From assembly GCF_030463535.1 (NCBI RefSeq), contig NC_132892.1, forward strand, positions 27,274,269 to 27,338,268: a stretch of DNA of 64,000 nt, read 5' to 3'. The notes beneath the pieces are model-generated. The model did not search any database and was not told the DNA's origin. It was given only the letters and a program-made list of their open reading frames with translations. The position numbers were made by a program, and so were the translations under genes. Shown in pieces: positions 1-64,000 of this stretch. Each line of letters begins with the position of its first letter. Position 1 is the first letter of the stretch. Origin of the DNA: Salminus brasiliensis. Its lineage: Eukaryota; Chordata; Actinopteri; Characiformes; Bryconidae.

Positions 1-115
1 GGCCAGTGTCGTGTTGTAGTGATTAGGGCAGACAGCACCATCTACCCACCCATAGAGAGCATGGCCAATTGTGCCCTCTTGGATGTTGGCTGCTGACGGC
101 CGAGCTGCATAAAAA
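1..115 (-). mobile_element. tRNA-derived SINE fragment
   Basis: The stretch with 'caccatctacccaccca' and 'gagagcatggccaatt' resembles the body of the SINE family also seen at 40735-41020 and 42455-42690. It is cut by the window edge. Strand is taken from the 42455 copy, where the tRNA promoter boxes are readable. Family assignment rests on comparison inside this window. Confidence 0.5.
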
Positions 116-854
116 AAATAATAAATATGTATTGACAGAAATAATAGTTATATGATTAAATAAAATACCATGAAATACATCATAGAAAGTGTCTTTAAAC
201 TCTCTTTAACTCTCATTTACTGTTTCTGTAAAGTTAAATTATTTCATTTTTTCTAATTGGCTAGACACATTTTAATCTATTAGAAAGGAGGTGGAGCGTT
301 AACTAAAAACATCTGCTCCATTAAAGGAGCTCAAACTTAATTTTCCATTTAACTCAGATGTATAGAAAGCTAAAAAGGCCATAGCTTCAGGTATTTATTT
401 TACTATGTTTTCTGGTGAGTTATTACACGTATTATCTTGATAAAACAATTTTTGTAACGTTATCTCAAGAAAACCCTGAAGAAAAAATGCAAGGTCATAA
501 CCTAGTTTTCTGAGTGGTAGATAAGTCATTTAATATGTATATTCATTAAATTACACAGCTTTAAAAATGAGAAATTAAACAGAATCCCAGAAATTTGTGT
601 CCAAGTGTATTTAAATGAAGACTGTTCGTGTTAAAACAGACCCGTCAGTATTTTTTCAGGATTCAACACTAGATGGAGACACTCAACACTGTAGGTGTTA
701 ATTCTGCTCTGAGGATTCTGATATCACTGTTAATTGGATACCCCTAATAGAAAGCTGCTTGTCCTGTGTAGTTATATAGTCTAAGTGTTGTGATTGGTCT
801 GTTTATGCTTAGTGGAAGAGCTGCACTGACTCTGTATCGTTGCTATGGCAGCAA

Positions 855-950
855 CAAAATCGATGACATCACAATAGGCAACTCCGGGATGCACTTAAAT
901 AGTTCAGACAGTTCAAACAGAAGCTCATTAGGACAACGACCACCCTGCAG
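855..950 (+). promoter_or_regulatory. Putative promoter and non-coding first exon of the left unknown gene
   Basis: A CRE-like TGACATCA lies at 863-870 and a TATA-like 'ttaaata' near 895. A possible untranslated exon ends 'ccctgcag' at 950, before a GT donor at 951. An acceptor 'tcctttttag' ends at 1060, just before the start codon. The same signals appear in the opposite arm (16140-16240), including the CRE-like box, the TATA-like box and the donor, so they were kept after duplication. The transcription start is inferred. Confidence 0.45.
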
Positions 951-1087
951 GTAGGACCGCCCCCTCTACTCCTCCCAGCCACACCCTCTCTATTCTCTTA
1001 ATTATTATTAATAGGCAATAATTATTCATTCATTTTCTTATTGTGTTTTATCCTTTTTAGGATTACATCACTGTAGTGGTGGATATC

Positions 1088-2338
1088 ATGGAGGGCAGCA
1101 GTGAAATCTGCGATCTGGTGATATCTGCTGAAGAAAGCATGGAAAACATGGCTTTATATTCAGAAGAAAGTCTTTCTGTGCCAGACAAAATGGACACAGC
1201 TCAGCTGCCCAGTGAGGGTCTCCAGGCAGAGTCCCCCAAGGCTATAACCCAAGAACATCTGGACAGCACTGGAGAACTGATGGAAAGCAGCTACTTTCCA
1301 AGCAGCTATGTGCCCAGCAGCCTCGCCACTGATGAAGATGTGGAGATGCTTATGGAAATGGCTGAGTCAGGGATGATCATTGATTTAATGCGACTACCCC
1401 TTGGGACCTCATCTAGGGACCCGGTGGACATTATTGCTGAACTACTGATGAGATCCTGCAAGTCAGCTAATATTAACCCTGAAGAAGAAGAGGAGAAGAA
1501 GGATCCTTTGCCTGAGGAGCATGAGCAAACTGGCCTTGATAGAATTTATGAAATGGCTGTTTTGGACATCAGGCCTTTTCTTGCTGAATGCTCACCTATA
1601 AGCAGTGATGAAAGTGACACTTCTGAGGAACTTAGTGTCTCTAATGAAGAGGAAATGTCCCACACTGCAGAAGTCACCCCTCCCCCAGAACCAGTTCCTG
1701 TGGAGAAGAAAAAGAAGAGCTTTTTCCATTTCATTCGGCCAAAAAAAGCTTCTACCTTCAGGTTTGGACGAAAGGTATGGGAGCTTTTGCTTTAGTAGTT
1801 TGGTGATAAACACGTCATATAATTTGTTGCATTATTAATTATTGTGTAAATAATACGACAGATCATTTAGCTTGAGCTCTTTTATGATATTTCTGTGTTT
1901 GATGAGATCTTGACTTTTGTTTTGTTTGTTAAATGTTTGCTCATCAGAAGAAAGTATGTCCCGCTGGCCTGTCTGAAGATCATCAGCCCAGTACATCTGG
2001 AAATCATCTGGAATGTGAGTACATGAAACAGAACACACAGTTAGTCTCAATGCTAGACATCCTCATATCAGTGTTTCTTACTGCCTGCTGTTCAAGTCTC
2101 ATGAGATCACTTTTTATTGTTTGAATGTAAAAGTAAAGTAGAATACAGTTTGTTCAGTAAAGTAAGAAAACAGTTTCGTGAGTTGCTAATTTTCTGATTC
2201 ATCTTGTCTTTTGCAGCTGGAGAATCACCTGTTTCCGAGACGTTATGCATGAGAATTAGAAAGTATCTCTCCAGGATGATGGCAGCCATCCGCAGAGTCC
2301 TGCATTATCCCTTTACGCGGGTGATTCATCCAACTTAA
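1088..2338 (+). CDS. Unknown acidic/basic bipartite protein, left copy
   Basis: Three coding exons join in frame: 1088-1774, 1948-2014 and 2217-2338 (687+67+122 nt, 291 residues). Donors are GTATGG and GTGAGT; acceptors are 'catcag' and 'ttgcag'. I chose the ATG at 1088 because the frame upstream has only a GTG and the other copy starts at the equivalent ATG. The first about 200 residues are acidic and rich in Ser and Glu, with a core YVPSSLATDEDVEMLM followed by an MAESG-IDLM segment. After that come a Pro/Lys stretch, an aromatic-basic motif (FIRPKK then FRFGRK) and a C-terminal basic helix with SRMMAAIRR. There is no signal peptide or membrane segment. I do not recognise the family. It could be nuclear or a membrane-associated adaptor, but function is unknown. 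The intact frame in both duplicated copies argues that it is a real gene. Confidence 0.62.
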
Positions 2339-2436
2339 TCACTGCTTTTTGTTTACGGTGCTGTAAAAATGTCTAGATACAAATTTTCTAGATCCATATT
2401 TGTCACATAATTGTTTCAAATCTTCTGAGTAAAGGC

Positions 2437-3475
2437 CCTGATAGTCGAGGGCTTTCCAGAGAACTGGATAGAACGATCCGGTCCTCTCTGGAGTTTGGGA
2501 ACAGTCCTTGGTGATCAAGTGCTTTTCTGAGCACTGGTTAGAACCTTGGATTCATCAGCATTCTCCTGGTTGGAAGTTCCTGTTGCCCCTGAAGACTTGA
2601 AAGAACCTAGAGACAGAGTGTCAGCTGGCTAGTGCTGGGCAGAGCCTGGGCAAAGGGAGACAGGCAACCAGTTCTCCTCTCAGCACTGATTAGAGCCTTG
2701 GAAGCAGGTCCCAATGCTCCAACGCTCTCCTGAGTGCTGAGGAAAGTCTGGAAGGAAGTCCCTTTTGCCCTCAAAACTCTTCAGCAATGGTAGGTGCCTA
2801 GAGAAAGGGAGTCAGCTAGCCAGTGCACACTGGTTAACACTGGTCAGAGCTTTGGAAGCAGGTCCCAATGTTCCACTGCTCTCCTGAGTGTTGGCCACAG
2901 CCCCTGAGCACTGTGAGGAGCCTGGGAAGAAGGAGTCAGCTGGCCAGTGTTCTTATAGCACTGGTCAGAGCCTTGGCCCAATGCTGCTATGCTCTCCTGG
3001 GCTGAGCCAGGGAGATAGGCAGTGATGAGTGAGTGCTCTCCAGAGCACAACTCAGAGCCTTGGAAGCAGACCCTGACTGCCCAGTGTTTTCCTGAGTGCG
3101 GGGCAGAGCCTGGCAGCAGAAGTCCCCATCAGCCCGTGTGCAGCTGAATGTTCGGCAGAGCCTGGGCAAAGGGAGTCAGCCAACCAGTTCTCCTCTCAGC
3201 ACTGATCAGAGTCTTGGAAGCAGGCCCCGATGCTCCAACTCTCTCCTGAGTGCTGAGCAGAGTCTGGAAAGAAGTCCTCTTTGCCCTCAATACTCTTAAG
3301 CACTGGAGTCAGCTGGCCAGTGTTCCTATAGCACTGGTCAGAGCCTTGGCCCAATGCTGCTATGCTTTCCTGGGCAGGGCCTGGGGAACAGGCAATGAGT
3401 GAGTGCTCTTCTGAGCACCATTCTGAGTCTGAAGCTGACCCCGATTCCCCAGCACTCTTCTGAGTCCTGGATGGT
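2437..3475. repeat. Degenerate tandem satellite, left block
   Basis: About 1 kb of imperfect tandem units of roughly 45-55 bp, arranged as about 100 bp composites. Recurrent phrases are 'agagccttggaagcagg', 'ctctcctgagtgctg' and 'gagtcagctggccagtg'. It begins about 100 bp after the stop codon of the left unknown gene. Open frames inside it are by-products of the repeat period. A matching block in reverse orientation lies at 13520-14640. Confidence 0.8.
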
Positions 3476-3539
3476 TGGAGGACCTGCATCAACGTCCTCG
3501 GCTGCAGGGTGATCTGTCAGTTGACTTCCTTGGTTATCC

Positions 3540-3760
3540 ATCTTTCAGTTACCTGACTTACTCTTGTATTTGTGTTGTGCTATCCGGTGTCGACCAGTGG
3601 AGGATGGGTTCCTCTTTTGAGTCTTGGTTCCTCTCAAGGTTTCTTCCTCTAGCTCTGAGGGAGTTTTTCCTTGCGACTGTCGCCGTTGGCTTGTTCAAAA
3701 GAGGCTCGAACCCGGATTTCTACAAAGCACTATACAAATACATTTGAATTTCAATTATTG
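3540..3760 (+). mobile_element. Dispersed fish repeat, left copy
   Basis: Contains the phrases 'ggttcctctcaaggtttc', 'gggagtttttccttgcgac' and the tail 'caaagcactatacaaata', which are typical of a repeat common in fish 3' flanks. It ends in a SINE/LINE-like tail. A reverse copy lies at 13246-13450 in the other arm. I cannot assign the exact class. Confidence 0.6.
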
Positions 3761-4390
3761 TGACAAATATGCAAAGATAGGGATAATTATGGAAAATACT
3801 TTCTTACAGCACCGAATCTTGTAAAATAAAAATGATCTGCTGGGTAGTCTTATGTGTGTGTTTACTTCATTTGCTAAATTGCGTCTCTTTAAGTGGAACT
3901 AATGATAGGACAAAATAGAGCAAAAAGATCTCAAAATTGTATTTTGAATTACCACAAGCTTTTCCTAATGTGTCCATGTATACACTACAACTGTACAGTC
4001 TTTTAGGATGAATTCTCATTTGAAACTGTAAAATACAACATAATCTTTATTTAAATTTCTCTCCGGATTGTTCCAGCTTGTACAAATGAATTACATATAT
4101 CAGATCGAGGAATTTAAGAAAAAGAAATGTAGAATCAGAGAGTAAAAATATATATTATATATTTAATATTTATAGTATAAAACATCAAATAGTTTTATTC
4201 TGATGATATGATGTATACTGAAAATGAGCTAAAATTAAAACATGTTCAGGTTATTTCAAATCACACTTTAAAAGTACAATTTATTGTAAGTTTAGATCAT
4301 TATTTTATTTTGAACTGTACATAAAAAATACAGCAATAAAGACAGAAATAACATACCAAAATAAAAGTCACATGTAAATATGACATTCTT

Positions 4391-4396
4391 TTTATT
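4391..4396 (-). promoter_or_regulatory. Candidate polyadenylation signal of tspan1-like gene A
   Basis: AATAAA on the minus strand, about 175 bases after the stop codon at 4571. Other A/T-rich candidates are close, so the choice is tentative. Confidence 0.3.
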
Positions 4397-4570
4397 AGTA
4401 AATAACAGAAAATCTTCATTTGCTGTACAGGTAAAACATTCTCCACAGGAAACCTGGTTGGGTTGTGAAGAAAGCACCAATACACAGAAATACATTTGTC
4501 CTCTTACAAAAACGTCTGCTGTTTTACAGGTGTAATAACCTTGATGTTTAAACAGAATCCTATTGCAGCA

Positions 4571-7500
4571 CTAATTCTTGTATAATAAGACGGAGACAGT
4601 CATTGCACAAACCTAGAAGAGAAAACCCATCGTAAGGTCATTAGGTCATCATCTATCACACACATGTAGCATTGTAAGCATTACTAGATGGGTAATCTGG
4701 ATTCCTTAAGGATTTCATTCTATAACTAATCAAGTATATTGTGAAACATAATCTACTTTACAGAGCTAAACTTTACTCACATTTTCTCTTTAATTTCATT
4801 CTATATTGGTGCCTGCTATGCAGCTGATCATGCCTTTTGACTTTGGAGCTGTAGGACTTTTTGTTTGGTCGTTTTAGACAAAAATATAAAGGAAAGAATA
4901 GAGACACATTTTTCTACTCCTGTGCTGATAGATGCACAGGAAGTAGGAAGTTGTTTTATGGAAGTTCTATAGTTAGAAGTTTTTCAATGTGTCAGTGTTT
5001 TTAAAGTTACTACTGTTATACTTTAATTTTTAAACTTTAACGTTTGTCAGAATTTTTCCCTTTTTCCACCAATTTGGTGCTACCAAAGAACCCACCCGTT
5101 TACAACTCCCTCTAGCACTAGCCTCTCCACACCAGGAGGGTAAAGACTTAACACATGTCTCCACCGATACATGCATAGCCAGCCACCCCCGGTCACTGAT
5201 GCCAATGATTACATGGGACGCTACTTTCACTTGAACATGGTTCTGAAACACCAGCAGGAAAAGTAAATTTGGTGTCAAATACCTCTATGGCAGCGATGCA
5301 AATGGCCACTCCTGCCATCAAAGTTGAGTTATCCTCCACCAGTTTGATTACGGCACCAAAACAGCCTGATGTGTTCTACAAAAACAAAAAAAGAGATGAA
5401 TCAATTAATAGATGGGGTGATGCTTCGCAAATAGTGCCTGAAGGCATATTCAAAATAGTACTACAGGAGATGATGGTGATCATGTTGTTCTAAAAAAGAT
5501 TTTCCACCATATATGCATATATATAGCCATGACATATGCATGTTCAGTCAAAACAAAAAAACTTTGTACTTTTTTTTGCAACATTGCACTGGAAAGACAA
5601 GCTAAAACTACTAAAATGTTATTTGCATATTTACTTATTTACACCATTTAGCATTAATTTCAGTGTTTAGAAGCTCTGTGTTGGTTTAAGACTGTGATCA
5701 GAAAGTTGTTTCAGTACCTCTATCTTTGCTGCAGTCAGTGTACACTGTTCAGCTTTTTCATGGCAACAGCTGTTAGGGTACTGGTATAGTTTTTCAAAGG
5801 GGGAGCCGGTGAAGTCAGTGTAGTTATTGTATCCACAGCATTTCATCTGTAAGGGCACATAGACACACAAAAGGGTTAAAAGGGCTAATATGACTATTAG
5901 CATATTAAAGCTGATAGCTGTAGCCATGACATACATTCATACATTATTGGTGGTAACAGTTAGCATGACTTATTGCATTATGCTTAGACTTCATGTTTGG
6001 TCAAACTATGACATTTGTGGTTAGAAATACTGTAACACTATATTCACTAATACATGCACATTATTAATAAAGTCACATCATTAGAACTCTCTTTTACAAT
6101 GCCAAGTGCCTTTATTATTCTAAATCAATAAAATTAAAAATGCCCACAAAATCCTTTATTTAGTATTTACATTGTTTTTAAAAGCAAAAATAGTAAGTGT
6201 GTGACTTTGTGGCAAAAATGCTTAGCCATGATTTTACAATCTATGTAATGTTGTCTCTTAAACACTCTCGTTGAACTTTTATGGTGGCCTCTACTCTAAT
6301 TGGCTCATTTACACACAGAAGCCATGCTAAAATAGAAATATAAAAATATAAGTATAGATTTACATGCACAACATGTCTAAATGTTTGTGGACAGCACTTC
6401 TAGTTGATGCATTTATCTACTTTAAGCTGCACCCATTGCTGACACACATTAACCTATTGACAGCCTAATGGCAGGTGTGGGCTACAGGGGTATAATACCG
6501 TGCCCCAGCATTGAGCTGTAGAGCAGTGAAAGAACTGTGTTCTCTGGAATGATGGTGCTCCATCCAATATTTGGCTCCACTAACGCTAAAAAAAAGCAAT
6601 CAAATCCTCACAGCAATACTCCTCCAAAATCTAGTACAAAGCCTTCTTTCCTGGACAGTAAAGACAGTTACTCCAACAAAAGCAGGAGTCTTTTTAAAAC
6701 CCTTGATTTTGGTGTCCCAATACTTTTGTCCATATATAATACATAATAACGACAAAAAGGGGGCTATGTACCAGACTCATAGTCTCATTCCATGCGGTTG
6801 TGAAGACTTCATTTTCACCGTAGGATGACTTGATACTCTGAGCAACTTTTAGACGAATTCCCACCAACAGCTTTTCTGCCTAAAGAAAAAGGGAGAGTAA
6901 TTATAATTACTTGATCAAACCTAATTAAATGTCAGTTAATTCATTAGTAATTCAATAGAAAGTAGAGATCAGGTTTTGGATCAGTGAGAGATATCTGCCT
7001 GTTTTAAGATGTGCAAGATGACCCAGTACTGTTAAATCTTGAGCAAAATGTGGACATTTAATAAACGTCCGCCTACAGACCGACTGATTCGCTGAGGTCA
7101 GCAGTGATGGTCAAGAGCCTGTGTATCTTCGAAATGAAAAAATAAATGTTCTTTAAAATGTGAAACTCATTCTGATTCATTAAAAGAAAACAGGAAGCAA
7201 GCATCTTGGAAATTACAGCTTAGACGATTTTCCCTTCCCTTGGTCTGGTCAGTAAATGGTGGGAAATATGGAAACTTCCAGAGACAGTCACCACAGTGTT
7301 CCTCTATGAATCGTCAGGGCTCTATCAAAGATTATTTTCTGTACATGTTTGTGTTCTAGTTTAACTATGGTTTGATACTGCATATGTATGCAAATTACAC
7401 TAAACACTGATCAGCCATAAAAGTGTAGAGTATAAAGCCCCTCAGCATTGACTGTGGAACAGTGGAACTGCGTTCTCTGGAGTGATGGAGCTCCACCCAG

Positions 7501-10500
7501 TACCTTTGGGATGAGCTAGAGTGGCATGTGTGTTTCAGAACTGATCATCCAGCTTCAGTACCTGACCTCACTAATGCTCTTGTTGCTGCACAAAGTTCCA
7601 ACATATAGTGCGACGTCTTCAGTAGATGCTGTTTGTGTAGTAAAGGGGAACAAACACTCTATGAATAGCCCTGGTTTCAGAAGAAATGCTGAATAAACAG
7701 GCCTCTTTTAAACTTTTGACATTTGAACATCTCATAGCTCATTCCCATCGTTTTATTCACTCAGATCAGAATGGAGGGAAGACTGATAAGTGCTACACTA
7801 CATGGACAAAAGTACTGGAACACCTGCTCATTCACCATTTCCTCTGAAATCAAGGGTATTTAAACGAGTTTATCCTACTTTTGTTGGAGTAACTGTCTCT
7901 ACTGTCCAGGGAAGGCTTTCTACTAGTTTATGGCGCATTGCTGTGAGGACTTGATTGCATTCAGTTATTCACGAGTGTTAGTGAGGTCAGCTCATCGGGT
8001 CATCCCAAAAGTATTGGATAGAGCACCATCATTCCAGAGAACACAGTTTCACTGCTAAACCTAAAGTATGTACTTGGTCTGGACTTAAGAACTTTTCAGT
8101 TTGGTTCCTACCAAAAAAACAATTGTGAAAGGACCAAAGGCCATTTGTTCTGACCAAAATAGGTGGTCTCAGTGCAGATCATGGTTCAATTACAGGACGT
8201 TGAGGCAGGCTACTGTTACCCATTAAACAACAGAAGAAGAAAACTAACCTGTGTTTTGATGTTGTGCTACCTTGTCACAGTGTGCTAACATAGTGTATAT
8301 TTATAAGTACAGCTGCCAAAATAAAAGTGCAGGTAGAAAATAGGTCAAAAGCACTATATGAGAAAATGCTCACAGCTATATGGGCAGGATATTGGCCTAA
8401 ATGACTGCATTCACAGCAAACGTTCTGAATGTTACAGTTTTTGTTCACAGAACGTTCAATTTGTCCACTTTTCTGGATGTTTCTAGAATGTTTTATTTAA
8501 CTTTTTTAGTTTATTTCATGTGATTTAGTGCATTTCTATTGGTTTGTTCATCCAGAAGTATTTACACAGTGTATAGAGCATCTACAGGGTTTAAACAAGG
8601 GAGAAAACTAAACACTGACAAAAATGGAGACATGTTTTTTATTGGACAGCAGTGATATGGGCTTTTCACATTTGATGTAATGCAATAATTTATTATTCAT
8701 TTATAATTATTTCATAATTTGAACTTTTTATTATCTGTGTGAATTCAGAAAATATTCAACTTTATGTGTAAATAAATGCTCCAATTCTTAAGTTTATAAA
8801 ATGTTTTATGACCCATTCATGAAATATTGTTGTATAGTTTTTTGTCTACCTGGGAACGTTCTAATAACGTTGTGAGGCAAACCGTCATTGTGTAACACAT
8901 TGTCAGAACATTGCTGCACTCTAAAAATAAAGGTGCTACAAAATGTTCTTTGAGCGATTCCATAGATGAACCACTTTTGGTTCCATACAGAACTATTTTG
9001 TAATTGGGATATGGCAATTACACTGATAAAGAACCTTTGCATCAATGGAAGGTTTTTTGGGTCATTTAAAGGTTCTCCACACTCACGCAATATTAAATAA
9101 ACATGGTTCTTTATAAAACCAAAAGTGGTTCTCCCTCGAGATCCCTCAAAGATCCCACTGTAGAATCTTTATTTTTATAATGTTAGTATGGAATATTATT
9201 TCTGTAGCGTTACAGGCTAAATTTCCTTTTAGACCTTTTTAAAAACACTGATGAAAGTTCCTATTACATTCTCTACTACTTGGTTTAGAGGGCAAAGATA
9301 AAGTAACAACTCTTTTTATTTTGTAAAAAATACTTTTGGAGACTTTAAGCAATTAATAACAGTTAAGGTTTTATAATGCAAAATAAAGGCTACTAAGTAG
9401 CACACCTCAGTAGGTACAACTCAACAGATCACCTGTTACAAAGTAAAAATGAGCTGTGGAAGCACGTGGGGATGATTATATCTGTTAATAACGATACAAT
9501 TGTTGCACGACGAGAGCCACCCACCGAACTGACAACACACCGGCCACAATGTCAAATACGGAGAGAGAAGCACACACAGGTGTTGACGGCAGGGCGTAAG
9601 TATATCACGCAAAGTTCTCTAGCGCTCCCTAAATGTGGTACAATGTGGTACTGAAACTAACCAGATCAAATGTTTATAATGTAATAAATACTTGAACCAT
9701 GATTCTGCCTTTCAGAACATTTTATACCAGATATGTTCATGAGAACCAGTACAGTCACTGTCCTGACTTCCTTCTTCACTTCTTGTTAGTACAAAATGAG
9801 TGTGTTAATATTTTGTGTACCAACATGCCAGATTCACACTATAAAGATTAGTATATAGTCTTCTATGTACTTATATTTATAGTATTAGCATGTAGTACGC
9901 AATTGGGACGAAGCGTATAATATGTTCAAGCACTCCCCATCTGCCTGCTGTTCGTTTCCAGCGTGGCTATTTGCTGAAAACTGTAAGAGTATCAATATCA
10001 GTGGGTTTGTTTGTGAGGATGTCGAGACGAAAGAAAGGAGAGTAGACCGTTGGCTTACCGTTGGCTGGAAAAGTAGTATTAGCACTGCTCCAGCCACCTC
10101 AGCAAGGAAGACTATGAGGACAGTGATGAAGAACTGAAAATATGAAAGAAAGAAATATCAATGTTAAAAAAAAAGTTTTGGCTGGACCCCAGACGTATTC
10201 CTTTTAAGTTAGAACTTAAAACTCTTTAAGTTATTGACCGTAAAACCTATTATTCATAAACTACTACTGTATGAACTATAAAATGCATAACTGTGTGGAC
10301 CCACTTACTGATTCTTAGAGTTTACCATAATTTGAGGTCAAATGTCACTCACTGTAAGCAGCATACACTTGCTTTCACATAAGGCTCCACAGCAGCCCAG
10401 GAAGCCCATGATGGCCAGCACAGCCCCCACAGCAATCAGCAGGTAGCCCACGTTAACCAGCTGCGCTAAGACTGGGGGAGAGTCTTTAATGTGATCGAGC

Positions 10501-12385
10501 ACCGTCCGTAGATACTTGCTGTTCATTTCAACCAAAATTCCTACAAACACAGCCACTCCACCAGCCAACTGGAGACAGACGGACAGACAGGCAGATAAAA
10601 AACAAAAACAATACAATTAGAAGGCAGAAGTGAAAAAGGGAAGAATGGTTGGAGGTTGTTTGATTCCTTGTAGTACTCTATTTGAGGAAGCGGGCACTTA
10701 GACTGAGCCTACACAGCTCACACAAATTTTCCGTAGTGAGCTTGCACAGAATTGAACCCTTCTATGCCAGTAAATACACAGTAGTGACTAGCGCTCACAC
10801 CAGAGCAGTACGCAGCCACCTTAGCTCAGGAGTACATCAGCTGTGAATGATGAGGGAGAACTTTTTTGTGGGGAACCTTATAGTCCCAAGCCTCCTTCGG
10901 TTACCTTTAGGAAACCGTTTTTAAACTATTATCTCAATTATGTTTTTGCATTTCTGTGTTTATAGTGCTTTTGAGATGTTAGGTATGTTTTTACAGTGCC
11001 TATAAAACGTATGGTGACTATGAACTGGATACTTTCTCATTTTTCTCCTATTGCTTTTAGAAATGGAATCAGGGTCAGTATTTTTTATTTACAAAAATGA
11101 TCTTTATTTGTCAAAGTAAAAACAAAGCTCAACAATATAATGTCAGTTAAAAAAATATATATAAAATGACTGGCCTAATTTAACAGAGGTCCAGATTCAA
11201 TTAGTCCAATTAGTGCTAGTAGTCTCACAATTAGTGAAATGTTGATCACCTGAGTGCAGTGAAGGTGACTATCTAAAAGGTCCAGACACTAATTAATCAG
11301 TTAATCAGGCTACAAATACACCATGACAAATGAACACCCCTAAAGGTCAGAGTGGCCGCCAAGACACCTTTGTCTACTCTGAAGACATTAAAAGCTTCAG
11401 CAGCTGAGACAGGAGGGAGAAACAACTGTTCTTCGACAATTGTTCTTCATCAGTCAAAGTCATCAGTCATCAGTCATTATGGGAGAGTGGCTAGGACAAT
11501 TACATTTTGATTACAGTTTATCCAAAGGCATGTGGGAGACCCTGAAAGAAGGTCGGCTGAAAGAAAGTTCTTTGGTCGGATGAAACCAAATTGGAGCTTC
11601 TTGGCAATCAGACTAGACACTATGCTTGGTGGACACCAACAGTTTTTTAAGTTGTGGAAAAAGACAAATTATATGGACCATGAAATCCATCTATAAAAAC
11701 AATAATAGGGGATAACAGCCACATTTTATCGACATACACAAACACAGAATGGCTTGTAGGACAAAATAGTCCCCAAAAAAAACTTATTTGACATATTTAC
11801 CACTATTAACCATTTTATGATTAAGGTTATGACAATAGTAATTTCCTATTACCAGTTATTAAATATATAACACTTAAAGGTGACTGCATTAACAGCATGT
11901 TTTCTATTAATTAGGCATATTAATACAGAATTTAGCTGATGTTAATGGCAATGTATAGAAATATGTAATATTTTACTTCTATCTGTTTAATGAACACAAA
12001 GCCAGACCCTCAACAAGAAGGGGTAATATTTTGATTTCTGTTCAAGTTCCAAATACATCTGGTCTCTAGCTTAGTTGTCTAACAACAAAACCTAGCTTAG
12101 TTGTTTTGTAATTAGAATAAATAGCCTTTTTATGAAGAAGATAATGCTGGACAAGAAGTTTGAAACCTTTGGACATACAGGGCAGTTTTTCTGAACAGGG
12201 ATTAAGCCTAGTCCTGAATTACAGAGCATTTTAAATGGAAATCCTCCATTGAAAAGAACATATAGTCCAGGACCAGGCCATTTTAAGAATCATCAACAAC
12301 ATCACTGCTGTGTTAATAAAATAAGATTCTTACTTACAAATATCACACCGTTAAAGACACACATAATTGTTTTCAGGATCCACAT
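4571..12385 (-). CDS. tspan1: Tetraspanin-1-like protein, copy A
   Basis: Seven coding exons join in phase 0: 12338-12385, 10353-10568, 10059-10133, 6772-6879, 5718-5846, 5283-5375 and 4571-4612 (236 residues). Human TSPAN1 has 241. Tetraspanins organise membrane microdomains with integrins and other partners. Features seen are four hydrophobic segments (about residues 5-25, 57-77, 89-110 and 210-233), the GFLGCCGA motif after TM2, the large loop with CCG at 152-154 and six loop cysteines (152, 153, 176, 177, 184, 197), and NYTDF next to CCG as in TSPAN1. An untranslated stretch with an acceptor at 12411 precedes the ATG, so a non-coding exon lies further upstream. The gene sits in the spacer between the inverted arms. 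Exon 4 length and phase match copy B (17728-23819). The C-tail is short (LLYKN). Whether it is expressed cannot be seen. Confidence 0.85.
5045..5235 (-). mobile_element. SINE fragment in intron 6 of tspan1-like gene A
   Basis: Resembles the body of the SINE at 42455-42690, sharing phrases such as 'ccctctagcactagc' and 'aggagggtaaagac'. The tRNA head is missing. It lies between coding exons 6 and 7. Confidence 0.5.
6370..6748. mobile_element. MITE with mariner/Tc1-like ends
   Basis: One end reads 'catgtctaaatgtttgtgga' and the other 'ggtgtcccaatacttttgtc'. These are diverged inverted ends of a non-autonomous DNA transposon common in fish. The interior includes a 'gcagtgaaagaactgtgttc' stretch and no transposase. 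It lies in intron 4 of tspan1-like gene A, ending close to exon 4. Related copies in this window are near 7430, 7790, 38150, 44870, 46175, 48300 and 49120. Confidence 0.65.
7403..8060. mobile_element. Nested or broken MITE fragments
   Basis: At 7403-7425 there is a terminal motif 'actgatcagccataa', like the element at 50275-50815. Fragments of the 6370-type MITE follow (7430-7600), then a further stretch at 7785-8060 opening with 'acatggacaaaagtact' and ending with 'gcaccatcattccagagaac'. The order implies insertion and rearrangement. It lies in intron 3 of tspan1-like gene A. Confidence 0.5.
8920..9185. mobile_element. Short palindromic MITE with 'aaaataaaggt' ends
   Basis: Begins 'taaaaataaaggtgctac' and ends 'agaatctttatttttata', with internal 'ggttcttt' and 'aaagaacc' repeats. 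This is typical of a fish MITE that can fold into a long hairpin. Relatives lie at 22935-23150 and 50105-50275. Confidence 0.6.
10990..11660 (+). mobile_element. Degenerate Tc1/mariner-type transposon
   Basis: Opens with 'acagtgcctataaaacgta', a terminal motif of fish Tc1/mariner elements. At 11525-11630 it retains a transposase-like stretch: 'ggcatgtgggagaccctg' and 'ttctttggtcggatgaaacc', then 'tggcaatcagactagac'. The reading frame is broken and the middle is deleted. It lies in intron 1 of tspan1-like gene A. Confidence 0.6.
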
Positions 12386-13245
12386 CTTGACAATGGTTTC
12401 CCAACGTATTCCTGAAAAAGACCCACAGAGTAAACGTAACTTAGAAGTGCCTGATGTATAATGCCTGAGAGACACTGAAGTCCCCTTTCATGTGTCTCAC
12501 AGTCATTTGTACAGTGCTGATCCAGTCACTTCCTCATTGATACACTTCTTTTATTTTTGGCATCAGAGACAAAGTGCTTGCTGTCATCTTATGGAAGAAC
12601 ATAGCAAATGTGGTAACTACCTTTAGGTTAATGGGACGTTTTTTGGGGGAAAAGATGATGTCAGAAAATTGATTATGATGTTTTGGCTGCTGTTGACAAA
12701 CTGAAAAACCTTTGACCTATAATGTGAATATGACCCTATTTCCTATTTTCTGTGATGAAGCTTATTCATCTCTCTCTTTTCTTCAAGGAAGGAAAGTGAA
12801 AAGCATTTCCCTACAGTCCTTCCACATTCTTCAACCATTCCTAAATGCAACAGATTATGAAGGACCAATCTGGACAGAAACCTTTTTAAATAAAGATGAT
12901 TTCCAAGGTAAAGTCCAACTGACTGAAAGACATGGGTCCCCTACTGTTTCACAGTTCCAAACAATAAGTCATCAGAAACTGTTCAGTTAAAGAGTCTATG
13001 TGGAAATATTAAGAGCAATGTGTGCCACGTTACAAAAACAAGTTTGGGGAAATATTTCTCAGGATAGATTTCAGAAAAGATAGACTTTTTTATTTTATTT
13101 TTTATTTTATTAAGATTCCTCTTAATGAGACTAAAGGTTTTAAGTGAAATAAATACACACACACACATAAGACTTCCCAGCAGATCATTTTTATTTTACA
13201 AGATTCTGTGCCCTATCTTTACATATTTGTCACAATAATTGAAAT

Positions 13246-13450
13246 TCAAATGTATTTGTATAGTGCTTTGTAGAAATCCGGGTCCGAGCCTCTTTTGAGC
13301 AAGCCAACGGCAACAGTTGCAAGGAAAAACTCCCTCAGAGCTAGAGGAAGAAACCTTGAGAGGAACCAAGACTCAAAAGAGGAACCCATCCTCCACTGGT
13401 CGACACTGGGTAGCACAACACAAATACAAGAGTAAGTCAGGTAACTGGAA
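13246..13450 (-). mobile_element. Dispersed fish repeat, right copy
   Basis: Reverse-orientation partner of 3540-3760, with the same tail and the same 'gttcctctcaaggtttc' core read on the minus strand. It was carried along by the inverted duplication. Confidence 0.6.
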
Positions 13451-13519
13451 AGGATGACCAAGCTGAGGGTTTTACTACCTGTCTGCCTGCAGCTGAAGAT
13501 GTTGATGCGAGTCAACCAA

Positions 13520-14640
13520 CTGCTGAAGACATCCCCATAAGCCCACCAACCAAGTCTCTGCCCAGTGCTCTGGAGATATCTGGAACATTGGGGTCTTCCC
13601 TTAAGTCTTCCCAGTGCTCAACGGCGTCAAGATGACTGAGGCTCTCAGACTCAAAAGAGCTCTGGGAAATCGGGGTCTGCTTCCAAGGGTCTGAATGGTG
13701 CTCAGGAGAGCACTCACTCATTAATGCCTGTCCCCCTTGGCCTTGCCCAGGGACACATGGTAGCATTGGCCCATGGCTTTTTACCAGTGCTAAAGGAAGC
13801 ACTAGTTAGCTTACCCCTTCTCCCTAGGCTCATCACAGAGCTCAGGGCCTCTGGCCAGCACTCAAGAGAGCAATGGAACTTCCAACACTTCAACCAGAGT
13901 TAAGAGGAGCACTGGCTAGCTGACTCCCCTTCTCCAGGCTCTTCTTAGCACGCAACAAAGCTTTGGAGCATCGGGGCCTGCTTTAAATGCTCTGATTAGT
14001 GCTGAAAGGAGACCTGGTCGGCTGACTGCATTCCTCTGTGTGAGTTCCTCTCTGTGCAAAGCTCCACACAGGATGATGGGGTCTGCTTCCAAGGTTCTGG
14101 CTGGTGATCAGTACAGCACTCCCTCATGAAGGCCTGTCCCCAAAGCTCTGCCCAGCACTCTGGAAAGCATTGAGGCCTGCTTGCAAGCCTCCGACCAGTA
14201 CTGAGCAGAGCAATGGTTGGCTGACACCATTTCTCCAGGTTCCTACCAGCATTCAGGGGCATCGGGGGCAAAAAGGACTTCCTCCCAGGCTCCGCCCAGC
14301 ACTCAAAAGAGCGTTGGAGCATCGGGGCCTGCTTCCATGGCTCCCATCAGTACTAAGAGGAGCACTGGTTGGCTGATTCTCTTTGCCCAGGCTTCACCCA
14401 GTGCTCAGCGGCTAATGGGGTAATGGAGGCTTTACCCCAGGCTCTGCCCAGCACTCACAAGAACGCTGGGGAACCGGGGTCTGCTTCCAAGGTCCTGACC
14501 GGTGCTCAGGAGAGCACTCGCTCATCAAGGACTGTCCCCAAGCTCTGCCTAGCACTACATCTGAAGTCCTGTCCAGTGATCTGGAGAGCCCTCGACTATC
14601 AGGGCCTTTACTCAGAAGATTTGAAACAATTATGTGACAA
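13520..14640. repeat. Degenerate tandem satellite, right block
   Basis: Reverse-orientation counterpart of 2437-3475, made of the same 45-55 bp units (for example 'gcttccaaggttctg' and 'cccagcactc'). It has a different number and arrangement of units. Open frames of 70-111 codons within it show repeat-derived, low-complexity translations and are not genes. Confidence 0.78.
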
Positions 14641-14700
14641 ATATGGATCTAGAAAATTTGAACATAGACATTTTTACAGCACCGTAAACAAAAGCACTAA

Positions 14701-15959
14701 TTAAATTGGTTGAATCACCCGCGTAAAGGGGAAATGCAGGGATCTGCGGATGGCTGCCATCATCCTGGACAGAAACTTCTGAATTCTCTTGGAAAGCGTC
14801 TCTGACACAGGTGATTCTCCAGCTGCAAAAGACAAGATGAATCAGAAAATCAGCAACTCACTAAACTGTTTTCTTTCTGTTTTCTTTTTTTCTGAACAAA
14901 CTGTATTCTACTTTACTTTTACATTCAAACAATAAAAAGTGATATTATGAGACACACTTGAACAGCAGGCAGTAAGAAACACTGATATGAGGATGTCTAG
15001 CATTGAGACTAACTGTGTGTTCTGTTTCATGTACTCACATTTCAGATGATTTCCAGATGTGCTGGGCTGATGATCTTCAGACAGGCCAGCGGGACACACT
15101 TTCTTCTGATGAGCAAACATTTAACAAACAAAACAAAAGTCAAGATCCCATCATACACAGACATATCATAAAAGAGTTCAAGCTAAATGATCTGTCTTAT
15201 TATTTACACAATCATTCATAGTTTAACAAATCATATGAGGTGTTTATCACTGAACTACTAAAGCAAAAGCTCACATACCTTTCGTCCAAACCTGAAGATA
15301 GAAGATTTTTTAGGTCGAATAAAATTAAAAAAGCTCCTCTTTTTCTTTTCTACAGGAACTGGATCTGTGGGACAGTTTCCTTCTGAAGGGGCAGGCCTGG
15401 ACATGATGGGATCTTCCTCTTCTTGGGAGATGCTTTTTCTCTCCATAGTGTCCATCACCACATTACTTTCATCACTGCTTAGTGATGAGCATTCTGCAAA
15501 CAACACCCTCACGTCCAAAACAGCCTTTTCATCCTCAAGATCAGTTTGCTGTTTTTTGGGCAGAGGATCCTCCTCCTCTTCTTCAGGGGTTGCAGACTGA
15601 TCCAACAGATGGGCCGATTTAATGGATCTCTGCAGTAATTCGCGGATGATGTCCACAGAGTCCCTAGATGATGTCTCAAAGGGAACTTTCATTAAGTCGA
15701 TGGTGACCCCTGACTCAGCCATCGTCATTAGCATTTCCACGTCCTCATCAGTGGCCAGGCTGCTGGGCACGTAGATGCTCTCTATTTCTGATTCTCCAGC
15801 ACTGTCCAGAAGTATTTCTGGACTTACTGCCCTAGGGGACCTTGTCTGGAGCTCCTCAACGGACGTCTGAACTGTCTCCTTGTCTTTCACAGCAGGACTT
15901 TCATTAGATGCTGAAGCCATGTTTTCCATCCCTTCTTCAGCAGATATGATCAGATCCAT
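14701..15959 (-). CDS. Unknown acidic/basic bipartite protein, right copy
   Basis: Three coding exons join in frame: 15279-15959, 15039-15105 and 14701-14822 (681+67+122 nt, 289 residues). Exon 2 and 3 lengths and all intron phases equal those of the copy at 1088-2338. The ATG at 15959 opens the protein; upstream in frame there is only a TTG. It shares the YVPSSLATDEDVEMLM core and TSSRD segment, the RSFFNFIRPKK motif and FRFGRK. It also shares the C-terminal SRMMAAIRR helix. Exon 2 differs by 1 of 22 residues and exon 3 by 8 of 40. Exon 1 differs more, with length changes in multiples of three. That pattern fits selection on the protein. The family is not recognised. Confidence 0.62.
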
Positions 15960-16139
15960 GATAACTAGCAAGTTTAATGATGGACAGAATTAAATATGTA
16001 AATATAATCATTAGACCTTAAAGCTCATTATTAATTGTGGTCAGTCTATCAATCATCTGTTAGACTAAATATTAATACAATTATTATGGCTATTAATAAT
16101 TATTAGGAGAGTAGAGAGAATGAGGCTGGGAGGAGCAGA

Positions 16140-16240
16140 GGGGCGGTCCTACCTGCAGGGTGGTCGTTGTCCTATTGAGCTTCTGTTTGAACTGTCTGAA
16201 CTATTTAAGTGCATTCCAGAGGTGTCTATTGTGATGTCAT
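16140..16240 (-). promoter_or_regulatory. Putative promoter and first exon of the right unknown gene
   Basis: Mirror of 855-950. A CRE-like TGATGTCA lies near 16232, a TATA-like 'ttaaata' (minus strand) near 16202, and the donor-containing exon end 'ccctgcag' at about 16152. Inferred from conservation between arms. Confidence 0.4.
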
Positions 16241-17134
16241 CAATTCTGTGGCTGCCATAGCAACAATACAGAGTCAGTGCAGCTCTTCCACTCAGCATAA
16301 ACAGACCAATCACAACACTTAGACTATATAACTACACAGTACAAGCAGCTTTCTATTAGGGGTATCCAATTAACAGTGATATCAGAATCCTCAGAGCGGA
16401 ATTAACACCTACAGTGTTGAGTGTCTCCATCTAGTGTTGAATCCTGAAAAAATACTGACGGGTCTGTTTTAACACGAACAGTCTTCATTTAAATACACTT
16501 GGACACAAATTTCTGGGATTCTGTTCAAGTCCTAATGTTCAAAACTTTTTCTCACTGGCTGCAAAATGCTTTATAAAGTTTAGAAACAGCACAATTAAAT
16601 GCAGAAATAAAGTTAGGATTTCTTTCTTGAGATAACATTGCAGAAGTTGTTATTTTAAAGCAATAAAATGAGTAATAACTCACAAACAAACTTATTTGTA
16701 AACATATTAAAAAGCCTGTCTAAGTTAAATGGAAAACTTAGTTTGAGCTCTTAATTTTTAGTTTTTAGTTTAGGCTCCACCTCCTTTATACTAGATGAAA
16801 ATGTGTCTAGACTATTAGATAAAAAACAAACTGCCTTTAAAAGAAGATCTTATCAGCCTTAACAGACACAAAATCAGTCATGTGACACAACAACCGCCTT
16901 GATAAAATGTAATGTTTAATTTAACTTTACAGAAACATTTAGTACAAACATCTCATTACAGTTCAATAGTGACAGAAACAGTACAAACATGTGGAGTAAA
17001 GTTCTGTTATCATGCAGTAAAGAGCTCAGCATAACTGTGCCTTCTCTTCTCTTCTGTTCTTTTACTAAAAGGATAAGGTAATAATAATTCATCTGTATTG
17101 ACCTAATCAACACGGACACACAAGGAGTGGTTTC

Positions 17135-17140
17135 TTTATT
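17135..17140 (-). promoter_or_regulatory. Candidate polyadenylation signal of tspan1-like gene B
   Basis: AATAAA on the minus strand, about 590 bases after the stop at 17728. Tentative. Confidence 0.25.
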
Positions 17141-17727
17141 TTAACTACCTGACTTCAAGACCAGATTCTGTAGTTTACAGTAGTTTACTGTAGCCATATA
17201 GCCTATCATGCCCAGTAGGTCAACCGATCAAGGCATTTAACTTCCATCACTGATTGAAAAAAGGATGCGTTTGAAGATGAAGACAAGACTGGAGTCAGAA
17301 TGTTCTAACTGACATCATTTTCAGTCCTTCTGAACCAGCTACTTCATCAAACAGTGCTAATGTTGCTAATAATGAATAAATGCTAATCAGTGCCCACTGA
17401 CAGAAATAAGAATGTGCTAGCTGGTTCCTACTGGATTTGATTCATTATTAGCCAAGGTTAGCATGTTCAGGTGAAGCACCTCCAGCAGTTTGAACTTGGT
17501 GAAAAACTTGATGCATTGCATTGACTTGAAAGTGTCCATCATTTCCACATGTCTGAAACACTCTGTAGGTTTCCTCTCCTTTCCTTTGTTGACTTTGGCA
17601 GCAACTGTGTTGATGTGACGTGTTCATGTGAAAACGATGAAGTAACTTCAGGGCATTACTTTTCTTTTCAGGGTAGTTCAGTGATGAAGTGCATATATCA
17701 GTGATTGGTGAATCACAGGCTTTGAAA

Positions 17728-20700
17728 CTATTTTCCCACGTTATTATACAGGACCATGGAGACGACCATTGCAGCAATCTGGGAAATGAGATATAAACCA
17801 TAACATGAGAATTACAAAGACCTTTTATAGTTTTGCAACCACACAATATTTTTTAAGTATTTCTGTGAGACTAATAAACCTGATCCACCTTAAATGGTGC
17901 AGCAGTTACTTCAACTGGAGCACAGGAGCCAGAGTGTAACTGTTGTTCCATTTAAGGTGGAATGGACAATCTAAATCTGAAGCCGGCAAATTAGATTATT
18001 CCTGTGAAAAATATGGTCACTTTCTTGTTTTACTTTCATTTGTTGACGTGACTTTAAGCCAGCTATCAAGACTGTGTCCTCAAACCTTTCAGTCTGCCCT
18101 GCCTGTCGTCAGGTTGCCAGCTATTCAGCATCAGAGTCAATATCCACTCATAAGAATATTTGTTTTCATTTTCTACATTCTGAAATCAAAGCATCAAATC
18201 TTTTTGCTATTGTTTATTTAAAAGGTATCTCGAAAATATCCACCCACTACTTCATCATTTTCACTCATGGCTGCACTTTCAAACTGTCACAGTTTGGTAG
18301 GCCATATTTTTACTTTTCCTCTTTGGCTCTGAGACTGCTGTTTGTTTGTGGGTTTTCGTTTAGTTTTTTTGTAGAAGGCAATAACACAAAGAAAAATATT
18401 TCAGTTGGCACCTATGCACACTTATAATAGGTTATGGTTATGGTAAGTATAATACCTCCAAAGCAGCGATTCCGAGCCCCACTCCTCCCAGTACAATGGC
18501 GTTGTCCTCCACCAGTTTCACTATAGCATTAAAACAGCCACTCACATGCTGCAAGTAGAAGAACACAAACACACAACAGTTGAAGAAGCATATTGATTAC
18601 TTCTGAATTTAATATGACAGATTTTGCCTTATATAAACTTATTTGCTGGTGCTTTCAAAATGATTCAACATGAGATCTTCATTCTCTGATACAATGGTTA
18701 GAAAAGAAAAGAAAAAGATATATCTAACTGTATCCATCATATACTTCAATGTAATTATATGTAATGAATGAAGTGATAAGTTTAGTCCATTCATCATAAA
18801 ACATTCACAGAATACATACATATATAATATATTAATCAATCATAAAACCTTACATTTCAATATTACATTCTTCTTCTGTTTTAATATATATTTAGATGCA
18901 AAAACAACGAGTTGTTAAAATGTTTTGTTTATTTTTTTAATTAAATGATCATGTTTTATTTCTACCTCATTTTATTTTACCATTACTGTTATTTTCACAA
19001 TTTGACATTTTGGGGCAATTTGCAGAAATACTATAGACAAGTTTAGTTAATGTGGAAATTTTTTATTTTTATTTTTTAACTTATTTTAATTTAGAAAACC
19101 TATAAAATGTAGTTTTAAAAGGGTTGCCCAACACCACAACAAACTTTGTAAAAAAAAAAACTTTCTGGCTGGTTGGTCACTGTCCTGCAGAGATTTTACT
19201 TGCCTAATTAAACTCAGCTGATAATGATCTATCTCTTAATGATTATCTTAATGATAATCAATGATGATGAGTTTGCATCTCACTATAATTTTCAGGAAAG
19301 GCTTAATTAGAAGCGAGTAGTATCCTAGTAAAACCAAGTAAAATTATTGAAATATTTTAGAGTTTAGAGACAATCCAATGATAAACATACTTTGTACACA
19401 AATTCCATTTTTATTCTGTTCTTCTTTTTTTCAGCTCCTGCACTGCTTTGCTGTTGTTCTTACCTTATCGTTTAATTGTAGACCAAAAGGGCCCAAATAC
19501 AGAAGACGAAGTCTGACAAACTTTACTTCCTGTACTGATAGATGTTGGAGGCACTAAAAAGTTCTACTGCATGTCTATCCATTCAGAACTTAAGAGGTTT
19601 TATACTATTCTGCATTTTGATTGAGATGAGACTGGGAGACAGTACCCCGTCCTCTGCCTGTGATTGATCACACAATCGAGAGTCTTCAGAACAACAGCTC
19701 ACAGGGTACCGCAAGGTGTTCACTACAAAAGGGGATCCTTCAAAGTCAGTGTAGTTGTTAAATCCACAGCATTTCAGCTAAAAGGAAACACGCACACAGA
19801 GTTAGGTACTATTATTTAATTGAGACACACAAATACAACAGATTCACATCTACCAACATTACTTAATATGACATACCTGAGACATAGTTTCATTCATCAG
19901 AGCTGTAAAGCTGCTATCCTCTCCATATTTGTCTTTGATGCTCTTAACAAATTGGTTATTAAAGTTTTGTAACAGATCTTCTGCCTGAGAGAGAGAAATG
20001 CATAGTGATGTTTCTTGTGAGAGTATTTTGCACAGTTCATGTCTCTAATCAGAAGAGGGCGCTAAAGAACCTTCTCTTCACCAATTTAAACATCTCTTCA
20101 CACATCTCTTCTACAAGCATTTGCTTTTTATAGAACCAAAACTGGTCCTTCTTTGTGCATCACTAAGAGAAAATATTATTTATGTTTAAAATATTAGATA
20201 TTTTGATTGCATTTCATAAATCAGTGAATCAGTTTATTGGAATGAACCTGTTCAAAGAACCGATAACCTAGTTGGATCAGCTGATTTTTGGTGTTTTTTC
20301 TTACCAAGGGCTGGAACACAAGGACAACCACAGCCCCGGCCACCTCAGCGATGAAGATGATGAGCACGATGATGAAGAACTGAAAGAACAAGTACACACC
20401 AATTACATAAAAGAGGGTGAGGATTGTTGTCCTACTATTAAATCTTGTATTACTTCCATACATCTCCTATGTAGACATGTGGTCAGGTGATAGCATCTAA
20501 AAGGTCTAACAGTGGTCTTGTAGTTGCTCTTATATTTGGTATAAATATCACATTTAAAATCTGAGTTAGTCTTAGGTTTTAAGTTTTTTTATTTTAGACT
20601 GTCTGATTTGTAAGATTCCTTTTCTAATAAATGTAGGCTTAGGCAAACATTATTCTTATTATTTAATAAGAATTAATCTAATCTAAACTGTTTAAGTACA

Positions 20701-21431
20701 TTAGCTATCTGGAAGTTTTATATAAAAAGAGTGAGAATATAATACACACACCACTTTAATGCAAAACTATGCCATCTGCTGGTTGCATTTCTTCAATTTC
20801 CATTCATTTCATAGATTTTTCATATCAGTTAAACACCAATTCAAGCTGGAATTTTAGTAAAATGTCCTCTTCTAAACTATACATGCACAATAACTATGAA
20901 TGCAGGACACCAGCCAAACATTTTGCTGAGCCACAGTACTGTGAGGAATACAGCTGAACTACAAATCCCAGATTGGGTGCTTGGGATGTGTGAGAGTGAT
21001 GACATCAATGGTAATACTGACATAGAATCAAATATTGAGTTAAATAGGGGGGTTACGCAGCATGTTTGTGTTGTATAGCCTGTGAAGTGCATCAGCCCCA
21101 GTTCATTGGTAACACAGTTTCCTAAACCCGAAGGTCACTCACCGTGAGGAGCATGCACTTGCTCTCTGTTATGGCTCCACAGCATCCCAGGAAGCCCATG
21201 ATGGCCAGAACAGCCCCCACCGCGATCAGCAGGTAGCCCACATTAGCCAGCTGCGCTAACTCAGGCGGCGCGTCTTGAATTTCATTTAATACACCCAGCA
21301 GCGAGCTGCTGTCCACTGCCACCCAGATACCTACACCCAGGATCGCACCACCTGCCAGCTGAGAAACAGAGAGAGATTATAAGTATAAGAGGAATAAAGT
21401 GAGATAAAGAATGAGGAGTCATTTTGCTCAG

Positions 21432-21472
<41 letters not shown>

Positions 21473-21473
21473 A

Positions 21474-21524
<51 letters not shown>

Positions 21525-21648
21525 ACTATCTACCTATCTATCTATCTATTTATCTATCTACCTATCTAACTATCTACCTATCTATCTATCTATCTATCTA
21601 TCTATCTGTCTGTCTGTCTATCTACCTATCTATCTATCTATCTATCTA

Positions 21649-21700
<52 letters not shown>

Positions 21701-21717
21701 TCTATCTATTTATCTAT

Positions 21718-21800
<83 letters not shown>

Positions 21801-21902
21801 TACAGAGAGATAATAAGTATAAGAGGAATAAGGTGAGATAAAGAATGAGGAGTCATTTTGCTCAGATCTATCCATCTATCTATCTGTCTATCCATCCATC
21901 TA

Positions 21903-21935
<33 letters not shown>

Positions 21936-23819
21936 TTGTCTGTCTATTTGTCATCTGTCTGTCTTTCTGTCTGTCTATCTCTATGGCTATATCCGTCTGT
22001 CTGATGCCTGCCTATTGTTGATTTATTTATGTATTATTATTTTACAGGTCAGTAATGGGGAATTGGTCATTGTGTTAGCTTCGACAACTTTAACATGTCT
22101 CTCTTCACTGTACACAGGAAATGTCCCAGGAAGGAGTGGGTGTTAAAACAGCCACAGAGCAAATACAGCACAACAGTGAGAATCTAGACTGAAGAAAACC
22201 ATCAGCAGCTACAGTGACTGTAAGATTAAGTCTTAATAACACTTCCTATTATTTGTATTATGTCAAAAAAAAAATGGAGATAAAATGTTTTTATGCAACA
22301 GAAAGGATATGCAGAAGTACAGAAAATACATGAAATCATTTATCTTATTATTTACTTTGCTTGGCTTTCCTGAAAACAGTTCTATATGATTTTAACACCA
22401 GCAAGCTCATGGGGAAGCTGGGCCCAGTTTTGTTTATATAGCCTAGACTTTAGTCTGTAAAATGACCACGCAATAACTACTTTAAATATTTCTTATCACG
22501 AGATGTACATGTGATACACTGTGAAAAAAGGTGCTGGCTATAGTTTTGGAGAGATAAGGTGTCCTGCTTATGCTACCTGTGCTGTGTTGACATCATCCTT
22601 TCTCTATACTGATCCAAGATCAGTGCTTATTTACCTTTTTGCTGCTGAAAGACAAACTGTTTAAACTATTACAGTGAAACCAACATGACCTACACCAATC
22701 ATGCGGAACACATGACCTTTTAGGGCCAATAAAAGACTTGTGATGTATTTTAAGTGCACTTTATAAGCAGAGATTAAACACAATCATTAAAGATTGAGCT
22801 GTGATAAGAGAGCTTGGGAAATTCAGTTTTTACATTGACTCAAGAATACTGACAGAAAACATTCATACGTGATGCGTAAACTGATCCGTACGTCATTTTC
22901 ACAGCGTAACACAACCTTGTAACCTTGTAATAGTATGAACAGCCCTGCACCTGCATTTAAAATAAATGTACCAAAAAGGGTTTTATTCACAATGCCATAG
23001 AAGAACCACTTGTGGTTCCCTAATAAACCTTTCAATGATATGTGTGAAGAACCTTTTGTACATAAAGTAAATCTGCAAGTAAGAAATTTTACATTACCGG
23101 ACATCATATGACTATTAGGACATGCTACAAAGAAACCTTTATTTTTTATCTTTGTGTGTTAAATTAGTGAGATTTAATGTACATTTACACTTGCTAATAA
23201 ATTCTGAACTGTAAACGTTTATGTAAAACAAAATATATGAAAAACACTTTTTAATGTCACATTAATAAAATAAATTATTTTTAAGTGTAGTATTCACACT
23301 GTTCAACAAACTGGTCATTAAAGTTAAATATACATACATTTGAGGGGATTCACAGTTCTAAATTCATAATTTCATACAATATGAATGTGCAGCAAATATA
23401 AGAAGATGAAAATATGATCCATATGGATGTTACATTTTCAGCATAATAAAAGTACAATATCTGAATTTAAAAAACTTAATATAAAAGTAATTTAATAATT
23501 ATTTGCTAGAATTCTGCTGAGATTTGCTGTTTAGTTACAGTTCTCTTTCTGAAATCAAAACCTGAAATTTGCTTAATTCTTGTGTTCAGTTTTACATTCA
23601 AATTCATGAAGATTCAGTTCATTAATTGTTTTACGTGTGGTCTGAAATGGTCTCAGTGCCGCTGTTCAAGATCTGTAACTAAAATATCTGCATCAGTATT
23701 ATTATTATTATTATTAGTTTTACTTCCATTTTTGCTTTAATTCTGAATACAAAGATACTTACAAAGATCAGCCCATTGAAGATGAACATCATAATCTTAA
23801 GAAAGCCCTTGCAACACAT
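17728..23819 (-). CDS. tspan1: Tetraspanin-1-like protein, copy B
   Basis: Seven coding exons, all phase 0: 23763-23819, 21143-21358, 20305-20379, 19877-19984, 19646-19777, 18456-18548 and 17728-17778 (243 residues). The start [12 protein letters not shown] resembles the TSPAN1 N-terminus (MQCFSFIKTMM). GFLGCCGA follows TM2, and [10 protein letters not shown] begins the variable part of the large loop. Loop cysteines are at 155, 156, 180, 181, 188 and 201. The last segment ([12 protein letters not shown]) parallels human AAMIVSMYLYCN. Exon sizes equal copy A except exons 1, 5 and 7, which differ by whole codons, so A and B are tandem paralogs. An acceptor at 23843 shows an untranslated upstream exon, possibly ending at 28842. 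Copy B keeps the more TSPAN1-like N-terminus and is the better candidate for the orthologous function. Confidence 0.88.
17884..17961. mobile_element. Short hairpin MITE
   Basis: Inverted arms of about 26 bp ('ccaccttaaatggtgcagc' at 17885 on, and the counterpart ending 'ccatttaaggtgga' at 17961) enclose a 26 bp loop. The same terminal sequence bounds the palindrome at 53705-53786 and opens each block a copy. It lies in the last intron of tspan1-like gene B. Confidence 0.6.
20030..20170. mobile_element. MITE-like fragment
   Basis: Contains 'aaagaacctt' and 'agaaccaaaactggt' motifs as in the 8920-9185 element, but degenerate. Low confidence. Confidence 0.3.
21428..21800. repeat. (ATCT/GTCT)n tetranucleotide microsatellite
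   Basis: About 370 bp of nearly uninterrupted 'atct' units with blocks of 'gtct' (GATA/GACA on the other strand) in the first coding intron of tspan1-like gene B. A second, more degenerate run occupies 21865-22000, after a duplicated flank ('agagataataagtataagag'). Confidence 0.95.
21865..22000. repeat. (GTCT/ATCT)n microsatellite, second tract
   Basis: Degenerate continuation of the preceding tract. The roughly 60 bp flank between them repeats the sequence at 21368-21430, so the tract and its flank were duplicated together. Confidence 0.85.
22935..23155. mobile_element. Palindromic MITE, 8920-type
   Basis: Contains 'aaaataaatgtacc' at one end and 'aaacctttattttttat' at the other, with internal 'gccatagaagaaccact'. 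Lies in the first coding intron of tspan1-like gene B. Confidence 0.55.
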
Positions 23820-24059
23820 TTTGGCAGCCTTTTCCTTTTAGTCCTGTAAAAGAAAAGTAATTTTTAATAGTAAGGCCTAAAACACCCACACACACATACA
23901 CACACACACTCTCTCTCTCTCTGAACAGTTCTAATGAGCAGAACTTGGTACAAGTGACCTCAGACACACAACCCCTTACACACAACACTTCCTTCATCTT
24001 TTCTATACTACTATACAACTTTTCTTCACTAAGTGCTGATTTGGGTGCAAAATAAATGC

Positions 24060-24200
24060 TGATTATTATTATTATTATTGCTATTATCATTATTATTTTT
24101 ATTATTATTAATATGACTACTATTATTGTTGTTATTGTTGTTGTTGGCAGCAGCAGTGGCCACTGTGGCGGCGTGGTGGTGTTGTTAGTAGTAGTAGAAG
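24060..24200. repeat. (ATT)n and related trinucleotide tract
   Basis: Runs of 'att' and 'gtt' with a short 'agtagtagtag' stretch. A shorter (att) run lies at 23699-23716. Confidence 0.75.
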
Positions 24201-25480
24201 CAACTTCTTAACTGCAGGCTTATTATTTAGCTATTAATCTTAAGCCTTACTATACAGTACTATGAAATGACTAATGAAACACCACTATTTTTGGCCTGTT
24301 CACCTTAATTAGAAACTGTATACCCTTATTAAAATCATGTACCTTATCACCCTATAATAATCCAATATTTCTTGCATTTTATATTTTCTTATGGTCCAAT
24401 TATATTTTTTATTTGTTCCAAAAAATTGTCATAATTTTCTTTTATGACCACTTTCCCACATCTCTTGATCCAGTACTATTAAACACAGCTGGATTAGTTA
24501 AAAAAAAAAAAAAAAGGAGCACCAAGCATTGTTAAGTGGTCATGCGAGCATCACATTGAACACTCTCTACAAGTTAAGATGTTCTGCAGTATGAGTGGGT
24601 GGAGCTAAACTGTGGTAGGCTGAGTACTTTCAGTGGGAATAGTGGAAAGCTATTTTTAGGTTTTATCTGTGTCTGGAAAAGAGAACAAGACTAATACTTC
24701 AACTTTTCAATTTAAAGCCAAGGACAGAAGATCCTAACCTTCAGCCCTTCACATCAGACAGATCATAGATCAATAATAATCAGTGGCTCAGCAGCATGTC
24801 TCTGTAGGTCTTTGTGATAGTGGAGAGACAGTATAAAAACAGTGTCCGTGAATTCCATCACAATGAAGGACACGTCTGGGCTATCTTATCACCTTCACTG
24901 ATAACTGACACTTAATCAGTAGCACATGACTCGACTGTACACATTATTAATGCTACTGCTCTAGAAGCTGTCAGTAAATCATACACCCTGCATCAGTTCT
25001 GTTGGTACTGTTTAAGTTATTAAGGCCAGGACAAAGGTAAGGTTGCCTAAGTAGTGGAACTCTTGTTTCACGTTGATCCTGGTTTCGGATATTGCATAGC
25101 TAACAACAGTTTCAATAAGCTTCCATTACTTGTTAACTACATTGGCCTTGGGGCGCAAGTACAACACTAAAGAAGCAAACAGTGGGCCTTATTCACCAAT
25201 ATGGTCCTTAATTTGTTCTGGGGGTAAATCCAAACGAAAAGTCTGTCAGATTCATGATGCGTTTTTAAGCACATAATTATTCTACTCTTATAATAAAGAA
25301 TCACATTTTCATTGTTAATTGAACAAATCCCAAATAAGAAACAATCCATGTGAAAACTGTGGGTTTTAAGAAGACACCAAACATTCCTTTGACAATATTG
25401 AGATTGTGTTTTGTTTGTGCTCAGTTGGGTTAAGATCTGGTGTTTGATTTAGCTAGACTAAAACAGTGTGTTAGCATTAG
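24200..25480. other. Gene-free stretch
   Basis: A/T-rich sequence in the presumed 5' UTR intron of tspan1-like gene B. I see no coding exon, only a poly-A run at 24500-24515. Short open frames show no family features. Confidence 0.5.
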
Positions 25481-25780
25481 CTGTCTTGGGTCATTGTCTT
25501 GCTGTATGATGACGTTCCTTCCAGTTAGATTGGATGCATTTCTCTGTACATTTGCCTTTGTAGACTTCTGATTTCACTCTGCTGCTACCATCATCAATAA
25601 TTGGTCATCAATGAAGATTAGCAAGCCTGTTTCAGAAGCAGCCATGCAATCCCAAGCCATGACACTACCTCCATCGTGTTTGACAGATGAGCTTGTATGT
25701 TCTGGATCATGAGCAGATATTTTCTTTATTTACACTTCGCCTTATTCCATTACAAAAACAGAGGAATTTGGCTATTCCAA
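25480..25780 (-). mobile_element. Tc1/mariner transposase-region remnant
   Basis: Carries 'cattgtcttgctgtatgatg', 'ctgctgctaccatcatc' and 'agccatgacactacctcc', which read antisense to a family of fish DNA transposons. The frame is broken. Confidence 0.5.
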
Positions 25781-26049
25781 TACTCTCAGAAGAGACTGGA
25801 TGCTTTGGCTAATCAAGGGGAAAGAATAAGGTGCATTATATTTTTAGCCAAAGTATCACTTTAAAGTTTAGCTTTATTTTACAGTCATTAATGCTAAATC
25901 TTATAACAGTACAACTTATTTCAGTTAATAAAACCTCTCATCAGAGCTGTTGTCGACTGACAGTGGCAGTGGCAGTGTTGCTCATTCAGTGTCACCTGGT
26001 TTTATGGTGTCTAAACTCTACACCCTTATTACGGTCATAAACAGTCAAG

Positions 26050-27350
26050 AACTGCTAGGAAACAGTTGCTAGATCCCGCAAACTATAAAAGAGCTGATGG
26101 ACTTTGAGACCATTTGCCACAAGGAGGAAGAAACTTCTGTTTCTGGTAAAAGCACCACTGTTCTGAGGACACAGAGTACACAGGGCAGGGGATTGAATTT
26201 TATATCAACATAATTACTGAGAGTTGCACTTAATTTGCATTGATGTAACTGAAATAAGTTCTGTGGAACTGATGTACAGTAGGATAAAATAGGAAGATGA
26301 ATTCAAATTCCTTTCTAAGGGCCTGTGACTGACAGAGGTCCTAAAAAAGGCATTGAGAGTAATATATTTTCACGAGGTCCAAAATGGAAGTGATTTTCCA
26401 CTTGGAAGTTGTTTTTGAAATCCCATTTTTAAAGTTATACAGAGGTTTTATTTGAAGCATTATTTGTTTTTCGTATGTGATTGCTCACTTTTCCCCTTTA
26501 AGTAGGCAGGTTTTAGCCACGCTAAGCTACAAAAACTATCAAGATTCTCGCCTGATAGTGCGATGCCTAGATTCTGAGACTAGTGCAGTAAGACTAAGGC
26601 TTCTTTTTGGTCACAAAGCTATTGATTGTTGCCCAGCTGGCCACCTACTGCCCTTCGCAAAAATTAAATCATCGCTGGCTTTTACTATGGACAAACACAA
26701 AAAAAACACTGCAAGAAAAGAATAGCAAATGGCTTGTAGATACTAGATTCATTTTAATGTTGGTGGTGATTTGTTGTTAAAATTCAACACTGTCCAAAGC
26801 AATGCCCTATATCAGCTCTTTCCATTTACGTTTGCTGATCGATGCACAATCAATGTGACTGACTTTATTCAGTCAGAGACTTGATAATACAGTGTAATTT
26901 CTATTTAAAATTGTTTATTTAATTTAAATTTCATTTAAAAATCTGTTTTAAAAAGTGGTGAAAAAGCTACATTGAACCATTTTTATTTTAAAATTATTTA
27001 AAGAACCAAATTTAAGAGGTTTTTCATCATAGAGAGATTTAAAAAAAAACAAATGTTTCTAGTATTTGAAAAACTGATAATCAAGCATTTATGCACTAAA
27101 GTTGATTCTTTGTATGTCAATAAAAGGATTGGCCTGGCCGTGCCTATAATAAAGAATAACTGTAGCAACTTTCTTCTTTTTTTTAAAAGGGTGAGTAACA
27201 AGTTTCTTGATTGTGAAATTCAAGGTTTTTGTTGCTCATTAACCCACAAATTCAAATCAGAATGTACTTTAGAATGATAACGGAAGGCAGTGTGAGGTGG
27301 GCCCACCAGAACTTCCTCTTTACACACATTAAACAAAGCTCCTACTGATA
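26050..27350. other. Gene-free stretch
   Basis: A/T-rich DNA with no supportable exon. Short open frames lack codon bias or family motifs. Confidence 0.45.
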
Positions 27351-27356
27351 AGAAAG

Positions 27357-27359
<3 letters not shown>

Positions 27360-27403
<44 letters not shown>

Positions 27404-27450
27404 GAGAGAGAGTGAGAGAGAGCGAGAGACCGAGAGACAGAGAGAGAAAC
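27360..27450. repeat. (GA)n microsatellite
   Basis: About 80 bp of 'ag' repeats with a few interruptions. The Ser/Leu-rich frame across it on the minus strand is an artefact of the repeat. Confidence 0.93.
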
Positions 27451-28129
27451 TAAAAAAATAAATGTAGGAAAGAAGAAAACAAACAGAGAGAACAATACAC
27501 TCTTATAAACAAAGGTTCCTTTAACTGAATCTTCATGCTACATGGAGGGTTTCAGTTTTTCCTATTTAGAAAGTTTCTTCACACACCTTGTTTACAAACA
27601 AAGGAAAGTATATTGATTTCATTAATACATCCCTTAAGGCAGGTTTTCTAAAAAAAATTTAAAAAACCATAAGGACGAAAATATCAACATCAATGTTGTC
27701 TTCAAAACAACTACTTTACAGGACAACATAAAACTGTAACTTTAAACCTGGATGTCACAATCAAAACAGATCTGCATGTAGTGTATTAACACAAATATGT
27801 GCCAAGTGTATGACAACTAGTTAAAAATGATAGTTTTGCATTCAAATGTTTAACGCAAAGATGTGTTGATATTATACAGTTGCTATCAGAGCTGCGTTTT
27901 TTAGGTCAAGCACAAAATCTTTTTAAATGGAGATTATATAAGTCCTGTCCTGTGGTGCTATTTAGGACATTTGTTTTTGTCCTATTGTGTTTGGTTCAGT
28001 TTAACTGGCTGTAGAATTGAATTTAAAATATGTATTGAGGAAACAAGAACCTTTTTTGTGTGTTATAAAACCTCTATAAGTCATGAAATTTAATGATGAT
28101 GTCCATCTTACAGTATAGTTGGGTTGAAC

Positions 28130-28480
28130 ATGTACTGTGTTATCAACACAACAGTGTTTCCAGTTTAGGAAAACCTAAAACTGTTAAAAACAGTACTTTT
28201 GTATTTAGATTTGTAAAACTGTGTTTAGATCCTGACAAAACTCACAACAATGTTTCAATGTATTAGTGTTTCTATTTAGTGTTTTGTGTTCCATTTTACA
28301 AGGTTACTGTAACTACAGTGTTTCTACTGAGTTTCAGTGTTATATTTTTTATTTATAAAAAAGGAACATATATCATTTATATGTATTGTTTACTGTTACT
28401 GTAACTACCGGGTTTCTGTGCAGTTCTTTAGTATTTACGTTTACAGTAACAGTTTCTACACATTGTTCACATTACCTGGC
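28130..28480. repeat. Degenerate low-copy repeats
   Basis: Several diverged copies of a phrase near 'ttactgtaactacagtgttt' (about 28301, 28390 and, inverted, 28440). Could be an old minisatellite. Weak. Confidence 0.3.
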
Positions 28481-28841
28481 ATGTATTCATCAGTATTATA
28501 GTGTAAAGTCTACACAGTACTGCATTTCTTTAACTTTACTTAGTGTTTTTCTTTTACTTAGCTTACTTTTAGTGTACTTTAGTTTAAATGTATATATATA
28601 TTATACTTATTCTCTATATTGATATTTATAAGATTGTCGGTAAATGGAGGAACTGCAAAGTAATAATTTCATTTACAGTGTAACTGCTTGTTTCTGCTGT
28701 GCACTCTTAAATTTTGAACTGTTATTGTTATTATATCTGAAATGTTATTTTAAACGTAACTATAGAATGTCTATAGCAGTGTTTCTTCCTACAGCATTTT
28801 CTATTTTCTATAAAAGTAGTACTGGTGGATGAGGCTCTTAC

Positions 28842-28960
28842 CTGGCCACAGGTGAGTGTACTTGTCTGGGTGTGGAGAAGGTGTGTGCTGTACAGGACTC
28901 TTCACAGCCATTTTATCCCCCTGAGGGGGGGATCAAAGTTCATACAGGAACTACTTGTGT
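28842..28960 (-). other. Candidate untranslated first exon of tspan1-like gene B
   Basis: On the minus strand a consensus donor (GCCAG|GTAAGAG) lies at 28842/28841. The sequence upstream of it is GC-richer than its surroundings and includes a CCCCCTGAGGGGGG palindrome. The coding exon of gene B starts after an acceptor at 23843, so an upstream exon is required; this is one candidate only. Confidence 0.3.
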
Positions 28961-31900
28961 CAGAGCATGAGATGGTGAGTCATCAGTACTGACCAATCAT
29001 TTATCTGCTTAAAGCTATACGCAGTCTATGGGCTGCTGGACCTAAAATAACTGGGTCATTTTTTTTGTTTAGAGCAGTGGAACAAATACGTATCTGATAC
29101 CAGAGCCAGAGCACATAATAAATAGAGCCTGACTTATCTAATCCTGACTTATCTCATTTTAGACTAATAATAGAACAGTATTTTCCAAAACAAATCGTGA
29201 ATCTATATTAAAGTTTGGTGGTTTTATGTTAAAACTAATATTATAATCAGACATTTGTGGCAAAGCATTGTACACAAGACTATGGAGTAAATAACTATGT
29301 TTGTTTACCACATGACCTGCACTTATCATGTGGCCTTAACTCAAAGTCAAAATATGATGTGATGTTTGAGTTCAATAAATTGTGTAGTTAAAATGAGATG
29401 TTTTACATTTTCATTCAAATTAAGCAAATTAAGTTTTACTTTAACAGTAAAAAAAGAGTAATTCACAGACATTTTACAACTTTTAAGTTTTTAGTTTTTT
29501 TTTTTAAATCTATTTAATAAATTCATATAACAAATGAGGACCTCTGGGCACCCTAAATTTCTGTGAATTCTGAATTCATAGGAAGTTAAAAGTGTTTTCT
29601 CTTTTTTAGTACATACTTTTCTAAGTGTATATCCATATATACAAATATGTTAAATACATACAAAATCTGTTAAATATCTTACAGAAAGTGTTACCTAAAT
29701 AAAAACCTTAATATATAAGGGATCTGTATCTGTAACGTTCAGTACATTCACCCCAGTAAACCCTCTCAGAACACTCACAGGATGTGTGACGTCAGTTGTC
29801 ATTAAAGCTACAGTTGGAAACTTTCCTCTTCTTATCACTAGTGATCTCTGATAAGAACCAATTTTAGCAAGATATAAAAGTAATTTGCAATAAAAGTAAA
29901 TAAAAGTGACTTTTGTCATCTTCTCTACACAGGTTGGAATAAACATGCCAGAATAGGCATGCTGCAAATATGCTTAGGTATTAATAGATTTTTTTTTAAT
30001 TGGATAGTTTGTAATTGTTCGAATGTGTCAGTTTCAAGCATCCTGTCCAGTTAGACTAACAAAAAAATAATATAATATGACATGGCTTACCATACTGAAA
30101 ACCAAACAAACAAAACCAACAGAAGAAACCATTTATATAACCCACTAACGCTGTGTGAGTTAAACCCAGTGTCTGTTCTGTGTTATGGTAATGACCCAAA
30201 CAAACAAACAAAAAATAAAATCACCCCCCTCCAAAAAAAAACAACATATAATTTTGATCAATCCAGCCTCCTTTTAAAGTACGAAAAAATAAAAGATGGA
30301 CACTATTTTGTTGTTTTCTGCTTTATTTGGTTTGTCCATTTCATTCATACTGCAGTCATTTGTCTTTGCAGCTTTGGATTTATTTTGAGCTCTCAGTCTG
30401 TTTCATACAGACATACATTCATATTTTATGTCTGTATTAAAATACAGACGCTGAAATCAGTCCAACATGAATTGTGACTCATGAACTGCCAATTCAAAGG
30501 ACATGTTTTATGTATGGGTCTGCTACACTTAAATATTATGTGAAACAACTGTCATTTTTATGTACATTTCATAGTAAATTGACAACATTGGACAACAACA
30601 AAAAAAAAAAAACACAAATAAATACCTTCCGTTAGACTCTTATCTTTTGAAACAATCCTTCTTACCACAGAGCATGTCCTTGAAGGTTTCCCTTAACTGA
30701 ATAAAAGAAACCTGACCCAACGGGAGACGGGAGAAAGTGGGCACAGGGCAATCAGAAATAAAGAATGAAATCCTAATCTTAAGGTAAAACCTCAGGGTTT
30801 TCAACTTAATTTATACCCTCAGTATCTGCATCATATACCTAATTAGTATAGATTATTCCCTATACATAGAACAGAACAAAAAAAACCTGCTGACTCTCAA
30901 CAGCAGCAACTGTCCATTGACTTATTGCTACTATTATTCACGTCAACAAGCTTTCATTAGGCCTATTTTCCTAAGTACAGGAGAATTTGTCAAACTTGTT
31001 ATCCATCCTAATTAATAGCATGCTTAAGATGGAGCATACAGAAATTACATTGAAAAGTACTGAAGTATTCCTTTAACGAAGCCCGCAAACAAACATTGTA
31101 GAAGTGAGGGCCAACACTGCCTCTATTACTGTAGTCCTGCACAAACATGTGATCAGAGTTTCTGCACGTAGCATAGGTTTAATGATACACGCTGTACCTG
31201 CCCAGTTGGACTTTTTTTATGATGGATATTGGTCTAGTTTGATGTCAACCGATAAAAACAGAGCTGGAGAGTAAATTTCATGGAAATACAAGAACAAGGT
31301 CAATGGATTGTTAATACAGTATGCTTCACACTGCATTGTGTCAAAAAGCCCTTTATGAATGGCACAGAGTAGAGGAAGTTTTCAGAATGGCATCCACTAG
31401 TCACATACAAATATATACATGCACTTGCACAGTATTCTTTCAGATGTCCCTAATCCAGCACACATAATTAAACCCATCAGTTAATTATCATGTTGAATCA
31501 GTGGACTCCAGTGCAGAGAAATGTTCAGCAGTTACATACAGTGTCCACATGGGGGCATAACAGCGTTTAGTATGCAGCATTATTATAGACTTGCTCTACA
31601 GAGAAGGCCTCCAATTCAGGAAATATGAGAAATTCAAAAATGTACATAACCACTTACACATAGTCTGTATGTGTTTGACAAAGGCTGAGTAGTGGGTCAT
31701 TGTTTGGACCTCCCAAAAAATGAAAAGCATAACATCCATTCTGCTGAATCTGCTGAAAATTCTCTGAGAGATCAGAGATCTCTGATTCTGTTCAGTGGAC
31801 CATCAGTAGGTTCCCTTTGCCAACTGGCCACTTTTCAGTTGCTGTAGGGTTGTAGGCTAAAAACAGTCAGTCCACTATTGTGGATTACTCTGTGTTGGGC

Positions 31901-33000
31901 CATGAGAAATTAAAGAGCTACCCGTTTCAATACTCTTAACATGCCTTCACAAGCTCCTCCTTGGGTGATTCTCAACACCAACTTCATCTTAAGGTTCGTT
32001 CTATTGCTGTATTAGCTAACGTTTTTCTTAAAGAAGCCCTTGGTGAGGCGAGCGATCAAGTCAACATCATTGTGAACATCAGTGTAAACACAGAAATAAC
32101 TGCGACCAAACAAATTCCTTTTTTCAACCCCCCAAAAATGGATAAGCCAAAGCCTTTATGAGAAAAATAAAATACTTTTAAATACAGCTGTTTAAATATA
32201 ATGATGCTAAGATAGCAGTAATAGGAGGTTCTTTGGCACGGCGCCTTATAAGAAATACTTGTTTCCCCAAATAACCTGTTTTTAAGGAACCCTACACCCA
32301 AGCCAAAAACCATTTTACAATTTCTTAGTTTTAATAAAAACTCAAACCTCCTTGATATGTTCAAACTAGGCATCATGTAGCAAACAAGTCTACGTACTGT
32401 TTACATATTCTCTTACCCTGCTGGTTTGCTGGCTTGCTAATCTAAGGGCTACTCAAAATACAAGAGCTTTTAAACCTGAAGCTGAATCCAGACAAAGCCA
32501 TTATTCTGAGATTTTTGAGTAGGTTTTATGCTTTGACTTCTCAAACAGTGGTTTGCATTACAAAGCTAGCTTACTAGCAAGTGCGCTCCTGTAGGAAAAT
32601 CCACCCATCACTGTGCCTTTTTTCCTCGTCCCTAAAGAGGTTGCTTGTGTAATGTAGATTCTACGCAATTTGGAGTCTGATTAAGATGCTTAAAACAGTA
32701 TTGTGACAGGGCTGCTCATAGTGACGAAGCTAAAGATATTTCTGGAGGATACACATAAAAATATGGAACCCAGTGATCTCAGTTTAATACCAGTTTGCTC
32801 ACACATCTGTTGAGTGTATGTTTGCATGTGTGTGTTTAATAAAGACTGTGAGCATAGACATAGACTTCCATTCAATATTTTAACATAAATTTTGTTATTT
32901 TATAAACAGTAATATCTTAAATTGTTATTCTTTATTTAATTAAAATTTTATTAATTTTTGGGAACTGAAATCAGTTATTCAGTGTAATTCAATGTAATTA
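28960..33000. other. Gene-free intergenic stretch
   Basis: A/T-rich DNA between tspan1-like gene B and the Rab3D gene. I see short A runs (30230, 30600) but no exon with splice signals and family features. The lower part may hold the Rab3D 3' UTR; AATAAA candidates on the minus strand lie near 32931. Confidence 0.5.
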
Positions 33001-33305
33001 CTAAGAATGTAATGGTACATGTATTCATACTGAACAGTCACAGTACAGGGATCGCGGTTCGGTGCATGCAGTTGCGTGGCGACTACATGTTAAATACTGC
33101 AATTTCACAAGGGCACCACCTGGATCACTATGGTAACAGTGGTTTTGTTTCCAGCCATGGTTTGGCATGACCATTCAAACCAGTGATCCTCGGGTTATGG
33201 CGGCAGTCCCTTAGTTTGTTTTCCCCTGTTGTACTGAACATGTACCGAACCCTGAGGTCCAAACTGCAGTGCAAATCGAACCGTGCCTTTTGTACACCAT
33301 TATTC
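33000..33305. mobile_element. hAT-like MITE
   Basis: Ends read 'gaatgtaatggtacatgta' and, near 33290, 'tgtacaccattattc', an inverted pair. The interior has paired 'ggttcggtgcatg' and 'gtaccgaaccctg' stretches. The resemblance is to fish elements with 'taacggtac' ends. A related fragment lies at 42295-42400. Confidence 0.5.
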
Positions 33306-33496
33306 CTCTGATAATTAGTAGTTTTTGTCTACTTATTTACCTTGAGCTTTGAAACATTAGGCATATATTACGAAAAACACCTTTGTTGAATGGTAGTGTA
33401 TGTAAGGGTTTGTCTCTGTGGGATTACTAGTGAGTGGTCCAGCCATAGTGCATGTAGCTGTGCATTGGCCTATGCTTGTGTGTATGTCGTCTATGC

Positions 33497-33498
33497 AT

Positions 33499-33555
<57 letters not shown>
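33497..33555. repeat. (TG)n microsatellite
   Basis: Uninterrupted TG run of nearly 60 bp beginning about 15 bases after the Rab3D stop codon, so it is in the 3' UTR. Confidence 0.97.
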
Positions 33556-33556
<1 letters not shown>

Positions 33557-33569
33557 GAGTGAGTGATTA

Positions 33570-40592
<7,023 letters not shown>

Positions 40593-40734
40593 CTAGAGGT
40601 CCGGAGGGTGAGAGAATAAAGGAACAGGACATTAGGACAGTGGAGTAGCCTTGCCCTGTATATACTGTTATTTTGCAGGGCGAACACGTAGAGTTGGAAA
40701 ACATGACCATTTATTTATTTATTTGATTTATTAC

Positions 40735-41020
40735 CCAACCCATACATATTCTCCCCCTATGCCCCTTTCCTGACACTGGATGGGTGGAGAACACCACATG
40801 CCTCCTTTGACACATGCACAGCCAGACAGCATCTCCCTACCCCCCAACTGCCACCGGTGCAAAGTCACTGGACAATCAGCATGCTCCGATTCATTGGCCA
40901 GCATTGCACTGATATGATATGGAGAGAAAGTGCCATCTACCCACCCTGGAGAGAGCTCTTTCAGGGCCCAGGCGATGGCTAGGAGCATGATCAGGATTCG
41001 AACCAGCAATCTTTTCATAT
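40735..41020 (-). mobile_element. tRNA-derived SINE
   Basis: Body phrases match the element at 42455-42690 and the fragment at 1-115 ('gtgccatctacccaccc'). A B-box-like 'ggattcgaaccagc' near 40995 reads as GTTCGAATCC on the minus strand. In Rab3D intron 1 (5' UTR intron). Confidence 0.6.
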
Positions 41021-41599
41021 TATTTTACGTATTAACTGCAATTATGCATATTTATGCAGAGTGTCAAATTATCATGTACAATCATAATGTAATATGCCAT
41101 TAAATATCATGATATTGAAATGTTTTTACTATAAATTGCACACCCCTTCCAACACACCTAATCCAACTAACCATCTAATTAAAGTCCCCCCTACCCATTT
41201 CCTTCAGTTTCCTTTTTACCCTGGTCAGTTAAAATATCTATAAAACTGGACACACTGGAGACAAGTTCAAGCGTCAGGGTGGCTCGTGATACTTCCTTTA
41301 GCTATGGTATATACTTATGTTCATGATTAATAATGTGTCGTACTGTGTCTGAAACCATTTAGGCAGGTCTTAATTTGTTACCTACATTAGCCTAGCAGCT
41401 CCAGGACAAAGCTGGAAGCCTATCTCAGACATTAAACATGCCTTGGCTGACTACAGCTTTAAGAAGCTCCTCCTGAGTTTGAAGTGTGTGTGTGTGGGGG
41501 TGTGTGTGTTAGAACAAGGAAAACACTAAAGTGTCTTGGACAACAGGACTGCCTGAGTAATGGATCATTAATGTGGACAGTTCACATCCATATATATCC

Positions 41600-41755
41600 T
41601 TCTTTTTTCCCCTCTCCCTCTCTCCATTCGTCACTTCTTCTCCATTTGTCTTTTTCTCTCTCGTTTTCCTGCCTCTCTTTGACTTTCACTTTATCTCCCC
41701 TCCCTCTCTTTTTTCCCTCTTCCTCTCCTCTTTCTCGCTCCCTCCCTCCCTCTGT
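41600..41755. repeat. Polypyrimidine tract
   Basis: About 150 bp almost entirely C and T on the + strand, in the 5' UTR intron of the Rab3D gene. The Ser/Phe/Pro-rich frames here are low-complexity artefacts. Confidence 0.85.
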
Positions 41756-42294
41756 GAAATCTGTAATTCAAAGACGCTGAGTGAGGCTTTTTCCCTGATT
41801 AGGGCTCGTTTCCGTGGAGACAAGCTCAGCACAAAGCATCCAGACCACAAAAGACAGAAGCCAGAGCATTGGTCAGCAAATTTACACACACACGCAAGCA
41901 TCTCTGTACAACACAGGAAGACATCCTAACAAAATCAGCTGCCCTTCATATTGTTTCACAAGGTCATCATGCTCAAATTATTTACAAATTTTATTTTATG
42001 TTATTTTGACATTCATTAAAAGTTAAGAAGGTTTTTTTTCCTTCTCCTGTAAAACTACTATTTTGGTCTTTAGTCCTTAAACTCTACATGTGCTTATTTG
42101 TAAGTCCACGCTTTAGTTCACTCTCATAACTACACACAACTCTTGTGTGTAGTCACATACAACATGGAAGCCAGAATTCAAACTCTGAGACAACTGAGCA
42201 TCTCCAGCAGCTTCTATAATTATTCATTAATCGTAACTGAGGTAAAATGTTTAATCAATAGTGATACTGATTTGAGGTCATATCGGCCAGCATT

Positions 42295-42400
42295 GTAGGA
42301 GCGTAACGGTACGTGTATTTGTGCCAAACTGTCACAGTACGTACATCACTGTTCAGTGGACGCCGTTGTACAGAGAAACGCGGCACGATACGAGAATTCG
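42295..42400. mobile_element. hAT-like MITE fragment
   Basis: Starts 'taggagcgtaacggtacgtg' and shares the interior layout of 33000-33305. The far end is lost. Confidence 0.35.
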
Positions 42401-42454
42401 CAAGGTGGATGAAGACTGATGAACATAATGTATTTACGTAATGTTTTCTAATTT

Positions 42455-42690
42455 GGTAGTGCCAGTTCCCCACCTGTTCGTAGCTCCCCCTACCACTAGC
42501 AATGTTCCCAATATTAGGAGGGTAAGGACACATCTTTTCAGTTACATGCACCTAACAGAGCCTATCAATTCTGCTCTCTCGGACTCCGGCTGCTGATTGC
42601 AAAGCAGAAGCATGGCTCAGGATTTGAACTCGCACTCCCTGGGCCGTACTGGCAGCACACCAGACTGCTGAGTCACTTGGAGCCCATCAC
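42455..42690 (-). mobile_element. tRNA-derived SINE with readable promoter
   Basis: On the minus strand an A-box-like stretch (GTGACTCAGCAGTCTGG) is followed by a B box (GAGTTCAAATCC), then a body ending near 'ctaccaaatt'. This is the clearest full-length copy of the family in this window. Confidence 0.65.
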
Positions 42691-43284
42691 AAGTGAGTAC
42701 CACCTGGTAATGGTAGTTTTGTTGGCTTTCCCTTCTTCCTCCACTCTCGGTATTATTCTGTATCTCTCACTGTTCTGTTTGCAGTGAAACAACTAAAAAT
42801 TAACCAGCATTTCTGCGACATTCTGACTTTTTTACATCTTTCAACTCATGAAATCATGGTTGGATTGGACGACAATGGTGTGTCGACACTGCTGGTGTGT
42901 GTTTATAAAAACACTTTAAACATGCTACCGTTTACACAGCTTGGCTGTACCAGCTACCGCAGGGGCGACTATGCAACACTAGGCGTAACAGACTGTAAAT
43001 TGCAAGACTGGCCTTACGCTATACACCCTTATTCCTTACCAACATCACAGTCTATCACTGGAAGTGATTACCACTAAGCACCACTCTCTTTAAGCTCTTA
43101 AACCTTTGGCTTGTATCATATCTATATCTTATAATAGAAACACTTATAATGGAAGTCAGTAAACGCATGCATCAGTTACTGCTCCACGTCTATATATTAA
43201 TGCATCTGGGGTCTGATTGGCCTGGGTAATCAATCATGTGATACAGATGAGACATATAGAATTAAGATAGATTGAAAACACTGG

Positions 43285-43530
43285 TGATCCATCCATCCAA
43301 ACATTTTCGTATTCACTACTTCCTAATCAGGGTAGTGGTGGGCCAGCAGCCTACCTGGAATCATTGGGGCCCAAAGTAGGAATACCCCTTAGACATACAC
43401 AGGGAAGCACTCACACCCATTCCCTCACACCTAGGGGCAATTTATGTTAACTCACCTACCATGTGCATTGTGGGAGGTGGTAAGAAACCAGGCCGCCCAA
43501 AGGAAGCCCATATTGATGGAACTCATACAG
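43285..43530. mobile_element. LINE-like 3' fragment
   Basis: Begins 'ccatccatccaaacatttt' and carries 'aatcagggtagtggtggg' and 'ctcacacctaggggcaat', ending with 'gggaggtggtaagaaacc'. These phrases are common in fish LINE 3' ends. Truncated. Confidence 0.5.
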
Positions 43531-44530
43531 ACAGGGACCAGAACAATTAATGGCTGGAGCTAATTATGCAGTCTTCTAATTAATTAGCCCACCCATAAAA
43601 TGGCTAATGTGTAAGTCTTGTAACTCTGAAAGTGAGGAACTGGAGTGTGGGTCATTCCGCCAACTTCATATCGTACAATATTTGACATTAACATTAGGAG
43701 GTTGTGTGGAAGTCCTTCAACCACACCTGATGAAGGTCTCAGCAGGATGTGACACGCCTTACACACTCTTTCAGAGTGAACACACTCATTAAAATAGGAG
43801 GTTTGGTATTTCACGGGATGCCTGGGTAGGAAATAATCAATCAGTGACTGCAGGTGGCTGCTGCACCTAGATGTTTAAAAAAAGGAACCAAAAAAAAAAA
43901 ACATAGCAAAGTTGTTATTAAAGCCAATCTGCTAAAGATATTTCATCTATAAACATCTAACTGTATTAAATGTATTAAAGGTACACCATGAGGAAAGAAC
44001 AGCAAATATCTCAGTCTGCTGGACCATCTACAGTGCTCCAGTGCTTCAGTGCTTCCACGAGAAAACCAAACGCTTGATTTAGTGGAAATGCATCAGCTTT
44101 AATAGTCTTTTCTCACCATCATGATGACATATACCACCATGTACCACCTCATATATGCACATAGTGTTTGTTTTTTTCCTCCCCTTTAGGCGATAAAGGC
44201 CTGGCAGGAGTTAAGCAGTACACTAGACACTATTGCTTAAGCTTAAGGGTCCACACCCTGTGTGAATATAAACGACTGGAGCACCACAGCAGCTCTCGCC
44301 AAGTAGAAAAACACCCCAGCTGAGCTCTAGGCTGCGGAATGAGCCAGTCTGCAGTCCGGGACTGGAAATACGGGAGTGTTTATGCTGCCTTACAGGCAAG
44401 GACTCAACAGGCTGTACAGTGGAGTCCAGTTCAGCTTCCATATGGCCACCTGCCTCCTCGGTGCCCCAGCACTTGAGCGGACTGCCGCTTTAACGCACAT
44501 CAGAAACACTGTGTCGCATCAGCTGCTCAC

Positions 44531-44780
44531 CTTCTCCAGTCGTTTGTCTTCAAGAAGTTCCTCAAAACGACGTGTTTGTCTTTCTCCCCCGGCTCGCTCC
44601 GCCCAGCGAGCCTCCTCAAAACAGAGCTGAACCAAATACAAACTCCTAATTTTCAACCCTGAAGCTTGAAGACCCGAGCAGCTGCCTCGCCCTCACTTCG
44701 CAGCACTTTCTCCGTGCACTGACTGGCGGCGAGCAGCACCACCGCGATGTTCTCTGGGGGCTGTGGGCGGGGCTGCGCGT
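44531..44780 (-). promoter_or_regulatory. Candidate Rab3D first exon and promoter
   Basis: A strong donor on the minus strand (GGAGAAG|GTGAGC) sits at 44531/44530. The upstream 200 bases are GC-rich with several CpGs, and a GC box (GGGCGG) lies at about 44765-44770. This fits the untranslated exon required by the acceptor next to the start codon at 40592. Inferred, not proven. Confidence 0.5.
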
Positions 44781-44869
44781 TTAGCTCCTCCCCATGATCA
44801 GCCCTTCACGTATGCAATCGTGGAGACCAGCAATCATGGACCAGTGAAGGTACTGACGAGTACGGTGTA

Positions 44870-45070
44870 TGTTCAAAAGTATGTGGACACCTGCTCGTTC
44901 AGTTCAGTTTGTCTACTCTTCTGAGAGGCCTTTCCGCTAGATGTTGGAACATTGCTGTGAGGATGTGACTGCATTCAGCCACTACAGCATTAAGCACTGA
45001 GTTGAGGTACTGGTGAGGTACGCCACTCCAGCTCATCCCAAAGGTACTGGATGGGGCTCCATTACTGTAG
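44870..45070. mobile_element. MITE of the 6370 type, partial
   Basis: One end is 'aaaagtatgtggacacctg', and the other part has 'ggtactggatggggctcc'. Degenerate internally. Confidence 0.5.
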
Positions 45071-46134
45071 AGCAGTGGTTCCCTACTCCAACATGGAGTG
45101 GTGGTTTTCTGCTTTAACATACTTAACATCTTCAACTCAGGAAGGGCTTATTGTGTCGATGAACAGCTGGATTGGGTGGGTTGGGAGAAGGATAAACAGT
45201 AACGTGCAGGGTAGGGGGTCTACCAAACCCTTTTGCCTTAATACACACAAATAATAGTGATGTATAGAAACAGTATAGTGAAAGTATACTAACCATGCTG
45301 TGACTCAATAGGTTATAAATGTAGTGTTGCCCCAACGTCAGTTTAAGAAGAACAGTGGCTAAACTAAGGCTTAAATGTTTGGGCTTCACCAAATATGCTG
45401 TATAGCTCTGCCTCAACATATAAGCTTGCATACAAGATTACTGGCAGGCAGAAACAGCATTGTCCGTACCTTGATAAGCTAGAGAAAGTAAAGTGAGCAA
45501 GACTGATGTATGACGTTATCCCCAAATTTGTCGATGCAATACTCAAGGAGAATATGCTACACAAACTACCAGCCACACCTAACATTGTAGGCCTAAGCCT
45601 AGGTTGTGTTCAATATGGTTAAGTTTACTTAAGGTAAGCTCCAGTTCTCTCATGGACAACAGGCCAGCTATATACACTACTCAGTCAAATTTAGGCTACT
45701 TGTGTAGAGCAAAAGGGGAACCCATTCTCATCTGGTGGACACTGAATAGAAAGGAATTCAAGAAAGGAACTCTACTCAACAAAGGGTAGGTATGTATCCC
45801 TGATATTTGGATATTGGGGTTACATGTGTGATATCAGGTCTTGGTGTAAACTTTGCATATCACTTGTTACTATGTTAATACAGGGCTGTCTGATATGCTC
45901 CATATGTATTTCCCTATGCTGCATTTAAACAGCATCAGTGTTAATGCATTTGCGCAGCTGAATTAGAAAGCTTCCAAACCCAACTTCCATTAACAGTACG
46001 AAACAACCAACTCCCTCAGTCAGCATTAAAGAAAGTAAACAGCTGACGGACAGTGGTGACTCAGACACTTTGTTTGCTACAAGGCTTACGGAAGGGGTTG
46101 GTGGTTTGTTCATTTTGCCAGGTTTGTTTCAATA

Positions 46135-46135
<1 letters not shown>
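45070..46135. other. Gene-free stretch
   Basis: No exon recognised between the Rab3D promoter region and the repeats near 46.1 kb. Confidence 0.45.
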
Positions 46136-46173
<38 letters not shown>

Positions 46174-46174
46174 G
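46136..46174. repeat. (TA)n(CA)n microsatellite
   Basis: About 20 bp of TA then about 20 bp of CA. It directly abuts a MITE end. Confidence 0.9.
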
Positions 46175-46335
46175 GACAAAAGTCAAAAGTATTGGGACGG
46201 GACAACTGCTTATTCATTGTTTGAGCATTATTAGTGGCCAGGATGTTTATGTCCCCACCTCATGCCCACCTTAGCCATTAAGCCTGCTACTAGGCATGTT
46301 GTCAGTGTGCATTTGTGCATTCATTAGAATACATT
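46175..46335. mobile_element. MITE of the 6370 type, deleted
   Basis: Begins 'ggacaaaagtcaaaagtatt' and ends near 'cattagaatacatttgaaca'. Most of the interior is gone. Confidence 0.5.
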
Positions 46336-47822
46336 TGAACATAGCAGTTGTGTGTGTGTGGGTATAAAACACAATACTTTAATAAACATCATGTTTATTC
46401 TCACAAACAGTATTACCAAATTAGAAAATCAACAACCAAAAACTAGGAGTTCAACTGTAAATGATAAGTTCAACACTGCATCTCATTAAAGGTGTAATTA
46501 TGCTGTGTAATATAATGAAACCTGTAGTTGATCACTGTTACAGAAATACTGATGGAATCCACAGTACTCCCAGAAGTGTATATGATGACAGTGTGCGCCA
46601 GCTGATCACAGTAAAGCTCAACATTAGCATTACTCTAATAAGGGATTCCAGGCTTTTGCATGGTAGTGTACTTCAGCTCCTCTTTGAGGGGTTACAGCAA
46701 TTCTGTAAAGACGTGCTCGGCTAGAGTGAGAAAGAACTGGTGGTGTTTTAAGGAATGGTAGTAGCACAGTCAGTCAGTTCAGAAACAATCACTGAACCAC
46801 GTCAGGCTGGAAAGGAAACTAGGAAGAGCTCCTCCTGTTATTGGATACGTGAAGATTTAAAACCTCACAGCCATAACCCTGAGTGAAGAGCTTCCAGAGT
46901 TGAGCAATCAAAGGCTTGGCTCTGGCACGCACGTGCGCACGCGCACACACACACACACACACACACACAAAAAAAGCAGACAAGAGCTTTTTCACCAAAT
47001 ATTATACAGCAAAAATAGGCCTACATCTATTTTGTCACTAGGTTAGAGTCAGACACTGCAACTGACTTCTATGTACCACCATCTCTCTTTCTTTCTCAAG
47101 CTCCCTCCCTCTTTCTCTCCCTCCCACTATCCCCCCTTTTTTTCTCTGTCTATTTTCTTCACCCCCCACTATCCCCTTTCTTTCTTAGTTACTCTCTCCC
47201 CTGCCCCCCTCCCTCCAAATTTGGATTCTCTAGGTGTAAATAACAGGTATTGATCAAGTCGATCAATACGGTAGCAGTAAAACCCCAGGGGGTTCCGCTC
47301 TCCTGATGCATAAAACTACAGTCAAAGCATTTAAATAAAGCTTATTTACAAACGTTAATCCAGTCAAAGGCACTGAAAACACAAATCAGTCAAAAGAGAT
47401 GATAACATTCTGTAAAAGAGTCTGCATTTAAAAACAAAAAAGCTGATCATTTCACCATTTGGAATAAATGCAAGGTACTAGATTATTGATGTCACACAAA
47501 CCTTGTAACACTGTCATTTCGGAGCATTCAATTCAGTCATCATCAGATTTGGCCTTAATAATCAAATCAAATCAAATCAAAATCTAATTATGTGAGAAAA
47601 ATGTAAAAACTGCAAAAATAGGGATACAAGGTTTTTGCGTAAGAGCAATGATATTGCATAATGAAAATTTCTACCTAAAAAACAAAAAACACTAACAAGC
47701 CAAACAGTCAACATAGTTTAAACCGAACAAAAGTGATCCGTCACTCTGTAGCAAACTCAACATCACCGTCCAAAAAGTCCAAACTGATCATTAAAGAGAA
47801 TTCACCTTAGATCCAGAGCCAA
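46335..47822. other. Repeats and gene-free sequence downstream of pld6
   Basis: Contains a (CA)n run at 46940-46970 and a pyrimidine-rich tract at 47080-47220. The last part may be the pld6 3' UTR. I see no exon. Confidence 0.5.
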
Positions 47823-50800
47823 CTACATGTCACTCTCGCCAGTCAGCAATCCCTTTGTTGCCGTGGCGCTGGACGAATGGTGTTTGTGATTGGCTGGGTT
47901 GTTAGCCTCCCACAGTCTGTGGAACTCGTCCCGATAGGGTCGCACCAGTTCCGGCTCTTCCGTCACGATCACGTTCTCCATGTTGCTCTGGACGGCGGTG
48001 ACGGTCCAGTTAAGGGAGCCGGTGATCAGCTTTTTTCCATCCACCAACGCAAACTTATTGTGCATGTGCACGACTTTACTCATCTCGTGCCTCACATCGA
48101 TACCTGGCACAGTAACCAGAGCTACGATTAGAGCAGATCTCACCAACTTCAACATGTACACTATTCAACACCTGTCAAAACACTGGAAATCAATGTTACC
48201 AAGACTGTAAATGCAATTTCACTGTAGATCTACATAAAAAATAAAGATGCTACAAAAGCCATGTGACTTCAGAATCACTTTTGGTTCCATAAATAACTGC
48301 ACTATATGCCCAAATGTTTGTGGACACCCCTTCTAATGAATGCATTCATCTACTTGAAGTTGCACCCATTGCTGACATAGATGTGCAAATGCACACACAC
48401 ATACAGCTTGTCTAGTCCCTGTGGAGAAGTACTCCCATTAGAATATAGCCTTTTGGAGCACCTATATACTAACATGGTGTTCTTCAGAAAAGGCATTGGG
48501 GTTTTATACAGAACCAACTCAAAGAACCATTAGTATGGTTAGATTAGAAGAATTAGGAGAAGTACACATTTTGGAGATGTTTTGTTTTATATAACCTTAA
48601 AAAAAAGAGGTTCCACTAATGCTACAGGTCAAAGAACCCTCTTCTGTTCTTTTGTTACACTACATGATTTTTACGCAGATTTTAGCCTCAGTCTGTGCTG
48701 GCTGGCAGATTTTTCAGTTGGAGAGTGTTCTTTTCACGAAATTCTGCACCACCAGTACATCAGAAACCACCTAATCATACACAGCTTGTAAAGAGCAGTC
48801 ATCACTCCAGCTCCTGGAGCAGCTTGCAAAAATAATGAACTGTTTACTGTAATAATGCATGCAGTACAAGACAGCACATGCTGAGGCTGCCTGGTGTTGT
48901 AATCAGAGTTGTGTGTGCTTGTGGGTCCATCTGTTGTAATCATGACTGACTCTTTTGTACAGACTGTATAAGGTCTGTTGGGATTTCTTTGTTTTACTTG
49001 AACTACAGTGTTAATTTAGCTAACAGAGACTGGCCTGCAGCAAGTTCCTCCAGGTCTTCACTCAGGAAGTGCTTGTGGAAAACAAGGGTAAGTGCTAATG
49101 ATGTACGATCTCCATAGAAAGGCACTCAGAATTGAATGGGACACTCTGGAGCAGCAGAACATTAAGCTTAAGGTCACCAAGCCTAATGCTAAGTGTCAGC
49201 TAGAGAGATATAAACTCCCCTAGAACTGGACTGTGGAGGACTGAAACCAGGTTCTCTGAATGTGGACCAGAACTAATCATCCAACATCAGTACCTGACCT
49301 CAGCAATGTTGTAGCACTAATATTTCCAGCAATCAGTTCCAACATCTAGCTTCCAGAAGAGTCAAGGCTGTAGCTGCAGCAACACATTTTGTTGGAGTGA
49401 TTTGATTGCATTCAGAGACAAGACCGTTAGTGAGGTCAGGATGTTCGATGGTAACCACCCCACCTCATCCCTAACTTACCCCAAAAGTATTGGATGGAAC
49501 TCAATGCAAACCTCTAGGCCACACCTGGCATTAGGCAGCATGGAGCCAATATGTTCATGTTTATTTACTCCAAAGAGTCCTATTATATTAGTAGAACCTC
49601 TCTACAGGGACTAGACAAGCTGTGTGCATGTGTGTGTGCACGCATCTTCATATCTGTGTCAGCTATGAGTGCAACCTATAGTAGCTGAATGCATTCATTA
49701 GAAGGGGTGTCTACAAACGTTTGGACATAGAGTGTAGCTGGGGCCGACCTTTTTAAAAATCATCTTGGCTTCTGTTTCTGGTTTGAATTAATCCTCGTCA
49801 CTGGGCTATTTCAAGGTCTGAGCTCCAGTTTCTGCATTGTTAATCTGACCCAGAAGCCAAAATGTAATTGGAATCAATGTAGAAATCTACCGTTTATTAC
49901 CAGAACTGATGAGCCACAGTAGTGGAAGTTCACAGTGCACAGTGCACAATTATCAGATTACAACTAAAAGTGCCTGAAGTCCCAAAGATGTTTAGAGGTA
50001 AGCTGGGAGATCAGTAAAATACTGGTGGAGCAATTCTGGTTGTGCAAAAGTGCTGAGTCATGTGGATCACATTCAAGAACACTGCATCACACCCTCTCTG
50101 ATGCCTCTCCATGAAGAACCATGTCTGTAATAAAGATGTGTGAGAGTGATGGTTTACATTGGGAAAGAACCTCAACTTCAAGTAAAGGTTCTTTAGACGG
50201 TTTAAAAGAAGTGCTCAAAGAACCATTTGAAGCACCCCTCAAGCACTCTTATTTTTATAAGTGCACTGTAACTGTAAACAAATCAGCCATAACATTAACA
50301 GGTGAAAAACATTGATTGTCTTCATCCACAGTGGCTTCATCTGTCAAAAGGTGGGATCTACATATCAAACAGCAAGTGCACAGTCAGTTCTTCAAGGTGA
50401 TTAAGGTGTTAAAAGCAGGAAAAATGAGCAAGCATAAAGATCTGAGACACTTTGGCAAGAGCCAAACTGTTATGTCCAGACAACTGAATCAGAACTTGTC
50501 CAAACCACAGGCAGGTCTTGTGTTGAGTGTTCCCAGGCATGCAGTGGTCAGTACCTACCAAAGGTACACCAAGAAAGGACAACCAGTGAACTGGCATCAG
50601 GGTGGCACCTAGAGCTCATTGATGTGATCCATGGAGGCCCCACCTCACAACTTAGGACTTAAAGGATCTGCTGCTAATGTTTTGGTGCCAGACATCACTG
50701 GAAACAGGTCTTGTGGAGTCCATGCTTCAAATGGTCAGATCTGTTGTGGCAGCACAAGGGGGACCTACTCAATGTTAGGCAGGTGGTGTTAATGTTATGG

Positions 50801-53541
50801 CAGGGAAAGGCCTTTAGCATTTTAGCAGTTTGGGCTTCAATCAGAATGATTTTGTATAATATTATTTTAATAATAAATGTATAAAAATAATTATTTTATA
50901 ATAAAGTGAATATGCCTTATAATTGTTTAAGTAGTAATCAAATCTTGACTTTCACAAAATATTTAATAACTTAAATAAATCATCAAACCAAAATGCCTTT
51001 AATATCTATTTCATAACATTAACATCTACACCAAATAACTTATCACTGTATATAAAACAACAAAAATAATAAAGAGCACTGTTTCAGAACTAAACAGTAG
51101 TGTATGTGCATGACATCACAGAAGCTGCTGTACTGCACCTGCCCTGCGGAGGGCGCCGATCTGAGAGCCGGTGATGGACATGTAGTCTCGGTCTGTGAGC
51201 ACTCGTACTGCCACACCGCGGCAGTGTAACAGCAACACAGCCTTGCTCAGCTCCGTGTGGGAGAAGGCGAACACACACAGGTCTAGGGACACATGTGCCG
51301 AGAGGAGGTGCACCAGAAGCCGGGAGAAGGAGGTGTCCAGGCCGTGGGGGAGAGGACAGAGGCTGCGGGGGAGCAAAGAGTTGGTTGGTGGGTTGAGCTA
51401 GAGGTGTTACAATAGGCAAGAGATGCAACAGGTCAACCTCAGAGCCTGGTAAAAGCAATACTTGGAAGATAAATAAATGAAACACACAACTTTTCTCTTG
51501 GTTTTGCAGTTGTGTCTTTTTAAAATATCAAAGAATATATTTTTTTATTTATTAAAATTGATCTTGTATGGTTAATATTACTGTTACCTCCCCACTAAAT
51601 ATATTTTATTATCATTTAATCTCACTGTATTCTTTTTGGAGCTTGTATTGTCTCTCAACCTCCGTTTGGAAGTTTAAAAGGAAGTTTGGAAAGAAGGAAG
51701 GACATTTGGATGGAAGTTGGTTTGGAAGGAAGGAAGGAAGGAAGGAAGGATTGATTTTTGTAAGAAGGAAGAAAGTCTGGAAGTTTGGATGGAAGGAAGG
51801 AAAGAAGTAAGTATGGAAGGACATTTGGAAGTTTGGATAGTAGGAAGGACGTTTGTAAGGAATAAAGTTTGTAAGGAAGAAAGTTTGACAGCGTTGAAGA
51901 AAGGAAGAAAATGTTTGGAAGGACATGTTCGGTTGGAAATAAGACTGTTTGGAAGGGAGTCTGGAATAAAGGAATGAATGAATGAAGGAAGGAAGAAATT
52001 TGAATAGAAGCAAGCAAGTCTGGAAAGATGTAAGCTAGTGTAGAAGAATGAATTAACGCCAGGTAAACATTATTTCAAAAATGAGGAATGCCTCTTGTAG
52101 ACGGTTCTATATAGCACCAAAAAAGTTGTACGGTATATTTGCTGGGACAGACCAGTGTCATTGCTTACGTAGTGTGACTGCCTACTGATGGGCCCTGTCT
52201 CTTTATCTCAGGTACACTTAACTTTACAACCGTTTACACACCTGGTGATTTCAGAGTTCCAGTGTTACTTATACTTATACTTATATACATTAAATTGATG
52301 CAGTGCTTGCCAGCATGTTCTGCTGATAACATGCTTGGTCGCGCCTTCTGACTGGCTATATGTCACAACCCGTAACCTCAGGGAACATGCTTGAGTTTCC
52401 CACTACTATTTACAACTCTGTCAGCCATTCAGGGGCAACTTCCTTGTGGTAAACTCACAAAAATTTACAGGTTTATGAGGGCTGTCAGAATTTACCATAA
52501 AGGTTTCACTCTATACATTCTCTTTTCTACTTCCTTTGTGTTAGCATGTAAAGGCTGTTAAATGTTGCATAACGTGTAAATAATTTAAATGAGACATGCT
52601 TTGAGCAAAAGGCTCAAACTACTGACCACCAATTCAGACAACAGCTTAATTTGGTCCCTTGCATGCTTATATAAGGTCCACAAATCAAACCGAAACCTAT
52701 ACTTATTTGGGACAATAGAAACCCTTCTCATCATGCCATGTCTTTAGCTACAACTGCTTTTAATGGCTTTTTGATCTTTAAAATTCAACCCACCAACATT
52801 AAGAATGAGGTGTGGTGAGCAGAAAAGCATCTCAGAATCCACACTTCATCAAACCCTAAGTTTAAGTCTAAGAGTTGGATAGGCTACAACAGCAGAAGAC
52901 CATGTCAGGTTCTATTTCTTTCAGCCAAGAACAGAAAGCTGAGGCTGCAGTGGCTCGGCACAGGCTCAGCTAAACTGGACAGCTGGAGACTGGAAAAACA
53001 TGGCCTGGTCTGATGAACCTTGATCAGAATTTGGCGCCAACATCATGAATCCATGGACGCAACCTCAAACTGGTTTTCTTGACATGACAATGAGTTTGGT
53101 GTTCTTCAGGGGCCCTCACAGTCCCTGGATCTGAATCCAATAGAATGCCGATATTAGTATAGTACTCCTAAAAGACCAGTGACCCCCGTTTCATTTTGAG
53201 ACCCCTGCTATTACATTTGTTTTAGGCTACACGCTTGCACCAATGTCATGAAGTGCTCCATACCTTCAATATATGTAAACAAAAGACAGAATTACATGTG
53301 TCACACAAAAATACTGCATTACTGAACACAAGCAAACATTTTACCATGGAAAAGCCTGGCCTGGACTGTACAGGTGCTCCACGCAGGATATGGGCGAAGG
53401 GAAGAACAGGACTTCTTTCAAGGGCCCCCAGGGGCTCCTCCAGGGCCTCAGGCGGCGTGCCAGCCAGTCCAACCACTCCACTCCTAATGTTAGAGCCACT
53501 GCCCCAAGCCCCAGCATTTTTAACAGCTGCCTAAGGGACAT
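47823..53541 (-). CDS. pld6: Mitochondrial cardiolipin hydrolase / Zucchini nuclease (Pld6)
   Basis: Three coding exons: 53345-53541, 51139-51362 and 47823-48103 (702 nt, 233 residues; human PLD6 has 252). The protein sits in the mitochondrial outer membrane. The family is linked to cardiolipin hydrolysis, mitochondrial fusion and piRNA 5'-end formation. An N-terminal hydrophobic anchor spans about residues 8-24. FFPS is followed by a Cys/His cluster (C53, C66, C68, H71) equivalent to the family's zinc-binding part. [16 protein letters not shown] and [11 protein letters not shown] match the PLD fold. The single HKD motif is H155-x-K157-x4-D162 followed by GSLNWT, so the enzyme works as a dimer in this family. 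All junctions keep frame. The exon 2 donor is GCAG|GTGCAG. Introns are 3.0 and 2.0 kb, and the second carries a purine-rich block also found in the upstream array. Confidence 0.95.
48225..48660. mobile_element. Two overlapping MITE fragments
   Basis: A 8920-type element ('aaaaataaagatgctac', 'cttttggttccataaata') is interrupted at 48300-48470 by a 6370-type end ('actatatgcccaaatgtt'). The first resumes at about 48490. In pld6 intron 2. Confidence 0.5.
49120..49735. mobile_element. MITE of the 6370 type, rearranged
   Basis: Contains 'ccccaaaagtattggatgg' and ends 'aaggggtgtctacaaacgtt', an inverted terminus. The inner part holds two partly repeated segments. In pld6 intron 2. Confidence 0.5.
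50105..50275. mobile_element. Palindromic MITE, 8920-type
   Basis: Internal 'aaaggttcttt' and 'aaagaaccattt' arms, ending 'cttatttttataagtgca'. In pld6 intron 2. Confidence 0.5.
50276..50820. mobile_element. DNA transposon remnant with 'cagccataacattaa' ends
   Basis: Opens 'aatcagccataacattaac' and closes 'ggtgttaatgttatggcag', a clear inverted terminal pair. About 540 bp lies between, with phrases common to a fish Tc1-like family but no intact transposase frame. The half-terminus at 7403 belongs to the same family. Confidence 0.65.
51437..52060. repeat. Purine-rich minisatellite block in pld6 intron 1
   Basis: Starts 'agagcctggtaaaagcaata' and contains a long run of 'ggaagg', 'gaaag' and 'tttgga' units at 51665-52020. 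It matches 55515-56090 and 61975-62520 from its first bases to its end, so this is one homologous segment present three times. Phe/Ser/Pro-rich frames in it are artefacts. Confidence 0.8.
52925..53165. mobile_element. Tc1-like transposase remnant
   Basis: Contains 'ctaaactggacagctggag', 'catggcctggtctgatgaac', 'tttggcgccaacatcatga' and 'ccctggatctgaatccaat', which spell parts of a fish Tc1-like transposase gene. The frame is broken and pieces are missing. In pld6 intron 1, close to exon 1. Confidence 0.65.
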
Positions 53542-53704
53542 CTGACAAAAGCAGAAAGAGAGGCACTGAAGATCATCCAGATGATCCAAATGAGAAGATG
53601 GTATCAATTGTATGGCTTCTGTAATCTAATATCTCACGAAAATCGTGTTGTGCAAGGCATGGTGTTTTGCTACTGTTAGAAATAGGCTAAGCTTAATGGG
53701 GTAG

Positions 53705-53786
53705 TTGGAATTTTCCTTTCCACCTTAAATGTTGCATCAGTTGCATGCAACTGATGCACCATTTAAGGTGGAACGGAAAATTCCAA
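53705..53786. repeat. Long near-perfect palindrome upstream of pld6
   Basis: Two 41 bp arms meet at 53745/53746 with no loop. The central 24 bp (53734-53757) are a perfect palindrome around 'ttgcatgcaa'. The outer parts ('ccaccttaaatg' and 'catttaaggtgg') equal the ends of the hairpin at 17884-17961. The right arm is also the start of block a. Confidence 0.85.
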
Positions 53787-54467
53787 TAGGAGCAACTTCT
53801 CCCTTTATATGGCTTAACGTTTCTAAGAATATGTTACTTTTAGGGGCTATTCCCAATGTCCAGTGAACTTTTAGGTCATAAAGACATGCAGGTGAGCCTC
53901 AAACACACATCAACACCGATGCTTTTACCTGCATGGCTTAAGAATCTCCCTTTACTGCTGAACCTTCGACACCAACAGCGAAGTTAGAGTGGCGCCCTCT
54001 AGCGACACCAGGGAAAAGGTTACACTGCTGGCTGTCTTCACAACTTTTGAAATCGCCAGTCATTTCTCCGTAGGAAACGTTTTAAAACTACACTATATGG
54101 ACAAAAGTATTGGGACACCTGCGCATTCATTGTTTCTCAGCATCGCTGTGATTATTTTATTGCATTCAGCGACAAGAGCGTTTTTCAGGTCACCACCACC
54201 ACCTTAAAATGAAACACTCTGATCGATCAACTATTTAACTAACAGATTTAATATCAACGTTAAGTTTGCAGTAAGGATATGTACATAACACTCATTGCAA
54301 ATACGTGAAAATTAGGCACAGTAGCTAAGAAAGAGGTGTATTGTACAGCAGTAAGTTCCGACCTCTCGAGCTGATCAACGTAGCCTTTTTACACCACATC
54401 TGTATCACTCCGCTGGTGTGTCCCAATTCAGGGGCTGCATCCTTCGCAGGCTGCATTTGAAGGCCGA
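53755..54467. repeat. Block a, copy 1
   Basis: 713 bp shared with 56205-56917, 57940-58653 and 62628-63342. It begins 'tgcaccatttaagg', contains an inserted MITE end ('cactatatggacaaaagtat') and ends 'tgcatttgaaggccga'. A 72-codon frame in all four copies runs through the MITE end and is not treated as a gene. Confidence 0.88.
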
Positions 54468-54526
54468 TTGCGTCACAGTAGCGCGACTACTCTGTCGCAT
54501 TTCATAGGCTCCTCCGTATGCGGCCT

Positions 54527-56204
54527 AGAATTGCGCCCTTCTTTTCCGTGGTAACGATTTTTCGCCAGCTAACATGTCCCGAGATTCATTGCGTGCCAGC
54601 AAGGATGTCAATAAACACACTTTGCTATAATTTGTTGTTGTTGTAGTTGTTTTTTAAATATTATTTTTATTTTATGAATATATATCCAAATTAAAGATCA
54701 ACTACAAAATTAGGAGTTTCGTTTCATGACGCAATGGTAACAGCAGTGGTACAGCAGTGCTGTGGCGCAAACAGGAAATCCGCCGTAGAGTACACTTATT
54801 TCTCATTTCGGCTCGGTTTACGCAGTCTACGCAACTTTTGAAGGCTAGACCTTTATTGACCATCCTTTAAAGGACGCAACTCCTGGGACACACCTAATTG
54901 CAAAGGCTTAAACCACTCGGCGGTCATGATTGCGACGCCGCCATGCAGTCATTTCCGGTGTCGTGCCAAATCCGATCCCTCGACTGTTCCATTGGTTAAA
55001 CTTGTGCACGTGATTAATTGCCCATCTTCACCCGACTGTCATACTTATATACCAGATTATAGATAGTATCCGCAGTTATTCTGGACTATGTACAGAGCTC
55101 AACAAGGACCTTAGTGAACCATCTATTAGTCGGTCCTGGTGTTTTGAAGTTGTTCCCATTGAATAGCTGTAAGTCGTTTGTTGTGGAACTACTTTTTGGC
55201 GGAAGGATCTGACTGTATTTGAGCGTGTTCAGTATGAAATGGAGATCTTCTGGGATGTTCTTTATTTTGAAAAAACCTAAAGCATGTTACTCACCAGAGT
55301 TTAATCTGCGTTTATTGCACTGAAATCATTAAACACATGTTTTTCTGAAATAAATCTGGTATATTAACTCATTTCTTTCCAATTTCCTCTGCTGAAAGAT
55401 CTTGAACACTAGATGTCAGTGGAGGACGGGGGTGTTCTGTCGAGTTGCGCTACTCGTTGAGCTGTGCTATTTAGCGACTCTGCGCATGCGTAGACCCTCA
55501 GTTTATAGTAGAGGACAGAGCCTGGGAAAAGCAATATCTGGAAGATAAATAAATGAAACACAACTTTTCTCTTAGTTTTGAAGTTGTGTCTTTTTAGAAT
55601 ATCAATCATTTTTAAATTTATTCAAATTGATGATGTATGTCTCATATTACTGTTACCTCCCCATTACATATATTTTAATATCATATAATCTCACTGTATT
55701 CTTTTTGGAGCTTGTATTGTCTCTGTATTGAAATGAATGACTATGTGTAGAACACCCCTAGTTTGGAAGTTTAAAAGGAAGCTTGGATGGAAGGACATTT
55801 GGATGGAAGTTGGTTTGGATGGACGTTGGTTTGGAAGGAAGGATTTTTGTAAGGAGGAAGAAATGGAAGGAAGGAAAGAAGTAAGTATGGAAGGACATTT
55901 GGAAGAAATTAAGTTTGGATGGTAGGAAGGATGTTTGTAAGAAAGAAAGTTTGACAGTTTAGAAAGAAGGAAGGACGTTTGGAAATGAGACTGTTTGGAA
56001 GAGAGTCTGGAATAAAGCAATTTTGAATGGAAGCAAGCAAGTCTGGAAAGATGTAAGCTGGAAGTAAGTGTATAAGAATTAATGGGAGGAAGGTTCCTTA
56101 AGTAATGGCTCAGTAAAGGCGATGGCTCTATGCAGAACCATGACAACTCAAAGAACCATGTGAATGCTTAAACAGTTCTTTGTAGGCGCAGTAATGTAAC
56201 TGAT
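54527..56204. repeat. Block c, copy 1
   Basis: About 1.68 kb shared with 60988-62627. It holds a promoter-like stretch (CCAAT, CACGTG, TATA near 54990-55060), an NRF1-like 'tgcgcatgcgta' at 55482, and the purine-rich segment homologous to pld6 intron 1 (55515-56090). Confidence 0.85.
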
Positions 56205-56917
56205 GCACCATTTAAGGTTTAACGGAAAATTCCAATAGGAGCAACTTCTCCCTGGATATGGACTTAACTTTTCTAAGAATATGCTACTTTTTGGGGCTAT
56301 TCCCAATGTCCAGTGAACCTTTAGGTCATAAAGACATGCAGGTGAGCCTCAAACACACATCTACACCGATGCTTTTACCTGCATGGCTTAAGAATCTCCC
56401 TTTACTGCTGAACCTTCGACACCAACAGCGAAGTTAGAGTGGCGCCCTCTAGCGACACCAGGGAAAAGGTTACACTGCTGGCTGTCTTCACAACTTTTGA
56501 AATCGCCAGTCATTTCTGCGTAGGAAACGTTTTAAACTTACACTATATGGACAAAAGTATTGGGACACCTGCGCATTCATTGTTTCTCAGCATCGCTGTG
56601 ATTATTTTATTGCATTCAGCGACAAGAGCGTTTTTCAGGTCACCACCACCACCTTAAAATGAAACACTCTGATCGATCAACTATTTAACTAACAGATTTA
56701 ATATCAACGTTAAGTTTGCAGTAAGGATATGTACATAACACTCATTGCAAATACGTGAAAATTAGGCACAGTAGCTAAGAAAGAGGTGTATTGTACAGCA
56801 GTAAGTTCCGACCTCTCGAGCTGATCAACGTAGCCTTTTTACACCACATCTGTATCACTCCGCTGGTGTGTCCCAATTCAGAGGCTGCATCCTTCGCAGG
56901 CTGCATTTGAAGGCCGA
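56205..56917. repeat. Block a, copy 2
   Basis: 713 bp, closely matching copies 1, 3 and 4. The start differs ('ggtttaacgg' for 'ggtggaacgg'), a variant shared only with copy 4. Confidence 0.88.
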
Positions 56918-57939
56918 CTGTTCCATTGGTCAAACTTGTGCACGTGATTAATTGCCCATCTTCACGCGACTGTCATACTTATATACCAGATTATAGATAT
57001 TTACTAATCATTACTGAGATGTTTTTATCTGGATAAAGCGTCGCTATTTAACTTTATTTATTAAATGTGAATCACATATCAGCAAGTTCAACAATATAAT
57101 ATTGTTGTTGCTACGCTGGCTTATACAGCTGATACCAACAGGTAAAGCTAGCTATCGTGCTCTTGCTATCCGCTATCGAGCTAATGCCTTTAGTGTGTGT
57201 TAGCTTGCTAACAAATATTAGCAACAGTTTTCTACATCCTATCCCCCTGACACGTCATCTCTCCTGACTGTTTTATTGGTTGAAATTGTCCACGTGATTA
57301 ATTGTCCATTCACGATTCAAATAAATGGAAATATATATTTTTATTACTGTGTTCTTATATTGTCAGTGTTGCAAGCAGTTGCTTTGGGACATTGCTCACT
57401 GTATTGGGTCCTAAATGAGCCCTCTGTTAGATGACGTCAGAGCCGGCAACACAAGACTAGTCTCCCATCTCTATAAATGAGGACAGGCCAATATGACTGG
57501 AGCTCAAATTGCCGATTCAAAAACACATTTGAAATCAGTGAAAACACTGATGAAATCGGACAAAGCCTCCATTAATTAGTTTGCAGTGTTCGGCTCAATA
57601 ATACACCAAACACGTGACTATTCGGCATGTTGTGGCTACTGCGCTTGCGCAGATCTCCACATGGCGTGGGAGCCCCTGTCCTTTCCCGCTAGCGGCATAA
57701 AACAGCTGGTTGGCTCTTTTTGTGGAAGGGCGAGACTTTATCTGTAAATAGACAATCATGTCGATTACGAGAATTCCCATTCACATTTTAACCCGTGGAC
57801 GGTCGCCTCATTTATAGCGTATATGTCTGAGCTTGATCTTTCGACAGTTCTGTGGCTCTACCTGTAGCACAAAAGGTGAGCCGTATAGTGTCCGCAGTTA
57901 TTCTGGACTATGTACAGAGCTCAACAAGGACCTTAGCAA
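56918..57939. repeat. Block b, copy 1
   Basis: About 1.0 kb. The first 80 bp match block c (54980-55066). Then comes about 890 bp absent from block c, then the stretch 'gtccgcagttattctggac', which again matches block c. It contains a perfect CRE (TGACGTCA) near 57432 and a CG-rich 'gcgcttgcgcagat' near 57641. Confidence 0.85.
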
Positions 57940-58653
57940 TGCACCATTTAAGGTGGAACGGAAAATTCCAATAGGAGCAACTTCTCCCTGGATATGGACT
58001 TAACTTTTCTAAGAATATGCTACTTTTTGGGGCTATTCCCAATGTCCAGTGAACTTTTAGGTCATAAAGACATGCAGGTGAGCCTCAAACACACATCAAC
58101 ACCGATGCTTTTACCTGCATGGCTTAAGAATCTCCCTTTACTGCTGAACCTTCGACACCAACAGCGAAGTTAGAGTGGCGCCCTCTAGCGACACCAGGGA
58201 AAAGGTTACACTGCTGGCTGTCTTCACAACTTTTGAAATCGCCAGTCATTTCTCCGTAGGAAACGTTTTAAAACTACACTATATGGACAAAAGTATTGGG
58301 ACACCTGCGCATTCATTGTTTCTCAGCATCGCTGTGATTATTTTATTGCATTCAGCGACAAGAGCGTTTTTCAGGTCACCACCACCACCTTAAAATGAAA
58401 CACTCTGATCGATCAACTATTTAACTAACAGATTTAATATCAACGTTAAGTTTGCAGTAAGGATATGTACATAACACACATAGCAAATACGTGAAAATTA
58501 AGCGCAGTAGCTAAGAAAGAGGTGTATTGTACCGCAGTAAGTTCCGACCTCACGAGCTGATCAACGTAGCCTTTTTACACCACATCTGTATCACTCCGCT
58601 GGTGTGTCCCAAATCACGGGCTGCATCCTTCGCAGGCTGCATTTGAAGGCCGA
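57940..58653. repeat. Block a, copy 3
   Basis: 714 bp. With block b copy 2 it forms a 1736 bp direct repeat of the preceding a-b unit. Confidence 0.88.
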
Positions 58654-59672
58654 CTGTTCCATTGGTTAAACTTGTGCACGTGATTAATTGCCCATCTTCA
58701 CGCGACTGTCATACTTATATACCAGATTATAGATATTTACTAATCATTACTGAGATGTTTTTATGTGCATAAAGCGTCGCTATTTAACTTTATTTATTAA
58801 ATGTGAATCACATATCAGCAAGTTCAACAATATAATATTGTTGTTGCTACGCTGGCTTATACAGCTGATACCAACAGGTAAAGCTAGCTATCGTGCTCTT
58901 GCTATCCGCTATCGAGCTAATGCCTTTAGTGTGTGTTAGCTTGCTAACAAATATTAGCAACAGTTTTCTACATCCTATCCCCCTGACACGTCATCTCTCC
59001 TGACTGTTTTATTGGTTGAAATTGTCCACGTGATTAATTGTCCATTCACGATTCAAATAAATGGAAATATATATTTTTATTACTGTGTTCTTATATTGTC
59101 AGTGTTGCAAGCAGTTGCTTTGGGACATTGCTCACTGTATTGAGTCCTAAATGAGCCCTCTGTTAGATGACGTCAGAGCCGGCAACACAAGACTAGTCTC
59201 CCATCTCTATAAATGAGGACAGGCCAATATGACTGGAGCTCAAATTGCCGATTCAAAAACACATTTGAAATCAGTGAAAACACTGATGAAATCGGACAAA
59301 GCCTCCATTAATTAGTTTGCAGTGTTCGGCTCAATAATACACCAAACACGTGACTATTCGGCATGTTGTGGCTACTGCGCTTGCGCAGATCTCCACATGG
59401 CGTGGGAGCCCCTGTCCTTTCCCGCTAGCGGCATAAAACAGCTGGTTGGCTCTTTTTGTGGAAGGGCGAGACTTTATCTGTAAATAGACAATCATGTCGA
59501 TTACGAGAATTCCCATTCACATTTTAACCCGTGGACGGTCGCCTCATTTATAGCGTATATGTCTGAGCTTGATCTTTCGACAGTTCTGTGGCTCTACCCG
59601 TAGCACAAAAGGTGAGCCGTATAGTGTCCGCAGTTATTTTGGACTATGTACAGAGCTCAACAAGGACCTTAG
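58654..59672. repeat. Block b, copy 2
   Basis: Almost identical to 56918-57939, including identical 61-codon frames on the minus strand at 57595-57780 and 59331-59516. These show no family features. Confidence 0.85.
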
Positions 59673-59816
59673 TGAACCATCACTCGGTCCTGGTGTTTTG
59701 AAGTTGTTCCCATTGAATAGCTGTAAGTCGTTTGCTGTGGAACTACTTTTTGGCGGAAGGATCTGACTGTATTTAAGCGTGTTCAGTATGAAATGGAGAT
59801 CTTCTGGGATGTTCTT
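59673..59816. repeat. Partial block c
   Basis: Matches 55109-55262 ('gaagttgttcccattgaata' and following) and stops at 'gggatgttctttat', where single-copy sequence begins. Confidence 0.75.
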
Positions 59817-60987
59817 TATCTCTGTTTTTTTGTGTGCATTGTACAATAGTTATTTACTGATATTTGCTTAAGTGTCACAATAATAAAAATGAAATATATT
59901 TATTTTGACATCAAGTACCTTATCTTTGCTCTGGTCGAGTAATTTGGGCTATGCAAATATTCTACCCACACTTCCACTGGTAGGCTTTTTTTACACAGTG
60001 CTGTTCGCCAATTGTAATACTCTACCTAGTGTTTTACTTGGACAGCTGTACCTATAAATATGTACATACACAAGGGTAGCACACTTTGAGATGTTAGCAA
60101 GCTTATCGGCAGCAGACACCAACTTTGGGTAGGTAGTGTGGCAAAGTTTAATAATGATCATAATCAAATAGTTCACAATGCACTTGTGTTAGTTTACTGT
60201 GGTTATTCTTAGAATTACTACAATACAGAACTGCAAGTATAATGACATTTTAACAACTGCTGTAATTTTCCAACCCCACTGATGGCAACCAGTTTAGCGT
60301 TCCTCAGTGATGCCTCACTGTAAAATAGACATTTGTGTATCCACAATGCTGTAAAGAGATTAGAGCTAATATGTGTTGTTTTTTGGTTTGTTTTTGCACA
60401 TGTCTAAAATTTAATTTGATGTAACTGACCCGTTAAAAAACTAGTGCCCGGGCCCAACTAATTCATCTGATAGACTGGATGCAGTGGGGCTATTTCACAT
60501 GCTACTGCATACAGACAACAAAAGGGGCTTTATCACAATAAACCAGACAAGAACAGATATAAAAGCTCAACACAACTAATAGAACAAGTGTTTTTCCAAA
60601 ATGTAACATTAAATGACACATTTAATGAGGACTGCAGTCTCAGATTCATCCAACCGCTTCAGCCAGACACCAGCTTCTGGCAGCGTTCCTGAAGAATCTC
60701 AGCCAATTCCTCATGGGCAGTGGCCTCCTGTTTACTAATGCACTAGTGCTGCAACCCACCACGATTGTCCACAGTTCAGGTGACTGGGATGACCGCTCCA
60801 GAATCTTCCAGGACCTCTTCTGAAACTAAGTCATTGGTGGAGTTTAAGGTGTGCTTGGGATCATTCACTGCCCTGTTGGAGGCTCCAGCTTCAGCTTCCT
60901 TACAGAAGGCATGACCCTTTCTCCTAGGATTTGCTGAAACTTGACTGAATCCATCTTGCCCTCCACAGGCTGTGGGTTTCCAGGGCC
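59817..60987. other. Single-copy segment with a Tc1/mariner fragment
   Basis: Interrupts the array. At 60640-60980 it has phrases of a Tc1/mariner element ('ctgaagaatctcagccaat', 'ggtgtgcttgggatcattc', 'ttgaatccatcttgccctc' with changes). The rest is A/T-rich with no gene seen. Confidence 0.6.
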
Positions 60988-62627
60988 AGAATTGCGCCCT
61001 TCTTTTCCATGGCAACGATTTTTCGCCAGCTAACATGTCCCGAGATTCATTGCGTGCCAGCAAGGATGTCAATAAACACACTTTGCTATAATTTGTTGTT
61101 GTTGTAGTTGTTTTTTAATTATTATTTTTATTTTATGAATATATATCCAAACTAAAGATCAACTACAAAATTAGGAGTTTCGTTTCATGACGCAATGGTA
61201 ACAGCAGTGGTACAGCAGTGCTGTGGCGCAAACAGGAAATCCGCCGTAGAGTACACTTATTTCTCATTTCGGCTCGGTTTACGCAGTCTACGCAACTTTT
61301 GAAGGCTAGACCTTTATTGACCATCCTTTAAAGGACGCAACTCCTGGGACACACCTAATTGCAAAGGCTAAACCACTCGGCGGTCATGATTGCGACGCTG
61401 CCGTGCAGTCATTTCCGGTGTCGTGACGCATCCGATCCCTCGACTGTTCCATTGGTTAAACTTGTGCACGTGATTAATTGCCCATCTTCACGCGACTGTC
61501 ATACTTATATACCAGATTATAGATAGTATCCGCAGTTATTTTGGACTATGTACAGAGCTCAACAAGTACCTTAGTGAACCATCACTCGGTCCTGGTGTTT
61601 TGAAGTTGTTCCCATTGAATAGCTGTAAGTCGTTTGTTGTGGAACTACTTTTTGGCGGAAGGATCTGACTGTATTTGAGCGTGTTCAATATGAAATGGAG
61701 ATCTTCTGGGATGTTCTTTATTTTGAAAAAACCTAAAGCATGTTACTCACCAGAGTTTAATCTGTGTTTATTGCACTGAAATCATTAAACACATGTTTTT
61801 CTGAAATAAATCTGGTATATTAACTAATTTCTTTCCAATTTCCTCTGCTGAAAGATCTTGAACACTAGATGTCAGTGGAGGACGGGGGTGTTCTGTCGAG
61901 TTGCGCTACTCGTTGAGCTGTGCTATTTAGCGACTCTGCGCATGCGTAGACCCTCAGTTTATAGTAGAGGACAGAGCCTGGGAAAAGCAATATCTGGAAG
62001 ATAAATAAATGAAACACAACTTTTCTCTTAGTTTTGAAGTTGTGTCTTTTTAGAATATCAATCATTTTTAAATTTATTCAAATTGATGATGTATGTCTAA
62101 TATTACTGTTACCTCCCCATTAAATATATTTTAATATCATATAATCTCACTGTATTCTTTTTGGAACTTGTATTGTCTCTGTATTGAAATGAATGACTAT
62201 ATGTAAAACACCCCTAGTTTGGAAGTTTAAAAGGAAGCTTGGATGGAAGTTGGTTTGGAAGGAAGGATTTTTGTAAGGAGGAAGAAATGGAAGGAAGGAA
62301 AGAAGTAAGTATGGAAGGACATTTGGAAGAAATTAAGTTTGGATGGTAGGAAGGATGTTTGTAAGAAAGAAAGTTTGACAGTTTAGAAAGAAGGAAGGAC
62401 GTTTGGAAATGAGACTGTTTGGAAGAGAGTCTGGAATAAAGCAATTTTGAATGGAAGCAAGCAAGTCTGGAAAGATGTAAGCTGGAAGTAAGTGTATAAG
62501 AATTAATGGGAGGAAGGTTCCTTAAGTAATGGCTCAGTAAAGGCGATGGCTCTATGCAGAACCATGACAACTCAAAGAACCATGTGAATGCTTAAACAGT
62601 TCTTTGTAGGCGCAGTAATGTAACTGA
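60988..62627. repeat. Block c, copy 2
   Basis: 1.64 kb match to 54527-56204. It is shorter because one stretch of the purine-rich part is missing. It carries the NRF1-like box near 61938. Confidence 0.85.
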
Positions 62628-63342
62628 TGCACCATTTAAGGTTTAACGGAAAATTCCAATAGGAGCAACTTCTCCCTGGATATGGACTTAACTTTTCTAA
62701 GAATATGCTACTTTTTGGGGCTATTCCCAATGTCCAGTGAACCTTTAGGTCATAAAGACATGCAGGTGAGCCTCAAACACACATCTACACCGATGCTTTT
62801 ACCTGCATGGCTTAAGAATCTCCCTTTACTGCTGAACCTTCGACACCAACAGCGAAGTTAGAGTGGCGCCCTCTAGCGACACCAGGGAAAAGGTTACACT
62901 GCTGGCTGTCTTCACAACTTTTGAAATCGCCAGTCATTTCTCCGTAGGAAACGTTTTAAAACTACACTATATGGACAAAAGTATTGGGACACCTGCGCAT
63001 TCATTGTTTCTCAGCATCGCTGTGATTATTTTATTGCATTCAGCGACAAGAGCGTTTTTCAGGTCACCACCACCACCTTAAAATGAAACACTCTGATCGA
63101 TCAACTATTTTAACTAACAGATTTAATATCAACGTTAAGTTTGCAATAAAGATATGTTTATACAACACATAGCAAATATATGAAAATTAGGCACAGTAGC
63201 TAAGAAAGAGGTGTATTGTACAGCAGTAAGTTCCGACCTCTCGAGCTGATCAACGTAGCCTTTTTACACCACATCTGTATCACTCCGCTGGTGTGTCCCA
63301 ATTCAGAGGCTGCATCCTTCGCAGGCTGCATTTGAAGGCCGA
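62628..63342. repeat. Block a, copy 4
   Basis: 715 bp. It shares the 'ggtttaacgg' variant with copy 2, supporting duplication of the c-a-b unit as a whole. Confidence 0.88.
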
Positions 63343-64000
63343 CTGTTCCATTGGTCAAACTTGTGCACGTGATTAATTGCCCATCTTCACGCGACTGTCA
63401 TACTTATATACCAGATTATAGATATTTACTAATCATTACTGAGATGTTTTTATCTGGATAAAGCGTCGCTATTTAACTTTATTTATTAAATGTGAATCAC
63501 ATATCAGCAAGTTCAACAATATAATATTGTTGTTGCTACGCTGGCTTATACAGCTGATACCAACAGGTAAAGCTAGCTATTGTGCTCTTGCTATCCGCTA
63601 TCGAGCTAATGCCTTTAGTGTGTGTTAGCTTGCTAACAAATATTAGCAACAGTTTTCTACATCCTATCCCCCTGACACGTCATCTCTCCTGACTGTTTTA
63701 TTGGTTGAAATTGTCCACGTGATTAATTGTCCATTCACGATTCAAATAAATGGAAATATATATTTTTATTACTGTGTTCTTATATTGTCAGTGTTGCAAG
63801 CAGTTGCTTTGGGACATTGCTCACTGTATTGGGTCCTAAATGAGCCCTCTGTTAGATGACGTCAGAGCCGGCAACACAAGACTAGTCTCCCATCTCTATA
63901 AATGAGGACAGGCCAATATGACTGGAGCTCAAATTGCCGATTCAAAAACACATTTGAAATCAGTGAAAACACTGATGAAATCGGACAAAGCCTCCATTAA
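63343..64000. repeat. Block b, copy 3 (cut by window edge)
   Basis: Matches 56918-57575 to the last base, so the array continues past the window. Confidence 0.85.

Follow-up and report, generated by a model that had tools for sequence, protein, structure and literature searches.

Gene conversion that leaves a coding exon aside is known from opsins: in the red and green opsin genes of primates, copies about 24 kb apart, conversion keeps the flanking introns alike and the coding exon remains diverged (PMC3924837, as excerpted). The locus described here lies in a window of 64,000 nucleotides, the whole stretch of Salminus brasiliensis DNA that was analysed, and carries two genes, L and R, with a similar arrangement of little-diverged introns around a diverged exon. 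For the opsins, going by the same excerpt, the functional exon sites are known and proof comes from across species, whereas L and R are known from the sequence of one genome; unlike the opsins, L and R are inverted, and non-coding tracts have also escaped (PMC3924837). Islands of divergence within conversion-homogenised sequence have likewise been described for the GOT1 paralogues of the copepod Tigriopus, where, in the available part of the report, indel differences are absent, while exon 1 of L and R differs by about ten gaps (PMC3728101). Among fishes, the extract on the LWS opsins of Xiphophorus describes paralogues in a tail-to-tail arrangement and infers conversion for related species; the gene is unrelated, and chromosome-wide amplification is a feature of the L/R family (PMC3087554). 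Ampliconic palindromes of sex chromosomes, as partial accounts present them, also combine inverted gene-bearing arms with exchange and multiple copies on one chromosome, but their arms are nearly identical whereas those of L and R are old and mosaic (87/191 and 56/127 sites mismatched in the diverged tracts). A literature search on inverted conversion in teleosts gave no match. Opsins thus offer a precedent for the sparing of a coding exon; what is new is the gene family and its amplification. In the reading favoured here, with a probability of roughly 0.75, L and R represent a fast-evolving orphan gene in two inverted paralogous copies, interlocus gene conversion has moved DNA between their arms, and an amplicon was seeded by R or by a locus closely related to it.

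The inverted arms and the tetraspanins

An earlier note on this DNA had described two inverted arms, and these are borne out by the inverted-repeat pairs of at least 40 nt in positions 1-18000 of the window: 22 of 25 link 247-3861 with 13159-16824, and the remaining three fall within the spacer. Several of the 22 are out-of-register matches inside a repeat block. The in-register blocks measure 433, 407 and 240 nt and are 92-97% complementary, and a 21-nt exact match (221-241 with 16937-16917) extends the arm homology slightly outward. The main features are as follows.

218..3865 (approximate), + strand: arm L
1088..1774, + strand: gene L coding exon 1 (diverged tract)
1948..2014, + strand: gene L coding exon 2
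2217..2338, + strand: gene L coding exon 3 with stop
2471..3542, + strand: degenerate repeat block of L, probable 3' UTR
3543..3861, + strand: SINE-like repeat of L with AATAAA (3825) and TGTGTG run
4571..12385, - strand: spacer gene tetraspanin A, 236 aa from seven coding exons
13130..16940 (approximate), - strand: arm R
13159..13450, - strand: SINE-like repeat of R with AATAAA (13195) and TGTGTG run
13451..14569, - strand: degenerate repeat block of R, probable 3' UTR
14701..14822, - strand: gene R coding exon 3 with stop
15039..15105, - strand: gene R coding exon 2
15279..15959, - strand: gene R coding exon 1
17728..23819, - strand: tetraspanin B, seven coding exons, 243 aa, just outside the arms

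Each arm holds a full transcription unit, whose 5'-UTR exon ends at 950 in L and at 16153 in R, both junctions reading CTGCAG/GTAGGA. The promoter, repeat block and dispersed-type repeat assigned to each arm are present on both, as is the same layout of three coding exons with identical phases (687/67/122 nt and 291 aa in L, 681/67/122 nt and 289 aa in R). The "satellite block" of the note stands as a repeat block on both arms; it is too degenerate to be reported by Tandem Repeats Finder at score 50, and lag analysis gave weak peaks at 51, 101 and 152-154. Both arms end with the AATAAA and TGTGTG run listed above, and the SINE-like 3' repeat occurs within the window on the two arms only. A haplotype or palindromic mis-join is a standard worry for inverted repeats, and the note itself had named an assembly artefact as what would overturn it; nothing in favour of one was found, and it is very unlikely because the diverged tracts reach up to 45% mismatch. 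The flanks of the two arms also differ from each other, and the window sits inside a 36.9-Mb contig.

Both genes point inward, as claimed, to the complete tetraspanin A, a putative tspan1. Tetraspanins A and B score 148.2 and 169.8 bits against PF00335 (cut-off 32.1; profile 1-224 of 225), with one residue of the B query unlike that in the window translation. The large-loop 6-cys-a pattern, given as CCG..[DN][WY]..PXXCC..C..GC in the excerpt of PMC2965184, was read by eye in both translations. A and B are identical at 142/236 positions with a dS of 0.95, values on which a joint duplication of tetraspanin and arms was rejected, and the spacer gene is one member of an older tandem pair.

A family amplified on one chromosome

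The note's description of an unknown gene on each arm holds for both arms but is incomplete, for the family occupies 15 further places on the same chromosome. The whole-genome search, which could overlook distant members elsewhere, located the family at 17 places and put every one of them on chromosome C15, with 49 of 49 family matches; multiple copies on a single chromosome are also found in the ampliconic palindrome families of sex chromosomes. At twelve of the 17 places the copy is R-like; these twelve lie at 10-18 Mb and share a single orientation, eight of them have intact models, and they adjoin tandem arrays. The stretch of the R locus found in them is

12876..16415, - strand: R-locus stretch found in the amplified copies at 10-18 Mb

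with a start at 16415 in nine of the 12, at 16215 in two and at 16328 in one; the end at 12876 was seen in four copies, those compared that far.

Mosaic divergence and probable exchange between the arms

The arms have diverged, as had been noted, but unevenly, forming a mosaic of tracts near 45% and near 5%. About 25-45% of sites differ between L and R in coding exon 1, the 5' intron and the upstream stretch, a second diverged non-coding tract lying at 358-577 in L, whereas 3-9% differ in the promoter, introns 1-2 and the SINE-like 3' end. A two-state divergence model gained 240 in 2 lnL, as against at most 4.1 in 40 shuffles. The low-divergence tracts, besides the SINE-like repeats, are:

578..1013, + strand: promoter tract of L, with promoter, 5'-UTR exon (donor after 950) and 5' intron start; 19/435 sites differ
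16091..16525, - strand: R counterpart of the promoter tract (coordinates carried over from repeat pairs)
1768..2470, + strand: tract of L from the end of exon 1 to the proximal 3' UTR
14570..15285, - strand: R counterpart of that tract (coordinates carried over)

Divergence of 0.092 in intron 1 and 0.030 in intron 2 is far below the exon-1 dS of 0.54, as expected of a conversion-homogenised pair with a spared exon. Positive selection as the cause of exon 1 being less alike than the introns was rejected because exon-1 dS is itself this high, with a dN/dS of 0.42.

The promoter, introns and 3' end could also be alike with no exchange at all if they were functional and slow to change; regulatory DNA is often conserved, and promoter identity between L and R does peak around the core region. 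The control for this was two older copies in the same genome (L033 and L034), expressed as the ratio K(R,L)/K(R,old). It came to 0.13 (0.06-0.22) for the promoter, 0.33 (0.17-0.57) for intron 1, 0.20 (0.08-0.36) for exon 2 plus intron 2 and 0.15 (0.06-0.28) for the SINE-like repeat, as against 1.05 (0.59-1.74) for the unexchanged 5' intron and 0.63 for coding dS (a point estimate with no interval). The control covers those four similar segments and excludes exon 3 and the 3' UTR, since L033 or L034 has no match there. From R to the older copies, K is 0.31-0.41 in the promoter, 0.25-0.27 in intron 1 and 0.20-0.23 in exon 2 plus intron 2 and the SINE-like repeat, so that across 0.20-0.41 the arm-similar segments are not intrinsically slow. 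Rfam gave no match in the window at gathering score, which likewise speaks against constraint and on which a known structured RNA in the introns was rejected. Constraint is therefore improbable and is largely refuted by the older-copy control. Because the similar parts do not evolve slowly, interlocus gene conversion sparing exon 1 is the best explanation, and exchange between the arms is, on these comparisons, strongly supported.

In the exon-1 tree, which took in 7 of the 12 amplified copies, R joins these at 100/100, and a grouping of L with R is rejected (p-AU 0.0002). The tree of the low-divergence islands, built with 5 of the 12, places L beside R on a short branch; L+R has support of 70/77 there, and R joined to the amplified copies to the exclusion of L is not rejected (p-AU 0.24). 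Taken alone, this topology does not call for exchange; the signal lies in branch lengths, which contrast strongly between the two trees. Values for exon 3 and the 3' UTR fall in between, or place R closer to the amplified copies. In most amplified copies intron 1 is distant from R and L alike (for L022, K 0.24 and 0.20), as is the 3' UTR of L027 from that of R (K 0.22); other exchanges or rearrangements therefore blur the picture.

The same mosaic would result if L were a recent copy of R whose exon-1 region had been swapped for that of an unsampled older member, and diverged members do exist in the family. This is unlikely: exon 1 of L groups with neither of the older copies (dS 0.69 for L-L033, 0.46 for L-R), the tract at 358-577 would require a separate event, and no donor is found among the 17 places.

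Under interlocus gene conversion, duplication would have come first, exon-1 synonymous divergence having since reached about 0.5. Conversion would then have made the arms alike in three places: the promoter together with the 5'-UTR exon, the tract running from the last part of exon 1 into the proximal 3' UTR, and the SINE-like 3' end. Coding exon 1, the upstream stretch and the greater part of the 5' intron would have been spared. We infer the direction of exchange and the reason for the sparing: the donor was probably R-type sequence, or the exchange is older than the split between R and the amplified copies, and the exon-1 gaps may have blocked pairing. The R locus, or a close relative, would have seeded the amplicon now at 12 places.

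With its in-genome control, the locus is a clear example of regulatory and 3' parts homogenised and the main coding exon spared, and it exposes an orphan gene family, in this search on one chromosome only, amplified beside tandem arrays. A more speculative and rather doubtful extension is that the chromosome carries an ampliconic, fast-evolving orphan family in intragenomic conflict, sex-linked or drive-related, with the inverted pair by the tetraspanin as its source, the promoter and 3' end kept common by conversion, the main exon diversifying, and copies (8/12 with complete coding models) fed into the tandem-array region. If the chromosome is sex-linked or the genes are germline-expressed, the family would offer a tractable fish model for ampliconic gene birth.

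Coding constraint and the encoded protein

Intact coding frames had been claimed for both genes, and both are open and constrained: neither has a stop, the exon-1 gaps keep the frame, and dN/dS between L and R is 0.44 (interval 0.31-0.62), not near 1. One arm gene, or the whole family, might nonetheless be a functionless duplicate, the low ratio coming from a single constrained copy; copies at dN/dS near 0 and near 1 would average about 0.5, R gives 0.67-0.97 against the amplified copies, and five of 14 modelled copies are broken or have no complete model. Such decay has a low probability, given that both frames are open at a dS of 0.5, that L-L033 and R-L033 both give a dN/dS of 0.47, and that, of the runs simulating neutral copies, 0.85% at 0.2 substitutions per site and 8.4% at 0.1 ended without a stop, indels uncounted. 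A pseudogene on either arm was rejected on the open frames, the ratio of 0.44 and these simulations.

No Pfam family passed its cut-off for L or R, and none matched L022 or L033. Similarities to p101 and to exocytosis proteins were discarded as below cut-off or at E 0.17 (R only as query in the structure library), and of 136 pattern matches on viral contigs none was confirmed as a relative. MARCKS proteins carry an N-terminal Met-Gly for myristoylation. The basic segment of L and R resembles the MARCKS effector segment in being short, basic and phenylalanine-rich; MARCKS was rejected all the same, at 14.7 bits against a Pfam cut-off of 24 in L, with no listing for R, L022 or L033, and with E (L) or D (R) as residue 2 in place of the glycine. 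The N-terminal two thirds of the protein are acidic, and it also has a basic-aromatic segment of 26 residues and a basic amphipathic C-terminal helix, from all of which we would guess at a peripheral membrane or nucleic-acid binding role.

Inverted arms and their genes

The window, with a G+C content of 0.31-0.47 in 2-kb steps, occupies positions 27,274,269-27,338,268 of the 36.9-Mb contig C15; the whole genome comprises 1.066 Gb in 103 contigs. The inverted arms claimed in the earlier note were borne out by an inverted-repeat search and by alignment of the arms in full, which gave the following homology:

about 218 to 3865, plus strand, arm L
about 13130 to 16940, minus strand, arm R

An exact short match (221-241 versus 16937-16917) lies beyond the limits of that note (246..16830), and is separated on R from the remainder of the arm by additional sequence. 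Each arm carries one gene:

1088-1774, 1948-2014, 2217-2338, plus strand, coding exons of gene L (291 aa)
15959-15279, 15105-15039, 14822-14701, minus strand, coding exons of gene R (289 aa)

All coding introns are GT-AG, both junction phases agree between the genes, as had been claimed, and the 5'-UTR exon ends in CTGCAG|GTAGGA on both arms. The inner end of each arm is closed by AATAAA with a TGTGTG run after it, which probably places both the degenerate repeat block and the SINE-like repeat within the 3' UTR of the two genes.

The frames are intact in both genes, again as proposed; 196 of 274 aligned codons are identical, with dS 0.44, dN 0.195 and dN/dS 0.44 (95% bootstrap 0.31-0.62). DNA-only alignment of exon 1 placed 10 gaps. 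Eight have lengths divisible by three; the remaining two (7 and 2 nt) are close together and jointly preserve the frame. Simulated neutral copies remained stop-free in 8.4%, 0.85% and 0.2% of cases at 0.1, 0.2 and 0.27 substitutions per site (2000 runs).

An orphan gene family found on one chromosome

Searched against the whole genome (all 54 first-pass candidates scored; distant members elsewhere could escape), the R protein gave 49 matches in 17 places, every one on C15:

window, genes R and L
10.19-18.24 Mb, all minus strand, 12 R-like (amplified) copies
24.98 and 24.40 Mb, two older copies (L033, L034)
24.33 Mb, one weak relic

The 15 places outside the window were compared using 8-9 kb around each. 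The match of the amplified copies to R starts at 16415 and runs inward in nine of the 12, at 16215 in two and at 16328 in one; in the four compared far enough it reaches 12876, beyond the point where the arm ends on its inner side. Compared with one another, the 12 have longest matches of 92-99.8% identity that extend outside the R homology, and one pair, examined over 28 kb, shares a 15.2-kb block (98.6%) bordered on either side by tandem arrays.

Gene modelling, which covered 14 copies (L035 excluded), gave nine intact models: eight from the 12 amplified copies, at 297-298 aa, plus that of L033, which has 305 aa and a shortened end. The model of L031 is broken, and L029, L030, L032 and L034 are without a complete one, L029 and L030 having a stop soon after the start. 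R differs from the eight intact amplified copies by dS 0.09-0.12 at dN/dS 0.67-0.97, and L021-L026 versus L027/L028 gave 0.45-0.57. The branch joining R to the amplified copies is under weak constraint, so that these copies may or may not work.

Beside the amplicon at 16.07 Mb (L024), L036:150-8264 is an array of units of about 142 bp, each with sequences resembling 3' and 5' splice sites (TTTT..GTCGTACAG and ACAGGTAAGTG), so that it looks like a row of mini-exons. On the opposite side, L037:4557-9999 is a tandem repeat whose 2,480-bp units are 99.7% identical. Open frames of this amplicon (L036, L024, L037) resemble, by eye, Tc1-type transposase fragments.

Mosaic divergence and its likely cause

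Divergence between the arms shifts abruptly along their length. A two-state HMM was fitted to 1687 aligned non-coding and fourfold sites, the repeat block at 2471-3542 being excluded because its units lack a one-to-one alignment.

Tracts of the two-state HMM (arm L coordinates; sites mismatched)
247-309, low, 8/63
310-327, high, 8/12
328-357, low, 3/30
358-577, high, 87/191
578-1013, low, 19/435
1014-1753, high, 56/127
1768-3861, low, 43/829

The outermost part (247-357) is thus mixed. The gain over a single rate was 240, whereas 40 shuffles, given fewer fitting iterations than the real data, never exceeded 4.1.

General slow evolution could make the promoter, introns and SINE-like repeat alike, and for this the older copies L033/L034 served as a yardstick.

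Distances from R to L033/L034, from R to L, and ratio on shared columns
promoter: 0.41/0.31; 0.046; 0.13
intron 1: 0.25/0.27; 0.092; 0.33
exon 2 and intron 2: 0.21/0.20; 0.038; 0.20
SINE-like repeat: 0.23/0.23; 0.035; 0.15

None of these four ratios has an upper bootstrap end above 0.57; for comparison, coding dS gives a ratio of 0.63, as a point estimate, and the 5' intron gives 1.05. The similar segments are therefore not slow in general, and the likeness of L and R in the promoter, intron 1, exon 2 plus intron 2 and SINE-like repeat is most likely due to sequence exchange.

In a tree of exon 1 (seven of the 12 amplified copies) the grouping of R with the amplified copies is fully supported and the alternative L+R is rejected (p-AU 0.0002). 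A tree of the low-divergence islands (five of the 12) places both L and R on short branches adjoining the amplified copies; L+R has support of only 70/77 there, and the test does not reject R+amplified (p-AU 0.24). The discordance is therefore one of branch lengths, not of topology. The likely exchange dates to about the split of R from the amplified copies. Transfer from L to R after the split should have separated R from those copies in the islands; no such separation is seen, R lying 0.038-0.078 from amplified copies L022/L027 in the promoter, exon 2 plus intron 2 and SINE-like repeat, yet two distances from R fit this simple picture poorly, 0.24 for L022 in intron 1 and 0.22 for L027 in the 3' UTR. 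We infer on these grounds that the donor was probably R-type sequence, or that exchange preceded the split. More than one event is likely, because exon 3 (identity 0.86 for R-L versus 0.90-0.93 for R-amplified) and the 3' UTR (0.92 versus 0.81-0.98) are intermediate.

Why exon 1 was spared is a separate question. It differs at 15 of 55 conservative fourfold sites, and its synonymous divergence (NG86) of 0.54 and dN/dS of 0.42 rule out positive selection as the reason why it is less alike. One reading is that selection maintaining two different proteins spared it, as PMC3924837 describes for primate red/green opsins. The non-coding stretch 358-577 and the 5' intron likewise escaped exchange, and the roughly 10 gaps in exon 1 could hamper pairing; for these reasons chance and heterology would suffice.

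Protein features and neighbouring genes

No Pfam match at cut-off was found for L, R, L022 or L033, and the structure library, searched with R, returned a single match (E 0.17). The L protein combines 205 acidic residues (net -39) with a 26-residue segment that carries net +11 and five phenylalanines; its C-terminal helix has a hydrophobic moment of 0.64 and is net +6. The R protein is similar. Across L, R, L022, L027 and L033, 117 of 327 columns are invariant, most densely near SSLATDED and SEDHQPS. A peripheral membrane or nucleic-acid-binding role is a low-confidence guess from these features. The general pattern of exchange is known from other genes, and none of the titles listed in a literature search deals with this gene; the family may still have been published.

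The tetraspanin gene reported between the arms was recovered: tetraspanin A matches PF00335, as does tetraspanin B just outside the arms. The two differ by dS 0.95, and their duplication therefore seems to predate the one that gave the arms. Tetraspanin B has a long ATCT/TCTG microsatellite (21432-21980) in one of its introns. Among right-hand neighbours, three of seven open frames submitted matched a profile above cut-off:

34460-34792 and 40314-40592, minus strand, Ras-family exons, which we take to be Rab3
47823-48164, minus strand, PLD-like exon, presumably Pld6

At the left edge, about 11-111 is a dispersed repeat that takes at least 41 of at least 44 genome matches to 1-600, on many contigs. 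Minus-strand frames at 55691-56167 and 62214-62591 have a long identical start of translation in common, which suggests that they are direct copies, about 6.4 kb from each other, produced by a recent duplication.
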